From: a virus
Reading direction: 5' to 3' (one strand)
Length of the DNA stretch: 64,000 nt
Virus record (IMG/VR): IMGVR_UViG_3300020000_000010
Span: 33,601-97,600 of that record
Shown: positions 1-64,000 of the stretch, in pieces
Layout of the letters: every line of letters starts with the position of its first letter
Position numbering within the stretch: position 1 is the first letter of the stretch
Position numbers and translations under genes: made by a program
The notes under the pieces: generated by a model
The model's input: the letters and a program-made list of their open reading frames with translations, nothing else
The model's database searches: none
What the model was told of the DNA's origin: nothing

Positions 1-16
1 TTCTAGATATAAAGTA

Positions 17-3013
17 ATGAAGTTAGAAGATAGATCTGAGTTAGAAAAACTAGATTTTGAATCTAATGAAAGTTATAATGAGGCTTTAGAACTATATACT
101 AAAGAATTAGAGGATATTAAAGATAAAATAGTTTTACAAACTATGGAATACTTTGGTTATCCTTTAAATCATAAAGACTATCAAAAATATATAGATAATC
201 CTAAAAAAGGGGAATTAAATAAGTTAGTTATTGATAATGAGATACTTGAAGCAAGATTAGGATTATTAACTAATTCTCATATTCAGAAAGAGATAGCACA
301 TGAAAAAACAAGTACTGATCCTTTTTCAGAAGAAGCAGACTTTATAGATGGTATTAAACCTATTCAGGAGGGCTTAAATGTTAAATATAGGAGTACTTCA
401 GACTTAGTTGGTAAGTTTATAGCTTTCTTAAAAAATGCTGCTGGAAAGAAAGGAATTGGGCCTGTTGCTAATTCTTTACAATTATTTACTTTATTATCTA
501 AAGCTAAAGCAAGATTAAATACTGATGCTTATAAACTAACAATAACTAGTAAAGATGATACAGTATATACTACTCAAAAGTTTAGAAACCTAAATACAGC
601 AGGAGAGAGAATAGTAGGTTTATTAGGAAGTCTATTAAATACAATGACTGATAATGCTAAAGATCCTATAGCAGGTAGAATGAATTTAAAGTTAAACCTT
701 TTAAATACTTATTCTATGCTATTAATGCAAGGATTAAGTAAAAGAAATTCTACTTTAATATTAAATGCTCCTATTATACAAGAGTATTCTAAAAAGAAAG
801 AAACTGCTACTTTTGGAGTTAAAACAGCTTTTGAGGCTAGTGAGAAATCTTGGCAAATTAAAAATAGTTTATATTCTAAATATTTAGGTAAAGAACTTAC
901 GGAAGAAGAAATAGAAGCAGAATTTAAAGATGTTACTTTTAATGCTAACCAAATAGAAGAACTTATTAAAGGAAATCTATCTAAAGAAGAATCAGATCTA
1001 TTAAATGCTCAACTATTTTATGCTTGGTTAAAGATTGAAGATCAAGCAGATACTTTATCTAATGTTAACTTTTTATTAAAATCTAATAAAGGTCTGCCTT
1101 CTAGCTTCAATGAATTAGAAAATGGTTTTAGTGAAGCTATAGGAGAATTAGGATTATCTGAATTAATAGGTTATCCTACTAAATTTGAGAATAAATCTCC
1201 TATAGATATGGTAGATATTATAAAAGGAGATAAACATACTTTAACTAATATGAAAATTATTAAGAAAGTATTAGAAGAAGCTCCTAATTTATTTATATCT
1301 CAATCTAAGGGTTTTAAAGAAGAATTTAATAAATTACTTACAAACCTTAAACCAGGTTCTATTCTTAAATCAGAAGTAAAGAAATCAATAGAAAGAGACT
1401 TCTTAGGATTCTTATCTACTAGAGCTTATAGAAATAAAATTAAAGAGATTATAGATAGTAAAGATACTAACGAAAATATGAAAGCTAGATTTACTAGAAA
1501 ACTAGCTAGTTTAAATGATTCTTTAGTTTTTCCTGAGTTAGATTCTACTAAACAAACATTGGCTAGAAGACTTTCAGAACTTAAAGGTTCTAATAATGAA
1601 TCTATTAGAACAAATGCTGCTATTAGACATCTTAATTATGAGTTTAAGTTTAGTAAGACTCCTGAAGGAATATTAGTTGAAAATAAAGATAATAAAAAGA
1701 AAAGAGATATAGTTACTACTAGAACTTGGGCTAAACCTTCTAAGACTTTAGTTAATGATATTATAGATGGTTTTAAACAATTATATTTAGTTCCAGAAAC
1801 TCATGATTTTGCTGTAGATATGTTTAACTATCTTATGGTTACTGATAATATGAGTTTTAGGTCTGGTAGTTTTGTTAAGTTTCTAGCCCCTTTTATGTTT
1901 AAAGAATTATCTGGAGGATTAGAAAGTCTTACTCAAGAATTGGCTAAAGAGAAACCTGATTATAAGAAAGTATTAGGAGAAGATATAAAACCTTTAGCTA
2001 AAGAGTTTAGGGAGATTTTTAATAGATATAAACCTAATTCTGATAAATTAATATATATAAATCCTAAAACAGTAACTAATATTATTAAAGAAGATAAATT
2101 AGTTTTTACTGAAATAAAGGATTCTGAAAAAGAATATTTAGGAAAGGTGTTAAAACAAGTAAAAGATAGTAAAGCTTTACAGTTTCCTGAATATATTAAA
2201 TATGGTAAAGAATATTATAAATTAGATCAATCTTTGAATGAAGAAGGAGAAAATACCATAGGTTATAGTTCTACTTATACTAAGACTTTTCCTTTTGGTT
2301 ATAGAGGATTAAGCCCTTATTATCAGAGTTTAGAGAATAATTTGAATACTTATGAGAGGACTTTTGGTAAAACTGAAGGTAAGAGTAAGGTAGATGAAAT
2401 TAAACTCCCTATAACTAATAAAATATTATTTGAAGAAGAACAGTCTTCAGGATATAGAGAAAGAACTATAAAAAATGCTTCAGCAGATGCTACTATTGCA
2501 TTGGCAGTAGATTTTAACAGTGCTGGAGAAAAATTAACAAAGTCTTCTGTAAAAGGACAAGATAAAAAATATATTCCTATAGACGCTAGTAGTTTGGAAA
2601 TAACTCAAGAAAGAGTAGGTAAAATTGTTGAATCTTTAAATTCTGTAAATGCTAAGTCTTTAAATATTGCAGGAAATGGTATATATACTATGAAAGGTAA
2701 ATATACTCAAGAAGAAGTTGACAAATTTACTTATGATTTATTAAAAGAGGTATTAGAGTCTTCTAATTTAAAGAATAAAATAGAATCTATAAGAACAGGA
2801 GGACAAACAGGATTTGATGAAGCTGGAGCTAAAGCAGGTATAAAATTAGGAATAAAGACTTTGGTTCTTGCTCCTAAAGGATGGAAATTTAGAAATGTAG
2901 AAGGAATTGATATTTCTAGTGAAGAACTGTTTAAAGAAAGATTTGAAGAAAATAATAATGATATAACACAATCAGATGTAGATAATCTACCTGATGTAAC
3001 AGAACCTTGTTAA
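17..3013 (+). CDS. Giant virion cargo protein, C-terminal part, with SLOG-like domain
   Basis: The frame is open to the left edge of the window, so the Met at 17 is probably internal and the true protein is longer. Most of the 998 visible residues are Lys/Glu/Asn-rich and helical, as in the giant ejected proteins that crAss-like phages place next to their virion RNA polymerase. The last 120 or so residues differ: NIAGNGIYTMKG, then RTGGQTGFDEAGAKAG, then LVLAPKGWKFRN. GGQTGxDxAG followed by PKGW is the signature of the SLOG/YpsA-like 'molybdenum carrier' Rossmann fold, which binds nucleotides or nucleotide-derived ligands. No RNA polymerase DxDxD motif is visible. One base separates it from the next ORF. 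A virion role is inferred; the domain call is fairly firm. Confidence 0.7.
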   Translation: MKLEDRSELEKLDFESNESYNEALELYTKELEDIKDKIVLQTMEYFGYPLNHKDYQKYIDNPKKGELNKLVIDNEILEARLGLLTNSHIQKEIAHEKTSTDPFSEEADFIDGIKPIQEGLNVKYRSTSDLVGKFIAFLKNAAGKKGIGPVANSLQLFTLLSKAKARLNTDAYKLTITSKDDTVYTTQKFRNLNTAGERIVGLLGSLLNTMTDNAKDPIAGRMNLKLNLLNTYSMLLMQGLSKRNSTLILNAPIIQEYSKKKETATFGVKTAFEASEKSWQIKNSLYSKYLGKELTEEEIEAEFKDVTFNANQIEELIKGNLSKEESDLLNAQLFYAWLKIEDQADTLSNVNFLLKSNKGLPSSFNELENGFSEAIGELGLSELIGYPTKFENKSPIDMVDIIKGDKHTLTNMKIIKKVLEEAPNLFISQSKGFKEEFNKLLTNLKPGSILKSEVKKSIERDFLGFLSTRAYRNKIKEIIDSKDTNENMKARFTRKLASLNDSLVFPELDSTKQTLARRLSELKGSNNESIRTNAAIRHLNYEFKFSKTPEGILVENKDNKKKRDIVTTRTWAKPSKTLVNDIIDGFKQLYLVPETHDFAVDMFNYLMVTDNMSFRSGSFVKFLAPFMFKELSGGLESLTQELAKEKPDYKKVLGEDIKPLAKEFREIFNRYKPNSDKLIYINPKTVTNIIKEDKLVFTEIKDSEKEYLGKVLKQVKDSKALQFPEYIKYGKEYYKLDQSLNEEGENTIGYSSTYTKTFPFGYRGLSPYYQSLENNLNTYERTFGKTEGKSKVDEIKLPITNKILFEEEQSSGYRERTIKNASADATIALAVDFNSAGEKLTKSSVKGQDKKYIPIDASSLEITQERVGKIVESLNSVNAKSLNIAGNGIYTMKGKYTQEEVDKFTYDLLKEVLESSNLKNKIESIRTGGQTGFDEAGAKAGIKLGIKTLVLAPKGWKFRNVEGIDISSEELFKERFEENNNDITQSDVDNLPDVTEPC

Positions 3014-3014
3014 T

Positions 3015-5822
3015 ATGGCAGATAAAAGTAAATGTAGAGTAAAGTATAAAAAGAATATTGACGAAGATATTAAGAAATCTATAGTTAAAAATGCTACTTC
3101 GTATAAAGTTGAAGAAGATAAAATTACTATACCTATTGGGGAAAATATAAAAACATTAGAGGCTACTAAATCTGTTGCTCAAAAACTTTCAGAAGAAGTT
3201 AATAATAAATATAATGCTGAAAAATATGGAGAAGTTACCTCTATAGAACCACATGAAGAAGGAACAGATATTAATATTCATATTCCAGATCTTCTATTAG
3301 ATGCTTATGAAGTTAAGTTTAATGAAAGAACTTTACAAGAACTAAGAGAAGCTAGAGAATCTAGTCCTTATAAGAAACAATATGTGTTCTTTACTAGGAG
3401 GTTAAAAGCATTAGAAAAAGATCTAAATAAATTGGATAAAGAATCTATAGAATATGAACAAAAATCTGTAGAAATAGATAATCTTTTAACCCAATTTGAA
3501 AGTGCTGTAGAATCTCAAGAACATGAACAATTTAGAGTTCTAGGAGCAGAAACATTAGATAGAGTAGAAGATTATATAACTAGAGTAGAAAAAGGAGAAC
3601 TTAAACTAACAAGTAAGAGTCTTGAATATTCTGAAGATGTAGCAGATACTTTTTCTGATTTTGAAGATTTATCAGATAGAGTTATTAAACTAAGAAAGAG
3701 ATTATATCCTTATATTAAAGAATTTACCTTAGATAGGATTAATAAATATAAAACAGAGAAAGAGGAGATTACTCAAGAAAAGGTAGATAATCAGAATAAA
3801 GATATAAATACTTTTACTAAAGGAACGGGTACTTTATCTGATTTAGCAAATTATATAGGAAGAACAATAGGACAGATTATTAAAGCTGCTCAAAATAGAG
3901 TTTCTACTAAAAATAAAAAGTTAACAGAAAAGATACAAAAAGAGATAGATCTTCTTTATGAGTATTCTAAGAAGAATAATATTCCTATACAGAATATGTA
4001 TGATATATTTATTCAAGAACATAAAGATACTTTGGTATTAACTAAACCTTTTTTAGATAAAGAAACAGAGAATCCTAATTATAAGAAAATTATAGAAACT
4101 CCTGAATTAAAGAGATTCTATAAATTCTACCAAGATACTATAGAAGAACATGAAAAATCTTTACCTATAAAAATGGGTAGATTCTTTATACCCAATATAA
4201 AGAAAAAGACTACTTTTGGTGTTATTAAATCTCTTATTCCTGTTAAAACTAATAAAGAAGGACAATTTGTGGGAGATGAAAATTTAATGGCTGATATATT
4301 AAATACTCAATATATCAAAAAGATTCCTTCAGATCAAAAATCAAGAGATTTAGGAGCTTCTTTATTACAGTTTGGAGCTTTTGCTAATAACTACGAAGAT
4401 ATGAGCAATATACTTCCTGAAACAAGATTATTACAGAAACAGTTAGAATATAAATATAATTCTGATGGTAAGCAAGTAGAAAGAACTTTTGTTAAATCAG
4501 CTGATCCTAGTAAAAGAGTTAATGGAAAAGAAAGTAATATATATAAGATGGTTGAAGGCTTTATAGAGATGCAGGTCAAAAATAATATGAAGCTTACGGA
4601 AGGTAAAATAAAAGTTGGAAATTTATATGATGAGGAGGGGAATCCTATAGGTGAAAAGTATATAAATGCATCAGATATTGCAGATACTGCCTTAAAATGG
4701 AACTCTTTATTAAGAATTGGATTTTCTCCAATTACAGCATTAAGCAACTGGTTATTTGGAGATGTGTCAAATATAATAGAAGCTGTAGGAGGAAGATTCT
4801 TTAATATAACACAATTACAACAAGCAACTAATATATTTTTTAATCAAAATTTTAATAAAGATTCTACCCTATATAAATGGTTAGAAAAACTTAATCCTTT
4901 AATGGAACTTGAAGATTTTGACCAAGTAGAAAAAGTTAAGTTAAAAACTTTAGAAAATAAAATGTCTCTTGAGAAATTTAAAGAATATTCTTATAGCATG
5001 CAAAAGAGTGGTGAAAAATTCTTACAATCAAGAACTATGCTTGCTGTATTAATAAAAGAAGGATATATTACGCCTAAAGGAGAAACTACTAAAGAAGGAG
5101 ATAATCTATCACAGAAAGAAATAGAGTTGTTAGCGGATAAAATTCAGAGGTTAAACCAAAGTATTCATGGTAGATATTCTAGCCGAGAATCAGCAGTTTT
5201 ACAACAATATACTTTATATAGACTTGTGTCACAATTTCGTAAATGGGTTCCAAGTGCTTTAGAATCAAGGTTTTCCAGTAAACATTTTGACGTGAGATTA
5301 GGTACAGAAATAGAGGGTAGATATGTTACTATGAAAAATCTTATAGTTAATTTATCTGATACTAGAAAAAGACTTTCTGAAGGTAAATTAACAGAATTAG
5401 AAATATATAATCTTAGGAAAACATTAACTGAAATTATATTAATGAGTGCTACATTCTTCTTATATGCTGGAATAAAAGGTTGGGATGATGATGAGAAAAA
5501 GAAAAGACTTAAAAATCCTTATGTTAAAGCAGGACTCTCATTACTAGGAAGAGTTAGTGGAGATATTGAATTCTTTTATAGTCCGGGAGAAGTAGTTAAA
5601 ATAACTTCTAATGCTATCCCTTTATCTAAAACAGTAGGTGATTTATTACAAGCTATTAAGTATTTGCCTGGAGCTTTAGGAGAAAAAGCATACTATAAAA
5701 CAGGAAGTAATAAAGGAAAACATAAATTTATTCATAAACTAGGAAGTGTAGTTCCTTTGGTAAAACCAGTACAAGATATTTTTAGAATAACCTCTGATAA
5801 TATACTTGAAGAACAACGCTAA
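3015..5822 (+). CDS. Giant virion cargo/ejection protein with hydrophobic C-terminus
   Basis: 935 residues, starting one base after the stop of the upstream giant ORF. The first 300 or so residues are charged and probably coiled coil (long Glu/Lys heptads around residues 100-260). Near the C-terminus a hydrophobic stretch (IILMSATFFLYAGIKGWD, about residue 810) is followed by DDDEKKKRLKNP and a Gly/Ser region. A membrane-like segment followed by Asp/Lys-rich residues is what I recall at the end of giant crAss-like virion proteins thought to be ejected with the DNA. No catalytic motif is recognised. It ends this transcription block, just before a strong hairpin. The ejection role is inferred from position and composition. 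Confidence 0.6.
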   Translation: MADKSKCRVKYKKNIDEDIKKSIVKNATSYKVEEDKITIPIGENIKTLEATKSVAQKLSEEVNNKYNAEKYGEVTSIEPHEEGTDINIHIPDLLLDAYEVKFNERTLQELREARESSPYKKQYVFFTRRLKALEKDLNKLDKESIEYEQKSVEIDNLLTQFESAVESQEHEQFRVLGAETLDRVEDYITRVEKGELKLTSKSLEYSEDVADTFSDFEDLSDRVIKLRKRLYPYIKEFTLDRINKYKTEKEEITQEKVDNQNKDINTFTKGTGTLSDLANYIGRTIGQIIKAAQNRVSTKNKKLTEKIQKEIDLLYEYSKKNNIPIQNMYDIFIQEHKDTLVLTKPFLDKETENPNYKKIIETPELKRFYKFYQDTIEEHEKSLPIKMGRFFIPNIKKKTTFGVIKSLIPVKTNKEGQFVGDENLMADILNTQYIKKIPSDQKSRDLGASLLQFGAFANNYEDMSNILPETRLLQKQLEYKYNSDGKQVERTFVKSADPSKRVNGKESNIYKMVEGFIEMQVKNNMKLTEGKIKVGNLYDEEGNPIGEKYINASDIADTALKWNSLLRIGFSPITALSNWLFGDVSNIIEAVGGRFFNITQLQQATNIFFNQNFNKDSTLYKWLEKLNPLMELEDFDQVEKVKLKTLENKMSLEKFKEYSYSMQKSGEKFLQSRTMLAVLIKEGYITPKGETTKEGDNLSQKEIELLADKIQRLNQSIHGRYSSRESAVLQQYTLYRLVSQFRKWVPSALESRFSSKHFDVRLGTEIEGRYVTMKNLIVNLSDTRKRLSEGKLTELEIYNLRKTLTEIILMSATFFLYAGIKGWDDDEKKKRLKNPYVKAGLSLLGRVSGDIEFFYSPGEVVKITSNAIPLSKTVGDLLQAIKYLPGALGEKAYYKTGSNKGKHKFIHKLGSVVPLVKPVQDIFRITSDNILEEQR

Positions 5823-5841
5823 TCCAAAGAAATAAAAAGTT

Positions 5842-5872
5842 ATGAAAGGAGGATTTTTAGTTCTCCTTTCAT
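5842..5872. terminator. Bidirectional hairpin between convergent genes
   Basis: A perfect 10-bp inverted repeat (ATGAAAGGAG / CTCCTTTCAT) around an 11-nt loop lies between the convergent stops of the cargo gene and the nicotinamide phosphoribosyltransferase gene. The U-tracts are weak, but position and symmetry suggest it ends transcription from both sides. Confidence 0.7.
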
Positions 5873-5878
5873 AAATCT

Positions 5879-7366
5879 CTAAATAATTTTCTTCAATCTT
5901 TCTCTAATTTCACTTAAAGAAGTTTGGTTATAAAATTTACCATCTTCAAAGATTGTTTGTAACAATCCCCCAGATTCTTCTTCTTGAGTACATTCTTGTT
6001 TTACATAGATCTGTTTTTTATCTTCAGATATATTAACCGCTAGTAATCCTTTTAACGATTTCTTAGTACCATCATCTGTTATAGGATCTTTATAAATATT
6101 AATTCCTTTACCATTATTTTCAAACCAAGCCCCTTTAGCCGCAAAACCAAAAGTATCTCTAGTATTATATTGATAAGTAAAAGAACCTACTCCTAATACA
6201 ATATTAGTAGCAGCAAAACCTTTAGTTGCTAATCTTTCATAGATTTGTACTTGTCTTTCTGTAGTAATAGAATCACCATAGATAGCTCCAATATGTGGAT
6301 CAAGAACTTTATATCCTTGCTCATTTACAGTTCCACCAAAAATATCCCAAAGAAGTTCTATTACTCCTTTAACTTCAGAGGTTCTTGGATTATCTAAATT
6401 ATGTGGAGAATCTGTACCACAAATAATATCTACAGGATCTCCAGAATCAGGTCTGATTACCAATTTACCATCTCTGGCTAAGATAAGTTTCTTAACTTTA
6501 GGATCAGCAATATACTCAGTAAGCAATTTCCATAGATCAAAAGTATCTGCTACAATTGAAAGAATTCCTTTTGGAAATTCTATTAACCAATCAATAATCA
6601 TTTGCTTTTCTCCAACTGTAAAAATTTTAGTTGTAGAAACAGAATGTTCAGAAGCATTTACTGAGTAAATACAAACTTTATCTTTTGGTTCATTATAAAA
6701 ATATCTTGCTCCTGGAATAACAATTAAAGTATCAGATCCACTATGGCTTGTAGCATGACCTAAACCACTAGATAACATATCCCAAGGAGATAGTCCTCTA
6801 GCAGAAAAATCATGGCACATATAATCAACTAACCAAAGATTAGCAGGATCTGTTTTCATTACCCACTCTATAGCATTTCTTTTATATTTTAAAGCTATAG
6901 TGGCAGAAGTACTTGGTTTCCATGCTAAACTACTAATTATTGTTTCAAGATATAAAGTTAACCATGCAAATCCATCAACGGTATTAATGAAAGTCATATG
7001 AGGAATATTAGGATCTGTTTCAATACCTTCAGGAAGAGCCTTAATTCTTATTGGCAAATATCCTAATGAATGTAAAGTATCAAAGTGTTTAGCATCATAA
7101 TCCATCATAAGATACATACTCATATCTTTTCCAAATTGTTGAGCTTCTTCTAAAGGTAATTTAAAGAAATTTTCTTCAAATTCATCCTTTAACCATATCA
7201 TAGTAAGTTGCTGACCACAAGAAACTATTTTAGTTACTCCTTTTGGAGCATATTTAGTACTTCTTGGAATCCAACTACCATATAGTTTAGTAGTTCCAGG
7301 AGCTAACATTTTTTTATGGCCCACTTTGTAACCATCAGTATAAAAAAGAGTGTTTGGTTTAAACAT
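5879..7366 (-). CDS. nadV: Nicotinamide phosphoribosyltransferase (NAMPT/NadV)
   Basis: Makes nicotinamide mononucleotide from nicotinamide and PRPP, the first step of NAD+ salvage. At 495 residues it is the usual family length. Family motifs run in order: TDGYKVGHKK near the N-terminus, IPRSTKYAPKG, SARGLSPWDM, the GSDTLIVIPGARYF block, RPDSGDP, YGDSITTERQ and a Gly-rich GVGSFTYQYNTRDTFG. The RPDSGDP and GDS elements form the phosphoribosyl pocket. It is the last gene of a minus-strand run that also holds a PRPP synthetase (7813-8703), so substrate and enzyme are co-encoded, as in the NadV/Prs pairs of T4-like phages such as KVP40. In phages this pathway can refill NAD+ drained by NAD-consuming defences. 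No adenylyltransferase (NadM/NadR) is seen, so the host must finish NAD+. Confidence 0.95.
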   Translation of the reverse strand: MFKPNTLFYTDGYKVGHKKMLAPGTTKLYGSWIPRSTKYAPKGVTKIVSCGQQLTMIWLKDEFEENFFKLPLEEAQQFGKDMSMYLMMDYDAKHFDTLHSLGYLPIRIKALPEGIETDPNIPHMTFINTVDGFAWLTLYLETIISSLAWKPSTSATIALKYKRNAIEWVMKTDPANLWLVDYMCHDFSARGLSPWDMLSSGLGHATSHSGSDTLIVIPGARYFYNEPKDKVCIYSVNASEHSVSTTKIFTVGEKQMIIDWLIEFPKGILSIVADTFDLWKLLTEYIADPKVKKLILARDGKLVIRPDSGDPVDIICGTDSPHNLDNPRTSEVKGVIELLWDIFGGTVNEQGYKVLDPHIGAIYGDSITTERQVQIYERLATKGFAATNIVLGVGSFTYQYNTRDTFGFAAKGAWFENNGKGINIYKDPITDDGTKKSLKGLLAVNISEDKKQIYVKQECTQEEESGGLLQTIFEDGKFYNQTSLSEIRERLKKII

Positions 7367-7383
7367 ATTAATATTTTTTAATT

Positions 7384-7812
7384 TTAAGCAACATCTGCTA
7401 AGTTTTTATTTTCTTGTAAATAAGCTCTATATTTATACATACTTGTTTCAAGTATTGTACAAGCTTCATTTAATCCTCCTCTATCGTCTAAGAAGATATT
7501 TGCATAAATTTTTCCATTCTTCCCATAAGGAACATCTATAGGATTAATATTTATAGCATCTATTGGAAGTCTTAATTTTTCACAATATTCTTGTATTTCA
7601 GGATATCTTTCCTGATTACAGGCAGTAAATATTACAATATAAGCTCCTGTTTCTCTTGCTATTTTAATAAGATTAATAGTCCTATCTAATTCTTCTAAAT
7701 CTTGTTTGCTTTTAAATTTCCACGGAGAAATTGTATCATCAAAATCTACAGCAACTATAATTTTACCATGTAATTGCCATTCTTGGAATAATCTATCTAT
7801 ATATTTATTCAT
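7384..7812 (-). CDS. HAD-superfamily phosphatase
   Basis: 142 residues. The first HAD motif is AVDFDDTISPW (nucleophile and acid/base Asp pair, about residues 22-27), motif II is in IVIFTACNQE, and the last motif is IFLDDRGG with its Asp pair. A small-cap HAD fold of this size acts on small phosphorylated substrates. It sits between the PRPP synthetase and NadV genes, one base from the former, so a role in nucleotide or NAD salvage is plausible but not shown. The substrate cannot be read from sequence. Confidence 0.8.
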   Translation of the reverse strand: MNKYIDRLFQEWQLHGKIIVAVDFDDTISPWKFKSKQDLEELDRTINLIKIARETGAYIVIFTACNQERYPEIQEYCEKLRLPIDAININPIDVPYGKNGKIYANIFLDDRGGLNEACTILETSMYKYRAYLQENKNLADVA

Positions 7813-8703
7813 TTAAAATATGTTTAATTGTTTTAATATTTTTGATCCTATAGAAATACCATCATATTCATTATATTTTGGAATATCATTATAACTATTT
7901 GTACAATAAATACCATCAAAATATTTGGATAATTCTTCATAACCCTTACTAAAAATACCATGAGTTACTATAAGATAGATTTTAGGACAACTGTTTCCAA
8001 TATAATGATCTTTTATCTCCTTTGCTATATTAATAAAGGTAGCACCACCATCACAAATATCATCTATTATAATAAGATCTTTATTTCCTAAATTGCTTAG
8101 AGGAACTACACATTTAGTTAATTTGCCATCTTTATCTCTTTCCTTAGAACAAATAATAATATCTCCTTCAAATTCAAAAGATTCAGCAACTTTATATATT
8201 TTCTTAGAAGCTCCTGCGTCAGGAGATATTAAAACCATTCTAGAATTACCTTCATTGGAATCATAATCATAAATTTCACTTAAAGCAAACTTAACTACTT
8301 CTTCATTAGATATTCTTAGAAAATTAGATTTAATACAAGCTTCTAATACATCTGAATGAGGGTCTAAACAAGTTATTGAATAAAAATTAAGACTATTTAA
8401 AATAGGACAAATAACATCTTTTAAATAGTTATTAGACCCTTCTTCAAACTTTCTATCACTCCTAGAACCTAATATATACGGAGAATATAAATTAATTCCC
8501 CTAACATTTAATCCTTTTAGTGATTTTACAGCACAAATTAATATTTCTAGATCAATAAAATTATTAATTCTTGTTTTAATTTCTATATATTCGTTTAAAA
8601 GAGTTTTATCTAAAATTGTTAATTGATTTTGACCATCTGGAAATTTAGAAATTTTATATTTAATATCTGATTTTTCTGGATAAACCAGATTTAATATTTT
8701 CAT
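7813..8703 (-). CDS. prs: Ribose-phosphate pyrophosphokinase (PRPP synthetase)
   Basis: Makes PRPP from ribose 5-phosphate and ATP. Recognised by FPDGQ early on, GSRSDRKFEEGSNNYLK (flexible/ATP region), SPDAGASKK and the PRPP-binding loop IIDDICDGGATF. At 296 residues it is slightly shorter than bacterial Prs, and the SRSDR-containing region is diverged. It abuts the HAD gene by one base and precedes nadV, giving a compact NAD+ salvage unit. Phage enzymes of this kind are often less feedback-inhibited; that is not testable here. Confidence 0.9.
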   Translation of the reverse strand: MKILNLVYPEKSDIKYKISKFPDGQNQLTILDKTLLNEYIEIKTRINNFIDLEILICAVKSLKGLNVRGINLYSPYILGSRSDRKFEEGSNNYLKDVICPILNSLNFYSITCLDPHSDVLEACIKSNFLRISNEEVVKFALSEIYDYDSNEGNSRMVLISPDAGASKKIYKVAESFEFEGDIIICSKERDKDGKLTKCVVPLSNLGNKDLIIIDDICDGGATFINIAKEIKDHYIGNSCPKIYLIVTHGIFSKGYEELSKYFDGIYCTNSYNDIPKYNEYDGISIGSKILKQLNIF

Positions 8704-8704
8704 T

Positions 8705-9223
8705 TTATTTTAGTTCTAATTTTAATTGTTCTTTAAGGTAATTATATTCCTTACTTTTATGTCCTTTAACATATTCTTCTAATTCTTTTTGATTATTAAT
8801 TCCCAATAACTGAAATAAAGAATACCAATTATATTCTGAATTAAACATTTTATTTTCAATATCTTCTTCAAATATCTTAAAAATATCATTTTTATTAAAA
8901 GATATATAATAATTTAAAGTAGGTTTATAAATATCTGTACAATTTACAAACCAGGGAAATCTAGGAGAGCCTTCTACTTCTATATTTATTACTAATAATA
9001 AATGCATTAACTCTTTCTCTTCTACTTTATAATAAGTATTTATAAGTTCTAATAGATCATCAAAACTTCTATATTTCTTCTTAGGACATTGTTCTTCTGT
9101 ACATTCTTTATCTTTATAGGTTTCTATAGAATAAACAGTATCTCCTGTTTCAGAATAAGAGAATAACCTTTCTAGAAAGTCTTTAGGACTATCGGGTATT
9201 TCAAAATTAACGTATATTGCCAT
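8705..9223 (-). CDS. Hypothetical protein, acidic
   Basis: 172 residues, not recognised. It contains a Cys-rich patch (CTEEQCPKKKY, about residue 41) and a C-terminal helix pair with LFQLLGINNQKELEEY. The 'LLGINNQxEL' element recurs in the small gene at 11169-11378 (LQILGINKQEEL), so the two may share a small phage domain. It lies 1 bp upstream of prs in the same operon. Confidence 0.6.
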   Translation of the reverse strand: MAIYVNFEIPDSPKDFLERLFSYSETGDTVYSIETYKDKECTEEQCPKKKYRSFDDLLELINTYYKVEEKELMHLLLVINIEVEGSPRFPWFVNCTDIYKPTLNYYISFNKNDIFKIFEEDIENKMFNSEYNWYSLFQLLGINNQKELEEYVKGHKSKEYNYLKEQLKLELK

Positions 9224-9237
9224 ATTTTATATTATTT

Positions 9238-9492
9238 TTACCAATCACTACCTGCTCCTCCTCCACCAAAAGATCCTCCTCCAAATCCATCAAAATCACT
9301 ATTACTTGAGAAACCTGAGGAAGAACTGCTAGAAGAATCTGAATCAAATAAACTACTTATAGCAGATCCTACTGCTAATCCTATTCCAATATCTATTAAA
9401 TCATCAATAATATCTGAATCTTCACAGTTAGAACAAGTATCGTATTTACTAGATACTTTTCTTCCACATTTGTTGCATTTATATTTATTCAT
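9238..9492 (-). CDS. Small zinc-ribbon protein with Ser/Gly-rich tail
   Basis: 84 residues. The N-terminus is a four-Cys zinc ribbon (YKCNKCGRK ... DTCSNCED). A short hydrophobic helix (LIDIGIGLAVGSAISSLF) follows, then a low-complexity tail of Ser and Gly (GGGSFGGGGAG) ending in SDW. Zinc-ribbon plus glycine-rich tail proteins are common in bacteria and phages and often membrane-associated. Function unknown. It overlaps the next gene by 8 bp. Confidence 0.6.
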   Translation of the reverse strand: MNKYKCNKCGRKVSSKYDTCSNCEDSDIIDDLIDIGIGLAVGSAISSLFDSDSSSSSSSGFSSNSDFDGFGGGSFGGGGAGSDW

Positions 9493-9679
9493 TTTTAACC
9501 TTTTTAATCATTTTTGTTCTAACTAGGGGAATAAAATTCTTTAGTTTAACTAATCCCAAACCCAAACCTATTTTTTCAATAACATATGTTCTACCACATA
9601 ATTCTCTTTCAATATCTAATTCATTATATTTATTCCAAGATTTTTTTGCAATTACTTTGTCTCCAATTTTTAAAATCAT
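9485..9679 (-). CDS. Small hypothetical protein, SH3/KOW-like
   Basis: 64 residues, starting MILKIGDKVIAKKSWN, a pattern seen in small SH3-like beta barrels (KxGDxVxxK). Its ends overlap both neighbours by a few bases, so it is part of a translationally coupled string. Function unknown. Confidence 0.5.
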   Translation of the reverse strand: MILKIGDKVIAKKSWNKYNELDIERELCGRTYVIEKIGLGLGLVKLKNFIPLVRTKMIKKVKNE

Positions 9680-9972
9680 ATAATTTTTTGTAAATATTGT
9701 GCTAAATAATAACCTGTATAAGTACCCAAACTAGCACCTAAACAATAAGCTATTTTCTCTTTAAAACGACTAAAAGCAATCTTTTGAACATTGTTAGTCC
9801 AAGTATAAGCTACTCCAAAACTTGATAGTAGTAATAAGGATAGTTTTCCATTAAATAGGAATATCATATTACATGCTACTAAACAGGTTTGGATAAAAGC
9901 CATTAAAAAGAGTTTAAACAATTTCTTTATTTCTATATTGTCCAGGTTTTCTTCCAAATTCATCTTTTTCAT
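9676..9972 (-). CDS. Small membrane protein
   Basis: 98 residues with two or three hydrophobic helices (LFLMAFIQTCLVACNMIFLF; LLLLSSFGVAYTW; AYCLGASLGTYTGYYLAQY). The C-terminal helix with small residues suggests packing in the membrane. The start overlaps the upstream gene by 59 bp in another frame. No family recognised; holin-like or phage membrane accessory roles are possible but unsupported. Confidence 0.55.
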   Translation of the reverse strand: MKKMNLEENLDNIEIKKLFKLFLMAFIQTCLVACNMIFLFNGKLSLLLLSSFGVAYTWTNNVQKIAFSRFKEKIAYCLGASLGTYTGYYLAQYLQKII

Positions 9973-10375
9973 CTATGTGCATAATTTCATCATTATCTGC
10001 AAAACTAAATACTCTCTTATTAATAGCTCTACACATTTGAGATTTAATTCTTTCCCCTTCTTCTATACTATCTAACTCTATTAACACTTCTTCAAAAGTA
10101 CAATTAGGGTAATAGTATTTACATATTCTAAAGATATCTCCTGCTGATCTTCTTTTTCCTTCAGGAGTTTGCTCTTCTTCAGAATCTACATATACTGTAG
10201 CAATTCTTTCATTAAAATCTCTTATAAATTTCCATATAAAATCCTTTAAAGAATGATCTTTTATATTCTTTTTCATAAAGGGTTTTAACCTTAATTTAGG
10301 CTCTTTTAAGAGATCTTTTTCAAATTCTCTTAAAGAAGTTCTATTTCCTCTATTTTCTGTTGTAAAATCTGCCAT
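9914..10375 (-). CDS. Hypothetical protein
   Basis: 153 residues, charged, mostly helical, not recognised. Visible features are TTENRGNRTSLREFEKDL at the N-terminus and an acidic central segment (SEEEQTPEGKRRSAGD). No catalytic motif is evident. Overlapping start and stop codons with both neighbours show it is translated within the operon. Confidence 0.55.
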   Translation of the reverse strand: MADFTTENRGNRTSLREFEKDLLKEPKLRLKPFMKKNIKDHSLKDFIWKFIRDFNERIATVYVDSEEEQTPEGKRRSAGDIFRICKYYYPNCTFEEVLIELDSIEEGERIKSQMCRAINKRVFSFADNDEIMHIDEKDEFGRKPGQYRNKEIV

Positions 10376-10376
10376 T

Positions 10377-10772
10377 TTAGAGTTTTAATATATATAATTT
10401 TTGTTTTTCTAATCCATCTTCATTATGTCGGTAGTTTGAATATTCTGCTATTGTTTCAAATCCTAATTCAAAGAGGATAGGTTCATGTTTTTTTCTATAA
10501 TTATGCCCTAAAGTACATATAATAGCTCCAGCATCTTTAAATAAATTTTCTTTAATCTTCTCTAAAACCTCTTTAGCTTCATCTATATATTTCTTTTGTA
10601 TATTAATTACTCCAGACATTTGTACTATCCCACAACCAGTAATCATCCCACAAACGGTTAAATATCCACAACTTTGGTCTAAAGGATAAGTATTTTTATC
10701 ATTCCATCCTCCATAATGATAATATTCTTCTGGTTCAACATCAGGACTTTTCTTAATTTCTTCTTTTATCAT
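10377..10772 (-). CDS. Hypothetical protein, Cys/Gly-rich core
   Basis: 131 residues. The central stretch CGYLTVCGMITGCGIVQMSG and C-terminal GFETIAEYSNYRH resemble the layout of some GNAT-like or N-acyltransferase folds (beta strands, Gly-rich turn, then a helix), but the acetyl-CoA P-loop is not convincing, so I leave it unassigned. Its start codon overlaps the stop of the 10772-11188 gene. Confidence 0.5.
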   Translation of the reverse strand: MIKEEIKKSPDVEPEEYYHYGGWNDKNTYPLDQSCGYLTVCGMITGCGIVQMSGVINIQKKYIDEAKEVLEKIKENLFKDAGAIICTLGHNYRKKHEPILFELGFETIAEYSNYRHNEDGLEKQKLYILKL

Positions 10773-11188
10773 TAAACTAAAATATTTAAAGAATTCTTAA
10801 CTATTTCTATATAATCATCTGTTTCTACTATAAACCTATGTATACCATAATGTTTATCAGATACAGGATCTATATAAACACTATAACAAACAAAACTTAG
10901 ATTTACTAGTTTAGAAAAATCATTAGGATCACTTTCTAAAAATATATTTAAATCAAAAGTATCTATAGCTATTGCTTTATCTCCAAAACTATCATATCTA
11001 TAATACCTAGATTCTGGTATTTTTAGTCTTTTTAGAGTGTGATCTATAAATCTAGAATTAGGTTCATTAGAAATAAGATATAACTCTATTTCAGGCATTT
11101 GTTGTAGTTTCTCTATATAGTTTCTAAATATATCTATCTTCCAAGAATCTACTATTTCAAATCCTATTTTAATTTTCTTTTCTTCCAT
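10772..11188 (-). CDS. Possible HAD-like protein without clear nucleophile
   Basis: 138 residues. The spacing of hydrophobic strand (IELYLISNEPNSR), Lys-containing helix and acidic strand (DLNIFLESD) recalls HAD motifs II to IV, but the N-terminal DxD nucleophile is absent (GFEIVDSW instead), so it would be inactive or a different Rossmann fold. It overlaps the next gene by 20 bp. Confidence 0.45.
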   Translation of the reverse strand: MEEKKIKIGFEIVDSWKIDIFRNYIEKLQQMPEIELYLISNEPNSRFIDHTLKRLKIPESRYYRYDSFGDKAIAIDTFDLNIFLESDPNDFSKLVNLSFVCYSVYIDPVSDKHYGIHRFIVETDDYIEIVKNSLNILV

Positions 11189-11378
11189 TTATTCTATTTA
11201 ATGTATCTTCAGATTTCTCATTAAAATTATCTACTAATCCCATAAGTTCTTCTTGTTTATTTATTCCAAGTATTTGTAATGCTTGACAAAATCTTATATC
11301 TAGATTATTATATAGAAATTCTTCAAGAACTTCTAAAATCTTAAAATTTGATTTTTGAGGATCTTTTACTTCTTCCAT
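11169..11378 (-). CDS. Small conserved-type phage protein
   Basis: 69 residues: FLYNNLDIRFCQALQILGI then EKSEDTLNRI. The IRFxQ...LGI ... DPxxEESEDTLxR style is common in small phage proteins of unknown role. It shares the LGINxQxEL element with the 8705-9223 protein. Confidence 0.5.
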   Translation of the reverse strand: MEEVKDPQKSNFKILEVLEEFLYNNLDIRFCQALQILGINKQEELMGLVDNFNEKSEDTLNRINGRKEN

Positions 11379-11389
11379 TTTATTTATTG

Positions 11390-11578
11390 TTATTCTGAAT
11401 ATTTACTTAATTCTTCACAATCTTCAATATCTCCCATTCTTTTTAGATAATCTAAACCTCCATCAACACTATATTCTTTTCCGTTTTTATCTATATGAAT
11501 TTTAAAATCATGTCTATGTTTAGATTCTATAATAGTTCCATCAGGAGTTTTTATAGCATTATATATTATTTTACTCAT
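11390..11578 (-). CDS. Small conserved phage protein (DUF7695-like)
   Basis: 62 residues. [33 protein letters not shown] and [10 protein letters not shown] match a short beta-rich protein that I recall in many phages and bacteria as a DUF; the exact family name is from memory. It carries a His-rich turn (KHRHDFKIH). Function unknown. Confidence 0.6.
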
Positions 11579-11581
11579 TAT

Positions 11582-11827
11582 TTAATTTATATATTCAATT
11601 TGATAAGTACTATAAGTTGTTTTAAATATATTCTTTTTATTTAACTTTTTAGTTACAATACTTGTATAAAGATAAGGATGTAATTTAGATAGATATAATA
11701 TAAACTCTTCTCCCTCTTTAGGTTTATGTATCATATATCCATCTCTAGTATAACCTTTGTTTATTCCATTAGGATGATTTCCACCAAAGATATCATCTGA
11801 TATTTTTGTTAATCTTATTTTTTTCAT
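11582..11827 (-). CDS. Small hypothetical protein
   Basis: 81 basic residues beginning MKKIRLTKISDDIFGGNHPNG. That pattern (FGGNHPN near the N-terminus, then an aromatic/basic tail) is seen in small phage proteins of unknown role. It lies immediately downstream of a strong minus-strand terminator, so its expression needs read-through or its own weak promoter. Confidence 0.5.
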   Translation of the reverse strand: MKKIRLTKISDDIFGGNHPNGINKGYTRDGYMIHKPKEGEEFILYLSKLHPYLYTSIVTKKLNKKNIFKTTYSTYQIEYIN

Positions 11828-11837
11828 TTTATATAAT

Positions 11838-11872
11838 AAAAAAGAAGCACCAGAAAATCTCTAGTGCTTCTT
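11838..11872 (-). terminator. Strong intrinsic terminator
   Basis: Read on the minus strand, AAGAAGCAC and GTGCTTCTT form a 9-bp stem (extendable by one or two pairs) around a short AT-rich loop and are followed by TTTTTTAT. It closes the transcript carrying the 11990-12154 gene and the pseudoknot RNA. Confidence 0.85.
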
Positions 11873-11884
11873 GTGTTTATAATT

Positions 11885-11974
11885 AGGTACTTAAATAGTA
11901 GTTAAAGACGATCTAAATGGGTATCTCAAGGTTTCTTATCTACTATATTACTATAAACCTTTTTTCATGTACCT
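11885..11974 (-). ncRNA. Candidate structured RNA with H-type pseudoknot
   Basis: On the minus strand the order is AGGTAC, AAGGTTT, ATAGTAG, AAACCTT, CTACTAT, GTACCT. AAGGTTT pairs with AAACCTT, ATAGTAG pairs with CTACTAT so that the two 7-bp helices cross, and AGGTAC/GTACCT closes the whole. All three helices are perfect Watson-Crick. It sits between the stop codon of a small DNA-binding-like gene and an intrinsic terminator, so it may be a 3'-UTR-derived RNA, a riboswitch-type attenuator for the downstream gene, or a stability element. No known riboswitch class is recognised. Confidence 0.6.
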
Positions 11975-11989
11975 AGAACAAAATCCTAT

Positions 11990-12154
11990 TTAATAAGGAT
12001 TATTATAATATTCTTTAGCAGCTTTTATACTAGTAACAGTAGTATCATAGTAATTACCATTAATACATCTCCTTACTCTATAATTACCACTAGGAATTCT
12101 TTGAATACCTTTACTAATTTTTGTATAATTACCTGATTTTTTGTTATTTTTCAT
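11990..12154 (-). CDS. Small AP2/integrase-arm-like DNA-binding protein
   Basis: 54 residues. ISKGIQRIPSGNYRVRRC then INGNYYDTTVTSIKAAKEYY follows the three-strand-plus-helix pattern of AP2/ERF-like and integrase N-terminal arm domains (GxxxxxSGxYxVRxxxNGxxxxxxTxxxxxxAxxxY), small DNA-binding folds common in mobile elements. It may be a transcriptional regulator. It is followed directly by the pseudoknot RNA and terminator. The fold call rests on the residue pattern only. Confidence 0.65.
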   Translation of the reverse strand: MKNNKKSGNYTKISKGIQRIPSGNYRVRRCINGNYYDTTVTSIKAAKEYYNNPY

Positions 12155-12218
12155 TTTTACTTTTTTATTTATTAATTATTATTTATCACTCTTTATTATC
12201 ACTCTTGCACTATCTTAA

Positions 12219-13238
12219 TTAATATTCTTTCCCATTAACTATTAGTCGGTTGTTTATATAAAATAAGGGCTCCACATGATAGAAACCATCTTTATCTAAT
12301 GTAACTAAACAACAAGCATTTAACCAACTATTCTTCATAGCTTTAGTAGCATAATTAAATATTGGAGCATTTATATCTCCTCCAAAACCCATATTAAACC
12401 CTCCTACTAATCCTTCAATATATATTTGAAATCTATGTGTATGAAAATACAATACTGATTTTCTATAAGTATCTATAGTCTTTTTAGCACTATGAGTATT
12501 TAAGAATTCTCCATGACAGATCTCTAAATGTTCCCCTAATTTAATAGAATCATTCTTCCAATCTTTATACACACAATAACCTCTTTCTAATAGCCTTAAT
12601 CCTTCTTCTGGAGACTTTAAAGCCTCACCATACTTAGATTCATCAGAATTAGAAAGTAATCTATTATATCTATCACAGTGATTGCCAAAGAGATAGTCTT
12701 TTGTTCCTTTTATATCTAACTCATCAAAGAGATCTAATAGTTTATTAGCCTCTCTATATTCCCAATCTAAGGTAACTCCTTTTAGTGGAATTTTACCTCT
12801 ATCGTGAGAACTTAATGAATTTAAATCTAAAAAATCTCCTGCTAGTATAATTCCTTGTAGTTTAACTTTTTCTGTTAAATACTTTAATACAGAATCATAC
12901 ATTTTCTTATTATGCCAGGGAGCATGTGTGCAACCTGTAATAAAATAAGTACCTGGAGTATTTCTTAAATTATCTTTTTTAATAGTATCTTTTTCAATAA
13001 ATTTTACATTTTCTATATAACAACCTAAGGAAAAACCTATTTTTTTGTTATTATACAAAGATAAAATCTCTTTTTCAGCACTATTTTGGAAAGGCTCCTT
13101 AATATTTTTATTAAGAAGATATATATAATCGCTTACATATTTCCTATGTTTACCAAACTTAGTACAAGCTATACTTAAAGCAACTCTATTATCAATAGAA
13201 TACTTTAATATGCTCTTTATCAACCCCTCTTTATTCAT
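12219..13238 (-). CDS. Calcineurin-like metallophosphoesterase with N-terminal helix-turn-helix
   Basis: 339 residues. Residues 1-45 look like a small helix-turn-helix (SIACTKFGKHRKYVSDYIY). The phosphoesterase core follows: FITGCTHAPWHN, ILAGDFLDL, YLFGNHCDRY, LEICHGE and YFHTHRFQ, giving the usual metal ligands of GDxxD, GNHD/E, H and HxH. The first motif is unusual: the expected Asp of DxH is Cys (GCTH). Substrates in this family include nucleotides, nucleic acid ends and cyclic nucleotides. An upstream host-type promoter at 13393-13424 drives it, after a 45-residue small ORF. Confidence 0.85.
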   Translation of the reverse strand: MNKEGLIKSILKYSIDNRVALSIACTKFGKHRKYVSDYIYLLNKNIKEPFQNSAEKEILSLYNNKKIGFSLGCYIENVKFIEKDTIKKDNLRNTPGTYFITGCTHAPWHNKKMYDSVLKYLTEKVKLQGIILAGDFLDLNSLSSHDRGKIPLKGVTLDWEYREANKLLDLFDELDIKGTKDYLFGNHCDRYNRLLSNSDESKYGEALKSPEEGLRLLERGYCVYKDWKNDSIKLGEHLEICHGEFLNTHSAKKTIDTYRKSVLYFHTHRFQIYIEGLVGGFNMGFGGDINAPIFNYATKAMKNSWLNACCLVTLDKDGFYHVEPLFYINNRLIVNGKEY

Positions 13239-13376
13239 CTATCTATTTTTAGTTAATATTGAATTAATCTCATTAACAACAGATTTAGGTAGTCCTCTAT
13301 CATCAATTTCATAATACTTATTCTTCTTTCTCTTTCTTTTAAATATTTTGAATATTTTACAACTTTTTATTATCAC
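13239..13376 (-). CDS. Small basic protein, GTG start
   Basis: 45 residues, very basic at the N-terminus (KIFKIFKRKRKKNK) and ending DRGLPKSVVNEINSILTKNR. It starts with GTG about 10 bases downstream of the predicted transcription start, ends with TAG and sits 0 bp from the phosphoesterase gene. It could be a nucleic-acid-binding leader peptide. Support is promoter position and an uninterrupted frame only. Confidence 0.45.
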   Translation of the reverse strand: MIIKSCKIFKIFKRKRKKNKYYEIDDRGLPKSVVNEINSILTKNR

Positions 13377-13392
13377 TTTTTCTAATTTTCTA

Positions 13393-13424
13393 CAAATATA
13401 TAACCTTTTTTAGATATATCCAAA
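13393..13424 (-). promoter_or_regulatory. Host-type promoter for the phosphoesterase transcript
   Basis: Reading the minus strand: TTTG, exactly 20 bases, then TATATTTG. This matches the Bacteroidota sigma-ABfr consensus TTTG-N19-21-TAnnTTTG. Transcription would start near 13386, just before the small GTG ORF. Confidence 0.8.
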
Positions 13425-13439
13425 TAAATACGATAATAT

Positions 13440-14252
13440 TTATAAAGGTATATCTTTAAGACTATAGACACGCCTATATCCTACGTTATATCTCTGATTA
13501 TGCTTAGCATCAAATAAATAGGTTAATATACCTGCTTTATTTAGATCTCTAAAGTTTTCAAATTTATCATCCACCATAAGGTCTAAGCCCAATAATTGTG
13601 CTGCTTCTACCTTACTTTCATTAAATCCTAAACTAAAAACAGGAACTTCTGGAAATCCATGTTTACTTAACCATTCTTCTGTCCATTCTTTACAAATAGG
13701 TCTAGAAGTTATATAACAAGCAGGTTCAAAAGGAATATCTTTTGGATTAGTCTTTACTGGAATAGACATCCAAAATTCCTTATTATCCTTTAATTCTTCA
13801 AATTTTAATCTAATATCTCTATCAAAAGTCCAAAACTCTGGAATAGGTTTATTAAAGTATTTACACCAATAAGGTACAAAATCTGCTAATACATCATCAA
13901 TATCTAGTCCTATCCTCTTATTTTTTAGATAAGAGTGATCTCTATCATCAAGATGAGGAGCATGTTTATAGTAAGAAACTATTGCTAAACAATTCCATGC
14001 AGCATTAGCCATGTGATAAGTTCCTAGTTCAGGATCTATATCCTCTCCATTCTCAAAAGCAGCAATATGTCTTTTTAAACTAGCTAAACATTTACTCCAT
14101 TCCATTCCTTTTAACCAGTTCTTATCTCCATATTTTTCAGCACCTTTAGAAAAAATTTTAACTAATTGTTCCATAGCAAAAGGTTCTAGAAGGTCATATC
14201 TTAACTTTCCCTTATTAAACCTAGCTGCTAATTGTGGTTCTCTTTCTATCAT
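13440..14252 (-). CDS. Fusion of dNTP pyrophosphohydrolase-like (DUF5664) and 5'-deoxynucleotidase (HAD)
   Basis: 270 residues with two enzymes in one chain. Residues 1-105 (AARFNKGKLRYDLLEP, GAEKYGDKNWLKG, SLKRHIAAFENGED, ANAAWNCLAI) match the all-alpha dATP/dGTP diphosphohydrolase-like domain found in phages. Residues 110-270 are an NT5C-type HAD nucleotidase: GLDIDDVLADFVPYW, ITSRP, VDDKFENF. Together they could take a dNTP to dNMP and then to the nucleoside, adjusting the dNTP pool or clearing a base. The fusion itself is a useful marker. It overlaps a 53-residue gene upstream. Confidence 0.85.
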   Translation of the reverse strand: MIEREPQLAARFNKGKLRYDLLEPFAMEQLVKIFSKGAEKYGDKNWLKGMEWSKCLASLKRHIAAFENGEDIDPELGTYHMANAAWNCLAIVSYYKHAPHLDDRDHSYLKNKRIGLDIDDVLADFVPYWCKYFNKPIPEFWTFDRDIRLKFEELKDNKEFWMSIPVKTNPKDIPFEPACYITSRPICKEWTEEWLSKHGFPEVPVFSLGFNESKVEAAQLLGLDLMVDDKFENFRDLNKAGILTYLFDAKHNQRYNVGYRRVYSLKDIPL

Positions 14253-14382
14253 TTATAAAACTATTACAATAATCATAAATTTCTTTTTCTAACCAATCTT
14301 TATGTTCTTTATCTCCATGTTTTACTTTCTGAAAAAGAGATATGGCAAACTCTTTTAATAAAAATTCTTCATTTTCACTCAT
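14221..14382 (-). CDS. Small hypothetical protein
   Basis: 53 residues, MSENEEFLLKEFAISLFQ ... EHKDWLEKEIYDYC, an acidic helical protein. Its ATG overlaps the stop of the 14375-14926 gene (ATGAGTGA), and its 3' end runs 32 bp into the fusion gene in another frame. This coupling supports it being real. Confidence 0.55.
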   Translation of the reverse strand: MSENEEFLLKEFAISLFQKVKHGDKEHKDWLEKEIYDYCNSFINDRKRTTISS

Positions 14383-14926
14383 CTTTCTTAAATCTATCTA
14401 TATTAAATAACTCTTCTTTCATTATAGGTTTATCAAAAACCTCACTATAATCAGGTAACTTAAAATCTAGCTGTAAAATCTCTTCTAAAGCATCTAAATC
14501 CTTTCTAGTAGGATATAGTATCTTTTTAATATTTAAGTACTTCTCGTGATTATAATCCTTATATAATTCTAATAAATACTTCTTATATTCATCTCCAAAT
14601 TGTGTATATTTTCCTTCTACAAAACAGAAAAAGTTATCTGATTGATTATAAGGAACATCAAACCTATATATTTCATATAGATCTTTATATATTTTTTCAA
14701 TAAATTCAATATTATTTATTAGTTCTTTCTCTATTAAAAGATCTCTTACTTCTTTTAATTCTTCTTCTTTAAATTTAAATACTAAATATATACTTCTAGG
14801 ATCAGTAGAAATATAGGTATTATAGTAGTTAAGTGTAAATATTCTAGGATGAAAACCTAACATATCTCTAATAAAAGTAGTAGATTTTGTTAGTTTTCTT
14901 TCCTGATTAATATTTCTATCTCCCAC
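14375..14926 (-). CDS. Hypothetical protein
   Basis: 183 residues, alternating charged and aromatic residues, no recognised motif. It begins MGDRNINQERKLTKSTTF, preceded by an AAGGAGGATATGT-like stretch that includes a good Shine-Dalgarno sequence, which is uncommon in this genome. It lies between the exonuclease and the nucleotide-pool fusion gene, so a replication accessory role is possible. Confidence 0.55.
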   Translation of the reverse strand: MGDRNINQERKLTKSTTFIRDMLGFHPRIFTLNYYNTYISTDPRSIYLVFKFKEEELKEVRDLLIEKELINNIEFIEKIYKDLYEIYRFDVPYNQSDNFFCFVEGKYTQFGDEYKKYLLELYKDYNHEKYLNIKKILYPTRKDLDALEEILQLDFKLPDYSEVFDKPIMKEELFNIDRFKKDE

Positions 14927-14950
14927 ACATATCCTCCTTCTTTTTAATCA

Positions 14951-15748
14951 TTATTCTGGTAGTTCTATACTCTCTTTTTTATAATATCCTCTATATTTAA
15001 TAGGTTCTGGAACAACAAATCCTTCATAATCTTCTAAAATATATAAAGAATTGTAGTTTTTGTAAAATTCTTGAATTCCTTTATATTCTCCAAATTCTTG
15101 TATATATTCATTAAAGATTAAGGATTCTATAGGAACTCCTAAGTTTTCTTCTAAGAGTTTTTCTACATATTTAATTCCTTTACCTTTAATACCAACTATT
15201 CCGTCAGATTTATCTCCACAAATTACTGATTTCCAGAAGTATACCCTAGCATCTTCTTCTGAAATATTATAAAACTCTTTTTTTCTCCAATTATAAGATA
15301 AACCTTCTAAATTTAAAAGGTCTTTGTCTACACAAATTAGGAAAGAACCTGGAACCTTTTTCCTAGTAATCCTACAAGCATCATCTACCTCAATATCATT
15401 AACTTCTATAGCATTCCAATTATCTATTAAATATTGCTTAGTAAATTCCCAAAATTTTGGCTGTTCCTTACTACGGTTTTGCTTATAGTCTGGATTTATA
15501 GCCAATCTAGATTTAATAGTATTCTTACCTTTTACATAAGCTATATAATATTCTGATTTAGAACTAGTTAGAATTTCATTCATTATTTGATTAGCAGAAT
15601 TCTCTATTTCAAGTTCTGTTTTATCAAAATACTGATATAAACCCTCTTTTTTTATTGGTTGACCAAAGGTATCCAAAACTTTATTTGGATGCATAATTGA
15701 ATAGATAACCGAATCTAAATCTATGACTCCAACCCTCTTACTCTCCAT
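14951..15748 (-). CDS. 5'-3' exonuclease / flap endonuclease (FEN family)
   Basis: 265 residues. The N-terminal PIN-like core begins KRVGVIDLDSVIYSI with the first metal Asp pair. The mid acidic cluster EVNDIEVDDACRI supplies further metal ligands, FLICVDKDLLN follows, and GDKSDGIVGIKGKGIKYVEKLL is the helix-three-turn-helix DNA-binding element. It would remove RNA primers or degrade 5' ends during replication. Key acidic residues appear intact. Confidence 0.88.
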   Translation of the reverse strand: MESKRVGVIDLDSVIYSIMHPNKVLDTFGQPIKKEGLYQYFDKTELEIENSANQIMNEILTSSKSEYYIAYVKGKNTIKSRLAINPDYKQNRSKEQPKFWEFTKQYLIDNWNAIEVNDIEVDDACRITRKKVPGSFLICVDKDLLNLEGLSYNWRKKEFYNISEEDARVYFWKSVICGDKSDGIVGIKGKGIKYVEKLLEENLGVPIESLIFNEYIQEFGEYKGIQEFYKNYNSLYILEDYEGFVVPEPIKYRGYYKKESIELPE

Positions 15749-15908
15749 CTAAAAGATAATTATCTTTAATTAGTTTTACTATTTTGTTATTTTCTTGATA
15801 GTCTTCCCTCATATCGGAAGATATATGTTCTTGTATCATTAAGGAGGTTGTTGATCTATCTAATGCTTTAACTATTCTTTCTAATAATTCTGAACTTACT
15901 TTATACAT
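15738..15908 (-). CDS. Small hypothetical protein
   Basis: 56 residues, helical and charged (YKVSSELLERIVKALDRS ... NKIVKLIKDNYLLDGE). Its stop lies 11 bp inside the start of the exonuclease gene, consistent with coupled translation. No family recognised. Confidence 0.55.
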   Translation of the reverse strand: MYKVSSELLERIVKALDRSTTSLMIQEHISSDMREDYQENNKIVKLIKDNYLLDGE

Positions 15909-15912
15909 ATTA

Positions 15913-16248
15913 TTACCCTCCTAAAGCATCATTATCAAAAGAATCAAAAGCTTCTTTATCAAATTCCTCTTCTTCATTAATTTTAGTTGTTTCTAATAAA
16001 TTCTGTCCGTCCATTTGTTTTTCTACAATCATAATCCATTGATCATATAGAACATCTATCAGTTTTTCTTCATCTCTTGTTAATCCTCCTTCAAAATTAT
16101 CTAGGAGCTCAGATAAATAAGATCCTAAGAAATAATCATTCTTTCTTGCAAAAAGATTCATTTTCTTATCATTAGGAAAATTATCTTTAATAGTTTGAAT
16201 AAATTCTTCTGGATATTGTAGAATTAATTTTTGTTTTTGATCACTCAT
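15913..16248 (-). CDS. Hypothetical protein, acidic tail
   Basis: 111 residues with a helical middle (FARKNDYFLGSYLSELLDNF) and a strongly acidic C-terminus (NEEEEFDKEAFDSFDNDALGG). An acidic tail of this kind is seen in protein-protein adaptors of replication complexes; that link is only suggestive. Confidence 0.5.
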   Translation of the reverse strand: MSDQKQKLILQYPEEFIQTIKDNFPNDKKMNLFARKNDYFLGSYLSELLDNFEGGLTRDEEKLIDVLYDQWIMIVEKQMDGQNLLETTKINEEEEFDKEAFDSFDNDALGG

Positions 16249-16251
16249 ATT

Positions 16252-16461
16252 TTATTTTAAATTGTAATTATTACCATCAAATATAAACCTATTGTTATTT
16301 TTAATAGCATTTGATAATTCTAATTTTGTTTTAATTTGTTGATATTCTCCTTCGTAATTAATAAAATATTCAAAATTTTTTTCATCTAAATAATTTCTTC
16401 CAAACAAAGGGCCATCCTCATCTATTGGTTCATCTAGCCAATTACTTCCAAATAGTGCCAT
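16252..16461 (-). CDS. Small hypothetical protein with repeated N-terminal motif
   Basis: 69 residues. The first half holds an internal near-repeat, LFGSNWLDEPID and LFGRNYLDEKNF, separated by a short linker. The rest is a short beta/alpha segment ending FDGNNYNLK. No family recognised. It sits between two replication-region genes with 3-12 bp gaps. Confidence 0.5.
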   Translation of the reverse strand: MALFGSNWLDEPIDEDGPLFGRNYLDEKNFEYFINYEGEYQQIKTKLELSNAIKNNNRFIFDGNNYNLK

Positions 16462-16473
16462 TATTTTAATAAA

Positions 16474-17058
16474 TTATATTTTATATATTGTAATTACTAA
16501 CTTATTATTCCTAGTATCGTCTATAGGTATAAAAGAACATGGTATTTCCTGTAAATATATAGGTTTATCATCTTCTATAATCCCTTTAAGAGCATCTAAA
16601 GAACATTTCCTATAGATTAATGAAAGATTATCAATATCTTGAGTTTCTTCATTAATTATATCATAAAATTCTAATAATACTCCTATAGGATAATCATCTC
16701 TTTTTAAAGGTTTTAGATTATTTTCCTTATAAATATCCTTAAAATAATTCTTTAAATCTCTAGCTATTTTTGCTCTAAGAAAGTGATCCATACCTGACCA
16801 AATATCATTTCCTCTAATCTTCTTAAATCTAGGAGTACCTGCCACTCTAGGATTTGCTATAATTTTAGAATCATCTTGTACATTTACAAGTATTCCTTTA
16901 CTATTAAAGTTAAAGAATTCCTCATTATGAAGATATTTTTTAGGTATTTTCTGTCCTTTCTTAAAGAACTTAGCTCTTCTTTGTTTACTCAACTGCACAT
17001 ATTTTATATAGTTTGGTATTTCTACCTTATATAAGATATTTCCTTCCTCTATTTTCAA
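16474..17058 (-). CDS. RusA-like Holliday junction resolvase
   Basis: 194 residues. The C-terminal half carries ETQDIDNLSLIYRKCSLDAL-KG then IEDDKPIYLQ, matching the RusA pattern DxDNxxK...DALxG...DDxxI, in which the Asp residues bind the metal. The first 80 residues are a basic extension (QRRAKFFKKGQKIPKK) that may bind DNA. It would resolve branched DNA before packaging. The Lys after DNL is replaced (DNLSLIYRK), so activity is likely but not certain. Confidence 0.65.
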   Translation of the reverse strand: MKIEEGNILYKVEIPNYIKYVQLSKQRRAKFFKKGQKIPKKYLHNEEFFNFNSKGILVNVQDDSKIIANPRVAGTPRFKKIRGNDIWSGMDHFLRAKIARDLKNYFKDIYKENNLKPLKRDDYPIGVLLEFYDIINEETQDIDNLSLIYRKCSLDALKGIIEDDKPIYLQEIPCSFIPIDDTRNNKLVITIYKI

Positions 17059-17070
17059 ATTGCTTATTTA

Positions 17071-17247
17071 TTAAGGCATTATTTCATCTAATGCATTTTC
17101 TACATCTTTTCCAGCAGATTTTATTAATTTTTTTGTATTTTCAGGATCTTCTCCTAAAACCACATCTATAGTATCTTTTACTATTACCACAGGAGTTAGT
17201 GCTAATTTAACTCCAGAACTTATTATATTTCCTATAAATCCAAACAT
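17071..17247 (-). CDS. Small protein with hydrophobic N-terminus
   Basis: 58 residues. MFGFIGNIISSGVKLALTPVVIVKDTIDVVLG followed by a charged helix. This glycine-starting amphipathic pattern recurs in small phage and bacterial proteins of unknown role. Function unknown. Confidence 0.55.
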   Translation of the reverse strand: MFGFIGNIISSGVKLALTPVVIVKDTIDVVLGEDPENTKKLIKSAGKDVENALDEIMP

Positions 17248-17261
17248 ATTTAATTTATTTA

Positions 17262-17483
17262 TTATAATTCTTCTTCATTAACTAAAGATTTATAGTTTTC
17301 TAAAGCTTGTTTATGAATATTAGATCCTTCAAAAGTTTCTACAGATCCTGTACAATCTTCTCCCCAACCTTCTTCTTGTAAGTCTTCTTGTTTACTAGCA
17401 TCTTCTTGAGACAAATACCAATCTAAGGAAACAGATCCATCTCCTCCATTAAAACAAGCATAATATAGTGTTATTTTTTTCAT
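17262..17483 (-). CDS. Small conserved-type protein
   Basis: 73 residues. YYACFNGGDGSVSLDWYLS, then EEGWGEDCTGSVETFEGS, a pattern (GDGSVSxxxxxxxxxA ... GWGExCxGS) seen in many short bacterial and phage proteins of unknown function. It is acidic, with two conserved-looking Cys residues. Confidence 0.6.
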   Translation of the reverse strand: MKKITLYYACFNGGDGSVSLDWYLSQEDASKQEDLQEEGWGEDCTGSVETFEGSNIHKQALENYKSLVNEEEL

Positions 17484-17488
17484 ATTAT

Positions 17489-17554
17489 TTATTTTATTCC
17501 TTTTTCAAACTCTATAAAATCTTGAGTTACTTTTACTACTTTTAATTTTTCCAT
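17489..17554 (-). CDS. Possible 21-residue peptide
   Basis: MEKLKVVKVTQDFIEFEKGI plus one residue, filling the gap between two genes on the same strand. Only an open frame and position support it. Confidence 0.3.
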   Translation of the reverse strand: MEKLKVVKVTQDFIEFEKGIK

Positions 17555-17566
17555 TATATCAAACTA

Positions 17567-17842
17567 TTAATTAACTATAAATAATTCATTAAACTCTTCT
17601 AAAGTATATTCTTTCCTTTTTTGATCTTTTCTATATTTTGCCCAAAAAGAAATATCTTCCTTATTAGACTCTGCTATTTTAAGATCTTCTTCTAAAGGCA
17701 TATAAGAATGCCAATTTCCTTGAATATTGCTAAATTCAACAATTATTTTATCCCTTTCTGATTTAGTAAAACATGTAGTTATTAATAAAGAATAAGGAAT
17801 ATTATTATATTTAGAACTATCTTTAAAAAATAAATATTTCAT
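17567..17842 (-). CDS. Hypothetical protein
   Basis: 91 residues (KYLFFKDSSKYNNIPYSLLI ... RKEYTLEEFNELFIVN), no recognised motif. Its start overlaps the stop of the primase gene by 4 bp (ATGA type), so it is co-translated with it. Confidence 0.5.
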   Translation of the reverse strand: MKYLFFKDSSKYNNIPYSLLITTCFTKSERDKIIVEFSNIQGNWHSYMPLEEDLKIAESNKEDISFWAKYRKDQKRKEYTLEEFNELFIVN

Positions 17843-18870
17843 ATTAAACTATTAATTAAATCTTTAGCATATTCTAAACTATACTTTTTTACTACTTCTG
17901 ATATATCTTTACATCCCAGTTCTATAGGTATAAAGATTTCTTGTATATTATACATATTTGCTATTTTGTGTGATATTTCTATTCCTGTTACATCATTATC
18001 ATAAAAGAGTATTATATCCTTAAATCTATATTTAAGTTCATTATATTGAAGATTTTCAAGTAAAACACCCTCATTCATCAAAGATATAGAATCAAATCCT
18101 AACTTTTTCAAATAAAGTCTATCTTTTCTTGATTTGGTAATAAATAATAAATTTCCTTTTATAGGAAGTTTATTATATCCATCAATTATAGATTTATTTC
18201 CTGAATATAACCATTTCCATTGCTTTTTAGCAAAAGGACAATATATCTTATAAAATACTTCTTCGTGTACTATATACTTATAAGCATATATAGGATTATC
18301 ATTTGTATAAAATTTTATTAGTTTATCATTTAAATATACTAATTTACAGGAGATTACATCTTCTATAATATCAGATAACTCTAAAGGATTCCAATAATCT
18401 ATATCAACCTTGGTAAAAGGTTGTTCTTGTATAGTTATTTTACTTTCTTTTCTTGTACTATCAACATATCCCATAGGGCTACTCCCCAAAAGGAACTCAG
18501 AAGTAATATTCCTACTACTATATACCATATTTCCTGTGGATTTATTCCTAACATCTTTATATAGATTAAAATCATTAACTATTACTTTTATTGCTTCAGG
18601 TAAACTTAAATTATATTTCTTTTGAATAAATTGAAAACAATTAAATATCTCTCCTGTAGCCCAATCTTTACCTAATATTTTTCCTTTATATTCATTAAAT
18701 TTAAAAGAAGGATTATTTTCTTTTCTAAAAGGAGATAGAATATAAGAATTAAATTTAATAGATTGGTTTAAATAATATTCATATATTGTTTTTTGATCTA
18801 CTAAAGATAATACTTCTTCCATAGAAAAAGTTTTCTTTTTTTCTTCTACTTTTGAAAAGTTTAATATCAT
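17839..18870 (-). CDS. DnaG-type primase with TOPRIM domain
   Basis: 343 residues. The N-terminus keeps the zinc-domain surroundings (SPFRKENNPSFKF, GKDWATGEIFNCFQFIQK) but lacks the CHC2 cysteines. The TOPRIM core reads LLFITKSRKDRLYLKKLGF, then DIILFYDNDVTGIEI. The DxD (DND) is present, but the usual Glu of the first motif (EGxxD) is not: the sequence is TKSRKD. Phages of Bacteroidota often carry such TKS-type primases. It makes RNA primers for the nearby helicase and polymerase. It overlaps a 59-residue gene by one base. Confidence 0.8.
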   Translation of the reverse strand: MILNFSKVEEKKKTFSMEEVLSLVDQKTIYEYYLNQSIKFNSYILSPFRKENNPSFKFNEYKGKILGKDWATGEIFNCFQFIQKKYNLSLPEAIKVIVNDFNLYKDVRNKSTGNMVYSSRNITSEFLLGSSPMGYVDSTRKESKITIQEQPFTKVDIDYWNPLELSDIIEDVISCKLVYLNDKLIKFYTNDNPIYAYKYIVHEEVFYKIYCPFAKKQWKWLYSGNKSIIDGYNKLPIKGNLLFITKSRKDRLYLKKLGFDSISLMNEGVLLENLQYNELKYRFKDIILFYDNDVTGIEISHKIANMYNIQEIFIPIELGCKDISEVVKKYSLEYAKDLINSLI

Positions 18871-19049
18871 TATCTTATTTCAACTAAAAGAACTTCACAT
18901 TCTTCTATTTTATTTTTTATTAAATCACAAATTACAAAAGTTTTATCATTATTTTCTTTCTTCTGAAGTTTTAAGTAAGTATCTTTAATTGCTTTTAAGA
19001 ATACTTTTAAATGATTTTTATAATCGTCTTTTCTTGCTAATATAGGCAT
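18870..19049 (-). CDS. Small helical protein
   Basis: 59 residues (ARKDDYKNHLKVFLKAIKDT ... NKIEECEVLLVEIR). Its stop overlaps the primase ATG (TAATG), a coupling that supports a real gene. No family recognised. Confidence 0.55.
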   Translation of the reverse strand: MPILARKDDYKNHLKVFLKAIKDTYLKLQKKENNDKTFVICDLIKNKIEECEVLLVEIR

Positions 19050-19065
19050 TATATTTATTATATAA

Positions 19066-19160
19066 AAGAGTAGGCAGATAGTATAGGAGTCGAACCTATA
19101 TCTTCTAACCCGTGAGATCTAATGCTTTATCCTAATTAAGCTAACTACCCACCTACTCTT
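19066..19160 (-). tRNA. tRNA-like gene inside an extended 17-pair acceptor stem; anticodon uncertain
   Basis: On the minus strand the 76-nt core (19150 to 19075) has acceptor GGGTAGT/ACTATCT, TA at positions 8-9, a D-arm GCTT...AAGC and a perfect T-arm ATAGG-TTCGACT-CCTAT. The acceptor continues outward without a break (AGAGTAGG/CCTACTCT plus wobble pairs), so about 17 pairs close the molecule. The anticodon arm is poor: the best fit puts CAC in a CTCACGG loop with one mismatched pair, but CTC (Glu) is an alternative reading. It could be a functional tRNA, a decayed one, or a tRNA mimic. Confidence 0.6.
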
Positions 19161-19184
19161 ATTTCTTTATATTATTCTAAAAAT

Positions 19185-19730
19185 TTAGAAAGGTAGATCA
19201 TCTACCATAGCACTAGCACTCTTTGGAGGAGTAGTAGTTGTAGTAGAACCTTCTAAAGGTTTATAATCATATCTACTTTCTTTATCTAATTTCAATTTTG
19301 TTTCATTTCTAGGTACAGAAATCTCTTCTGCAAAATCCCATAAACCAATAACAGCTCTTGTATAGATATTATCATCAGTTCCTCGGAATTCTTCAGCAGA
19401 GAACTTAATCCTTACCTTTTTACCTGTTAATAACTTATTAAACAGATCTAAACTCATATCTTTACTAACATCTTCTGGAGAAATACACCTAGAAGCTAAA
19501 GTATGTAGTTTTTGTAAAGTATATTTCATAGCACCACTTGAAAGACTCATTCTTTCTGTATGCTCTAATCCTCCTGTAGAAATAAATCCTACTTCAATTT
19601 GATCTTTTCCTCCTTGAGTTTTACTAGCTATAATACCAGTAATTGTACAATCTTCAATACTAAATCCTTTAATTTTTGTACTTTTTTTAACTTCTTTTTG
19701 TTCTACCTCACTAAAATTCAAATTTACCAT
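19185..19730 (-). CDS. ssb: Single-stranded DNA-binding protein
   Basis: 181 residues. A beta-rich OB-fold-like body (IEDCTITGIIASKTQGGKD, KVRIKFSAEEF) is followed by a Thr/Pro linker (STTTTTPPKS) and the acidic tip VDDLPF, the hallmark by which bacterial SSBs bind partner proteins. It is adjacent to the Sak4-like ATPase and helicase. The strong tail makes the SSB call likely even though the OB fold is diverged. Confidence 0.75.
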   Translation of the reverse strand: MVNLNFSEVEQKEVKKSTKIKGFSIEDCTITGIIASKTQGGKDQIEVGFISTGGLEHTERMSLSSGAMKYTLQKLHTLASRCISPEDVSKDMSLDLFNKLLTGKKVRIKFSAEEFRGTDDNIYTRAVIGLWDFAEEISVPRNETKLKLDKESRYDYKPLEGSTTTTTPPKSASAMVDDLPF

Positions 19731-19746
19731 TTTTCTTTCTTTTTTT

Positions 19747-20427
19747 TTAATTATTATATTTATTTATCTCACTTAGTACAAATACTAAATCATTAGGGAT
19801 TATTTTATCTGCAAACATTCCTCTTGGTGATTTACCAGTATTTGATCCATTATTTTGGGTTATAAAAACATAAGAAACCCCTTCATCATTCTTAATCACA
19901 TCTGTATATAAAACAATAGCAAACATTCCTTCAAATGTTATTACTGAATTTAACATTTTGCCAATTGTTTTAGCTCTTGTGATTTTATTACCATCAGCAT
20001 CTAAATCAGTTTCTGAATGGCACATAAATACTACTACTAAATCTTCCCTTAGATCTTTAACAGCATTTACTATACTCCAAGCATTTTGACCAATATCATT
20101 GAATTTTTTAAATCCAGTTTCATTAGTTCTACGCATATATTCATTACACATAACATATTGATAATCATCAATAATTATGGTTTTTATATCATCTCTTTTT
20201 TGTGATATATATTCTAATACTTTTAAAATATCTCCAGTATTATCTGTAGCTAAATAGTTTCCTCGAGGATTATCTTTACCAAAAGTACTATAATTAGCTT
20301 TCCATCCCTTAAAAGGTAATGGTTTCTTTGCTACATTAATTATAAATGTAGTCTTTGGATCTAACTTCTCCATTGAGGTACTTTTTCCTGTACCTGAGCC
20401 TCCCACAATTAGCAAGTCCTGCGCCAT
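19747..20427 (-). CDS. Sak4-like RecA-fold ATPase (single-strand annealing)
   Basis: 226 residues. Walker A GGSGTGKST near residue 9, Walker B TIIIDDYQYVM near residue 87, a sensor-like VVFMCHSETD, and GNKITRAKTIGKMLN. This compact RecA-like ATPase class (AAA_24) includes Sak4, which works with an SSB to anneal DNA. The SSB gene follows directly, so the pair probably forms a phage recombination module. A partition-like ATPase is an alternative. Confidence 0.75.
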   Translation of the reverse strand: MAQDLLIVGGSGTGKSTSMEKLDPKTTFIINVAKKPLPFKGWKANYSTFGKDNPRGNYLATDNTGDILKVLEYISQKRDDIKTIIIDDYQYVMCNEYMRRTNETGFKKFNDIGQNAWSIVNAVKDLREDLVVVFMCHSETDLDADGNKITRAKTIGKMLNSVITFEGMFAIVLYTDVIKNDEGVSYVFITQNNGSNTGKSPRGMFADKIIPNDLVFVLSEINKYNN

Positions 20428-20457
20428 ATTCTCTCTCCTCTATCTTTCTTTTAATTA

Positions 20458-21555
20458 TTATTTATTATTTATTTTATCATATATTTCATTCGTCATATTC
20501 TCTTTTTTAGGTAATTCTTTGAAAAACCCAGTAGCTCCATCAAAATATAAAGGAACATAAGCATTTGCTAATCCATAATGTCTATCTTTAAGAAACTTAA
20601 TAAATCTTACTTTATCCCCTAATTTTCTTATATCATAACCTCTATATTCTTCAATATTATATCTATTTGGTGCAAATATACCTAAAACTAAGTCTGCCTC
20701 TCTCTGAATTTCCTTATTATTTGCTAATCCATCTAAACTAGGTTCTATCTTTTCTTCATTTATTTCTCCTTTATAAAAGTCCTTTCTTTCTTTAGCAGCC
20801 TCTTGTTGTTGTAAAATTACTGTTACACAATTATATCTTTTACAAAAACCTTTTAAAGCATACTCTTTACTAAAATGTCCCATACTATTCCAAAGATCCA
20901 TTTTGATCCCATCTCTAGATTCTGGAGATAATAAATTTATAGAATCTACTACAACAAAATAGTAAGTATCTGGAAAATTATGTTTATAACCTATAACTAT
21001 ATCTCTTCCTTCTTTATCCTTTTTTGTTATATTTTCTCCTATTTCTGGATTTTCAAAATATTCTCTAACATTCTTATATATTCCAAATCCATTATGAATA
21101 TAATACATTACTTCTACATAGTTAGAAAGCTCATCTACAACTTTTTCACATTCTTTTACTCTAAGTAAATGTTCATCTGATATAATATAGTTTCCTAAAG
21201 ACTTTAATTGAGCTGTAGATAATATTATATTAAATTCTTCATATAACATTGAAGAAATAAAAGATAACCAGAATTCATCTTCTGTTTCCTCTAGAGCAAA
21301 ATATTTAATCCTAGCTTTTATATCAGGATTTACCTTTATAAAATTATATATATGGATAATAGTAAGATATTTACATAGTTTGGTTTTACCAATTCCAGAA
21401 TTAGCAGTTATAATTGTAAATTTACCTTTTTCCCAACCTGGATATTTTTCAGCTAATCTAGGAAAAGGAGGACTAATTGTTGTAGATTTACCTTCTTTCT
21501 TTAATTGCTGATTATTCTTAATCTTTTCATATAATATATCAAATGTCTTCCCCAT
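20458..21555 (-). CDS. DnaB-like replicative helicase
   Basis: 365 residues. Walker A FTIITANSGIGKTKLCKYL near residue 47, Walker B YFVVVDSINLLSP near residue 200, then TVILQQQEAAKERKDF and a C-terminal motor segment (GDKVRFIKFLKDRHYG). It lacks the N-terminal primase-binding domain of bacterial DnaB, as is common in phage helicases. It overlaps the 21539-22144 gene, a likely partner. It unwinds the fork for the family B polymerase. Confidence 0.85.
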   Translation of the reverse strand: MGKTFDILYEKIKNNQQLKKEGKSTTISPPFPRLAEKYPGWEKGKFTIITANSGIGKTKLCKYLTIIHIYNFIKVNPDIKARIKYFALEETEDEFWLSFISSMLYEEFNIILSTAQLKSLGNYIISDEHLLRVKECEKVVDELSNYVEVMYYIHNGFGIYKNVREYFENPEIGENITKKDKEGRDIVIGYKHNFPDTYYFVVVDSINLLSPESRDGIKMDLWNSMGHFSKEYALKGFCKRYNCVTVILQQQEAAKERKDFYKGEINEEKIEPSLDGLANNKEIQREADLVLGIFAPNRYNIEEYRGYDIRKLGDKVRFIKFLKDRHYGLANAYVPLYFDGATGFFKELPKKENMTNEIYDKINNK

Positions 21556-22144
21556 AATTTACAGCCTTCTCCTCTGCCTTTCCATTATTTATATTCTCCA
21601 TTCTATTAACAATATTTTCACACTCTCCAGAAAGCATTGAAATACCATCTTTTTCTATGAAATAAGGAGCTAATTTCATATATTGATAATCATTCTGCCT
21701 AGCAGTATTAATATAGTATTCTGTAGCCTTAAAAATGATTTCTTTATCATATTCAGGATGATCTTTACAGAACTTTATTAATTTCTTTAAACAACCATTC
21801 TTATCACACCTTATTGGATAACCTCCACTTCTAACTCTTTTTGGAAATAGATTATACCAATCATCTATCCAATTATGTACTTTTTCTTGTGGAGGAGATC
21901 CTCTTATTCCTTCTTTATAGTCTTGGAATAGACTTTTAAGCTTTTCTGTTATAATAAAACCATTTTTACCACCAGTTATAAATCCTTTTTTAACTAATGT
22001 ATTACAATCTTCTTCTGTAAAGAGTTCTATATTAGTTTCATATTCTTTTATAAAATCCTGTTTATTAGTATATAACAAAAAAGCAAGTAAATACTCCCTT
22101 GCTGTGAGAGTATTTACTATTAACTTTTCTATTAATTTATTCAT
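21539..22144 (-). CDS. Replication initiation / helicase-loading-like protein
   Basis: 201 residues. A winged-helix-like N-terminus (LVKKGFITGGKNGFIITE) and a C-terminal module WIDDWYNLFPKRVRSGGYPI ... EYYINTARQNDYQYMKLAPY. The second resembles the DnaD/DnaT-type helical domain used in phage initiator and loader proteins. The stop overlaps the start of the helicase gene, which fits a loader. The function is inferred from context. Confidence 0.5.
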   Translation of the reverse strand: MNKLIEKLIVNTLTAREYLLAFLLYTNKQDFIKEYETNIELFTEEDCNTLVKKGFITGGKNGFIITEKLKSLFQDYKEGIRGSPPQEKVHNWIDDWYNLFPKRVRSGGYPIRCDKNGCLKKLIKFCKDHPEYDKEIIFKATEYYINTARQNDYQYMKLAPYFIEKDGISMLSGECENIVNRMENINNGKAEEKAVNYGEDI

Positions 22145-22215
22145 TTATTTTCCCAGGGTTGTGTTAGTTTATATAGCCAATATAATAACCAAATAAATAC
22201 AATTATTTCAATCAT
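22141..22215 (-). CDS. 24-residue membrane peptide
   Basis: MIEIIVFIWLLYWLYKLTQP then WENK: a single membrane helix with a charged end. Its stop overlaps the ATG of the initiator gene (ATGA), and its ATG overlaps the stop of the next membrane peptide (ATGATTGA). The tight chain of overlaps argues for translation. Confidence 0.5.
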   Translation of the reverse strand: MIEIIVFIWLLYWLYKLTQPWENK

Positions 22216-22303
22216 TTATCTTATCTTTATAATAATTAACTATTTCTACTGCTATAAGTAATCCTACAATTACTCCAACTAAGAATATAATAATACTAAA
22301 CAT
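22208..22303 (-). CDS. 31-residue membrane peptide
   Basis: MFSIIIFLVGVIVGLLIAVE then a charged tail NYYKDKIND: one membrane helix. It overlaps the genes on both sides by a few bases. Small single-helix phage proteins often modulate lysis or membrane enzymes; nothing further can be said. Confidence 0.5.
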   Translation of the reverse strand: MFSIIIFLVGVIVGLLIAVEIVNYYKDKIND

Positions 22304-22538
22304 TTTCTTCTAATTTTTGTTCATAATACTTAATAATCTTATTTGATTCTTCCTCAATCTTTTTAGAGATTATACCATTAATATATTCTATAATCATCTT
22401 TTTTCCTGTATTCTTATCAATATCCTCATCTAGATCCTTTATAAAGTTCTCTAAATCAATAACTTCTTCTTCTGTTAGCATAGGTATTAAATCTTTTATA
22501 AAAGTTAATATTTTATTATATTCTTCTCCTTCTAGCAT
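22296..22538 (-). CDS. Hypothetical protein, acidic helical
   Basis: 80 residues, Glu/Asp/Ile-rich, probably all helical (LTEEEVIDLENFIKDLDED). No family recognised. Overlapping coupling with both neighbours. Confidence 0.5.
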   Translation of the reverse strand: MLEGEEYNKILTFIKDLIPMLTEEEVIDLENFIKDLDEDIDKNTGKKMIIEYINGIISKKIEEESNKIIKYYEQKLEENV

Positions 22539-22753
22539 TAATAACGAATATTAAGTAATTTATAATAATCCATTAAAGCAGAAGTCTCAGATCCAAAATC
22601 AGGTTCAAAATAATCATCTATCTCTTCATCAGAAATACTAATTTGAAGATTTTCATCTCTTATTTTTCTTACTAACTTTTTATAATCTTTAACCAAAGGA
22701 GTATCTTCCTTTTTAGGCTTTACTTCTTTTGTTGCATAAGATATATTAGACAT
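22538..22753 (-). CDS. Hypothetical protein
   Basis: 71 residues (KEVKPKKEDTPLVKDYKKLV ... EIDDYFEPDFGSETSALMDY). Charged with a small acidic C-terminal segment; no motif recognised. It shares one base with the next gene. Confidence 0.5.
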   Translation of the reverse strand: MSNISYATKEVKPKKEDTPLVKDYKKLVRKIRDENLQISISDEEIDDYFEPDFGSETSALMDYYKLLNIRY

Positions 22754-22764
22754 ATTTTAATAGA

Positions 22765-24051
22765 TTAGGTTACTAAATCTTCTTTTACCTTAATAAAGCT
22801 AATTCCAGCTTCTGTTTGATGTTTATATTCAATAATAGCATCCCTATCAAAGAAACCAAAAGGAACAAGTTCCATTCTATTTTTTTTACATCTAGCAGAT
22901 TTCTTTTCTATTTTCTTTAGAAAGCTTTTAGTAGGATTAGGTATTTCTGTTACCATTCTCTTATATTCAGAAAATTTTCTAGCATAAGTTTCCTTAGCAA
23001 AAATATCAAAGTTAGTCCTAATATCATATTCAGATAATAAGATTAAATCAACATTTTCTTTAATTTTCTTAACATAGATCTCAAACCTAGTTTTAAAACT
23101 CATAACCTCTACAATATCTCCCTTTTTAAACTTATTAAAGGCTATATTAGTCACTAAAAGTATTTGGTTATAGTTATACTCAGTAATTGCTATTTTTAAT
23201 GGTAGAGCTACAGAATTCTCTTTTTTATTAAAGAATCTTCCTAAAGCATTTTTCATCCCATCTAATAATCCTTTACCTTCTTCTTCATCTTCAGAATCAT
23301 CTTCTATTTCATTATTTGGTAAAATAAGATTAGAATTATTAGTTTCTTCTTTTTTAGCTTTATGCTCTTCCTCTTTAGGAACTATTGGATTAAAAGTAGA
23401 TAATACAACCTTATCTTCAACTCCTCCTACATTCCTTATAGAAGAATTACAATATCCTTTATTAGAAAAGAAATATCCAGAATCTTCAATAAATCCTTGA
23501 GAACAAACTAAACCTTTATCTGGAAATAGAATAACAATCTTATTCCATCCTAAAAATCCTATATTATCAAATACCATATCAAACTCTTCAGTATCCTCTT
23601 TAAAGAACTCTAAAAGATGTTTATTATTCATAAATTCATGAACAAAATGATAAGTATCTGAATATACTGAATTTTTATAAGCATATTCTCCAAATATTCC
23701 ATTATGAGCTAAAGTAGGTTTACTTACCCAGCCTTCTAATGTTAATATCTCATCTTGCTTAGTAGAAATAACAAAAGGATGGCAATTTAAATCATCTGTT
23801 TTACCACTAGTTCCTATTCTCATATGAACCATTAATTCATCATCTAATTGTAAATCAGCCTCTTCTAAAGAATTTAATAGATTTTTAATACTAAAATATC
23901 CTTTAGATATAAAAACTTCTTTATCATTTCCTGCTTTTTTATAGGAATATCCCATTCCTTGTGTATTACTAATAGCACCAGATCTAATAGAATCTATAAA
24001 AAACTTACTATATTTTTCTGTTCCCTTAGGAGCAACACATATTAAACACAT
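22765..24051 (-). CDS. Class II glutamine amidotransferase (Ntn-type)
   Basis: 428 residues starting MCLICVAPKG, so removal of Met exposes the catalytic Cys as in PurF/GlmS/AsnB. Other elements are VHMRIGTSG (Arg of the glutamine pocket), NCHPFVIS, THNG-like LAHNGIFGEY and DTYHFVHEF. After the 200-residue Ntn domain comes an acidic linker (NNEIEDDSEDEEEG) and a C-terminal beta domain (NKFKKGDIVEVMSFKTRFEI). It would release ammonia from glutamine for a partner ligase. It overlaps the amidoligase gene by 10 bp, which points to that enzyme as partner. Confidence 0.85.
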   Translation of the reverse strand: MCLICVAPKGTEKYSKFFIDSIRSGAISNTQGMGYSYKKAGNDKEVFISKGYFSIKNLLNSLEEADLQLDDELMVHMRIGTSGKTDDLNCHPFVISTKQDEILTLEGWVSKPTLAHNGIFGEYAYKNSVYSDTYHFVHEFMNNKHLLEFFKEDTEEFDMVFDNIGFLGWNKIVILFPDKGLVCSQGFIEDSGYFFSNKGYCNSSIRNVGGVEDKVVLSTFNPIVPKEEEHKAKKEETNNSNLILPNNEIEDDSEDEEEGKGLLDGMKNALGRFFNKKENSVALPLKIAITEYNYNQILLVTNIAFNKFKKGDIVEVMSFKTRFEIYVKKIKENVDLILLSEYDIRTNFDIFAKETYARKFSEYKRMVTEIPNPTKSFLKKIEKKSARCKKNRMELVPFGFFDRDAIIEYKHQTEAGISFIKVKEDLVT

Positions 24052-25493
24052 AATATTTCTTTTACTGTTAATTGTTTTATACTTGATAATTTTTGTTTAC
24101 CATATTCTTTAGCTTCTTCTTTCTGAGCCTCTAAAGAAGTAAATAGTTCCTTTCTTTTTTCAAAGTATTCAATTAGTTTATGTGTTCTTTCATTATCTCC
24201 AAAACAACATTCTAAAATTAAAGGAATAGTAATCTTTTGTATACCTTTTTCAGATTCAAAATATTCATTTTCTATCTCTTTTTGATAGTTTTCAACAAAT
24301 GATACAAAGGCTATACAAAATAATAACCAATTTTTAACTTTAACAAAGTTTGTAGTACCAGAATGGCATCTAAACTCTAAAGTATATGATTCATTTTCTC
24401 TAGTGTTAAATAAACATGGTATAAAATTTAACCAAGCATATCTAATATTAGAATGATCATAACCTACTTTAGCTCCTTTAGGATGATTAGTCTTTTTATT
24501 TAACTTATCATCAGGATTATATTTACATGCTTTTTTAAATATTTCATTGTAAATATCTGATAACCAGATATTATACTCTATTTTATTAGTTGTTTTACCT
24601 AAATACTTCTTTTCATATAAATTAGGTAACATCTGGCAATAGGTTGATCTAGACCTACTTGGAGGTAAATATTGAAATAAATCCTTTTGAATAGCCAATC
24701 CTAGTTTATAGGCAAAGACTATAAAAGTCTTATTAAAATCTATATTTCCTAGATGAATATGAATACTCGTTTTCTTGTCTACAGTACATCTTTTTGATAG
24801 TTCCATACATATCTTCTGAAGATGTAATAAACCATTATTACCTGAAAGAATTCCAGTAATATATTCTCCTGAAATAGGATCTCCTCCGCCTTCAGGTCTC
24901 AAAGATCCATCATATTCACAAGATATATTTAAATCATTCTCTAGGTATTCTGGAATATATCCAGAAGCTGTTTCTAGCTCTACTCCAAAAGTATACTTTT
25001 TATTTCCTGTTAATAGAAAATTATTATTTTTCTCAGGAAGGTTTGGATATGTATTATTAAAAGTTCTATATTTAGCAGATCCAGCATAATAGTTTGAAAT
25101 ATATTTTAAATACTCTTCCTCAAGAGGTATAGGATAGAAAAATCCCCATTTTAAATCCTCTCTAATATTTTCATCTTTAAAAACATCTCTAGAAATATAA
25201 GCAAAACTATTATTTCCAATATATAATAAAGGATACTTTTTAGCCTTACTACTATAAAACTCATCAAGAATCTTAATAGCGTTTTTTTCTAAAGTATAAG
25301 AATGTACTATAGGATTTAATTTATATTTTTTTGTTAATACTCCTGTTTCAACATCTAGAACTTCTGTATCATCTAAACCTTTATAAAGGGCTTTTTCATT
25401 CATTTCTTTCTTATTAAATATTTTTAAAAAATAATTGAAAAACTTAAATATCAACATGTTCTTCTTGTTGAGAAGCTTCTGTAATAATTTCAT
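24042..25493 (-). CDS. Amidoligase_2-family ligase (glutamine-synthetase-like fold)
   Basis: 483 residues. The family signature begins KYTFGVELETASGYIPEYL, then CEYDGSLRPEGGGDPISGEY, ITGILSGNNGLLHL, and SIHIHLGNIDFNKT, with YAWLNFIPC and YTLEFRCHSGT further on. The Glu and His residues of ELE, DGSL and HIHLG form the ATP/metal site. The fold forms amide bonds between carboxyl and amino groups. The start is ambiguous: Met13 or Met31 would avoid the Phe/Lys-rich leader and the overlap with the previous gene. It is flanked on both sides by class II amidotransferases. Confidence 0.85.
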   Translation of the reverse strand: MKLLQKLLNKKNMLIFKFFNYFLKIFNKKEMNEKALYKGLDDTEVLDVETGVLTKKYKLNPIVHSYTLEKNAIKILDEFYSSKAKKYPLLYIGNNSFAYISRDVFKDENIREDLKWGFFYPIPLEEEYLKYISNYYAGSAKYRTFNNTYPNLPEKNNNFLLTGNKKYTFGVELETASGYIPEYLENDLNISCEYDGSLRPEGGGDPISGEYITGILSGNNGLLHLQKICMELSKRCTVDKKTSIHIHLGNIDFNKTFIVFAYKLGLAIQKDLFQYLPPSRSRSTYCQMLPNLYEKKYLGKTTNKIEYNIWLSDIYNEIFKKACKYNPDDKLNKKTNHPKGAKVGYDHSNIRYAWLNFIPCLFNTRENESYTLEFRCHSGTTNFVKVKNWLLFCIAFVSFVENYQKEIENEYFESEKGIQKITIPLILECCFGDNERTHKLIEYFEKRKELFTSLEAQKEEAKEYGKQKLSSIKQLTVKEILCV

Positions 25494-27054
25494 TAAATTC
25501 TAGTTTAATAGTATCTCTTAAAGCCTCTATTCCTTCTTTAACCATTAGAATTTCAGCAGAACTCATAATATAGTTTTCTGTTCCTATCTTTGAGGATTCT
25601 ATAACCTTAAGAATATTATCTAAACTAATAATAGCAGCTTCTTCAACTTCTTTTACTTTTTCCACATTTATTTTTTTTGTTTTATTATTCTTTTTTTTTT
25701 CTATCTTTTCTAGATAATCTTTTATTTCATCTTTAGAAGCAGGTCTTAGATAAGTATCATTAACAACAACACTTCTTCCTGTTAATTCATTTCTAATATC
25801 TCTTCTATTATCATGATTATGAACCATGATTTTACAAATATCTCCTTTATTTACAGCAGGTTTATCCTTATCTTCACCATCAACATATACTAGACTACTT
25901 GTTACAAACACATATATAATATCATTAAGATTATACATTTCATTATAATAAAACCAGAAGGGATTTACTTTAACTCTATCTAATTTCTCATCAATAATAT
26001 AGACTTCTTCTAAATTTTTATCATTATTAAGTTTAGCTACTCCAGTACAGAAATACCAGTTATCTCTTATTAAAGAAATATCTTGTCCTCCAGCTCTAGT
26101 AGTTGTTGCTTGACACTTTAACCATCTATTAACTACTTCTTTTCCTCTATAAGTATATTGTAGATTAAAAGTTTTTATAGGAGTAGAAATAATAGGTTTC
26201 TGTTCTACAAAAGAGTTATTATTATGATTTTCTCCTTGTAGTTCTTCTAACCATTCATCATAATGATTATTTCTATTTCTCCAATTATTATTAGTATTAG
26301 TTTTTGGTAAAATTCCAGGAAAAGGCTTTTTAGCTATTTTAAACTGGTTTTTTACTTTACCATTCTTAATAATATATAAATAGTCTTCTTTAAACTCTAT
26401 AATATTCTTACAGTTTATTGATTTTAAAGATTTCTCTATAGAAGAAATATACATTCCTTCGTCTCCTATACCTCTATATAAAGGTCTTTCTTTGTTTCTA
26501 TATACATAAAGAGTATCGGGAGTATTTGTATCTGTAAAAATTAATGCTGCTGCTCCTTCAAATTTACTTAAACAGTATAAATTCTGTTCTTTATTTAAAG
26601 ATGCTGCTAGTATCATACTATCTACATCATAATCTCTACTAGATAAACCTAGGTTGCCACAAAGTATCCAGGGATTATCTAAAGTTCCATTATGTGCTAA
26701 AACAATATTACCATATTGAAAAGGATGAGCATTATTAAGGCTATTAACACCATAAGTTGCTTGTCTAACATGTCCTATTAATACACTATCTTGTTGTATT
26801 TCATTATAGAAGTCTGAAGTAATATATTCGCTAGATTTCTTTAATGATTTCTTTATTCCTGTTTTAGGAGTATAAATGCCTGTAGCATCTTTACCTCTTT
26901 CTTCATTCCAGAATAATAATTGAGCTATTTTACTTTTATCAAAGAGATAATCTATAGCTGAAAACCCAACTAGACCACAGCCTAATTGGGATTGAAGTTT
27001 TTTAGATCCAAAGATAAATTGAATAAAATAACTTATTGTTATTAATAATAACAT
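25444..27054 (-). CDS. Second class II glutamine amidotransferase, with N-terminal hydrophobic extension
   Basis: 536 residues. The Ntn domain begins CGLVGFSAIDYLF at residue 25, with ERGKDATGIY, IGHVRQATYG, NAHPF, LAHNGTLDN and DVDSMILAAS: all glutaminase elements. The catalytic Cys is not at position 2. It follows a 24-residue hydrophobic leader (MLLLITISYFIQFIFGSKKL), and no start codon lies next to the Cys, so cleavage after Gly24 or a propeptide is needed for activity. The C-terminal 250 residues hold a linker (ENHNNNSFVEQK) and beta-rich domain of unknown role. Confidence 0.8.
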   Translation of the reverse strand: MLLLITISYFIQFIFGSKKLQSQLGCGLVGFSAIDYLFDKSKIAQLLFWNEERGKDATGIYTPKTGIKKSLKKSSEYITSDFYNEIQQDSVLIGHVRQATYGVNSLNNAHPFQYGNIVLAHNGTLDNPWILCGNLGLSSRDYDVDSMILAASLNKEQNLYCLSKFEGAAALIFTDTNTPDTLYVYRNKERPLYRGIGDEGMYISSIEKSLKSINCKNIIEFKEDYLYIIKNGKVKNQFKIAKKPFPGILPKTNTNNNWRNRNNHYDEWLEELQGENHNNNSFVEQKPIISTPIKTFNLQYTYRGKEVVNRWLKCQATTTRAGGQDISLIRDNWYFCTGVAKLNNDKNLEEVYIIDEKLDRVKVNPFWFYYNEMYNLNDIIYVFVTSSLVYVDGEDKDKPAVNKGDICKIMVHNHDNRRDIRNELTGRSVVVNDTYLRPASKDEIKDYLEKIEKKKNNKTKKINVEKVKEVEEAAIISLDNILKVIESSKIGTENYIMSSAEILMVKEGIEALRDTIKLEFNEIITEASQQEEHVDI

Positions 27055-27074
27055 ATTTTTATTTGTTTTATAGA

Positions 27075-29232
27075 TTATAAATCTTCAAGATCTCTCATTC
27101 TTGCTCTATGATGTTCTAAGATATTTTGCATTGCTTCTTGTTGCCTTCTTTCTATTTCATTTGCTTCTCTAAATTCTACATCATTATTGATTACAAGAGG
27201 TTCTACTGGTGGTACAACTCCATCAAAAAATCTAACAGGATTATAAATTCTAGCCTCAGGTTCTAGGTAAATATCTTGCATTAAATCTTTAATATAACTT
27301 TCATTAAATTTCGCAAAAGCACTATTCTTATCCTTTTTCTTATTTAAATCAGGAACAGGAATCTTATATTTCTTAATTAGTTTTTCTGCTAATTCTTTAT
27401 CTTGAGTGTTAATACAAGAAACTATATTTTCTTTTTCTTTTTCTATTAATTTATCAAAATTCTTATTGTTATTAATAAAATCAATAGCATTATGGACATT
27501 GTTGAATACCCATTCTATTAGGTTATCATTAAAGATCCAGAAGTTGCTTAATACCCTAAATTCTAAGCCAAACTTTGGGAATCTTATTTCTCCAGCTTTA
27601 CCATACATTTTCCTTCTTTCTTTATCTTCATCATAAAGAATAGAAGGTACTCCTAAAAATAAATCAAAAGCTTTTGCAATTCTTAAACTATCATCTAAAT
27701 TAGGATTATCATATCCACAGTGCAAATGTCCGCCCGAACATCTGTAGTTACCATTAGGTTTTGGAGATCTGTTTTCACAACATTCCCAAGCATTAATAGA
27801 TCCTTCACAACCAAAAATTTTTGCTTGTTTATGCTCTAAATATTTAGGATCAAATTCAGCACTAGGAGAAGGATCAATAACCAAAGTATTTGGTAGTTTA
27901 TTCTTTCTTACATAATCTAAAACATAATTTATAGAGGCTATTAACTCTTCACTACTCCTACTTGGAGGTATATTAACAACTAGTTTCTTTCTAGCCAGAC
28001 TATCCCTTCATCCCTAAGGATGGATCTATTATAGTCGTTGCACGTCTCTTTATTTAATATATCATCAAATAAACAATCACATTTTTTCCTTGTTTATTTT
28101 CAATATTAAAATAGATTTCGCTCAGGATTCCTTACGCTGGTTCCCTGAATTTAAGATCTTTTTTTAATTTATAATTACTTATAAACTGAGCTTTAAGATA
28201 TTTTCTTTCTAGATAAATATCTGCGTTTTTATATAAAAATTCGATTAACATTTTACAATTTACAAAATTTATAATATGTATTCGATATAAATTTTTATAT
28301 AAATATAGTCTGTTTTTAATTAAATTATCATCAAAAAATTTTTTAATTTTATCAATAAATAATTTACTTGCAGAAACTATACTTATACAACAATTATACT
28401 CTTTTTTGTTTTTGTTTTTAAAAAAAGAAATACAACCATCTCCGTCTATTACTCCTCTTAAAAAATCCCAAGTTATTGGTATTTTTATATCAAGAGTTTT
28501 AGATTTATTTCTGGTTATTCCTAAATTTATAAGAAAATTAGTAACACTTATAGAAGAAAAACTAAAATTAGACATAAAGTGTCCTTTATATTTAGAATGT
28601 TCTGTTTTATAAATAGGCAAATTACTATTTATAAAAATTTTATATTTTTCAATATGTTCTAAATCTTTGGAATTTAATCCTAAAGTTATTCTATTTCTAT
28701 AAATTCCGCCATCTGTTGCTAATAATCCTAACCAATATTGAGTTTCTCTATCCTCTAAATTAATGAATGGATTATGTTTTACATTTCTTATTTTATCCAT
28801 TCCTCTTCTTCTATTAGAATCGGCTCTTTCTTTTATATTATTCCAAACATTATATTTAATACAAATATCTTTAAGTGTCTCATATGCAACCTTATATTTA
28901 TATTTAATATCCTGAATGTTTACTTTATCATTATAATCTTTAATTAAATCTTCCTCTCTTCCAACCATTTTTTATTAATTTTGACCACAAAGATAACTAT
29001 AATTTTTCACAAAAACAAATTTTTATATAGTTATTTAATTAGTTTACTCTCCTGCTACCCCATCTTCCTGTAAAGCATATCCTGTTTTTCCTTCAGGACT
29101 TATATCAATTGGTTCTTTTTTAGTACCTCCTATTAATCCAATTGCAGGGATAAATTCCCCGGTATTCTTATTCTTTAAAAAAAACTCAGGATCTCCTCCT
29201 ATAGTTATATTTTCAATTTTATTTCTACTCAT
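27075..29232 (-). CDS. phiEco32-type COOH-NH2 ligase, interrupted by a group I intron
   Basis: Exon 1 is 29232-29046 (IGGDPEFFLKN, IGLIGGTKKEP, QEDGVAGE) and exon 2 is 27976-27075 (NIPPSRSSEELIAS, SGGHLHCGYDNP, LEFRVLSNFW). Joining the exons after the T at 29046 restores the frame (1089 nt, 362 residues) and rebuilds the junction GVAGEFNIPPSRS, the EFNIPP motif I recall from this family. Iyer and colleagues (2009) described such glutamine-synthetase-like ligases next to ATP-grasp and glutaminase genes in phiEco32-like phages and predicted peptide-like conjugation. GGDPEFF and SGGHLH are the likely ATP/metal residues. Unspliced, both halves are inactive. Confidence 0.88.
28132..28968 (-). CDS. 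LAGLIDADG homing endonuclease (intron-encoded)
   Basis: 278 residues with two LAGLIDADG helices: YWLGLLATDGG (about residue 78) and FLRGVIDGDGC (about residue 170). It is thus a single-chain two-motif enzyme. The N-terminus has a helix-turn-helix-like DNA contact region (KDYNDKVNIQDIKYKYK). It would cut intron-less alleles of the ligase gene and spread the intron. It has its own host-type promoter within the intron. Confidence 0.92.
   Translation of the reverse strand: MVGREEDLIKDYNDKVNIQDIKYKYKVAYETLKDICIKYNVWNNIKERADSNRRRGMDKIRNVKHNPFINLEDRETQYWLGLLATDGGIYRNRITLGLNSKDLEHIEKYKIFINSNLPIYKTEHSKYKGHFMSNFSFSSISVTNFLINLGITRNKSKTLDIKIPITWDFLRGVIDGDGCISFFKNKNKKEYNCCISIVSASKLFIDKIKKFFDDNLIKNRLYLYKNLYRIHIINFVNCKMLIEFLYKNADIYLERKYLKAQFISNYKLKKDLKFREPA
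28988..29019 (-). promoter_or_regulatory. Host-type promoter inside the intron
   Basis: Minus strand TTTG, 20 bases, TATCTTTG: an exact match to the Bacteroidota TTTG-N20-TAnnTTTG form. The predicted start near 28981 lies 13 bases before the homing endonuclease ATG, so the endonuclease can be made independently of the ligase transcript. Confidence 0.85.
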
Positions 29233-29237
29233 ATTAA

Positions 29238-29870
29238 TTATTCTTTATTTAATAATTCTAACACTAATCCTTGCATATATTTTACTGTATCACAGTTTAG
29301 ATCCATCCATTCAGGATGAGATTGTATTCCTAAACATTTAGTTTTAGGAAAGAATATAATCTCTACTTCTTTCTTATCTTTCATATCTATTTCTTCATCC
29401 TTACCATTTAAATAAGTATGAGAGAAGTTTGGTGCCCAACCAAGTATTTGAAAGTCTTCTTCTGGAAGATTATAAGGATAGGCCATCTGATGATGAGAAC
29501 TTGTTACAGGTAATATTTTACCATCAAAAGTAAGAATATTATGTGAGGAGTTATGAGACATATGCTGGATTAACTTGCCAGAATTCATAACTACTAAAAA
29601 TTGATTTCCTCTACAAGCCCCTAGGCATGGGATTTTCAACTCTAAAGCCTTATTAAAACATATTTGTTCAAAATCATCTCTCCTTTTATTAAAAGAAGTA
29701 TATTTTCCTTTCTGTTCTCCATAAAGTTCTGGACATATATCTTCTCCTCCTGTAAATAGTACAAGATCTGCTTCTTCTAGCTTACTAGCAAAGATATAAC
29801 CTATTGGATGTAACCAATTAGCATAATCTAAAGAATTTCCTACTACATATACTTTTTTTTTATTGCTCAT
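29238..29870 (-). CDS. Class I glutamine amidotransferase / peptidase C26-like
   Basis: 210 residues. LVLFTGGEDICPELYGE, nucleophile elbow LGACRGNQFLV (Cys), and SHPEW (His and Glu), the complete triad. GGEDICPxLYG is typical of gamma-glutamyl-GABA hydrolase-like C26 enzymes. It could feed ammonia to a ligase or cleave gamma-glutamyl conjugates made by it. It is 5 bp from the COOH-NH2 ligase gene. Confidence 0.9.
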   Translation of the reverse strand: MSNKKKVYVVGNSLDYANWLHPIGYIFASKLEEADLVLFTGGEDICPELYGEQKGKYTSFNKRRDDFEQICFNKALELKIPCLGACRGNQFLVVMNSGKLIQHMSHNSSHNILTFDGKILPVTSSHHQMAYPYNLPEEDFQILGWAPNFSHTYLNGKDEEIDMKDKKEVEIIFFPKTKCLGIQSHPEWMDLNCDTVKYMQGLVLELLNKE

Positions 29871-30525
29871 TTATTCCTTCCATTATTTTTTTATATTTAC
29901 CTTGTTTATATAGTTCTCTAAGTTCATTAAAGTTTTGTTCTTCTTTATTATTAAAAAAACTATGAATATTTGTATGATTTGCTTTTAATAGTAAATCAAA
30001 TAAATCTTCAGGTTTATCATAGAATTTAGCTTCTCCACTAACCAAAGCATGATTACTATTATAAATACTAAAAGAAGTACTATAATGAGCTAATATCAAA
30101 AGATTTAATTTATTTATATCTTCTATTTCTTCTATTAACCTAAACCATTCTTCAATTATAGGTTTTGAAGTATTTTCATATAAATATCTAAGTAAAGTTA
30201 AAGTTATCTTTAAAATTATAGGATTTTTATCATTAATAACTTTAATTCCAAAATATTTTTTATTATTATGAATAATATCTCCTAATATTTCAGATTCAAA
30301 TCCTAATTCTTTTAATAAATTTATATACTTTTCTGTATCTTCTAAAGAATATTCACAATATTTATCTTGGATATGATTTTTATACCTATCTATTAGTAAA
30401 GTTACATATTCTATATTTTTTAAAGTATCACTATGAAAAATAACTCTAAAACAAATATTATCAATATCTGCTCTTTCTACCTCTTCTCCGTTATGTTTAT
30501 ATAAAAAACTAGTGCTGTAACTCAT
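29860..30525 (-). CDS. Hypothetical protein of the ligase cluster
   Basis: 221 residues, beta-alpha mix, no catalytic signature (EEVERADIDNICFRVIFHSD ... EEWFRLIEEIEDINKLN). Overlapping codons with both neighbours tie it to the amidotransferase and ATP-grasp genes. It may be a substrate, carrier or specificity subunit. Confidence 0.5.
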   Translation of the reverse strand: MSYSTSFLYKHNGEEVERADIDNICFRVIFHSDTLKNIEYVTLLIDRYKNHIQDKYCEYSLEDTEKYINLLKELGFESEILGDIIHNNKKYFGIKVINDKNPIILKITLTLLRYLYENTSKPIIEEWFRLIEEIEDINKLNLLILAHYSTSFSIYNSNHALVSGEAKFYDKPEDLFDLLLKANHTNIHSFFNNKEEQNFNELRELYKQGKYKKIMEGINEQ

Positions 30526-31369
30526 ATTTCTTCATTAGAATTTTAGGAATTTGTTCTTTGTATTTTTGTAAAGTAATTTCACCAAAGCTGGGAGCTGATG
30601 CAGACTCGCAAATATTCCATTTAGGATTATCTCTTTCTTCCCCATTTTTAGATCCTTGAACCATAACGTCAAAAGCTCCAATATCCAATTTTAGAGATTT
30701 TAATGCTTTAACACAATCTTCTACAATTAAATTCCAGTTATTAGGTTTTTTAAATGTAGGATTACTTTCTAAAGCCCAAGAACAAACACTATCATGTTTT
30801 TGCCAAGTGCCTTCAGGAGCATCATTTTTAAGCAATTTCCTACATGTATAAAAACAACCATCTTCTGTAATATGAAGCCTATATTCTCTAAAATATTTTA
30901 CAAAAACTTCCAGTATATAGTTATTCATATCTTTGTCTCTCATCCAAGTTTCTAATTCTTGTTGAGTATCCAATTTATAATTTCCTGTGCCTCTAGAACC
31001 ATAGATATGCTTAGCTATAATTGGATATGGTAGTTGTGAAATATTTGTAATATTATTAGGATTATTTTCTTTAACAAAAGATCCTTCGTTATTTTTAACC
31101 CACCAATCTGCTGTTTTTACTTTTTCATTTGTAAAACAGTTTTTCATCCTAAACTTATTAGCAGAATTTCTAACTCCTTCTATAGAGTTACATTCAATTC
31201 TATCAGCTTCAGCATTAGTAGTACTTCCTAACCTTACCACAGACCTAAAAGGAAAGTATCCTAAAGCTCCTTTTTCTCTAAGAGGGCTATGTGATCCATG
31301 CCTGGATAGGATTAATGGCCTGAATTTAGTAAAAACCTTATTTAAAGGTTTCTTTTTATTTTTTATCAT
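30509..31369 (-). CDS. ATP-grasp carboxylate-amine ligase
   Basis: 286 residues. YPIIAKHIYGSRGTGNYKL is the ATP-binding strand and flexible loop; NYILEVFVKYFREYRLHIT supplies the EVF/R element; LDIGAFDVMVQGS and NICESASAPS form the metal-binding end with the Asp and Glu/Asn residues of the fold. RimK-like ATP-grasp ligases join amino acids to carboxylates through an acyl-phosphate. With the amidoligases and amidotransferases this makes a multi-enzyme conjugation cluster. Confidence 0.85.
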   Translation of the reverse strand: MIKNKKKPLNKVFTKFRPLILSRHGSHSPLREKGALGYFPFRSVVRLGSTTNAEADRIECNSIEGVRNSANKFRMKNCFTNEKVKTADWWVKNNEGSFVKENNPNNITNISQLPYPIIAKHIYGSRGTGNYKLDTQQELETWMRDKDMNNYILEVFVKYFREYRLHITEDGCFYTCRKLLKNDAPEGTWQKHDSVCSWALESNPTFKKPNNWNLIVEDCVKALKSLKLDIGAFDVMVQGSKNGEERDNPKWNICESASAPSFGEITLQKYKEQIPKILMKKYELQH

Positions 31370-32063
31370 TGAATATTAATTTAAAATTTTTTCTATAATC
31401 TTTATATTCTATTCCTGTTTTAGTATCTACTGTTGTAATTATAGAAGATCTTTTAGGATAACCCATAGGATTAAGACCATCAATCTTTATAATAACCCTA
31501 CTAATAGATTTATCTATTTTATCATCTATTCCTTTATATCTAACTACTCTGTTTATTTTATATGTTTTATCTCTTTTAGGTTCTCTATTTAGGTTAGGAC
31601 TAATATATTCACACTCAGAATGTAAAAAAGTTAAATTACCATATTCTGTTTCTATTACCAAACAATCTAAAGTCTTATTTAGCTTTTTACTATGTTTAGC
31701 TTCATCTCTTTTATAGTTAGAATATATTTTATTAGTACAATTCTTTTTCTTTATTCTAAATCCATATACTTCCGCACTTTCTTTATAATCTAATACTTTT
31801 ACTTTATTAAATAAAGGACTTAAATCTTTTTGTTGAGCTGTAGGTAATTCTTGTATTCTTGAACTTTCTATACAAACATATTCAAAAAGATTACTATTTA
31901 TCCTACAATAAACAAAGCTTTTATCTTGTACTCCTATTTCTTTAACATCTTTAATAAAGATACAATATAAACTAGAAGAAATATTTACTCCTAATTTTAA
32001 TTCACAGGACATTGTAAATTCGTTTGTAACTTTATAATTAATAATATCTCCTTTTTTTATCAC
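31356..32063 (-). CDS. Hypothetical protein, SH3-like beta domains
   Basis: 235 residues starting MIKKGDIINYKVTNEF; two or three small beta domains (KGDIINYKV; LDYKESAEVYGFRI; DKTYKINRVVRYKG). The KGDIxxY element also occurs in the C-terminal part of the 22765-24051 amidotransferase. No family assigned. It overlaps the ATP-grasp gene by 14 bp. Confidence 0.5.
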   Translation of the reverse strand: MIKKGDIINYKVTNEFTMSCELKLGVNISSSLYCIFIKDVKEIGVQDKSFVYCRINSNLFEYVCIESSRIQELPTAQQKDLSPLFNKVKVLDYKESAEVYGFRIKKKNCTNKIYSNYKRDEAKHSKKLNKTLDCLVIETEYGNLTFLHSECEYISPNLNREPKRDKTYKINRVVRYKGIDDKIDKSISRVIIKIDGLNPMGYPKRSSIITTVDTKTGIEYKDYRKNFKLIFNDKK

Positions 32064-32065
32064 AA

Positions 32066-34123
32066 TTATCCAAATATTAATTCTTGTTGTTTATTCTCTT
32101 CTTTTTTATTTTCTATATTTCCTTTTTCAATTAAATTGATTATTTTATAACATTCGTTAAAATAAAAATCATATTTAATCTTGTAATTAGCTGGATGTAA
32201 ATCAGTTACCATATTTAAAATAGTAACTTTTTCATTAGCAATCATAGAAATTAGTTGTTCTTTTTCTACTTCTTCTAAATCAAATATAGATATCTGATTA
32301 GAATTATCCTCTTTTTTAGCTATTTTCTTTCGTTTAAAGATATATCCTCCTTCTTCTGATATAAAGTACCTATTTGTTTTTTGAAGTGATTCTATAGAAG
32401 ATTTTCCATATTTATCAAAAATATGTAATTCTGCTTTCATTTCTCCTCCTACTTTTTGAGAAGCACAAAAATCTAATATATCTTCTGAACTTAGGATAGT
32501 TTCTTCAATAGGTATTTCATTAACAAAATATTCTTTTAGGGCCTTATAGATAATAGCAAAATCTGTAGATTTGTTTATTGTTTTTTCTGTTTCAAAGTCT
32601 CCTTTTTCTTTAACTTTTCTAGTAACAATTCCAGATACTCTATCTTTTGTTTCTGAAATAGCATAATAACAGTTTATATCTCTAAAAATTAAGGATTTAT
32701 ATTCTCCTACTTCTAGTTCAAATCCTGTTTTATTTTGCCAATTACCAAGAATATCATAATATAAACCTATTTTTGATTCATTAACTATACATTCTATACC
32801 ATCAGTATTTGAGCTAATAACTTTAATTCCATAGTTTTCTAAATCTTCTATTAGCATTAATAGAAAGAACTGACAATTAATAGTTACCCTATATGCTGCT
32901 AAAGGATCATATAACCAAGAGAATTTAGATAGAAATTTACCAAAAAAGGAATTAATGACAATCTTTAATCCTTCAGATTCTGATACTCTTTTGTTCTTTT
33001 TAGCCTCTAATCTTTTATTTTTGATATTATTTATTACTTCTACAATCCTATTATTTAAATGATTAGGATATATATTATTATTAATAATATTACTAGGGTA
33101 ATAGGATACTACATCACATGTTAAGATCTTATTTAACCTTTCTTTTTCATCTATTGTTTGATTATATATACTGGGTTTAGTTTCTGAGTGTAATCCTCCT
33201 AATCCTACTACATGAGTTGTAGAACCTATTGTGATCTTGCCTAATTCATTAGATTTTCCATCTCCTTCTTTAGAAGATTCTCCTACTTTTATAGTTTTTC
33301 TTGCTATTTCTTTAAGAAAATTATTTAAGCTAGAGCTTTTAAATTTAATATTACCATAAAATAAAATATCAGAAATATGTATATTCTCTCTTATTGTTCT
33401 TTTATCTTTAAAATCTTCTAAGGATAATCCAGATATAATACTATACTCTTTTTCAAGTATTTTATTACATATAGAAGAATTACTTTCATTCATAAGGTTT
33501 AACCCATAGAACTTACTTAAATCCTTCCTGAGAGTTAATATCTCATTAGAATATTCTCTTAATCTGTTTGTTATTAATACATCATTTTCATTATATTCTA
33601 ATATAAGATCTATCTGTTCTTCCTTAATTTCACTATCAAAAGGAATAGGAAGATCTTGTATTTTAGGCCATTTTAGATTAACAGCACATGCTTTTAGTGA
33701 TTTATAAGGTACTTTATCTAAATATAGTACCTTTTGTAGGTTTATTGTATTAAATAAATTGTGATATTTATATTTGCTTAATCTGTTTAATCCTGTTTTT
33801 TGAATTATATCATTTGAAAATAACCATAGATTATAACATAAATCTAGATAGTTATTATATTTTTTGCTATTTATAGTTAACCATGAGATAATTAAATCAT
33901 CATAGTTAGAATTATTATAACCACATAACCAAAGATCTTTAGTATTTAGAATAAAGCTTTCTAAATCTAAATATTCATTCTTCCTTAATGAAATCTCAAA
34001 TACTTTTTTATCTAAGGTTATGTGGTTATAAAAGGTCACACAAAATAAATTCCTATAAACCTCCACATCATAACACCAAAGGTTATTATTTTTTTCTACC
34101 ATTTTTAAAGTTTTTCTTACCAA
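32066..34123 (-). CDS. Family B DNA polymerase
   Basis: 685 residues. The exonuclease begins LWCYDVEVYRNLFCV (Asp-x-Glu). The polymerase has motif A DVVSYYPSNIIN, motif B IVINSFFGKFLSKFS (K...N..YG equivalent) and motif C VISSNTDGIECIV. In motif C the first Asp of DTD is Asn (NTD), and the final KxY region is poorly seen. This variant occurs, as I recall, in other phage polymerases, so it need not mean loss of activity. The TPR1 region is short, so protein priming is unlikely; a separate primase and helicase are encoded at 17.8-21.5 kb. Confidence 0.88.
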   Translation of the reverse strand: MVRKTLKMVEKNNNLWCYDVEVYRNLFCVTFYNHITLDKKVFEISLRKNEYLDLESFILNTKDLWLCGYNNSNYDDLIISWLTINSKKYNNYLDLCYNLWLFSNDIIQKTGLNRLSKYKYHNLFNTINLQKVLYLDKVPYKSLKACAVNLKWPKIQDLPIPFDSEIKEEQIDLILEYNENDVLITNRLREYSNEILTLRKDLSKFYGLNLMNESNSSICNKILEKEYSIISGLSLEDFKDKRTIRENIHISDILFYGNIKFKSSSLNNFLKEIARKTIKVGESSKEGDGKSNELGKITIGSTTHVVGLGGLHSETKPSIYNQTIDEKERLNKILTCDVVSYYPSNIINNNIYPNHLNNRIVEVINNIKNKRLEAKKNKRVSESEGLKIVINSFFGKFLSKFSWLYDPLAAYRVTINCQFFLLMLIEDLENYGIKVISSNTDGIECIVNESKIGLYYDILGNWQNKTGFELEVGEYKSLIFRDINCYYAISETKDRVSGIVTRKVKEKGDFETEKTINKSTDFAIIYKALKEYFVNEIPIEETILSSEDILDFCASQKVGGEMKAELHIFDKYGKSSIESLQKTNRYFISEEGGYIFKRKKIAKKEDNSNQISIFDLEEVEKEQLISMIANEKVTILNMVTDLHPANYKIKYDFYFNECYKIINLIEKGNIENKKEENKQQELIFG

Positions 34124-34394
34124 ATAAATATATATAAGAATTATGATTAGGATGATAAGATCTTGAATATAGTTTATATTCTCTTTCTTTTAATATATCT
34201 TTCATAATTTTATATTGATCTTGATTAATACTAATTAATAATAAAGCTTTTTCAGAATACCATCTTTCATTAGTATTTAGGAATTCTTTTATTTGTTCTA
34301 TTGTATATTTAGTTTGATCTAAAGCAGTATTTGTATTACCAAAATTACTAAATATTTTTATACCACAACAATAAGGAAATTCATTACTTTGCAT
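34086..34394 (-). CDS. Hypothetical protein
   Basis: 102 residues. FPYCCGIKIFSNFGNT at the N-terminus and a basic C-terminus (KKNFKNGRKK). CCG-type N-termini of this sort occur in small phage proteins. It overlaps the polymerase gene by 38 bp, so translation of the two is probably coupled. Confidence 0.5.
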   Translation of the reverse strand: MQSNEFPYCCGIKIFSNFGNTNTALDQTKYTIEQIKEFLNTNERWYSEKALLLISINQDQYKIMKDILKEREYKLYSRSYHPNHNSYIYLFGKKNFKNGRKK

Positions 34395-34993
34395 TATTCT
34401 TCTAATTTAGTAATTATTTTTTCTAGTAATGGTAGATCTATAGTAAATTTATCTTCAAAACCCCCATTTAAGAATTTTATTTGTCCTTTTTTCATTAAAT
34501 GAAGTAATGTTTTTAATTCAAATAAAGAATATTCAACATTATTAACTTCAATTTTTGAATGATGATAAGGAATTTGTTTTATAAATATAATAGAGGCTTC
34601 TCCAACTCTTATAGGTTCTTTTTCTTTATAAACAGGTTCAAACCAATCCATAATCCCTAATTCTTTAATTTTAGGAAGATAGTAAGAAATCATACCTGCT
34701 ATTATAAAAGGATCATAAGCAGTTTTGTTATATAATTGTAGGGCTTCTATAGCTACTTTTTCATATTCTGGTTTTACCAGTTTATATCCTATAATTTCTT
34801 TTTCCATAGTTTTAAGTTTTTGTTGTTTTTGATATTCTCTTTCTAATTCAACACTTCCTTCTAATATTTCTGTATTAAAAAAATAACTAACTAGATACCA
34901 AGAATAATAATTATTAGAATATTCTTTCCTTATATAATAATTAGAGTTTATTATAAGAACATCTTCTTTTATTAATTTTTTTCTAAAAAACAT
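34394..34993 (-). CDS. Hypothetical protein; N-terminal segment shared with 44033-44218
   Basis: 199 residues. The first 58 residues (KLIKEDVLIINSNYYIRKEY ... ELEREYQKQQ) resemble the 61-residue protein at 44033-44218 (KLETVLLINENCYYNREEF ... NLENEYQKS). The rest (EIIGYKLVKPEYEKVAIEAL and following) looks like a separate domain beginning at an internal Met (MEKEIIGY), a possible alternative start. The pair suggests gene fusion or duplication within the phage. Confidence 0.5.
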   Translation of the reverse strand: MFFRKKLIKEDVLIINSNYYIRKEYSNNYYSWYLVSYFFNTEILEGSVELEREYQKQQKLKTMEKEIIGYKLVKPEYEKVAIEALQLYNKTAYDPFIIAGMISYYLPKIKELGIMDWFEPVYKEKEPIRVGEASIIFIKQIPYHHSKIEVNNVEYSLFELKTLLHLMKKGQIKFLNGGFEDKFTIDLPLLEKIITKLEE

Positions 34994-35001
34994 ATTATTT
35001 T

Positions 35002-35220
35002 TTATTTATATCCTTCTATTATATGATTACAATATTTACATTGTTTTATCCTTATAATAGATATTTTCTTTTTAGTAAACCAATGTAATCCTAGCTTACA
35101 AGTAATATATTGTTGCCAGTTATCTGTATTAAATTTCAGACAAATAAATTCTTTAATCCAAAGGAATATCAATAAACTACTCAATATTCCTACTAAAATA
35201 AATTTATATGATTGTTCCAT
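35002..35220 (-). CDS. Small membrane protein with Cys-pair domain
   Basis: 72 residues. One membrane helix (FILVGILSSLLIFLWIKEF) followed by a small domain ending IKQCKYCNHIIEGYK, with a CxxC zinc-knuckle-like end. The leader contains AACCTTAAAC before the ATG, a variant of the repeated early-gene motif. Confidence 0.5.
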   Translation of the reverse strand: MEQSYKFILVGILSSLLIFLWIKEFICLKFNTDNWQQYITCKLGLHWFTKKKISIIRIKQCKYCNHIIEGYK

Positions 35221-35232
35221 AGTTTAAGGTTT

Positions 35233-35346
35233 TTAAATTAATTTTTCACCTATAATATCAAATTTATCATTTAACACTTCTTCATCAGAAATATTTCTTA
35301 GTTGCCATTCTATAATAGCTTCTGTATTTTCTATTTGTTCTTTCAT
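35233..35346 (-). CDS. Small acidic protein
   Basis: 37 residues, MKEQIENTEAIIEWQLRNIS followed by DEEVLNDKFDIIGEKLI; a short amphipathic helix. The open frame exactly fills the gap between two genes. Confidence 0.45.
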   Translation of the reverse strand: MKEQIENTEAIIEWQLRNISDEEVLNDKFDIIGEKLI

Positions 35347-35359
35347 ATTTTTATTTTTT

Positions 35360-35635
35360 TTAAAAGTTATTTGGATATTCTTTTTTTAAAATATTAAAAG
35401 AGGAAATAAAGAAATTAATTAAACTCCAGAGAAATATTGTAATAATCATTGTAAAATACCAATAATGTCTTACACCCCAATCCCAAGATCTGTCTATACC
35501 CATATTATTTATAGGATCTACTAATTTATCTCCAAAAAAGTTTCTTAAATGTTCTGGTAAATAAGAACCAAAAATTCCTATTCCAAATAAAAGCAATATT
35601 CTTAATATTACTCCAAAATATACTTTATTTTTCAT
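35360..35635 (-). CDS. Membrane protein
   Basis: 91 residues, two hydrophobic helices (LRILLLFGIGIFGSYLPEHL; YWYFTMIITIFLWSLINFFI) with a polar loop between. Two-helix layout with a large loop; no family recognised. It overlaps the lipoprotein gene by 4 bp. Confidence 0.5.
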   Translation of the reverse strand: MKNKVYFGVILRILLLFGIGIFGSYLPEHLRNFFGDKLVDPINNMGIDRSWDWGVRHYWYFTMIITIFLWSLINFFISSFNILKKEYPNNF

Positions 35636-35847
35636 TTCTCTAATATTTTAAAGTTTTTAATTTCACAGGCATACTCTCCTTCATAATTATAAGGAGAGTA
35701 TATACAGCCTTTATGTAATACTATATCACAGGGAATATAACATATAGTATCTTTCTCTCCAGAATAGTATTCTACTTCTACATTAAGAAGTTTGGGAGAA
35801 CAAGAAAATATACTAAATATTGATAGTATTAATATTAATTGTTTCAT
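35632..35847 (-). CDS. Small lipoprotein
   Basis: 71 residues. The signal MKQLILILSIFSIFSCSPK has a lipobox-like FSC, so Cys16 would be lipidated. The mature part is short and Cys-rich (ICYIPCDIVLHKGC). Phage lipoproteins in the outer membrane or periplasm can block superinfection; that is conjecture. Confidence 0.6.
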   Translation of the reverse strand: MKQLILILSIFSIFSCSPKLLNVEVEYYSGEKDTICYIPCDIVLHKGCIYSPYNYEGEYACEIKNFKILEK

Positions 35848-36050
35848 GTTGTTCTTAAATTTGTTATTATTAGTCTTAATTTATTTAAAAAAATAAGAGA
35901 TAAATCTTTAGCTTTTCCAATTCTTGAGGGAATTGTTTCATTTAAACAAGAAAGATCGTATAACATTTCTAATTCTTCTTTAGATTCTATAGATAAACAA
36001 ATAGATATTGGTTTAAATATAGTAGTTTTTTCTGCTAATTCTATTTTCAT
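35844..36050 (-). CDS. Hypothetical protein
   Basis: 68 residues (KIELAEKTTIFKPISICLSI ... KLRLIITNLRTT). It overlaps the lipoprotein gene by 4 bp. No family recognised. Confidence 0.5.
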   Translation of the reverse strand: MKIELAEKTTIFKPISICLSIESKEELEMLYDLSCLNETIPSRIGKAKDLSLIFLNKLRLIITNLRTT

Positions 36051-36051
36051 G

Positions 36052-36150
36052 TTAGTTATAAGTTAAATATAAGGTTGCTAAAGCTATAAATATACAAAAT
36101 ACTCCTAAACTAAAGGAAATAATAGTATCTTCTAAGTCTTTATTATTCAT
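36052..36150 (-). CDS. 32-residue membrane peptide
   Basis: MNNKDLEDTIISFSLGVFCI followed by FIALATLYLTYN: a short charged head and one membrane helix. It lies in a string of small membrane genes with overlapping or adjacent ends. Confidence 0.45.
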   Translation of the reverse strand: MNNKDLEDTIISFSLGVFCIFIALATLYLTYN

Positions 36151-36162
36151 TTTATACCACAT

Positions 36163-36429
36163 TTATTCTATTGTAATTAGGTTATTTTTAATAATTTCCA
36201 TAAATCTTTTACCTATAATATCTGTTTGTAGGATAGATTCTGTATAGGAACAATTCTTTTTTCTTGCTCTTCCTTCAGCAATAATTCTTCCTTTGGATTT
36301 AATAAATTGATCTTTTAAAGAACATTTAGCAAATCCAATCTTTAATTGTGAATTTTCCACAATTCCTGCATATGTAATGCGGTTTTTACCTTTTTCAGGT
36401 TTAGTATGATGATAATAAGTCTTACTCAT
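36163..36429 (-). CDS. Hypothetical protein, basic
   Basis: 88 residues (SKTYYHHTKPEKGKNRITYA ... GRARKKNCSY). Basic with a His pair near the N-terminus. The leader contains AATTAAAAACTAA. No family recognised. Confidence 0.5.
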   Translation of the reverse strand: MSKTYYHHTKPEKGKNRITYAGIVENSQLKIGFAKCSLKDQFIKSKGRIIAEGRARKKNCSYTESILQTDIIGKRFMEIIKNNLITIE

Positions 36430-36445
36430 AATTTTTAGTTTTTAA

Positions 36446-36679
36446 TTAGTATCCATATCCATATCCATATCCATTTCCATTTCCATTTCCATTTCCATTT
36501 CCATATCCATTTCCATTTCCATATCCATATCCATATCCATTTCCATATCCATATCCATTTCCATTTCCATTTCCATTTCCATTTCCATATCCATTTCCAT
36601 TTCCATTTCCATATCCATTTCCATTTCCTATATGGTGGCTATCTTCAAAATTTTCGGCAATTTTTAAATTCCTGACCAT
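36446..36679 (-). CDS. Gly-Asn / Gly-Tyr dipeptide-repeat protein
   Basis: 77 residues. A leader MVRNLKIAENFEDSHHIG is followed by about 30 dipeptides, each Gly-Asn or Gly-Tyr, encoded by GGA plus AAT or TAT. I chose the ATG at 36679 because GGAGG lies 6-10 bases upstream, one of the clearest Shine-Dalgarno sequences in the window; a longer frame starts at 36721. Such Gly/Tyr/Asn repeats resemble low-complexity phase-separating or silk-like segments. The function is unknown. The repeat could vary in number by replication slippage. Confidence 0.6.
   Translation of the reverse strand: MVRNLKIAENFEDSHHIGNGNGYGNGNGNGYGNGNGNGNGNGYGYGNGYGYGYGNGNGYGNGNGNGNGNGYGYGYGY
36449..36630 (-). repeat. Hexanucleotide tandem array
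   Basis: About 30 copies of a six-base unit (GGANAT type on the minus strand, the fourth base A or T), making up most of the dipeptide-repeat gene. Units with A and T occur in irregular runs, so the array is not a single clonal duplication. Confidence 0.9.
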
Positions 36680-37017
36680 TTTTCCTCCTTTACAGAAATA
36701 GTATGAATTACTGTTAACCAATCAAACTCAATAACTCCTTCACATTTATCAAGAATTGTAGAATTTGTAGCACCATTAACTAATTCTTGAAGACCTTTTG
36801 TAGTACCCCAAGTTCTAATACAAAAAGCATTTTCAAGTTTACATAAACCTTCTTTGTTTTTAGAAAATCTACCTATATAAACCCATCCTCGTTGTAAAAC
36901 TACAATTTTAATATCTCCAGAATAATTAGGAGATTTGTTCATAAGATTTTCCGGAAGATATGTTTTTCCATTAACTACTACTTTTCCGTCTGTTATTAAT
37001 ATACTTTCTTTTGACAT
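36664..37017 (-). CDS. DUF6948-like small phage protein
   Basis: 117 residues. DIKIVVLQRGWVYIGRFSKN, then AFCIRTWGTTKGLQELVNG and EGVIEFDWLTVIHTISV, a beta-rich pattern common in phages as a domain of unknown function. Its end overlaps the start of the dipeptide-repeat gene by 16 bp. Confidence 0.6.
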   Translation of the reverse strand: MSKESILITDGKVVVNGKTYLPENLMNKSPNYSGDIKIVVLQRGWVYIGRFSKNKEGLCKLENAFCIRTWGTTKGLQELVNGATNSTILDKCEGVIEFDWLTVIHTISVKEEKWSGI

Positions 37018-37058
37018 TTTTATTAGTTTTTTTATTATTTAAATTTTAAAGATTTTAA

Positions 37059-37226
37059 TTATTTTTTTTGATAAAATATTAATTTTCTTTTTAATTCTGT
37101 TATTTCTTCTCTTTGCTCTTTTACTACAGAAATTAGATTATTTATTTTTTCTCCTAGTAAAACTAAAGGTTCTAGACATATTTTAGGCCCAGTAATATTT
37201 AGAATTTTTTCTGTGATCTTTATCAT
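37059..37226 (-). CDS. Small coiled-coil protein
   Basis: 55 residues. KITEKILNITGPKICLEPLV then a C-terminal heptad-like helix (KEQREEITELKRKLIFYQKK). Its start is 1 bp from the next gene's stop. No family assigned. Confidence 0.5.
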   Translation of the reverse strand: MIKITEKILNITGPKICLEPLVLLGEKINNLISVVKEQREEITELKRKLIFYQKK

Positions 37227-37227
37227 T

Positions 37228-37599
37228 TTATAAATATCTTTTTATATAGCTTGCGATATAATTAAAGGATTTTCCTTTATCATTAAGTCTTGATAATTTA
37301 TCATTAATAGTTTGAGATATATCATCTAATCCTCTTAGTAAAGAAGGAAGTGCTTTTGAATCATTATTTTGTAAGTCTTGTGGTAATTCTCTATCATATA
37401 GTATACTTTTATTTATTTTTACAATAGCACAAGCAACTCCTAAACAACAATATTCTTCTTTACTATTATAATTACATAAAAGATAATCTTCTCCTTGTTT
37501 ATATTTTCCGCTTTTAAGAGCTTTTATCCATTTGTTTTTAAACATTTTAGGAAGCCTATAATCTTTTAATTTATTTGTTTTTGGATTTATTATTTTCAT
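37228..37599 (-). CDS. Conserved-type hypothetical protein
   Basis: 123 residues. WIKALKSGKYKQGEDYLLC, EEYCCLGVACAIVK, LNDKGKSFNYIASYIKRYL: the WxxALxSGxYxQ...YCCLGV...LND.GxSFxxIAxxI arrangement is widespread in phage and bacterial proteins of unknown role. Confidence 0.65.
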   Translation of the reverse strand: MKIINPKTNKLKDYRLPKMFKNKWIKALKSGKYKQGEDYLLCNYNSKEEYCCLGVACAIVKINKSILYDRELPQDLQNNDSKALPSLLRGLDDISQTINDKLSRLNDKGKSFNYIASYIKRYL

Positions 37600-38702
37600 T
37601 TGATTAATATTATTATCCCTTCATATACATGTTGAATATTCTGTAAACTCTTCAACTTAAGTCTATAAGTATAAATACTTTGTTGATCATTATATCCAGA
37701 CCATAATTCATCTCTGTTTTGAGTATGGAATATAACTTGCCCTGCTCTATTAAATACCTCTAACTCATATTCTTTAATACCAAATATAATAGGTAAGAAA
37801 TAATCATTTAAAGCATCTCCATTAGGTGTAAATGCATTAGGTATATAAAGATATATACATTGGCACTCAGAAGGAGCAGATTCAATATTTATAGGTTCTA
37901 TTACAAATACTTTAACTATATTATTACAAGACTCTTTACCATTAGTATAAGTTACTGTATATTGATTATCTCTGGTAGGTGCTACAGTTATATAATAGTT
38001 TGATTTTGAGGGATTTGTGTTCCAAGAATATTTATATCCCGGAATATCTAGTACTAAAGAAATATCATCTATTCCCCAAGTATCAAATCCTACACCATCA
38101 GAATCTTTTTGAATCCATCTAATCTTAGTATGATTAGTTAATGCTTCTTCTGGAATATCTATACAATATTTATTCCAATTGGTTAATATACTATCCATAC
38201 CTCCTTTAGGATCATAGTATTCTATTGTGTTCCAAGAAGTTGTAAAGTATTCTAAGTAAATTCCTTCTGTATTCTTTTCTATACCTTCACAAGGATCATG
38301 AGGATCTCCATTAGCTTTTTGTAATCCATACTTCATTCTAAAGCATAAAGTAGCTTTTGTAGCACCATTCTTTGTTAAATCTAAAGGTTTTGATTCTATG
38401 TATCTAGGATTATCAATACTATTGTTCATAAATAGATAATGTTTCCCTTCAGGACTTAATCCAAAACAAGGATAATTAGAAGTATCAGCTATAGTAGCAT
38501 TAGAGCTAGTTTCTAGTAAAGGATCTATAATACCATTATTAAAATTAATGAATAAAGGTTTTATAGTATCCTTATAAGCAGATAATAACACAGAATCTCC
38601 ACAATATATTGTAATAGAGCTATCTTTTACATGAACTGGACATTGTGTATATCCAGATAGAAAAGATAGCTGTAATAGAAGAATTAATATGTATTTTTTC
38701 AT
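37596..38702 (-). CDS. Secreted protein with type IX secretion (CHU_C, type B) sorting domain
   Basis: 368 residues. An N-terminal signal peptide (KKYILILLLQLSFLSGYTQC) is followed by a central beta-sandwich region (PCFGLSPEGKHYLFMN, TKATLCFRMKYG, GIDDISLVL) resembling reeler/MAM-like lectin domains. Then comes a C-terminal domain of the gliding-mot/CHU_C type: YIPNAFTPNGDALNDYFLPI, EVFNRAGQVIFHTQ, TYRLKLKSLQNIQHVYEG. In Bacteroidota this domain directs proteins through the type IX secretion system to the cell surface. I read this as a phage-made surface or secreted protein, perhaps blocking other phages or binding neighbours. It has no promoter-like TAnnTTTG upstream; its start is in the early-style cluster. 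Confidence 0.88.
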   Translation of the reverse strand: MKKYILILLLQLSFLSGYTQCPVHVKDSSITIYCGDSVLLSAYKDTIKPLFINFNNGIIDPLLETSSNATIADTSNYPCFGLSPEGKHYLFMNNSIDNPRYIESKPLDLTKNGATKATLCFRMKYGLQKANGDPHDPCEGIEKNTEGIYLEYFTTSWNTIEYYDPKGGMDSILTNWNKYCIDIPEEALTNHTKIRWIQKDSDGVGFDTWGIDDISLVLDIPGYKYSWNTNPSKSNYYITVAPTRDNQYTVTYTNGKESCNNIVKVFVIEPINIESAPSECQCIYLYIPNAFTPNGDALNDYFLPIIFGIKEYELEVFNRAGQVIFHTQNRDELWSGYNDQQSIYTYRLKLKSLQNIQHVYEGIIILIK

Positions 38703-38721
38703 ATTATTTTGTTTTTCTAGA

Positions 38722-38946
38722 TTATTCTGTAATAATATTTTCCATTATTTTATTATAAATCCAACTTTTTAATCCTATATTTGTTTTATTAGTAAGATCT
38801 ATAACTAAAATATTATTGTTAATATCGGGCAATCTTCTTACTAAAGTCATTAAACCTATTTCAAGAACATTATGTGCTAAAATGATAATTTCTTCAGAAT
38901 CATATTTAGATTTAATAATAGTATATTTTATTTCTTCTTTTTCCAT
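38722..38946 (-). CDS. Hypothetical protein
   Basis: 74 residues (KEEIKYTIIKSKYDSEEIII ... NKIMENIITE), beta-alpha pattern with no motif. It overlaps neither neighbour. Confidence 0.45.
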   Translation of the reverse strand: MEKEEIKYTIIKSKYDSEEIIILAHNVLEIGLMTLVRRLPDINNNILVIDLTNKTNIGLKSWIYNKIMENIITE

Positions 38947-38948
38947 AT

Positions 38949-39254
38949 CTAAAAATATAATCTCTCATTACTAATTGGTTTATTTGAAAGATAGGTGAGA
39001 TATTTTCCTATTTCTTCAAAACTTTTACATCTTAAACAAGCAATAAAAGCAATTTTTGTTTCTATAATAGAATCTTTTGAAATAATCATAGTATTGATTT
39101 CTTCATACATAAAATCAAAAAGATCAAAATTATTTTCATATTTATCCATTAATTGATCAAACATATCATCTTTTAGGATGTTAAGTTCTTTGGCTATATT
39201 TAATAACCATTTAACTTTTCCTAGTTTATCTGTTGGTTTGGTTATTATTTCCAT
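38949..39254 (-). CDS. Hypothetical protein
   Basis: 101 residues from the ATG at 39254 (MEIITKPTDKLGKVKWLLNI). A longer frame would begin at a TTG at 39281, but the CCTAAAACT leader immediately before 39254 matches other genes here, so I take 39254 as the start. Mostly helical, with no motif. Confidence 0.5.
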   Translation of the reverse strand: MEIITKPTDKLGKVKWLLNIAKELNILKDDMFDQLMDKYENNFDLFDFMYEEINTMIISKDSIIETKIAFIACLRCKSFEEIGKYLTYLSNKPISNERLYF

Positions 39255-39265
39255 AGTTTTAGGTT

Positions 39266-39484
39266 TTAACGTTTTTCGCAAATTTCTTCTAAAGTATCAT
39301 AATAAAAGATAACAGTATTGGCTTTATTATCAATAAAACAAACAATACTTCCCATTAACCATTTTATAGTAACAGTAGTTCCTTCTTCAAAAAAACCATA
39401 TTCGTCTTTTATTTCTGTAAGTAAAACTACAGAATCTTTCTGTTTTAAATATTTTCTTCTTTCTTTTGTTTTAATATAAGCCAT
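39266..39484 (-). CDS. Small hypothetical protein, SH3/KOW-like
   Basis: 72 residues, beta-rich (FFEEGTTVTIKWLMGSIVCF). The leader holds AACTTAAAAACCTAAAACTATGG, a duplicated motif. No family assigned. Confidence 0.5.
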   Translation of the reverse strand: MAYIKTKERRKYLKQKDSVVLLTEIKDEYGFFEEGTTVTIKWLMGSIVCFIDNKANTVIFYYDTLEEICEKR

Positions 39485-39488
39485 AGTT

Positions 39489-39911
39489 TTAGGTTTTTAA
39501 GTTAGAATTTGCTCTTTCATAAGCTTTTTGTTTATCTTCTTGTGCTTTAATTCTATTTTTTTCAATTTTTTCTCTTCCATTATTATAAATTTTTGTTTGT
39601 TCTTTTTCAAATTCCTTTATTTTTTCATAGGAGGAGAATTTTTGTTTTTCATGATCAAAATTACCATTTCCTAGTTTATGATTAATTTCTCCCCAAGTCC
39701 AATTTTCACCTCCAAATAAAGGACTACTTGCAGCACAAACACTTTTCCAAGTAAAGCCTCCATTAATAGAATATCTATATCTAATATAATCGCTTGAAAA
39801 CAAAGCAGGTTCTATTTTTAATATAAATTCATTACTTTTTGGAAATATTGGTTTCTTACTATGATATTTATATAGGATTATCCCAATAATTAATAATATA
39901 AAATAAATCAT
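39489..39911 (-). CDS. Membrane-anchored protein
   Basis: 140 residues. One N-terminal membrane helix (IYFILLIIGIILYKYHSKK), then FSSDYIRYRYSINGGFTWKS, GGENWTWGEINHK, and a C-terminal charged helix (KEFEKEQTKIYNNGREKIEK). The sialidase-like SxDGGxTW turn (SINGGFTWKS) hints at a small beta element. The leader carries CCTAAAACTTAAAC. Confidence 0.5.
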   Translation of the reverse strand: MIYFILLIIGIILYKYHSKKPIFPKSNEFILKIEPALFSSDYIRYRYSINGGFTWKSVCAASSPLFGGENWTWGEINHKLGNGNFDHEKQKFSSYEKIKEFEKEQTKIYNNGREKIEKNRIKAQEDKQKAYERANSNLKT

Positions 39912-39915
39912 TTGT

Positions 39916-40143
39916 TTAAGTTTTAGGAATATGATTAACTCTAATAGTTTTAATTTCTTTTAAAGAAGAAACATAAAGATCTTTTCTATCGTGAAATATT
40001 TGATGGATAATTTCTCTTTTAATATCATCTTCTGTAATTTCATATCTATCTGTTACTTTTGTAATAAAAATTTCTCCTTTAGTAGGAAACATAGTATTTT
40101 CAGAATCAACATGTTTTACTACATATTTATATAATTTTTTCAT
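39916..40143 (-). CDS. Hypothetical protein
   Basis: 75 residues (KYVVKHVDSENTMFPTKGEI ... SSLKEIKTIRVNHIPKT). It overlaps the next gene by 4 bp. No family assigned. Confidence 0.45.
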   Translation of the reverse strand: MKKLYKYVVKHVDSENTMFPTKGEIFITKVTDRYEITEDDIKREIIHQIFHDRKDLYVSSLKEIKTIRVNHIPKT

Positions 40144-40427
40144 ATTTTTATTTCTTTTATGTTTACATTAATTGAGTTGTCTAAAAACATTGAAGTAAAC
40201 CAGGGATTTTTTGTTATTTTTAAAGATTTTTTAATTTCTTTATTTGTTCCTATACTAATTAATATACGGTCTAATAATTTTCCAAAAAATGTTTCTCCTC
40301 CTTCTAAAGTATTAGCTTCAATATATTGTCCTCTTGTTTGAGAATTTAAATCTTTTTTTAAAGAGTTTATCTCATATTTTCCTAATTTGTTTAAATCAAT
40401 ATCTATAATTAGTCTAAATTTTTTCAT
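40140..40427 (-). CDS. Hypothetical protein
   Basis: 95 residues (KKFRLIIDIDLNKLGKYEIN ... SMFLDNSINVNIKEIKI). The leader AATTTTAAAACTATG follows the same pattern as its neighbours. No family assigned. Confidence 0.5.
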   Translation of the reverse strand: MKKFRLIIDIDLNKLGKYEINSLKKDLNSQTRGQYIEANTLEGGETFFGKLLDRILISIGTNKEIKKSLKITKNPWFTSMFLDNSINVNIKEIKI

Positions 40428-40431
40428 AGTT

Positions 40432-40560
40432 TTAAAATTTAATTATTGTAGGGTTTGTTTTATCGTTTATTGAAAGAACATAATATCCAAAATTATTTTT
40501 ATAAAATAGATATAACTTATGTCTTTTAGCATATTTAAACCATTTTATAAATTCTTTCAT
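40432..40560 (-). CDS. Small basic protein
   Basis: 42 residues, KEFIKWFKYAKRHKLYLFYK then NNFGYYVLSINDKTNPTIIK. The leader is an exact AACTTAAAAC one base before the ATG, and its own stop TAA overlaps the leader of the next gene. The tight arrangement supports translation. Confidence 0.6.
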   Translation of the reverse strand: MKEFIKWFKYAKRHKLYLFYKNNFGYYVLSINDKTNPTIIKF

Positions 40561-40586
40561 TGTTTTAAGTTTTAAGGATTTAAAAT

Positions 40587-40616
40587 AAAGGGAATAAGAT
40601 TTCTCCTATTCCCTTT
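40587..40616 (-). terminator. Terminator after the highly expressed 40628-41164 gene
   Basis: AAAGGGAATA and TATTCCCTTT form a 10-bp stem around a 10-nt loop, followed on the minus strand by ATTTTA. It lies 12 bases past the gene's stop. Confidence 0.75.
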
Positions 40617-40627
40617 TTATTACTTAA

Positions 40628-41164
40628 TTATGCTTGTATAGCAGCAGCTAAAGGAGCAGCAGCAGCAACTTCTTCAAGTTGTGCTTTAGCTTCATTTAGA
40701 GGCACTAAAGCAGTATGAGCAAGGAAAGTGTGTTTAGCTTCTCCAAGTACAATAGTACTATTAGAAAAGATAAATCCATTTGCATTACGCAAATACTGAG
40801 TTACACCATCTTTATTAACATATTGCTTAGCACTAGCTAAAGCATTAGCTTTTTGATATTCTGAAGGAGTATTGGTTTCAGTAATTTGAACACTCAAAGC
40901 CAATCCTTCAATCATAGGATTTTCAATAGAAACTTCTACAGGAGATCCTACTTTAATATCTTTACAAGAGATAGCAAAATATTTTTCAATCTGAGAAGGT
41001 TCTGCTACCATCCAAGCTTTTCTAGCTTTAGCTTGATTAAACCTATCATCTCCTACATTTAGAAGAGCCAATAGATTTGTAGTTTTACCAACTACTTGTG
41101 AGATTTCAATTTCATACTTTCCACCTTTTACTGCCCTTACACGGGTTAATGTTGCATTTTTCAT
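40628..41164 (-). CDS. Abundant small phage protein, unknown function
   Basis: 178 residues, richer in C/G-ending codons than its neighbours, which suggests high expression. Visible: KNATLTRVRAVKGGKYEIEI, SQVVGKTTNLLALLNVGDDR, SPVEVSIENPMIEGLALSVQ, and a C-terminal Ala-rich end (EEVAAAAPLAAAIQA). Probably a beta-barrel DNA- or RNA-binding or structural early protein; no family recognised. A structured leader lies upstream and a terminator directly downstream, so it is a monocistronic unit. Confidence 0.65.
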   Translation of the reverse strand: MKNATLTRVRAVKGGKYEIEISQVVGKTTNLLALLNVGDDRFNQAKARKAWMVAEPSQIEKYFAISCKDIKVGSPVEVSIENPMIEGLALSVQITETNTPSEYQKANALASAKQYVNKDGVTQYLRNANGFIFSNSTIVLGEAKHTFLAHTALVPLNEAKAQLEEVAAAAPLAAAIQA

Positions 41165-41416
41165 GTTAATTTGTATTATTTATTATGTTATTTTCATTTT
41201 ATTTTGGCTAAAATGAGATTCCTTAGCATCTTTGATTGCTATAAACATACTTTCTCTTCAAGATATGTTTTATGAGGGCTTAGAACCTCTCTATAGGTTT
41301 AGAACTTTCTTTTATTAACTATAGAGCCTTTTAGAGGGAGGAATATTTCCCCAACTACCCTCCTCCCAATGGTAGCAACTTAAAACCCTTAACTTTAGGC
41401 GTTAAGGAACCGTAGG
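41165..41416 (-). ncRNA. Structured leader RNA of four hairpins upstream of the 40628-41164 gene
   Basis: The 252-nt gap has four perfect hairpins on the minus strand: CCTTAAC/GTTAAGG (41407-41387), GGGAGGA/TCCTCCC (41367-41336), CTCTATAG/CTATAGAG (41326-41289) and AAACATA/TATGTTT (41270-41243). It could stabilise a highly expressed mRNA or be a separate small RNA. Confidence 0.55.
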
Positions 41417-41584
41417 TTATTCAAAATATTTATCATACATTATTTCTCCTAATATATAACAAATAATTAATGGAGAAAATAAATATATAATAAATATTTT
41501 AATACTGTTAAGTTCTTCTTTTTCTTTGTCTATACAACTAATAAAACCTAGTCCTATTAGATATAAAATTATTATTTCTATCAT
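41417..41584 (-). CDS. Small two-helix membrane protein
   Basis: 55 residues. MIEIIILYLIGLGFISCIDK, then IKIFIIYLFSPLIICYILGE: two membrane helices joined by a charged loop. Its ATG overlaps the stop of the upstream gene (ATGA). Confidence 0.55.
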   Translation of the reverse strand: MIEIIILYLIGLGFISCIDKEKEELNSIKIFIIYLFSPLIICYILGEIMYDKYFE

Positions 41585-41856
41585 AATTCAAGTTTTAATT
41601 GGTTTTTAATAGCTTCTTTAACACTAGGAAATAAATTAATAATTCTATTTCCCATTTTATTCCTATAGTTTATCTCTTGGTTTAAACACTTAATCCAAGT
41701 ATCTTTTGGATAGGCTCCAAAAGTATTTTTATTAGATCTCTTTATAATCCCTATAATATGATATATATGAGGAGTAGAAAGTTCTTCAATCTTTTTTGGT
41801 TGCTTATTTAAAGGCTTCCAATACATTTCTGTTCTTTGTTTTTCATATAGATTCAT
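41581..41856 (-). CDS. Hypothetical protein
   Basis: 91 basic residues (NLYEKQRTEMYWKPLNKQPK ... NLFPSVKEAIKNQLKLEL). The leader contains AACTAAAACCCC. No family assigned. Confidence 0.45.
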   Translation of the reverse strand: MNLYEKQRTEMYWKPLNKQPKKIEELSTPHIYHIIGIIKRSNKNTFGAYPKDTWIKCLNQEINYRNKMGNRIINLFPSVKEAIKNQLKLEL

Positions 41857-41869
41857 AAGATTTGGGGTT

Positions 41870-42073
41870 TTAGTTATTTATAGATTCTTTAAATAAAAAT
41901 TCATAAGTTTTATATCCTATTGTCATAGATGTTACAATTGGAGAAAATAATATACAAAAAAACCATAAAATTAATTCAGGTTCTTTATTAGTATCTTCTT
42001 GATAATGTAATAACATTCTAGAACAGAATCCTATACATATGAAATATACAATAGTTATTAAAAAAGGTATCAT
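41870..42073 (-). CDS. Membrane protein
   Basis: 67 residues with two hydrophobic helices (IPFLITIVYFICIGFCSRML; LILWFFCILFSPIVTSMTIG). The leader AACCTTTTAAAACTTAAAAAATG contains two overlapping copies of the early-gene motif. Confidence 0.5.
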   Translation of the reverse strand: MIPFLITIVYFICIGFCSRMLLHYQEDTNKEPELILWFFCILFSPIVTSMTIGYKTYEFLFKESINN

Positions 42074-42102
42074 TTTTTAAGTTTTAAAAGGTTAATAATT
42101 AA

Positions 42103-42213
42103 AAAGAATATTAAATACTATTTCTAGGAATCGAACCTAAATAGAAACCATATAACATTAAATTACAAGTAATTATTGTAGTTATTATTCTTAAACAATA
42201 TCTAATATTCTTT
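42103..42213 (-). tRNA. tRNA-like element with enlarged anticodon loop, inside an 11-bp closing stem
   Basis: AAAGAATATTA and TAATATTCTTT pair perfectly (11 bp) and run into an acceptor-like stem GATATTG/TAGTATT. A recognisable T-arm TTAGG-TTCGATT-CCTAG lies inside. The central part forms ATAAC/GTTAT around a 24-nt loop that includes CTTGTAA, the usual context for a Thr (TGT) anticodon. The D-arm is not visible. Either a degenerate tRNA or a tRNA-like RNA with another purpose. Confidence 0.4.
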
Positions 42214-42217
42214 GTAC

Positions 42218-42370
42218 TAGTTCTAATGAGACTCAAACTCATGCCCTCCTATTTTCTTCAAGTTTTCACAATAGGTTCTTGACTAATCAATCTACTATTG
42301 TAGTTAACGTCTTTTTGTATACTATTTAATGAAGTAGGTGCTCTACCAACAAAAACTGAGCTATAGAACT
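42218..42370 (-). tRNA. tRNA with an insertion of about 78 nt in the anticodon loop, probably Met (CAT)
   Basis: All arms of a canonical tRNA are present on the minus strand: acceptor AGTTCTA (42370-42364) with TAGAACT (42225-42219), TA at 8-9, D-stem GCTC/GAGC with a GTTGGTA loop, T-arm ATGAG-TTTGAGT-CTCAT, and variable loop AGGGC. The anticodon stem CCTAC/ATAGG (one C-A mismatch) encloses TTCATTA followed by about 78 extra bases, which themselves form ACAATAG/CTATTGT. The usual 75-nt tRNA is thus 153 nt. The insertion is too short for a group I intron. Confidence 0.65.
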
Positions 42371-42377
42371 TATGGGT

Positions 42378-42491
42378 TTACTTTTCATCTTTATTTATTT
42401 TATAACAGAAATATAAAAATCCTATTATAATAATTGTACTAGAAACTATATCTAGTATTTGTTTTGCTAGTAATAATTTTATGAAATTCAT
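42378..42491 (-). CDS. 37-residue membrane peptide
   Basis: MNFIKLLLAKQILDIVSSTI then IIIGFLYFCYKINKDEK: one membrane helix with a charged tail. The frame fills the gap between the tRNA gene and the next leader. Confidence 0.45.
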   Translation of the reverse strand: MNFIKLLLAKQILDIVSSTIIIIGFLYFCYKINKDEK

Positions 42492-42511
42492 TATTTTATG
42501 GTTTTAATTAG

Positions 42512-42670
42512 TTATAATAATCCTTCTCTTTGCTTTCTTTCATGTTTATCATTAAGAAAATTACCAAAGCTATTTGTATCATCCATACTTTCTGTACCTA
42601 TAAAATCATCCTTTTTTATATTTTTTGATTTTAAAGTTTTGCTTTTATCAGGTTTCTTTTTAATTTTCAT
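42512..42670 (-). CDS. Small basic protein
   Basis: 52 residues, KIKKKPDKSKTLKSKNIKKD then FIGTESMDDTNSFGNFLND: Lys-rich and probably disordered N-terminus. Its leader AACTTAAAATAATG is one base from the consensus early-gene motif. Confidence 0.5.
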   Translation of the reverse strand: MKIKKKPDKSKTLKSKNIKKDDFIGTESMDDTNSFGNFLNDKHERKQREGLL

Positions 42671-42689
42671 TATTTTAAGTTTTAGTTAG

Positions 42690-42771
42690 TACCCCAGGTA
42701 GGATTCAAACCTACATATGTTCAGTTATGCACCTTCTGTTTAGAAAACAGGGCCAATACAAGGGCATATAG
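42690..42771 (-). other. tRNA-like 3' half with no matching acceptor
   Basis: The minus strand holds a clear T-arm GTAGG-TTTGAAT-CCTAC, an anticodon-like arm CCTGT-TTTCTAA-ACAG (Arg TCT) and a long variable region, but the 3' acceptor CTGGGGT has no 5' partner upstream. It may be a partial or decayed tRNA. Confidence 0.35.
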
Positions 42772-42773
42772 AT

Positions 42774-42813
42774 TTAAAAACCCCTATCTTACTATTAATT
42801 CAAATAGAGGTTT
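42774..42813 (-). terminator. Intrinsic terminator
   Basis: AAACCTCTAT and ATAGGGGTTT pair (10 bp including one G-U) and are followed by TTTTT on the minus strand. It ends the transcript upstream of the tRNA-like segment. Bases 42814-42972 hold further short hairpins (for instance TCTTTC-TAT-GAAAGA) and no ORF. Confidence 0.7.
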
Positions 42814-42972
42814 AATATAAAAAATGTATTATTGGGTATTATCACCTAATGTCTTCTTTCATAGAAAGATATTTTTTTTGCTTCCGCTTCTAAACTAAAT
42901 ACATTTTTATTGTAAGCCTTTTACGTTATTTCTTACAGGAAGGTTATTTACTATTACCTACAAAAGTTTCTC

Positions 42973-43233
42973 TTAAGAACTAAAAGAATATTTCAACTGA
43001 CGATAGACTTTTCTACCTTTAGTTGAAGTTCTATTATTTCTCCTATATTCTATTTCAATCTCTCCTTTTATATTAATAAAAGTATTTTCATTTCTTAACC
43101 TTCTATTAAAGAAAGTATTATTATGAAAAGGGTTTTCTTTGGTTATAGGATTTAATAGAATAGGTTTACCATAATTAGGATTAGACATATCTAAATCCAT
43201 ATCAAATTGTTTTACATAGGGCTGGTTTTTCAT
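42973..43233 (-). CDS. Hypothetical protein
   Basis: 86 residues (KNQPYVKQFDMDLDMSNPNY ... VYRQLKYSFSS), basic and aromatic at the C-terminus. The leader has an exact AACTTAAAAC one base from the ATG. No family assigned. Confidence 0.5.
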   Translation of the reverse strand: MKNQPYVKQFDMDLDMSNPNYGKPILLNPITKENPFHNNTFFNRRLRNENTFINIKGEIEIEYRRNNRTSTKGRKVYRQLKYSFSS

Positions 43234-43237
43234 AGTT

Positions 43238-43576
43238 TTAAGTTATTATTTGGTTAGTAATATCTATTTGTTCTAAAATATCTGATTTCTTATAACAAAT
43301 TTGAGATTTTCCAGATTTTCCAAAATATGTTCTTATTTTGTAAATTCTAAATCCTTCTTTAATTAGTTTTAATAGTTCTGAATATTCTATGTGTCTATAG
43401 ATTTGGGTTACTCTTTTAAAAGCACAGAAATCATCTAAATTATGTATATAATCTGGTATATCATAATGAGGAGTTTCTAATTTATTACAACATTTTGTAG
43501 TATTTGTTATTCTTTTGTGTTTCTCTGAATAGAAAATCCCCAATCCATCTGAATCTTCTATTCTATATATCCACAT
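43238..43576 (-). CDS. Conserved-type small protein
   Basis: 112 residues. WIYRIEDSDGLGIFYSEKHK, DDFCAFKRVTQIYRHIEYSE, LKEGFRIYKIRTYFGKSG-like: the YRIEDxDGxG...FCxFxS pattern is common in phage and plasmid proteins of unknown role. The leader has an exact AACTTAAAAC nine bases upstream of the ATG. Confidence 0.6.
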   Translation of the reverse strand: MWIYRIEDSDGLGIFYSEKHKRITNTTKCCNKLETPHYDIPDYIHNLDDFCAFKRVTQIYRHIEYSELLKLIKEGFRIYKIRTYFGKSGKSQICYKKSDILEQIDITNQIIT

Positions 43577-43581
43577 ACTGT

Positions 43582-43914
43582 TTAAGTTTTAAGTTTAAAT
43601 ACAACTATTAAGACTAATATCAAAGATATAAATATAGTTACACAATTAAGAATTATTAATACCAAAGATAAATCTTTTGAAGAATTATCCATATTATTAA
43701 CAACTGTTTCTTTAGTATCTATATAATATATGTTGTTTTTATCATTCTCTTTAGCTTGATTTAAGGTACATTGATTAGAAGTATCTCTTTGGTGTAAAGT
43801 ATCTTGATAAGTGATATTTGGAGGTTTTTCTTGGTATTTCTGACAACTAGTTAATCCTGATAATATAGACAATATTAACATAATTAAAAAGAAGAATTTT
43901 ATAGGGTTTTTCAT
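43582..43914 (-). CDS. Lipoprotein with C-terminal membrane helix (u-spanin-like layout)
   Basis: 110 residues. The signal LIMLILSILSGLTSCQKYQ has a good lipobox (LTSC), giving an acylated outer-membrane Cys. A soluble stretch follows, then a C-terminal membrane helix (LSLVLIILNCVTIFISLILV). A lipidated N-terminus plus an inner-membrane C-terminal helix is the layout of unimolecular spanins, which fuse the two membranes at lysis. Its place among small early-style genes is unusual for a lysis gene, so a periplasm-spanning defence or modification role is an alternative. Confidence 0.5.
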   Translation of the reverse strand: MKNPIKFFFLIMLILSILSGLTSCQKYQEKPPNITYQDTLHQRDTSNQCTLNQAKENDKNNIYYIDTKETVVNNMDNSSKDLSLVLIILNCVTIFISLILVLIVVFKLKT

Positions 43915-43920
43915 GGTTAA

Positions 43921-44019
43921 TTAAGTTAATTTGGTTTTATATTTTGTTATTATATAATCTCTAATTCCAAATAGAATTAATAATAGTAAAATATATTCTG
44001 GTTCTATTTGGATTATCAT
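43921..44019 (-). CDS. 32-residue membrane peptide
   Basis: MIIQIEPEYILLLLILFGIR then DYIITKYKTKLT: one membrane helix. The frame runs exactly to the leader of the upstream gene. Confidence 0.45.
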   Translation of the reverse strand: MIIQIEPEYILLLLILFGIRDYIITKYKTKLT

Positions 44020-44032
44020 GGTTATTATGGTT

Positions 44033-44218
44033 TTAACTATTTCTTATTAGTGATTTTTGATATTCGTTTTCAAGGTTATCAATATACCCTACATATTCTT
44101 CAACAAGAGACATATCCCATCTATACCATTTAAAAGAAAGATCATTAAATTCCTCTCTATTATAATAACAATTCTCATTTATCAATAAAACAGTTTCTAG
44201 TTTTGTTCTTATTTTCAT
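44033..44218 (-). CDS. Small protein related to the N-terminus of the 34394-34993 protein
   Basis: 61 residues: KIRTKLETVLLINENCYYNR then RWDMSLVEEYVGYIDNLENE. The spacing of TxLLINxxxYYxRxE and LExEYQK matches the start of the 199-residue protein near the polymerase, so the two are probably duplicates. Confidence 0.5.
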   Translation of the reverse strand: MKIRTKLETVLLINENCYYNREEFNDLSFKWYRWDMSLVEEYVGYIDNLENEYQKSLIRNS

Positions 44219-44220
44219 GG

Positions 44221-44439
44221 TTATTGTTTTTTAAAGGTTATTATATCTCCTATATTATATTTACCACAAGTATCTATAATATGTGACTTCATTGGTAGTA
44301 ATACATCATTAAAATTTGTATATTTACAATATCCTTTTCCAAGATCTTCAATATCTGTTATTTTTAAACTAATTGAAGGTATTCTAGTACAGCTATTTAA
44401 TCCAATTAGGATAGATAGTATTAAAATTAGTTTTTTCAT
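44221..44439 (-). CDS. Small lipoprotein
   Basis: 72 residues from 44439 (KKLILILSILIGLNSCTRIP), with a lipobox LNSC. A longer frame, starting at 44541 after a leader resembling the early-gene motif (AATTTAAAACTATG), adds 34 residues in frame (MKKPFINGYFPNVYF...). The lipoprotein start is more likely, but both could be used. The mature part is short and beta-rich. Confidence 0.55.
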   Translation of the reverse strand: MKKLILILSILIGLNSCTRIPSISLKITDIEDLGKGYCKYTNFNDVLLPMKSHIIDTCGKYNIGDIITFKKQ

Positions 44440-44541
44440 GGTTTTATAGATTTTGTATATTTTAAAGATTAAAAAGTTCCAATAGCCATATATGTTAAAA
44501 TAAACATTTGGGAAATATCCATTAATAAATGGTTTTTTCAT

Positions 44542-44833
44542 AGTTTTAAATTGATTTCTTAATAAGTATTAGAGGCTTCTATATATTCCAATAGATATTT
44601 TATTACCTCTAATACTAGTACAACAAACGGCTATTTGTGTATTATTACCTAATACTAGGCTAATGGTGGAGGTGGTGGCATATGCTAGCCACGTTATTCC
44701 ATAATAAGTAATAGTGTTCTACAAGTTTAGTATTTAGATTTCTCCTAATACAGGATAATTACTATTAGTAGTAATCACTCTATCTGCTATAATTTTAATT
44801 CTTCCCAGATAACTAGAATTTTCCTAAATTTAG
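44542..44833 (-). other. Non-coding stretch with a long stem (44565-44616) and further hairpins
   Basis: AGTATTAGAGG/CCTCTAATACT form an 11-bp perfect stem around 30 nt (44565-44616). Further along, ATTACTA-TTAG-TAGTAAT makes a 7-bp hairpin, and TGGC-ATATGCTA-GCCA another. A 48-codon frame without start codon crosses 44640-44790 but I do not call it. The region may encode a structured RNA. Confidence 0.4.
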
Positions 44834-45004
44834 TTAAGCTAATACTAAATCTGCTTTAGGAGCAGTTACTGATTTAACAGTTTTAACAGAGCTTGATGGT
44901 TTTACAACCCAATTAGAACAGTCTGCTACTGTACCTACTTCGTTGGTTATTACACATTTGTCATTTATGACTTTGAATACATAGATTAATGAGATAGTAT
45001 ACAT
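44834..45004 (-). CDS. Small protein, probably well expressed
   Basis: 56 residues: MYTISLIYVFKVINDKCVIT then NEVGTVADCSNWVVKPSSSV and VTAPKADLVLA. Codon use (many GTA, GCT, ACT, AAA) is closer to the abundant proteins at 40628 and 49066 than to its neighbours. It ends with TAA. The start codon lies within a short hairpin (GAGAT-GTATACT-ATCTC). Not recognised. Confidence 0.55.
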   Translation of the reverse strand: MYTISLIYVFKVINDKCVITNEVGTVADCSNWVVKPSSSVKTVKSVTAPKADLVLA

Positions 45005-45061
45005 CTCTCAACTTGCTTGTTATTAATTATATATAGAATGCTTACTGTTCACCCCCATATA

Positions 45062-45148
45062 TTATTGTAACCAATATTTAAATAGTAGTTTTCCTTCTAA
45101 ATATATTGATTGTGTATTGTTTAATTGGTTGTAAACTATTAGTTTCAT
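45062..45148 (-). CDS. 28-residue peptide
   Basis: MKLIVYNQLNNTQSIYLEGK then LLFKYWLQ. The leader AACTTAAAATACTATG is close to the early-gene motif. Only the motif and the frame support it. Confidence 0.4.
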   Translation of the reverse strand: MKLIVYNQLNNTQSIYLEGKLLFKYWLQ

Positions 45149-45173
45149 AGTATTTTAAGTTTGGGTTTAAACA

Positions 45174-45261
45174 AGTATTGATAGATAGATAGTAACTCTA
45201 CTTTTTACGCCTCTAAACTTAGGATACAATCTAAGATTTATTTCAAGGATCTATCAATACT
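45174..45261 (-). ncRNA. 13-bp closed stem around 62 nt, 3' of the 45268-45909 gene
   Basis: AGTATTGATAGAT and ATCTATCAATACT pair perfectly (13 bp). Inside, CTTAG/CTAAG forms an arm with an 8-nt loop containing ATTGTAT. No T-loop is seen. It may be a 3'-end processing element, a terminator without U-tract, or a small RNA of the same style as 48326-48421. Confidence 0.5.
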
Positions 45262-45267
45262 ATATTA

Positions 45268-45909
45268 TTAATTAAGATTTTCTTCAATCCATTTATCACG
45301 ATCTTTATTATTATATTCCATTCTAGCATATTTACTAAAGGATTTACATAATAATTTAACAACTTCATTTCTTGAATAATCTTTAAATTGTCTTATTATA
45401 ACTGTATTATCTTCTCTTGTTTTGAGTTTGTAAATATCAGGGGCTTCACAAATTCCTATACAATTACAACTTAAGCCTTTAGACTTTAAACAATCAATCT
45501 TATCAGTTTCTTCCCACTCTAATTGAACTTCAGTAATAGGATTATCTTCATTATAGGCTTTTATGTAAGCTTTAATAAATGATTCAGGAATTGATGGTAA
45601 TTCTAATGAGTTATCTGTTGAAGCTATTATTTTACCCATATTACCAGTCCAACTAAAATCTCCTTTTTTATAAATAAATCCAGATGTATTTTGTTTAATT
45701 TCTATGATATAATTTTTATTATCTTTATACATCCAATCTCCTTCTTTAATTTCATCATTAGATAAAATATAAAGTTCATAATATTGACAATCATTATAAC
45801 TTATATTGCTTTCTGAATTAAAAATTAGTTTACTTTGTTTCCATTCAGTAAACATCTTTGCTTTTCTATTATTAGTAGGAAGCATGATAATTTTATTTGT
45901 TGTTATCAT
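45268..45909 (-). CDS. Conserved-type Bacteroidota phage protein
   Basis: 213 residues. YELYILSNDEIKEGDWMYKD, NMGKIIASTDNSLELPSIPE, FIKAYIKAYNEDNPITEVQL: a combination I recall from many Bacteroidota phages and elements, of unknown role, with a Cys cluster (LKSKGLSCNCIGICEAP). The leader has an exact AACTTAAAAC. Confidence 0.65.
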   Translation of the reverse strand: MITTNKIIMLPTNNRKAKMFTEWKQSKLIFNSESNISYNDCQYYELYILSNDEIKEGDWMYKDNKNYIIEIKQNTSGFIYKKGDFSWTGNMGKIIASTDNSLELPSIPESFIKAYIKAYNEDNPITEVQLEWEETDKIDCLKSKGLSCNCIGICEAPDIYKLKTREDNTVIIRQFKDYSRNEVVKLLCKSFSKYARMEYNNKDRDKWIEENLN

Positions 45910-46058
45910 TGTGAGTGTTTTAAGTTAATAATTAAGATCTCTTCTGGTTTTAATTTTATTCCACTTGGTTTATTAAACAAATAACCACATTTAATACACC
46001 AAGTAATACCAAAAGTATTATCTCTTAGTTTATGTTTATCTGGTTTACAAGTTTCCAT
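45906..46058 (-). CDS. Small Cys-pair protein
   Basis: 50 residues: METCKPDKHKLRDNTFGITW, CIKCGYLFNKPSGIKLKPEE. One CxxC pair plus CxxxxxH gives a possible zinc knuckle. Its stop TGA overlaps the ATG of the 45268-45909 gene and its 3' codons spell the AACTTAAAAC motif. Confidence 0.55.
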   Translation of the reverse strand: METCKPDKHKLRDNTFGITWCIKCGYLFNKPSGIKLKPEEILIINLKHSQ

Positions 46059-46077
46059 GTGTTTGGGATTTAAAAAG

Positions 46078-46186
46078 ATAACTAAAAGAAATAGTAAAGT
46101 GTTAGCAGAGTTATCACTCTTTATGTATACTAATATAATACTATTTGTTGAACTATTATACTACCGTTCGAGTATTCTATAGTTAT
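46078..46186 (-). ncRNA. Closed multi-branch RNA between two genes
   Basis: ATAACTA (46186-46180) pairs with TAGTTAT (46084-46078) around three short arms: ATACT/AGTAT, GTAT/ATAC and AGAGT-GATA-ACTCT. The layout is cloverleaf-like but has no T-loop consensus. Function unknown. Confidence 0.4.
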
Positions 46187-46187
46187 A

Positions 46188-46553
46188 TTATTTAATCAAA
46201 TTCTTTAATGCCCAATATTCAGGATTTATAAATTTGGTTATAGTATCTTCTATACTCATTAAAGAAACTAGTAGAAATATTAACCATAATATAAATAAGG
46301 CTATCATTATTATTTCTGTTCCATCATCTTCAAAATATTTAGTGTATTCTTTATTATAACCATATTCTTTTTTACTAAATTGTTTATGATATTTATAAAG
46401 AATAACTCCAGAGATAATTACTATTAAATAGTAAAATAAATCTGTAATAGCACTTATTTGTGCTTGTTTAATCAAAATACTCCACAAGTATTCTGCTTTT
46501 GTACCAAGTTTGTTGGTAATTTCTCTTAAAAAAGAGATAATTTGGGTTTCCAT
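46188..46553 (-). CDS. Membrane protein
   Basis: 121 residues. Three hydrophobic helices (ITDLFYYLIVIISGVILYKY; EIIMIALFILWLIFLLVSLM) and a charged N-terminus. Three-helix layout. The leader AATTTTAAAACCTAAAACTTATG has two motif copies. Function unknown. Confidence 0.5.
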   Translation of the reverse strand: METQIISFLREITNKLGTKAEYLWSILIKQAQISAITDLFYYLIVIISGVILYKYHKQFSKKEYGYNKEYTKYFEDDGTEIIMIALFILWLIFLLVSLMSIEDTITKFINPEYWALKNLIK

Positions 46554-46565
46554 AAGTTTTAGGTT

Positions 46566-47213
46566 TTAAAATTGTTTGTTTATAAAATCAATAATTATAT
46601 TTATTAATTGTTGATTTTTTTGGTTTTTAGCAGCAGCATCAGCAGCAGCAGCATCAGCAGCATAAGCAGCAGCAGCATCAGCAGCATAAGCAGCATAAGC
46701 AGCAGCATCAGCAGCATAAGCAGCAGCAGCAGCAGCATAAGCAGCAGCATAAGCAGCATCAGCAGCATCAGCAGCATAAGCAGCATCAGCAGTATCAGCA
46801 GCAGCATCAGCAGCATCAGCAGCATAAGCAGCATCAGCAGTATCAGCAGCAGCATCAGCAGCATCAGCAGCAGCTCTTCTAAATTCTAATAATTTTTCTT
46901 TTGTTATAGGATTATTATTAAAATCTTTAATTGCTTTTATACAATCTTTTACTCTATTATCAGAAGGATATCTTTCATTGTAAATATGAGAAACATTTTC
47001 TGCTAATAAATAAGATAATTCTTTTTTTTGATCTAAAGTTAAATCTGATTTTTTAAATAAAAACCAAATTTTATCTTTTGTAGGCATTTCTGAATTTATT
47101 ATATCTAATATAGTAATTTCAGTATTATTAATGAAAGATAAAGAATTAACTTGATTTATATCATAGCATCCTTTATTATCAATAATATATTTCTTTGTGA
47201 ATTCTTTTTTCAT
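46566..47213 (-). CDS. Imm5-like helical protein with long Ala/Asp/Tyr repeat
   Basis: 215 residues. Residues 1-110 include SYLLAENVSHIYNERYPSDN and RVKDCIKAIKDFNNNPITKE, which follow the start of the alanine-rich immunity-protein family (Imm-5-like, DNRVxxxIxAxxxFxxGxIxxEEL). A run of over 80 residues built from Ala with Asp or Tyr every third to fifth position (AADAAYAADAAD type) follows, then a basic tail. Each repeat residue is GCT or a GAT/TAT variant, so it is a codon-level array. It could be a phage-carried immunity or superinfection protein, or simply a scaffold. Confidence 0.65.
   Translation of the reverse strand: MKKEFTKKYIIDNKGCYDINQVNSLSFINNTEITILDIINSEMPTKDKIWFLFKKSDLTLDQKKELSYLLAENVSHIYNERYPSDNRVKDCIKAIKDFNNNPITKEKLLEFRRAAADAADAAADTADAAYAADAADAAADTADAAYAADAADAAYAAAYAAAAAAYAADAAAYAAYAADAAAAYAADAAAADAAAKNQKNQQLINIIIDFINKQF
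46627..46878 (-). repeat. Trinucleotide GCT array with GAT/TAT interruptions
   Basis: On the minus strand, GCT GCT GAT GCT TAT type codons for over 240 bp. The interruptions keep it in frame. The reverse strand would encode poly-Ser; the forward frames give poly-Leu shadows, which I ignore. Confidence 0.9.
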
Positions 47214-47540
47214 TGTTTTAAGGTTATTTGGGTTTATATTAAGTTTTAATAGTAATTAGATTTCTAATCCTTATTACTACTAGAAAATAGATATTATAGA
47301 ACATTAGTCTATATATATCTATTCTATCTAACAGGCTACTTCAATAGCTGCTACCTATTTATAAGATTTGAAGATCTTATTTATCAGGGTTTTACTAGAG
47401 TTTTATGTATATTTACTTTCTTCTCTCAGAAACACCGTTTACACCACTTTATAATAACCTTTGTTAATTAAAAATAAAGCCTTCCCAACTAGTATATAAC
47501 CGCGTTAGCACTTGGTACAACTAGAGGAAGACTTATGTTG
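47214..47540 (-). other. Non-coding stretch with a long terminator and hairpins
   Basis: No ORF over 30 codons is evident. It starts, on the minus strand, with the terminator (47477-47534), followed by TAAGAT-CTTCAA-ATCTTA and a long AT-rich stem around 47290-47335 (AGAATAGATAT with ATATCTATTTTCT). Confidence 0.5.
47477..47534 (-). terminator. Long-stem terminator after the 47541-47996 gene
   Basis: Nine pairs (AAGTCTTCC with GGAAGGCTT, one G-U) continue into CTAGT/ACTAG and an ACC/GGT tip. The minus-strand product is followed by TATTTTTAATT. Confidence 0.7.
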
Positions 47541-47996
47541 TTAAATGAATATTTGTGATATTGGATATAAATGAGTTGAAAAATTATCATCTGTTATAAC
47601 CCATAAAGCTATTGTTTCTGGTTCAGAATAATCTTCATTCTCAAATCTTCTTCTAAATGATATAGTATTATCAAGAGTTCTATTCTCAAATATACGAGTT
47701 TTTTCATTTTTTATTATACCATTAATAGAGTTATTATCTCTATCTTTGATAATACAAGTTGTACCATGAAAATTACTATGTATATATTCAATTAAATCTC
47801 TTTCAATTTGATTACATTTATATACAAACTCAAATCTATCTGATTGATGATAACCTTCTATTTTACTAAGCATTTGCTTAATAATATTATGACAGTTATC
47901 ATTCTTGTTCAAAAAGCTATTTAGTTTGCTATTACCATTATATTCTTCAATTAGTTCTTTGGTTTGTTTATTTATTAGCTCTTCAATAGACTTCAT
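47541..47996 (-). CDS. Hypothetical protein
   Basis: 151 residues (KSIEELINKQTKELIEEYNG ... LWVITDDNFSTHLYPISQIF). Helical N-terminal half, beta C-terminal half. The leader has an exact AACTTAAAAC eight bases upstream. No family assigned. Confidence 0.5.
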   Translation of the reverse strand: MKSIEELINKQTKELIEEYNGNSKLNSFLNKNDNCHNIIKQMLSKIEGYHQSDRFEFVYKCNQIERDLIEYIHSNFHGTTCIIKDRDNNSINGIIKNEKTRIFENRTLDNTISFRRRFENEDYSEPETIALWVITDDNFSTHLYPISQIFI

Positions 47997-48030
47997 GGGA
48001 TTAAGTTTTAAGTTGGTTTATGATTGGGGA

Positions 48031-48102
48031 TTAATTAAAGAATTCATCAACAAAATCCCAGAGTTCTTCTAGGGATTCAATAGAATAATTATATTTGGAC
48101 AT
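48031..48102 (-). CDS. 23-residue acidic peptide
   Basis: MSKYNYSIESLEELWDFVDE then FFN: an acidic amphipathic helix. Only the frame and position support it. Confidence 0.35.
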   Translation of the reverse strand: MSKYNYSIESLEELWDFVDEFFN

Positions 48103-48134
48103 TTGATTAAAAATTTGTGGTTAATATTTATAAA

Positions 48135-48219
48135 AAGAACATTCTGCTAAGGTTTATATTAATTGCAACTCACTCACCATACATATAATATAAAGAGCTT
48201 AGTCTAAAAGAATGTTCTT
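48135..48219 (-). ncRNA. Rod-like RNA, 11-bp closing stem with U-rich end
   Basis: AAGAACATTCT/AGAATGTTCTT (11 bp) continues with CTAAG/CTTAG and TTTATATT/AATATAAA, so about 24 pairs in an interrupted rod. The minus-strand product ends in TTTTTATAAA, so a terminator role is possible. Confidence 0.5.
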
Positions 48220-48325
48220 AATTAGCTATCAAATAAGATGCTGATAGTTTTTAGGTTTTTGGGAAAATTGAGATTGTTGGGTGGAGGTTCTAGGTTACTG
48301 ATTACCAATACTTTAACCAAATATA

Positions 48326-48421
48326 TAAATATAACAATTTCTGGATCTTTACCAGCCTTCTATTATACTAAGCCTCTTATTTAAAAGTCAGCAAGAGTTT
48401 TTTACTTTATTGTTATATTTA
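48326..48421 (-). ncRNA. Cloverleaf-like RNA inside a 13-bp stem, 3' of the 48427-48570 gene
   Basis: TAAATATAACAAT pairs perfectly with ATTGTTATATTTA. The 70-nt interior forms CTCTT/AAGAG, CTT/AAG and CTGG-TAAAGAT-CCAG arms, a four-way-junction layout like a tRNA but with a non-canonical T-loop. Function unknown. Confidence 0.45.
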
Positions 48422-48426
48422 ATACT

Positions 48427-48570
48427 TTAGTAACCATTTCCATCAAAATAATCTCTTTCAAGATCATAATCTGATTGTTCTTTCTTCTGTTTCTTTCTTT
48501 CCAAATGCTTATCTATTTCATTGAAAGCCCAAACAGCAGCAAAAGGAAATAGTATAAATAGTGCTTTCAT
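48427..48570 (-). CDS. Small protein with N-terminal membrane segment
   Basis: 47 residues: KALFILFPFAAVWAFNEIDK followed by a basic/acidic tail (HLERKKQKKEQSDYDLERDY). Uninterrupted frame between the structured RNA and the next leader. Confidence 0.5.
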   Translation of the reverse strand: MKALFILFPFAAVWAFNEIDKHLERKKQKKEQSDYDLERDYFDGNGY

Positions 48571-48587
48571 ATTTAGTATTTTAATTG

Positions 48588-48695
48588 TTAAAAACTATCA
48601 TCTCCATCATCAAAGTTGGAGAGAAATCTGTATACTCCATAGATTATTAAGGATAGGCATAATCCAGGAATAGTAATGTATAAAAGTGTTATCAT
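48588..48695 (-). CDS. 35-residue membrane peptide
   Basis: MITLLYITIPGLCLSLIIYG then VYRFLSNFDDGDDSF: a single membrane helix with an acidic tail. The leader has an exact AACTTAAAAC eight bases upstream. Confidence 0.5.
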   Translation of the reverse strand: MITLLYITIPGLCLSLIIYGVYRFLSNFDDGDDSF

Positions 48696-48803
48696 TTTTG
48701 TTGGTTTTAAGTTGGTTAATAAATAATAGAACAAAGGATTAACCATGATTATTGAGAAAACAATTAATCCAGTGTCCTATTAATCTTCCTATGAAGAAGA
48801 TCT

Positions 48804-48998
48804 TTAATTCAAATAATACCAAATAGTCTCCAAAGAATCTGTATACAAACTCCTACAAGGATCAGGATCTACTTGATTGTGTTTAAACCCTTTAAAAGGA
48901 TAAGTATCAGAGTTATAGTTCTTTTCTATCTCTATTTTCTGGTTTCTAGCCTCTATTAATACTTTAATGAGATCTAGGTTAGGTTCTTGGTTTAACAT
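48804..48998 (-). CDS. Hypothetical protein
   Basis: 64 residues (MLNQEPNLDLIKVLIEARNQ ... VDPDPCRSLYTDSLETIWYY). The leader is TTAAAACCTAAACTATG. Not recognised. The 48699-48803 gap holds a GGATTAA/TTAATCC hairpin. Confidence 0.45.
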   Translation of the reverse strand: MLNQEPNLDLIKVLIEARNQKIEIEKNYNSDTYPFKGFKHNQVDPDPCRSLYTDSLETIWYYLN

Positions 48999-49028
48999 AG
49001 TTTAGGTTTTAAATAATAGTTAAAACAA

Positions 49029-49054
49029 AGAACTAGCCCCGAAGGACTAGCTCT
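49029..49054 (-). terminator. UUCG-capped terminator
   Basis: Minus strand AGAGCTAGTCC-TTCG-GGGCTAGTTCT: 11 pairs (two G-U) with a TTCG tetraloop, followed by TTGTTTTAA. It lies 11 bases past the stop of the 49066-49380 gene. Confidence 0.85.
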
Positions 49055-49065
49055 TAGAATTAGAA

Positions 49066-49380
49066 TTAAGACATACTGAAAGTAGGAGTGATGCCCTTAG
49101 AAATAAGGTGATCCATAATCTCCATAGTAGAGTGCTTCTTAACAATCTGCTTACCACAACCAAGGAAGTTATTACCATCCTTCTGAAGTATTCCTTCAGT
49201 CTTGTCCTTCTTAACATATTTATCACCAGCTTTCTTTGATTCATAACAGATAATCTCTGCATTAGTATCAAATTGTGATTTTGGTGCCCAAACAGTAGCT
49301 CCAGACATTGTTGTAACAATATACTGTTCTTTACCATCAACAGTTACAAGTTTCCAAGAAGCAATAATTTCGTTTTTCAT
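49066..49380 (-). CDS. Highly expressed first gene of the minus-strand block
   Basis: 104 residues: IIASWKLVTVDGKEQYIVTT, MSGATVWAPKSQFDTNAEII, FLGCGKQIVKKHSTMEIMDH. A small beta-rich protein with richer G/C codon use, typical of an abundant product. It is the first gene read from the divergent region, with an exact AACTTAAAAC leader and its own UUCG terminator. Good candidate for an early host-takeover protein. No family recognised. Confidence 0.65.
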   Translation of the reverse strand: MKNEIIASWKLVTVDGKEQYIVTTMSGATVWAPKSQFDTNAEIICYESKKAGDKYVKKDKTEGILQKDGNNFLGCGKQIVKKHSTMEIMDHLISKGITPTFSMS

Positions 49381-49560
49381 GTTAGTTTGTTTTAAGTTAG
49401 TATTTTACTGGAGGGGTATTTTCCAGCTCAGTTATTGGGTGGGGTGGTTTTTTTAAGCAAGAGACTGATTATCAACACACTAAAGTTTAAAAAAATATGA
49501 AAAAAATTTGGAAATTAAAAATATTTTACCTACCTTTGTATTCAAATTAAATATTAAAAT
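49381..49560. promoter_or_regulatory. Divergent intergenic region between early and late blocks
   Basis: Transcription diverges here. The minus side has AACTTAAAAC (49398-49389), a CTGGA/TCCAG hairpin and a G-tract run (GGGTGGGGTGG at 49437-49447 on the + strand); the plus side has a host-type promoter. Whether it also holds the origin is not visible from iterons or repeats. Confidence 0.6.
49507..49538 (+). promoter_or_regulatory. Host-type promoter for the GIY-YIG gene
   Basis: TTTG, 20 bases, TACCTTTG, the full Bacteroidota promoter form, starting transcription about 49546, just upstream of the ATG at 49561. Confidence 0.85.
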
Positions 49561-50151
49561 ATGATAAAATATTACATTTATGCATTATGTGAACCAGAAA
49601 CAGAAGTAATTAGGTATATAGGGCAGACCAGACAAACTCTTAAACAGAGATATAAGAATCATATAAGCAGTTCTAAAACAGAAAAACTATATAAAGCCTA
49701 TTGGATTAAAAAACTACTGTCTAATGGAGAAAAACCAACATTAATGGTATTAGATATACTATACGTAGATAATATATCTAAAGAAAATCAACTATTTATA
49801 GATAAATGGGAATATTTCTATATTCAAAAATATAAAAAATTAACAAGGTTAACAAACGATAGGGAAATAGAAGGCTTTAGAAAGACTAAAAGAGAAACAA
49901 GAGGTAATTCAAGAAAAACAATGTTAAAAATATCTAAAGAGAAAGGTTGGTGTAAGTCTATAAAACTCAGACACATAGAAACAGGAGAGATCTTTGAATT
50001 TGCTTCTGTAAGAGAAGCATGGAAGACTTTGGGTATGAGAGAAGAACAATTAAGATTGTTAAGAAAAGGTTGGAATATGGTTAAACAATCAGGAAAACTA
50101 TATAAAAAGATAATAAAACAATGTAAAGGATATGAAATAGTTATAGATTAG
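49561..50151 (+). CDS. GIY-YIG homing endonuclease
   Basis: 196 residues. YYIYALCEP ... IRYIGQTRQTLKQRYKNH gives the GIY-YIG core with the catalytic Arg; a C-terminal DNA-binding region ends with a NUMOD-like segment (RHIETGEIFEFASVREAWKT, and EEQLRLLRKG). Free-standing, with its own promoter, and placed next to an orphan RNA. Such enzymes spread by cutting phage relatives lacking them. Confidence 0.92.
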   Translation: MIKYYIYALCEPETEVIRYIGQTRQTLKQRYKNHISSSKTEKLYKAYWIKKLLSNGEKPTLMVLDILYVDNISKENQLFIDKWEYFYIQKYKKLTRLTNDREIEGFRKTKRETRGNSRKTMLKISKEKGWCKSIKLRHIETGEIFEFASVREAWKTLGMREEQLRLLRKGWNMVKQSGKLYKKIIKQCKGYEIVID

Positions 50152-50203
50152 CTATATAATAATGATCCAAATATCATTTTTTATAAAAATAAGTGAAAAT
50201 AAA

Positions 50204-50235
50204 TTTGGAGATAACAAAAATATGTATTACTTTTG
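50204..50235 (+). promoter_or_regulatory. Host-type promoter for the orphan RNA
   Basis: TTTG (50204-50207), 20 bases, TACTTTTG (50228-50235). No ORF starts downstream until 50651, which has its own promoter, so the product is an RNA. Confidence 0.8.
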
Positions 50236-50241
50236 TGTCCA

Positions 50242-50499
50242 TAAGAATATAGTAGCAATATTATATTTCAACCAGTAATGGTTTAGAAGTTGGGTTGTAA
50301 GAAGTAACTTTAGGTTTAATAACCTGTAATAGTGAAAATGAGATGTCCCCAATACTTATAAAAAACGAATATCTTATATAGAGTGTGGGCTAGGATAAAT
50401 ACCTTGAGAAAGTACCTAGGGAGGTTTGGGAAGACGCAGAACACTTAAAAGGATATTTAATCTAACAGTTTATCTGTTTCTAAAAAGATAAAACTTTTT
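50242..50499 (+). ncRNA. Orphan structured RNA of about 260 nt
   Basis: It lies between a perfect promoter and a hairpin-U-tract end (AGTTTATCT with AGATAAAACT, then TTTTT at 50495-50499). No protein-coding frame spans it. Visible helices: AACC-AGTAAT-GGTT (50270-50283), AGGTT-TAAT-AACCT (50312-50325), and a domain closed by AGTGT/ACACT (50382/50445) containing CTAGG/CCTAG. It does not match tmRNA, 6S, RNase P, GOLLD or ROOL by eye. It follows the GIY-YIG gene and precedes the small genes leading to the terminase. Confidence 0.7.
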
Positions 50500-50597
50500 G
50501 AAGGGCTTCCCATGTTCCTTCTGCAAACAACAGGTAAAATTATTCTTCCTGATATACAGTAACTTAACCAAGTTATAATAAAAAACATTATAAAAAA

Positions 50598-50629
50598 TTT
50601 GGAAGTTATAATAATTATTATTATCTTTG
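50598..50629 (+). promoter_or_regulatory. Host-type promoter for the late small-gene operon
   Basis: TTTG (50598-50601), 20 bases, TATCTTTG (50622-50629). It precedes the ATG at 50651 by about 20 bases. Confidence 0.85.
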
Positions 50630-50650
50630 TACTCGAAAATTAGAATACTA

Positions 50651-51028
50651 ATGATAGTAAATATTCCAACAACAAAAGATAGACTTTTCAAACAATATTT
50701 AACTATATTAAATTCTGTATTAACGAAGAATCAGAAATTAACTATATTAGAGATTGAGGTTATGAGTAAATTCTTGTTTATAAAGGATCTTTATAATAGG
50801 TTAGGCTCTGAGTTATCAAATAAGATTTGCTTCCATAAGGAGACTAAAAAACGTATTATAATCTCTATTAAGGAAGAGAGTAATATACAAATATCTATTA
50901 ATAGTCTTAATAATATAATCCTTAGTTTAAGGAAGAAGGGTTTCCTAAAAGAGAGAAGAGTAGAACATATTCCGGTATTTACTAAAGAGGGTAATATAGA
51001 GTTGGTATTTAATTTAAATTTGGTTTAA
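50651..51028 (+). CDS. Hypothetical protein, winged-helix-like
   Basis: 125 residues from ATG 50651; a longer frame from a TTG at 50627 would overlap the promoter. A helical body (TKDRLFKQYLTILNSVLTKN) and a basic wing-like region (LRKKGFLKERRVEHIPVFTK). Pattern suggests a DNA-binding regulator of late genes, unproven. First gene of the late operon. Confidence 0.5.
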   Translation: MIVNIPTTKDRLFKQYLTILNSVLTKNQKLTILEIEVMSKFLFIKDLYNRLGSELSNKICFHKETKKRIIISIKEESNIQISINSLNNIILSLRKKGFLKERRVEHIPVFTKEGNIELVFNLNLV

Positions 51029-51228
51029 TGACTGAAAAACATATATTAATGAACTGGATAAAAAGATCTCAATTAAGAACAATTTATAATTATGAAAAAG
51101 GAAAAGGAAACCTACATAAAGACTTTACTTTTGAAGAATATGTAGAAAGAGCAAGGAGAGTTCTAATAGAATTTCCAAATGGAACTAAAGAAATACACGA
51201 AAGGGTAATAATAGATGATGAGGAATAA
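51028..51228 (+). CDS. Small basic protein
   Basis: 66 residues (TEKHILMNWIKRSQLRTIYN ... EIHERVIIDDEE). Overlaps both neighbours by one or more bases. Not recognised. Confidence 0.45.
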   Translation: MTEKHILMNWIKRSQLRTIYNYEKGKGNLHKDFTFEEYVERARRVLIEFPNGTKEIHERVIIDDEE

Positions 51229-51700
51229 GATAGAAGAAGAAAAAGAATTATATAAGAGAATAAATAAGGATTATTATATTCCTTTTCTAGACGAAATATG
51301 TATTAATTTTGAATATGAACTAAGGGAAATTAAAGATAATAAAGAAGAATGGATAAAAATTAATGATTTTACCAATGCTTATGAGTATGAAGATAGTTGT
51401 TTTTATGGATATTATAAGGACTGGAATAATGGTAAAATAAGAGTTAAATACCTAGATAAACAAGATATAGAAGAGTTAGGATTTAAACCTTCACCAGATG
51501 AACCTGAAGAATGGTTTTTATGGAAGGATTCTTATGATAGTTACCAACTATATTTTGATGATAAAACTAGAGATGAACTTAAAAATATGGGTATTGGAAT
51601 AACTATTTATGATAAAGATAGTTCTGATAGAATATTTAATGGTTATATAAAGAATAAAAGCGAATTAAAAAAATTAATGAAACAGTTAGATATAGTATAA
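51215..51700 (+). CDS. Hypothetical protein
   Basis: 161 residues, acidic and aromatic (LYKRINKDYYIPFLDEICIN ... KSELKKLMKQLDIV). A GWxDGxxxYLxxxD-like central pattern (NGKIRVKYLDKQDIEELGFK) recalls small phage proteins of unknown role. It is coupled to both neighbours by overlaps. Confidence 0.5.
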   Translation: MMRNKIEEEKELYKRINKDYYIPFLDEICINFEYELREIKDNKEEWIKINDFTNAYEYEDSCFYGYYKDWNNGKIRVKYLDKQDIEELGFKPSPDEPEEWFLWKDSYDSYQLYFDDKTRDELKNMGIGITIYDKDSSDRIFNGYIKNKSELKKLMKQLDIV

Positions 51701-51993
51701 TGATTATACCTAGGGAAATTAAGCTTTTTAATCAAACTATTAAAGTGATATATTCTAGAACTCTTATGGACAAAGAGAATGCATTTGGTCTATGGAGATG
51801 CAGAAATCATACTATATATCTTCAACAATCTACAAGAAAGAATAAACTAACAAAAGAACAAATAGAGGCAACTTTTATACATGAATTAACCCATGCTTGT
51901 TTATATGTAATGGGAGAAGATAAATTATCTAGTAATGAAAAATTTGTATCTACTTTTAGTAATCTAATACACCAATTTATAGAACAAATATAA
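51700..51993 (+). CDS. HExxH zincin-type metalloprotease-like protein
   Basis: 97 residues. TFIHELTHACLYVMGEDK contains HExxH with following metal-ligand candidates (SprT/ImmA-like). NRHTIYLQQSTR-like segment precedes it. Small phage zincins may cleave repressors or be inactive relatives; which is not decidable here. Confidence 0.75.
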   Translation: MIIPREIKLFNQTIKVIYSRTLMDKENAFGLWRCRNHTIYLQQSTRKNKLTKEQIEATFIHELTHACLYVMGEDKLSSNEKFVSTFSNLIHQFIEQI

Positions 51994-52277
51994 TGCAAAA
52001 AGAAGTAGATATTATAATAGAGAAAATTGCATTAAAGCATAGACTACCTAAACAAGTAGTTTCTTTAATCTTTGATAGTCAGTTAAGAACTACTAGAGAT
52101 ATTATTAAAGATTCTATAAAGAATAACCATAAAGAAATAGAAGTTTTACCTGTAGTTATGTGGCCTAAATGGGGAAAGTTTATACCAAATATGAAGAGGT
52201 TTAATAAAGTTAAAGAGTTTATAATAAATAGAGATAAAAATGATAGCAATGAGCAAGGAAATAACATTAAAGACTAA
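51993..52277 (+). CDS. Hypothetical basic protein
   Basis: 94 residues (QKEVDIIIEKIALKHRLPKQ ... IINRDKNDSNEQGNNIKD). Helical, basic, with a VVMWPKWGKFIPNMKRFN segment. The pattern DxIxxxIAxKHxxPxxxVxxIxxSQ is common in small phage head-region proteins. Overlaps the next gene by 38 bp. Confidence 0.55.
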   Translation: MQKEVDIIIEKIALKHRLPKQVVSLIFDSQLRTTRDIIKDSIKNNHKEIEVLPVVMWPKWGKFIPNMKRFNKVKEFIINRDKNDSNEQGNNIKD

Positions 52278-52737
52278 CAAATCTATAGTAGATTTACCTC
52301 CTATAGATACTATAGAGTTTGATGTTTATTTAATGGATAAACATACAGAAGTAATAAAAGCAGATAAAACTAGAATAGTTCTATATGAAAATTTCTTAGA
52401 ATACTATACAAATTATGTTATTGAGCAAGAGTTTGTATATACTAAAGATACCAATACTGATGATGAAGAGCTTTCTAGGTTATTAGAAGACGCTAATACT
52501 GAGCCTAAAAGGATTAAGATAGAAGATCAAGGAGTATTAGCAAAAGATAATATTTATATTAGTAGGTTAATGGAGAATCTACTAAATGAACCTGGAGAAG
52601 GTACTACTTTATTCTATAAGATTATTATAGAGTATTTAAATACTAGTATAGAGTTTACTTTTAAGACTAGGAAAGAACAAACAGAAATTTATAATAAGTT
52701 GATTAACTGGCAAATAAAACAGAATAAATGGAAGTAA
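52240..52737 (+). CDS. Hypothetical protein
   Basis: 165 residues, beta-rich N-terminal half (IVDLPPIDTIEFDVYLMDKH) and helical C-terminal half (IEYLNTSIEFTFKTRKEQTE). Not recognised. Confidence 0.5.
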   Translation: MIAMSKEITLKTNKSIVDLPPIDTIEFDVYLMDKHTEVIKADKTRIVLYENFLEYYTNYVIEQEFVYTKDTNTDDEELSRLLEDANTEPKRIKIEDQGVLAKDNIYISRLMENLLNEPGEGTTLFYKIIIEYLNTSIEFTFKTRKEQTEIYNKLINWQIKQNKWK

Positions 52738-53057
52738 TTAAGAAAATAAAAGACAATATTAGATTATATTTTTTAAAGAATTTTAACTATAAAATAACTT
52801 TAAAAATTTGGAAAGAAAAATGGAATTGGTCTTCTTTAGAAATATATGATCTTCATGAATCTTTAAAAAAAACAAATAAATTACATAAAGAAAAGAATAT
52901 AACAAAGTTTGATGAAAATATATATAATGATATTCAAAAGTATAAAAAAGCAGTATCTGAAAGTTTAGTGTGTTTAGATACTAAAGGAATGAAAGATGCT
53001 TTAGATTCAGAGACTTTATATAAAGGAGTAACTAATAACTTTATAAAAGAATGTTAA
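52728..53057 (+). CDS. Hypothetical basic protein
   Basis: 109 residues (IKKIKDNIRLYFLKNFNYKI ... AVSESLVCLDTKGMKDALDS). Helical and basic. Overlaps both neighbours. Confidence 0.45.
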   Translation: MEVIKKIKDNIRLYFLKNFNYKITLKIWKEKWNWSSLEIYDLHESLKKTNKLHKEKNITKFDENIYNDIQKYKKAVSESLVCLDTKGMKDALDSETLYKGVTNNFIKEC

Positions 53058-53278
53058 TGGAAGAGAAAAACACTTTACTAGAAAAACTAAAACTAATCAA
53101 AGAAGGTTGGGGAAACCTTATATGGGAGAATGAAGAGGTAGAAAAGGTTGCTAATATGAGGGCTGTAATATGTGCAGGATGTGATCAAAATAAAGGAGGA
53201 GTGTGTTTTTCCTGCGGCTGTATATTAATATCTAAAACAAGATCTCCTAAAGCAAATTGCCCGCTACAAAAATGGTAA
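53051..53278 (+). CDS. Small zinc-ribbon protein
   Basis: 75 residues. ICAGCDQNKGGVCFSCGCIL then SKTRSPKANCPLQKW: Cys pairs spaced as in a zinc ribbon (CxxC...CxxCGC...C). Common in Bacteroidota phages. It may bind nucleic acid or structural partners. Confidence 0.65.
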   Translation: MLMEEKNTLLEKLKLIKEGWGNLIWENEEVEKVANMRAVICAGCDQNKGGVCFSCGCILISKTRSPKANCPLQKW

Positions 53279-53433
53279 CCCTAATTAATATAGAACCAAT
53301 AACCATCAAATTAGAACTAGAATTTAACGGTATTAAAGCAGATTCTGATATAATCCTAGATAAGGATTCAGATAAAGAGTTAATAGCTTATATAAAAGAA
53401 AAAGGGTATAAAATTGGAGATTTAATAAAGTAA
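53272..53433 (+). CDS. Small hypothetical protein
   Basis: 53 residues: MVTLINIEPITIKLELEFNG then DSDIILDKDSDKELIAYIKE. Overlaps the zinc-ribbon gene by 7 bp. Beta-rich, acidic. Confidence 0.55.
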   Translation: MVTLINIEPITIKLELEFNGIKADSDIILDKDSDKELIAYIKEKGYKIGDLIK

Positions 53434-53447
53434 TAAAATAAATAAAT

Positions 53448-53939
53448 ATGAAAAATAAAGAAAAAGCAGAAACTAAAGAATTAAATACAGCAAATTATGT
53501 ACATGTTGATGGAGATATGCATTTTGATAAACCAGTGTTAACAACAACCTATAGTTCAACAGGATATGAAGTAAAACATATGCAAACTTCTGAATTTAAG
53601 AAAGAACCAAAAACAATTAATTATAAACCAGCAGGTAAATATATTCTATTAAAAACTAAAGATAAAACAGATTCTGGTATTTTACTACCTAGTAATCTAA
53701 AATCCAATAGTTTAGCTTTAGAAGTAGTATGTGTTGGTAATAAAGTAGAAGATACTAAAGTAGGAGATATGATAGTATTTGATGGAGGAGCATTTGCTTG
53801 GACTATAGATGGAGAGAATTATTATCAGATACATGAATCAGGTATTGCAGGATATGTGTTACATGGAGCAGATATTACTCAAACATCTCAAGATAAGTTA
53901 TTAGAATCTAAAGAACCTACAGAACATTATAACGGATAA
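53448..53939 (+). CDS. GroES-like co-chaperonin
   Basis: 163 residues. After a 58-residue extension (DGDMHFDKPVLTTTYSSTGY) the Cpn10 pattern follows: YKPAGKYILLKTKDKTDSGI, LLPSNLKSNSLALEVVCVGN, VEDTKVGDMIVFDGGAF, and a C-terminal ESGIAGYVL like the end of GroES. The mobile loop would be DSGILLPSNLKSNS. Like T4 gp31 it probably swaps for host GroES so that the host GroEL can fold the large capsid protein. It lies in the head-gene operon, a fitting location. Confidence 0.82.
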   Translation: MKNKEKAETKELNTANYVHVDGDMHFDKPVLTTTYSSTGYEVKHMQTSEFKKEPKTINYKPAGKYILLKTKDKTDSGILLPSNLKSNSLALEVVCVGNKVEDTKVGDMIVFDGGAFAWTIDGENYYQIHESGIAGYVLHGADITQTSQDKLLESKEPTEHYNG

Positions 53940-53940
53940 A

Positions 53941-54267
53941 ATGAAATATTTTAGTAAGCAAATAAAAGTTATAAAAGATTTTGGAAATTTTGAAAGAGCC
54001 GAACTGCTTGTATTAAAATCACAAGTTAATAGAATAAATAATAATAATTTTAATAAAATAGGAGACTTTTTTCAATATGAAATAGATTTAGTTAAAGAAC
54101 AAGGAGAAGATTTAACAAGGTATATTCTATTTAAATATTTACCTGGTAATTTACAAAGACCATTAGAAGATGAAAAAAAAATAGTAAGTAATATAGATGG
54201 ATATGAATTATTATTATTGGAAAAAGAAACAAAAGAAAAATTAGATAAACAATATTATGGTGTTTAA
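53941..54267 (+). CDS. Hypothetical protein
   Basis: 108 residues (KYFSKQIKVIKDFGNFERAE ... LEKETKEKLDKQYYGV). Alternating charged and aromatic; not recognised. Overlaps the next gene by 11 bp. Confidence 0.45.
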   Translation: MKYFSKQIKVIKDFGNFERAELLVLKSQVNRINNNNFNKIGDFFQYEIDLVKEQGEDLTRYILFKYLPGNLQRPLEDEKKIVSNIDGYELLLLEKETKEKLDKQYYGV

Positions 54268-54508
54268 TTTATTTAAAAAGAAAGATAAACCAATACATAT
54301 ATTTTCTCCTAAAAAGTTAAAGAAAGAATATGAGATAGAAGTGGGAAATGTTCCTTTCTATGTTTATATAGAATCTAAAGGAGAACATAATATTACTTTA
54401 AGTAAAATACTTGAAGAAGAACTAGATATAACATTTAAAAATTATGATAGACAAAATAAAGAAAGAGAATATGAAAAAAAAGAAGAATACTACCGATTTA
54501 GAACCTAA
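54257..54508 (+). CDS. Small basic protein
   Basis: 83 residues (VFNLFKKKDKPIHIFSPKKL ... REYEKKEEYYRFRT). Basic with a hydrophobic middle. Its end overlaps the next gene's start in another frame. Confidence 0.45.
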   Translation: MVFNLFKKKDKPIHIFSPKKLKKEYEIEVGNVPFYVYIESKGEHNITLSKILEEELDITFKNYDRQNKEREYEKKEEYYRFRT

Positions 54509-54713
54509 AATAGAGAAATTTTGGGATGTTAAATTTAAAGAAGATAATTATGCTTCACAACATGCTTGGGATAGTTTAACAGAAGAAAAGAGAATTTCTT
54601 GGATCTTAGAACAGATAGATCTTATGAAATATAGGATTTTAGTATTTGAAAAGGCTATTGCTATGATTAAAGTACCAACTATTGTTAAAGAAGAATTAAA
54701 AGTAGTAGAATAA
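54471..54713 (+). CDS. Small acidic helical protein
   Basis: 80 residues from ATG 54471 (MKKKKNTTDLEPKIEKFWDV ... TIVKEELKVVE); the frame could extend upstream to 54444, but 54471 gives the shorter overlap. Helical, not recognised. Confidence 0.5.
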   Translation: MKKKKNTTDLEPKIEKFWDVKFKEDNYASQHAWDSLTEEKRISWILEQIDLMKYRILVFEKAIAMIKVPTIVKEELKVVE

Positions 54714-54714
54714 A

Positions 54715-55362
54715 ATGTGTAAAAATAATGTAATTTCTAAATATCTTAATATTTCTATAGGATCTAAATTTCAAAAACTAACAATTCTTTCATATTCTCA
54801 TACAACAGCAAAACCAAGAAAGAAAGATAATCAATCTTATTTTTATCATTACTATAACTGTATATGTGATTGTGGAAAAGAATGTGTTAAAAGAATAGAT
54901 TATATAACAAAAGGAAGATGTATCTCTTGTGGATGTTTTGCTAAAGAAAAAGCATACGAAATAGCAAACAAATATTTAGTAACATATAGTAAAACAAGAA
55001 GTCTTGATATTGATAAGCAAAAAGATAGTGCTTTTAATTTAATCTATCAAGAATATAAAAACAATGTTCATAAAAGAGAATTTTCTATAACAAAAAAAGA
55101 ATTTAAAGAATTAATTAATAAAAACTGTCATTATTGCAATTTACCACCTAGTAATAAGAAAACTACAAAAAATAAAAAGGGAATATATTATTATAGCGGG
55201 TTAGATAGAGTGAACACTACTGGAGGATATCACTTAGATAATGTTGTTCCTTGTTGTAAATATTGCAATACTGCAAAAAGAGATAGAAAAAGAGAAGACT
55301 TTATAGAGTGGATTAAGGATATTTATAATAAAACAATATTACAAAATGAGTTTATTAACTAA
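54715..55362 (+). CDS. HNH endonuclease
   Basis: 215 residues. A zinc-coordinating first half (CICDCGKECV, RCISCGCF) and an HNH region (CHYCNLPPSN ... SGLDRVNTTGGYHLDNVVPC, CKYCNTAKRD). This lineage is common as free-standing or intronic endonuclease in phages. Its insertion between the late small genes and terminase suggests homing into the packaging operon; no disrupted gene is obvious. Confidence 0.85.
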   Translation: MCKNNVISKYLNISIGSKFQKLTILSYSHTTAKPRKKDNQSYFYHYYNCICDCGKECVKRIDYITKGRCISCGCFAKEKAYEIANKYLVTYSKTRSLDIDKQKDSAFNLIYQEYKNNVHKREFSITKKEFKELINKNCHYCNLPPSNKKTTKNKKGIYYYSGLDRVNTTGGYHLDNVVPCCKYCNTAKRDRKREDFIEWIKDIYNKTILQNEFIN

Positions 55363-55879
55363 TTTTGATATAGATTCTAATTTCTGGAAAAATAATCCAC
55401 AATTGATTATTCCTAAGGAATTAAACAAACTATATAAAGAAGATAAATCTAAAGATAAAACAAATAGCTCCCAGATAATGTGGGCTATTTGTTTATTTCT
55501 TGATCTTTCTGAAGAAAATAAGTTTAGAAATTTTCCAGAAGAAGATAGAAAGAAACTAATTATAGAAGATTATCTACAAGATCCTAAGTTTAAGTTTGAG
55601 AATTATAAACCAATAATAGATTGGTATATAGAAGGATTATATAGTCCTGCTCAAAGAGGAATATTAAACTGGAGAAGGAAGCTAGAAGAGAGAGATCTAT
55701 TTATAGCAGATACTCCTTATGAATTAGAAACAGCAGAAAAATTAGATAAAGTATTAGCTTCAACAGATAAACTTTATTCTCAGTTAGAAAGACTAGAAAA
55801 GCAATACCAAAAAGAGAATCTTGAAGGTAAAGATAAAGGAGGAGCTACAGCTTCTCTTAGTGATAAAGGTCTTATCTAA
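55346..55879 (+). CDS. Small terminase subunit-like protein
   Basis: 177 residues preceding the large terminase. Helical, charged (DLSEENKFRNFPEEDRKKLI ... YSQLERLEKQYQKENLEGKD). Size and position fit the crAss-like small terminase, but sequence alone is weak. Overlaps the HNH gene by 17 bp and TerL by one base. Confidence 0.55.
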   Translation: MSLLTNFDIDSNFWKNNPQLIIPKELNKLYKEDKSKDKTNSSQIMWAICLFLDLSEENKFRNFPEEDRKKLIIEDYLQDPKFKFENYKPIIDWYIEGLYSPAQRGILNWRRKLEERDLFIADTPYELETAEKLDKVLASTDKLYSQLERLEKQYQKENLEGKDKGGATASLSDKGLI

Positions 55880-58083
55880 TGTATATAAATAACGAAAACT
55901 TTATAATTAAAGAAATACCAAGATTCATTCCAGAATCCTCTAAACATATAGAATGGTGGAGAGATGAAAAAAGGAAATGTATTGAAGGTACTTGGGTTTC
56001 AGGGAAATATATGCCCGGAGTTACATTCTTTTATGTAAATTTTTGGTATATTAAATTAAAAAAGTCTGAATTTTCTAAGAATGAGATTACTTCTAGACCT
56101 ATGTTAAGAGATCTAGAATGGGAGAAAGGGTATTTATATATAGAAGCTAGAGGTTTTAGTGGATTTTCTTTAGATAAAGAATATACATGTAATGATTTTT
56201 ATAAACCAGAAGTTAGAGAAGTTAATGAAGGACTAGAGATAATTCCTAAAAACAATCTAATTTATGTACATCCTAGAGAATATCTAAGGAAGATTCATAA
56301 AACAAATTTAGGAAAACCTATATATGAAAATGAAGCTAAGAATATAGTTGATATAGAAAGCAGAGGAGGAGGAAAATCATATTTTGCAGCAGCAGTAGCA
56401 GGACATAATTTCTTATTTGATGGTGCCACAGATTATGATGATTATATAAAGGCTAAACAAAATAAAACATTATATTCTTCAGAAACTCTTATAGCCGCAA
56501 TTGATACTAAATATACTAGTCCTTTAATTAATAAATTTTGGTTAGGTATATCAGAACTTCCTGGAAAACAGGAATATAATGGTAGGAAGTTTGCTTCTCC
56601 TTTATATTTAGAACATAAGGGTTCTTTATCTAAATCAAATGATTATATAGAAGCTATTAGAGAGGTTAAATATGGTAATAATTGGGTAGAGGAAGGAAGT
56701 AGATCAAAGGTTCATCATAGAAGCTTTAGAGATAATCCACAGGCAGGAAATGGTATTAGACCAAATCTTATATTTCTAGAAGAAGTTGGATTTATGGGAA
56801 ATCTAGAAGATGCTTTAGGTTCTTTAAGAGATTGTACTATGAATGGTACTTTTAAGTTTGGAACTATATGGATGTTTGGCACAGGAGGAGACATGGAAGG
56901 TGGTAGTACTCAAGCAGTTAAGAATGTTTTTTATAATCCAGAAGAAAATGATTGTTTAGTATTTGAAGATGAATATGAGAATAAAGGGAAGATAGGATAT
57001 TTTGTTCCTGCACATATGACCTTTAATGATTGTAAAGACTCTGAGGGAATAACAGATAAAGAAAAAGCTAAGAAAAAAATAAAAAGACAAAGAGATAAGG
57101 TTAAAGATAGTCCTAAAGCTTTTATTAAAGAACTAGAAAATAAACCTGAAAAACCTTCTGAGGCTTTCTTAACTTCAGATAGTAATATGTTTCCTGTTAG
57201 AGACTGTGAAGATAGATTGGCAGAGTTAGAAACTACTAAATCTATATTAGATGGAACCTGGCAAGGAAGATTAACAATAGATGAAGAGGGAAATGTTAAA
57301 TATAAATTATCAGAAGATAGGGTTATATTTGATTTCCCATTAAAAGATAAATTAAACACAAAAGGAGCTGTTCATATATTTGAACATCCTTATGATGAAG
57401 GAGGAAGACCTCCTAAAGGTCTATATTTGGCAGGATTTGACACAATAGATGATGATGGAATATCAGGATCTCTAATGAGTATTTGGGTTGCCAATACTTT
57501 AACTAATAGAATAGTAGCAGAATATACAGGCAGACATAATCTTGCAGAAGAAGGGTTTGAAATAGTGAGAAGGCTTATTTTATATTATAATGCTGAATGT
57601 AACTATGAGAATCAGAAAAAGGGATTCTATGCATATATGGATAAGAAGAATTGTAATCATATGTTAGCAGATACTCCAAAAATCCTAAAAGATGTAGATA
57701 ATTTAACAATACATGATACTGGAAATAATAAATCTAAAGGAACTAATGCTACAGAAAAGATTAATATATATGCTAGAAGTTGTTTTAAACATTGGTTATT
57801 AAAGAATGCTTATACAACAACAGGAGATGCTGATTATAATAATATTAAAACTATAAAATCTCCAGCTCTTTTAAAAGAGATTATTAACTGGAATCCTAAA
57901 GGAAATTTTGATAGAATTTCTGGCATAGGAATGCTCATGATTCTTATGGAAGATAAATATAAGATTTCTGTAGGAAGATCTTTTGAAGAAGAGGAAGAAG
58001 AAAAAGACGGATATTTTGAAAGACATTGGAACCAAAACAGCTATATAGATCATAAATTTCCAACCTATAATAATGAAAATTAA
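55879..58083 (+). CDS. terL: Large terminase subunit
   Basis: 734 residues. ATPase: Walker A DIESRGGGKSYFAAAVAG (about residue 158) and Walker B-like PNLIFLEEVGFMGN (about residue 297). Nuclease: AGFDTIDDDGISGS and a later YMDKKNCNH-like Asp cluster. It translocates genome DNA into the head through the portal. The long N-terminal region (about 150 residues) is typical of crAss-like enzymes. Complete, no frameshift. Confidence 0.9.
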   Translation: MYINNENFIIKEIPRFIPESSKHIEWWRDEKRKCIEGTWVSGKYMPGVTFFYVNFWYIKLKKSEFSKNEITSRPMLRDLEWEKGYLYIEARGFSGFSLDKEYTCNDFYKPEVREVNEGLEIIPKNNLIYVHPREYLRKIHKTNLGKPIYENEAKNIVDIESRGGGKSYFAAAVAGHNFLFDGATDYDDYIKAKQNKTLYSSETLIAAIDTKYTSPLINKFWLGISELPGKQEYNGRKFASPLYLEHKGSLSKSNDYIEAIREVKYGNNWVEEGSRSKVHHRSFRDNPQAGNGIRPNLIFLEEVGFMGNLEDALGSLRDCTMNGTFKFGTIWMFGTGGDMEGGSTQAVKNVFYNPEENDCLVFEDEYENKGKIGYFVPAHMTFNDCKDSEGITDKEKAKKKIKRQRDKVKDSPKAFIKELENKPEKPSEAFLTSDSNMFPVRDCEDRLAELETTKSILDGTWQGRLTIDEEGNVKYKLSEDRVIFDFPLKDKLNTKGAVHIFEHPYDEGGRPPKGLYLAGFDTIDDDGISGSLMSIWVANTLTNRIVAEYTGRHNLAEEGFEIVRRLILYYNAECNYENQKKGFYAYMDKKNCNHMLADTPKILKDVDNLTIHDTGNNKSKGTNATEKINIYARSCFKHWLLKNAYTTTGDADYNNIKTIKSPALLKEIINWNPKGNFDRISGIGMLMILMEDKYKISVGRSFEEEEEEKDGYFERHWNQNSYIDHKFPTYNNEN

Positions 58084-58106
58084 CCAAAAATACAATATTT
58101 TATACC

Positions 58107-58114
58107 TAACTTTG
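58107..58114 (+). promoter_or_regulatory. Possible promoter -7 element before portal
   Basis: TAACTTTG matches the TAnnTTTG element, but the -33 TTTG is missing 20 bases upstream. A weak host-type or secondary promoter for the portal and capsid genes. Confidence 0.45.
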
Positions 58115-58133
58115 TATTTTCCAATAATATAAA

Positions 58134-60656
58134 ATGAGTAGTCCTATAAGTTTGAAGGTAATGCCTTCACAAAAGAAAGCAGATTCAGAAAAAATAGCAG
58201 ATGATTATAAGTGGGGAAAAGACTGTATAGATGGAGCAGAAGGTATGATCCTTCTACAAAATGATTTTATAAGAGCTTCTAGATATAGAAAACAAGTAAA
58301 TTATGATCTATATAATGGTAAGTTACATCCTACAGATATAGAGAGGATTATGAATCCTATGGGATTAAAGAATGTAACTTTTCCAGCACAACTTCAGAAT
58401 CATCCTATTACTAATCCTTATATAAAATGTTTAGTAGGAGATGAGATAGGTAGAAGATTTGATTGGAATCTAAAGGTTACTAATGATGATGCTATATCTG
58501 AAAAGGAGAAAGAGAAATCAGAAGTAGCAAATGAAGAACTAAAATCTATATTATTACAAGGTTTAGAACAACCTCAAGATCCTAATAACCAACAGGCTAA
58601 CCAACAATATGAACAAGAAGTTCAACAAAGGTTAGATCAACTTAATAAAAAGGTAAATCAAAATTATCAAGATAAAAGAGAAATAGCAGGTACTCATTTA
58701 CTTAATCATTACCAAAGAGTTTGTAATATTAAAAATATAAGAACTAGAGGTTGGGAAGATGCTTTATTAGTAGGAGAAGAAATCTATTGTGTAGATATTA
58801 TTAATAATGAACCTATAGTAAGAAAGTGTAATCCATCTAATACCTATTATTTGATTGCTCCTGATAGTTATATGATTGAGGATGCAGATATGATAGTTGA
58901 AGAATATTATGTACCTGTAGCAAGAGTTATTGATGATTATTATGATTATTTAACCCCTAAAGATATAGACTATTTAGAATCTAAAACAAGATATAAAGGA
59001 CAGGCTTCTTATGGTAATTTAGTTAACTATGAATTACAAGATCCTATTTTTGCTATTCCTTTGGGTGCTACCCAGGGGATTGATATTAATACTCTTAATA
59101 CAGGAGCTACGGGATTAACTCCTTTTGATACTCAAGCAAATGTAAGAGTTTTAAAAGCTGTTTGGAGAAGTCTTAGAAAGATTGGTATTCTAACTTATAT
59201 AGATGATAATGGAGAATCACAAGAGAAGAATGTACATGAAGATTATGTAGTACAGAAAGAACTAGGAGAATCTATTAGATATGTATGGATAGGGGAATGG
59301 TGGGAAGGTACTAAAATAGCTAATGAAATCTATATAAAGATTCAGCCAAGACCTGTACAATTTAGAAAACTTAATAATATATCTATATGTGCTTCAGGTT
59401 ATACTGGTACATTATATAAAACAAATGCTAGTCAGGTTCAATCATTATTTGATTTAATGAAGCCTTATCAGTATAAATATAATGTTTATTATCACAGGTT
59501 AGAGAAACTTATGATTAATAATATAGGTAAGGTTGCTAAATTAGATCTAGCTAAAGTTCCTGATGGATGGCAAGTAGATAAATGGCTTTACTATGCTAAA
59601 GAGATGAATATAGCAGTAGTAGATTCTTTTAAGGAAGCTAAAAAGGGAGCAGCTACTGGTAAGTTAGCAGGTAATATGGCAGATAATTCTAATGTTATAG
59701 ACTTATCCTTAGGTACTGAGATTCAACAACATATACATGCTATTGAATATATAAAGTCTGAATTAGATCTTATAACAGGTATTACTCCTCAAAGAAGAGG
59801 ACAGATAAAAACTGCTGATCAAGGATTAGGAGTTACTAATCAAGCAATTGCTTCTTCTTCAACTATTACAGAGTGGTATTTTAAATTACATGATGAAACA
59901 GGATTAAGATTAATGTCTACTGTATTAGAAACAGCAAAATACTGTATGAGAAATGGTAATAAGAATATCCAATATATTACTGATGATATGGACTCTGTGA
60001 TCTATAATTTAGATGGAGAACTTATTAATGAGGCAGAGTATGGATTAACTATGGTAGATAGTACTCAAGATGCTAAAGCTAGACAGAGTTTACAAGCAGC
60101 TTCAGAATTAGCTATTCAAACAGGACAGATAGATCTTATTCAGATGATGGATATTAACTCTAATCAAAGTTATTCTGCTATTAGAAGGAAGATAGAGAAG
60201 TCTATTATGGATAAGCAAGCACAGTTAGAACAAGCAAGAAAAGAAGAGAATCAGATTAAGCAGCAAGAATTAGCAGATAAGAAAGAACTAGAACAACAAA
60301 AGTTGGAACTTGCTAGATATAAGATAGATACAGAAGCTGGTGTAGATTTGAGAAAAGCTGAATTAAGTGCTTTATCTTTTGATGAGGGAGTAGATACTCC
60401 TGAAATAGTAAATACTGCTGAACATGCACTTAATGAAAGAGAATTAATGATTAAACAGTATGATATAGATAAAGCACATAAGATAGAACATCTAAAGATA
60501 GATTCTAATGAAAATATAAAAGAGAAAGAAAGACTAATAAAAGAAAAGGAATTAAAGTTTAAAGAGAAAGAATTAAAAGTAAAAAAAGAGATTGAAGAAC
60601 TTAAAGCACGCACGTCTTTAAAAAATAAAGTCTCAGGCGAGGGTAAAAAGAAGTAA
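58134..60656 (+). CDS. Portal protein
   Basis: 840 residues. The N-terminal half has the usual portal fold features (NPYIKCLVGDEIGRRFDWNL; YIKIQPRPVQFRKLNNISIC; QRRGQIKTADQGLGVTNQAI). A long Glu/Lys coiled-coil tail (about residues 690-835) ends the protein, as in crAss-like portals. It forms the DNA entry ring bound by TerL. Confidence 0.85.
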   Translation: MSSPISLKVMPSQKKADSEKIADDYKWGKDCIDGAEGMILLQNDFIRASRYRKQVNYDLYNGKLHPTDIERIMNPMGLKNVTFPAQLQNHPITNPYIKCLVGDEIGRRFDWNLKVTNDDAISEKEKEKSEVANEELKSILLQGLEQPQDPNNQQANQQYEQEVQQRLDQLNKKVNQNYQDKREIAGTHLLNHYQRVCNIKNIRTRGWEDALLVGEEIYCVDIINNEPIVRKCNPSNTYYLIAPDSYMIEDADMIVEEYYVPVARVIDDYYDYLTPKDIDYLESKTRYKGQASYGNLVNYELQDPIFAIPLGATQGIDINTLNTGATGLTPFDTQANVRVLKAVWRSLRKIGILTYIDDNGESQEKNVHEDYVVQKELGESIRYVWIGEWWEGTKIANEIYIKIQPRPVQFRKLNNISICASGYTGTLYKTNASQVQSLFDLMKPYQYKYNVYYHRLEKLMINNIGKVAKLDLAKVPDGWQVDKWLYYAKEMNIAVVDSFKEAKKGAATGKLAGNMADNSNVIDLSLGTEIQQHIHAIEYIKSELDLITGITPQRRGQIKTADQGLGVTNQAIASSSTITEWYFKLHDETGLRLMSTVLETAKYCMRNGNKNIQYITDDMDSVIYNLDGELINEAEYGLTMVDSTQDAKARQSLQAASELAIQTGQIDLIQMMDINSNQSYSAIRRKIEKSIMDKQAQLEQARKEENQIKQQELADKKELEQQKLELARYKIDTEAGVDLRKAELSALSFDEGVDTPEIVNTAEHALNERELMIKQYDIDKAHKIEHLKIDSNENIKEKERLIKEKELKFKEKELKVKKEIEELKARTSLKNKVSGEGKKK

Positions 60657-60777
60657 AAATATAATAATTTTTATTATATAAATTAAAATAAAAGCTATAA
60701 TAATCAAAACTAACCAGATACAAACTGCTTGATATTCAAAAAATTATTAAGAACTTTGTATCATAATTTAATAAATA

Positions 60778-62004
60778 ATGACCAATACTAACACAACAGA
60801 ATTATTTGCAGGATTAACAAATTTAGTATCTAATAATATGGAAACAGTTATTAATACTGAAGAGAATACAGAAAAAGAAGTGAGTTTTACTTTAGAAGAA
60901 CTAGAGACTAAAATGAAACCTTTAGAAGATACTACTGAAAAAACAGAGATTGATTTAATAAAAGAAGCAAAAGCTAAAGGAACCAAAGTAGATCCTAAGA
61001 TTGAAAAAACACCTGAAGAAATTGCTGCTGAAACAGAAAATGTTGAAGACAAAGAAGATACTACAGGAACAGAAACTGATGATACTAAATTAGAGGTTTA
61101 TAGTTCTTTATCCGCTTTACTTAGAGAAGAAGGAGTACTAGATAAAGATTTTACCTCAATGGATGAAATGTTTACTTTATTCTCAGAAAAGGTAACAGCA
61201 GAAGCTAATGAACTATTAAATGAAGAATTAGAATCTAGGCCAGAAGAACTTCAAGAACTTATTAAAAACTATAAAGAAGGTGTTCCTTTTGATGAATTAC
61301 TTAAAACAAAGTCTAATCAAATGAGATATTCTAATATAGAACTATCTAAGATAGAAGAAGATGAAGACCTTCAAAAAGAACTAGTTACAGAATATTTAAA
61401 GAAAACTACTAAGTTTTCAGAAGATAAGATTAAAAAAGAAGTTAAAAGACTCTCAGACCTCGGAGAATTATCTGATGAGGCTAAGGGTGCTAAAACAGAA
61501 TTGGTTGCATTAGAGAAAGAATTTGAGGCTAATTTAAAGAAAGAAACTAAGGTTAGACAAGAGACTGAAAGAAAAGAAAATGAAAAGATAGTTAAAGAGA
61601 TTCATAAACAAGTAGCTTCTGTTAGGGAAGTAATTCCTGGAATTAAAGTTACAGAGAAAGAATCTAATGAACTATTTAAAATGATTACAACTCCTGTAGA
61701 AATCAGAGGAAATCAACCAGTTTCTTATGCTATGCAAGTTAGGGAACAAGATCCTATTAAGTTTGATCTTACTTTAAATTATTTGATTAAGCAAGGAGCT
61801 TTTGAAGGAAAATGGGATTTTGTTAGTAAGAAAGCAACTACTAAGGCTGTTTCTAATCTAGAAAAGCAAGTAGAAGAAGCAGCTGCTAAGTTAATTAATA
61901 AGGGGGGTAAACCTGCTGATATTCAAGATAATGATAAATCAAAAAGAACAATAAGTGGTTTAGAATCAGCAATGACTAAACTAAAGAAAGAAAGAATGCA
62001 ATAA
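60778..62004 (+). CDS. Scaffolding / head protein, acidic coiled coil
   Basis: 408 residues, highly acidic and helical (FTLEELETKMKPLEDTTEKT; EFEANLKKETKVRQETERKE), no catalytic motif. Position between portal and capsid is that of the crAss-like scaffold. A TTG ... GAACTTTG near-promoter lies at 60729-60758. Function inferred from position and composition. Confidence 0.7.
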   Translation: MTNTNTTELFAGLTNLVSNNMETVINTEENTEKEVSFTLEELETKMKPLEDTTEKTEIDLIKEAKAKGTKVDPKIEKTPEEIAAETENVEDKEDTTGTETDDTKLEVYSSLSALLREEGVLDKDFTSMDEMFTLFSEKVTAEANELLNEELESRPEELQELIKNYKEGVPFDELLKTKSNQMRYSNIELSKIEEDEDLQKELVTEYLKKTTKFSEDKIKKEVKRLSDLGELSDEAKGAKTELVALEKEFEANLKKETKVRQETERKENEKIVKEIHKQVASVREVIPGIKVTEKESNELFKMITTPVEIRGNQPVSYAMQVREQDPIKFDLTLNYLIKQGAFEGKWDFVSKKATTKAVSNLEKQVEEAAAKLINKGGKPADIQDNDKSKRTISGLESAMTKLKKERMQ

Positions 62005-62040
62005 TAAGAGTACAATTAACCTTTAAATATAAATAAAAAC

Positions 62041-63525
62041 ATGAGTTACGGTAAAATTTCACCACTACAAAAATTTGAGCCTAAAGATTGGTCAGGCTTA
62101 ACCACAGAGAACCACTTAGGAGCTATGTGGGGACAACAGCCAATTCTCATCAATGATACTATAGAGAATATCTTTGATGTTAACGTAGGTTTAGACCTAG
62201 ATAGGTTTATGGATCAATTCCCTACATTTGAAATCAATGATGATCTACCTTTTGAATGGTTGCTTAATACACAATCTCCATTTAAGAGTCTTCCTCTAAT
62301 TAATTACTACGATAGTACTTTATCTAGTCAACCAGCACAAGCGGGTATTGGGCTAAGTGATTTCTGGTTAGAATTTCCAGATAAGATCTTTGCTGAGATT
62401 GATGTAATTGCTCCAGCAAGTTATGATAAAGAGATTTATCAATTGAAAATTAAAGAATGGAGACCAAATGGTTCTAACCATCTTTATAGAGTTTCTTTTA
62501 TTGCAGGAGATCATAACCTATTTATGCCAGCAGCTAGTTTAGCAGGTGGTACTAGATTTGTTAAAATGTTTGCTCCAGTAGAACAAACTTTATCACAAAG
62601 AGGATCTGACAGTATTGTACATTCTTCTCCTTTTAGGATGCAGAATCGTTGTTCTATGATTAGAGCAGAATACAAAGTACCTGGAAATATGATTGATAAG
62701 AAGGAAAATGCTCCTCTTGGATTCTATTTTGTAGATGCTTCGGGAAATAAACATACTACTTGGTTATCTAAATTAGACTATGATTTCATGGTTCAGTTTA
62801 AACGTCAGAAAGCAATGTTAGGTCTTTATGCTAAAAACAATAAGACTTCACAAGGAACTTATGATGTTAAAGGAGAATCAGGATATGAAGTAAAAATGGG
62901 TTCAGGAGTTTATGAACAAATTTCTCCTTCAAATGTCCATTACTATTCTAGTTTTAATATTGATGTTGTATCAGATATTCTATTAACCTTATCTGTTGGT
63001 AAATTACCAGAAGATAAACGTAGATTTGTACTTGGTACAGGAGAATATGGAATGAGAGCTTTCCACAGAGCAGTAGAAACTAAATCTGTAACTTATGGCC
63101 CTAACAGGACTGAAAGTAGGATTGGTGGAAAAGGCTTTGAAATGTCTTATGGAGGTCAGTTCAAGAAATATTCATTTATTAATGGTATTGAAATTGAACT
63201 AATGTATATTCCTTTCTTGGATGATCCAAGTTTGTGTTCTGTACAACATCCTGATGGAGGTTTATTAAGTTCATATGAATATTTAATTTTAGATTTTGGT
63301 ACTCAACAAGGAAGACCTAATATTCAAAAAGTTTCTGTAAAAGGACAACAAGAAGGTATGAGATATATTCCTGGTTTAAGAGATCCTTTTACTCCTAATA
63401 ACCCTGTTAAGCCTTCAATGACTGTTTCTAAAGTAGATGGTTATGAGATTATGAAGTGGTATATTGGTGGTGTAAAAATCCATAATCCAATGAGAATTGC
63501 ACGATTGATTCCTAATATTTCATAA
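62041..63525 (+). CDS. Major capsid protein
   Basis: 494 residues, well expressed codon use (more C/G-ending codons). The start MSYGKISPLQKFEPKDWSGL and LPFEWLLNTQSPFKSLPLIN, together with VQHPDGGLLSSYEYLI, fit the crAss-like HK97-fold capsid family. It is followed by a good terminator. Self-assembles into the icosahedral shell around the scaffold. Confidence 0.88.
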   Translation: MSYGKISPLQKFEPKDWSGLTTENHLGAMWGQQPILINDTIENIFDVNVGLDLDRFMDQFPTFEINDDLPFEWLLNTQSPFKSLPLINYYDSTLSSQPAQAGIGLSDFWLEFPDKIFAEIDVIAPASYDKEIYQLKIKEWRPNGSNHLYRVSFIAGDHNLFMPAASLAGGTRFVKMFAPVEQTLSQRGSDSIVHSSPFRMQNRCSMIRAEYKVPGNMIDKKENAPLGFYFVDASGNKHTTWLSKLDYDFMVQFKRQKAMLGLYAKNNKTSQGTYDVKGESGYEVKMGSGVYEQISPSNVHYYSSFNIDVVSDILLTLSVGKLPEDKRRFVLGTGEYGMRAFHRAVETKSVTYGPNRTESRIGGKGFEMSYGGQFKKYSFINGIEIELMYIPFLDDPSLCSVQHPDGGLLSSYEYLILDFGTQQGRPNIQKVSVKGQQEGMRYIPGLRDPFTPNNPVKPSMTVSKVDGYEIMKWYIGGVKIHNPMRIARLIPNIS

Positions 63526-63544
63526 ATTAGCTATCAGAAAGATA

Positions 63545-63576
63545 AAAAAGAGTAGGCTAAAACCTGCTCTTTTTTT
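63545..63576 (+). terminator. Terminator after the major capsid gene
   Basis: AGAGTAGG and CCTGCTCT pair (one G-U) around a 6-nt loop, followed by TTTTTTT. It ends the capsid transcript. Confidence 0.85.
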
Positions 63577-63605
63577 GTTTATATCAAAACTTCTTCTTAA
63601 CTTTG
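63574..63605 (+). promoter_or_regulatory. Host-type promoter for the post-capsid gene
   Basis: TTTG (63574-63577, overlapping the terminator tract), 20 bases, TAACTTTG (63598-63605). The next ATG is at 63631. Confidence 0.8.
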
Positions 63606-63630
63606 TGCTATAATAAACTAAAAAAAGAAC

Positions 63631-64000
63631 ATGGAAGAAATTAAAGCTGTATTAAAAACTTTGGAATTAAGAGATATTCTTATTGATAAGAAGGTTAAAG
63701 TAGAACCTATTAAAAGGGGTAATGAGTGGCTACCTACTGGACATGATGGTGAATTTATGTATACTGATGCAATGTGGAGTATGGATTTACCTGTTATTGC
63801 TAGTACTGGAATGAGGAGAGCTATTTTCACTAGAGAAGAGCAAAAACTTATTGAGAAAGAACTTAATCTACCCGAAGGAGATTTATCCTTTTATGATAAA
63901 GATAAAGGATTCTGGGCTACAAATAAGAAGGCTAGAGTGTCTTTAGGCAAGGAAGGATTAGTATTAAATCTAATGGATCTTATGGATCTTATTAAATATA
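63631..64000 (+). CDS. Head/tail-region protein, cut by the window end
   Basis: At least 123 residues and open at the right edge (MEEIKAVLKTLELRDILIDK, VKVEPIKRGNEWLPTGHDGE, TGMRRAIFTREEQKLIEKEL). It has its own promoter and follows the capsid gene, where crAss-like phages encode small head-completion or decoration proteins. The complete length is unknown. Confidence 0.6.
   Translation, partial: MEEIKAVLKTLELRDILIDKKVKVEPIKRGNEWLPTGHDGEFMYTDAMWSMDLPVIASTGMRRAIFTREEQKLIEKELNLPEGDLSFYDKDKGFWATNKKARVSLGKEGLVLNLMDLMDLIKY

Follow-up and report, generated by a model that had tools for sequence, protein, structure and literature searches.

The 64,000-base window analysed here, which corresponds to bases 33601-97600 of a 97,600-base IMG/VR virus record, carries a gene for a 368-aa protein that combines a predicted signal peptide, a reelin-type domain and a C-terminal sorting domain of the type B used in type IX secretion (T9SS). 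Our best explanation is that the phage captured this accessory gene from a Bacteroidota T9SS cargo gene and then adapted it, and that the product would be exported by the host's T9SS and would remodel the host surface; taken as a whole, we give this account slightly better than an even chance. Export through the host T9SS, taken separately, is very probable judging from the protein's sequence. It is the route proposed in the original prediction, and on established T9SS biology it remains the predicted one in a Bacteroidota host. The gene and the parts of its product are arranged as follows.

37596..38702, minus strand: cargo gene, whose stop codon occupies 37596-37598; its 368-aa product is the reelin-domain protein that has the type B T9SS sorting domain (open reading frame, domains, codon usage)
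38643..38702, minus strand: predicted Sec signal peptide, residues 1-20, MKKYILILLLQLSFLSGYTQ (hydropathy, inspection, alignment with the signal peptides of bacterial homologues)
38058..38447, minus strand: Reelin subrepeat-B domain, PF21471, residues 86-215 (Pfam, solved-structure profile, Foldseek)
37872..38039, minus strand: short Ig-like stretch, residues 222-277 (alignments; kept in bacterial homologues)
37599..37850, minus strand: CHU_C or type B T9SS sorting domain, residues 285-368 (PF13585, TIGR04131, structural model, profile match to GhpA)

The reading frame is intact and opens with ATG, and the N-terminus, followed by a cysteine at residue 21, has by inspection, hydropathy and alignment with homologues the look of a typical Bacteroidota Sec signal peptide, as originally claimed. 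At the other end, PF13585 (CHU_C) matches residues 287-364 of 368 with 48.5 bits against a cut-off of 27 (E 1e-12), and the type B model TIGR04131 gives 33.2 bits (E 4e-8), narrowly below its cut-off of 35; we therefore assign the sorting domain to PF13585 and describe it as type B-like with respect to TIGR04131. Both motifs quoted in support of a type B domain can be located (IPNAFTPNGDALND in residues 287-300, FNRAGQ in residues 317-322), and the conserved residues of the sorting domain hold in the homologues. The PNAFTPNGD block and the C-terminal strand are kept, with RWG changed to RAG and WDG to WSG. Between the two ends, PF21471 scores 47.6 bits (cut-off 27), and the Ig-like stretch matched no Pfam domain. 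The earlier description of the protein as lectin-like can thus be sharpened to a reelin-subrepeat jelly-roll domain, as reelin comes first both in a profile search of solved structures (E 1e-31) and in Foldseek (E 2e-8, with a low whole-chain TM-score of 0.38), where phage tail fibres are numerous among the weak-scoring matches. The AlphaFold model has a mean pLDDT of 76, and its sorting domain is well modelled (about 74-95). Taken together, the domain matches are far beyond chance. No catalytic domain was found in the 368 residues, and Pfam detected no SprB repeats (PF13573), which are present in the two bacterial relatives scanned; the protein may act somewhat like a short adhesin, yet we do not file it as SprB-type.

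That the gene belongs to a phage, as had been supposed, is well founded. Each of TerL, portal and major head protein has a PHROGs match, with E values of 1e-82 to 1e-127, and the closest TerL among deposited phages is that of Cellulophaga phage phi14:2 (36% identity over 94%), followed by other crAss-like phages. The order of the genes in the late block is also that of phi14:2. This block and the gene immediately downstream of the cargo gene are placed as follows.

55879..63525, plus strand: late block with TerL, portal, an unnamed ORF and the major capsid protein (PHROGs, TerL identity, synteny)
37228..37599, minus strand: downstream phage gene of 123 aa, phrog_18067, of unknown function (ORF list, PHROGs)

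The record, of about 97 kb, consists of two gene blocks in opposite directions. By the homology and order of TerL, portal and major capsid protein, together with the opposed blocks and this length, it is a Crassvirales-like phage; "Steigviridae-like" would be a statement about the direction of the best match only, rather than a phylogenetic placement in that family. The promoter motif of Bacteroidota, TANNTTTG, occurs 23 times in intergenic positions against 12 expected, and this roughly twofold excess weakly suggests a Bacteroidota host. The cargo gene lies in the leftward block, which is oriented against the capsid block and also contains the DNA polymerase, the replication genes and numerous small ORFs, and the end of the cargo gene overlaps the 123-aa gene by 4 bases; from its position it would be a gene of the early or middle class. 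The same leftward block holds, on the minus strand, two predicted small lipoproteins (35632-35847 and 43582-43914) and two small membrane proteins (35002-35220 and 35360-35635), and the envelope-directed ORFs of the record are mainly these four. Other features of the window include a 6-base tandem repeat at 36452-36628 (TCCATT on the plus strand, 29.5 copies, 93% match), which lies inside an ORF and encodes a Gly-Asn/Gly-Tyr dipeptide repeat; a NAPRTase-family protein at 5879-7366 on the minus strand (PF04095, E 1e-32, with a weak NAMPT N-terminal match), possibly an NAD salvage gene; adjoining amidoligase-like and class II glutamine-amidotransferase-like ORFs at 24042-27054 on the minus strand, which overlap by about 50 bases (PHROG); and, at 17-3013 on the plus strand, an ORF of 998 aa that contains a circularly permuted YpsA-like SLOG domain (PF12694, E 2e-10).

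The relatives of the N-terminal domain are found in Bacteroidota, namely in Flavobacteriales, in Fluviicola and other Crocinitomicaceae, and in Sphingobacteriales. The closest relatives of the phage protein are large T9SS cargoes from this phylum, of 618-1740 aa where complete and, in several cut ones, of more than 2000 aa. The two bacterial relatives that were scanned over their full length have the domain order reelin, SprB repeats, CHU_C. In an alignment with the bacterial relatives, for which full-length rows were used, the phage protein has the signal peptide, the reelin domain with its cysteines and core residues conserved, the Ig-like stretch and the sorting domain, without any repeats. 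The phage copy thus corresponds to both ends of such an adhesin without the stalk. The GC3 of the gene (0.136, against a phage mean of 0.134) and its codon usage are ordinary for the phage, which argues for long residence there, and the intact ORF suggests that it is probably maintained by selection. No CHU_C-type gene was found in five complete crAss-like genomes or in 32 contigs with related terminases, many of which are fragments. Together with the phage-like codon usage, this absence points to a settled accessory gene within the crAss-like group. In the tree, the relative from the huge phage LR745206 clusters with a Flavobacteriales genome (100/98) and the window copy forms a long branch of uncertain place; as the two phage copies are not joined, they are likely to be separate captures.

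A type B cargo is expected to need more than the translocon. According to PMC12618676, type B cargo of Flavobacterium johnsoniae requires a PorP/SprF-type shuttle, usually encoded by a neighbouring gene, with orphan cargoes sharing one, and mutation in any of five conserved motifs (A-E) of the SprB domain abolishes secretion. PorP-like proteins have also been reported to bind type B proteins and to hold type B cargo at the cell surface (PMC9143113), and the authors of that study speculate that PG1035 caps PorP. We found no such gene beside the cargo gene of the window, as the record has no match to PF11751 (PorP/SprF), nor was there a match in any of the 51 phage records searched (the window record and 50 others), in a search that was blank in its controls too. 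Repeated on 12 Bacteroidota genomes, all with relatives of the window protein, it matched in every one, in 5-28 copies each. Among the 30 best bacterial CHU_C domains, a set chosen by score and not at random, 26 are followed directly by a PF11751 gene. Thus, hosts of such a kind could supply the shuttle, and phage cargo would have to borrow it, given that none of the phage records searched had a match.

Tagged proteins of this type appear to be fairly widespread among phages. An IMG/VR scan with the single protein gave no matches, because only strict peptide patterns were used, and a scan in which three aligned sorting domains from phages served as query found at least 72 further loci on 71 contigs, a lower bound for the same reason. 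Terminase_6N was matched in 24 of the 50 records tested, many on contigs of 100-635 kb; the shorter contigs without it are candidate phages, and a few may be host sequence. No other viral contig matched in a scan with the N-terminal domain, so that in phages this domain is known only from the window protein and from LR745206, a 634 kb huge phage that encodes a 1205-aa CHU_C protein with the same domain. Another huge phage, LR756502 (642 kb), encodes a 116-aa protein made up of a signal peptide and CHU_C. These two genomes have four and three CHU_C domains, respectively, on proteins of 116 to more than 1600 aa. A type A counterpart occurs on contig IMGVR_UViG_3300028388_001285 (913-1689), which has a phi14:2-like terminase: a GroEL-like gene is directly followed there by the gene of a 258-aa protein, which carries a signal peptide and a sorting domain of T9SS type A (TIGR04183, 23.8 bits, cut-off 23). 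That many unrelated phages have type B cargo, and that a crAss-like contig has type A cargo, speaks for a recurring benefit.

Some of these phage proteins are reduced to the two targeting signals. Nine loci encode miniproteins (107-116 aa) with nothing beyond a signal peptide and a type B domain, and two more do so from an internal start. Three of the contigs concerned have a strong terminase match, three of four miniproteins tested pass TIGR04131, one is modelled confidently (mean pLDDT 84), and a second scan with the miniproteins as query returned the same contigs. The Trp of the RWG motif is kept in about 58 of 72 viral and 16 of 17 bacterial domains, and it is absent from the window domain and from nearly all miniproteins. 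Since most miniproteins belong to one family, leaving about four independent cases, we treat this pattern as a lead and not as a finding. Domain-only ORFs in one bacterial genome were rejected, as they are the tails of frame-broken long genes.

From the sequence of the protein, its domains, its phage context, its homology to T9SS cargoes and a record with no PorP/SprF match, we infer the timing, the export, the use of a shuttle and the benefit of the cargo. The protein would be made from the leftward block along with the replication genes and small ORFs, its signal peptide would route it through Sec, and its type B domain would be taken up by the T9SS translocon and a PorP/SprF-type shuttle of the host, the phage bringing none. 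The infected cell would then probably display or shed the protein, anchored on or released from its surface in the form of a short adhesin whose outermost part is the reelin domain. Most likely, the host surface would in this way be remodelled during infection, as the short protein would fill the shuttles and surface sites of long host adhesins, and surface structures bound by other phages would be masked or replaced, leading to superinfection exclusion. We favour exclusion as the benefit because the protein resembles a host adhesin without the stalk and would compete with such adhesins for both the shuttle and the place on the surface, and consider this role possible, at a little less than an even chance. 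Gliding mutants are linked to phage resistance, which we do not use as evidence.

Several observations speak for this explanation: both targeting signals are at the correct ends of the protein, the proteins most closely related to it are T9SS cargoes from Bacteroidota, about 600 to more than 2000 aa long, that share its N-terminal domain, and the gene is surrounded by small leftward-block ORFs, away from the capsid block and near the two predicted lipoproteins and two membrane proteins. The specificity of type B shuttles, which is fairly high, counts against it, as does the fact that no close relative of the gene is known from the other crAss-like phages covered (the five complete genomes and 32 contigs). 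The reported binding of type B proteins to PorP-like proteins at the cell surface (PMC9143113) is again in favour. The TIGR04131 score below the cut-off and the altered RWG and WDG motifs, read beside the F. johnsoniae motif mutants described in PMC12618676, indicate that the domain may be weak or changed in role.

In a rival reading, the protein would inhibit secretion, with an abundant exported type B domain sitting in the host PorP/SprF shuttles or translocon and blocking host adhesins and gliding proteins. Bare signal-peptide and type B miniproteins of 107-116 aa are encoded by several kinds of phages, the RWG Trp is missing from the window domain and nearly all of them but mostly kept elsewhere, and none of the phage records tested encodes the shuttle, all of which fits such an activity. 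Nevertheless, a pure inhibitor would not need the conserved reelin domain of the window protein, and the miniproteins, being mostly one family, reduce the Trp loss to about four independent cases, so we regard this reading as unlikely. There is also a wider form, an improbable one in our view, in which the type B proteins of Bacteroidota phages, from miniproteins to short adhesins, would be a class of type IX secretion inhibitors that jam or divert PorP/SprF.

In another reading, the protein would be a secreted adhesin or public good that makes infected cells adhere to one another or to prey, particles or polysaccharide, to the advantage of phage spread or host nutrition and not as a barrier to other phages. 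The adhesion-type jelly-roll fold of the reelin domain, the SprB repeats of the bacterial relatives and the glycoside hydrolases among the type A cargoes of Cryophage (PMC7468147) are consistent with this, but no catalytic domain was found in the phage protein and a lytic cycle allows scant time for group benefits, which leaves this reading doubtful as well. Ig-like and jelly-roll domains are frequent in tail proteins, and together with the weak Foldseek matches to tail fibres they might suggest a tail or head decoration in which the sorting domain is a mere folding or binding module; a signal peptide, a gene in the block opposite the structural genes and bacterial homologues that are T9SS cargoes make such a virion component very improbable. 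Finally, a host-captured passenger without function, not yet lost, would account for the long tree branch and for the absence of the gene from the related contigs and complete genomes. Against this, the 368-codon frame is intact, the reelin cysteines and core residues are conserved, the codon usage is fully phage-adjusted, and unrelated phages repeatedly carry such genes; we hold it to be quite improbable. A captured cargo exported to the host surface is the reading that we prefer.

Phage-borne T9SS cargo is already known, contrary to the view that the trait was undescribed: it is published in PMC7468147 and PMC6949934, and BFVD contains phage proteins named "gliding motility-associated C-terminal domain". 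Cryophage encodes three type A T9SS cargoes, for which competition or superinfection exclusion was suggested (PMC7468147). They resemble the window protein in having a phage-encoded T9SS sorting domain, a presumed use of the host system and a suggested role in exclusion, but their sorting domains are of type A and are borne by an endoglucanase, a glycoside hydrolase and a PA14 protein, whereas the window protein is a reelin-domain protein with a type B domain, and the route known for type B depends on a shuttle of the PorP/SprF type rather than on PorV. The crAss-like BACON phages of cluster 2 also have proteins with T9SS sorting domains (PMC6949934). Their genes lie beside the head section and encode BACON domains, with the type of sorting domain not stated, in contrast to the window gene, which is in the replication-side block and has no BACON domain. 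The reelin-SprB-CHU_C adhesins of Bacteroidota share the signal peptide, the N-terminal domain and the sorting domain in the same order, and differ in their length (about 600 to more than 2000 aa) and in their SprB, PKD or other repeats, none of which occurs in the 368 residues of the phage protein. The 1205-aa protein of LR745206 is likewise phage-borne and matches in domain order at both ends, but it keeps a long repeat region and, as it groups with a different bacterial relative (100/98), is probably an independent capture. The sorting-domain profile also matches the C-terminus of the Aureispira grappling hook protein GhpA (E 3e-12), a 5898-aa bacterial predation protein with no common N-terminal domain detected. 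In the open-access literature we found no paper on phage type B cargo, on its lack of a shuttle or on the miniproteins. The type B version on a reelin-domain protein is therefore a new variant of a known trait.

If the protein is exported, a crAss-like phage uses the secretion apparatus of its host to rewrite that host's outer surface. Phages of Bacteroidota are abundant, and the ways in which they control the host surface and keep out competitors are little understood. If the proteins with type B domains did form a class of inhibitors, an infected cell would lose its own surface adhesins, its gliding and any receptors dependent on these. Because type B domains turn up repeatedly, in many phage contigs, without the shuttle on which bacterial cargo relies, it becomes testable which host shuttle is used and at what cost to the host.
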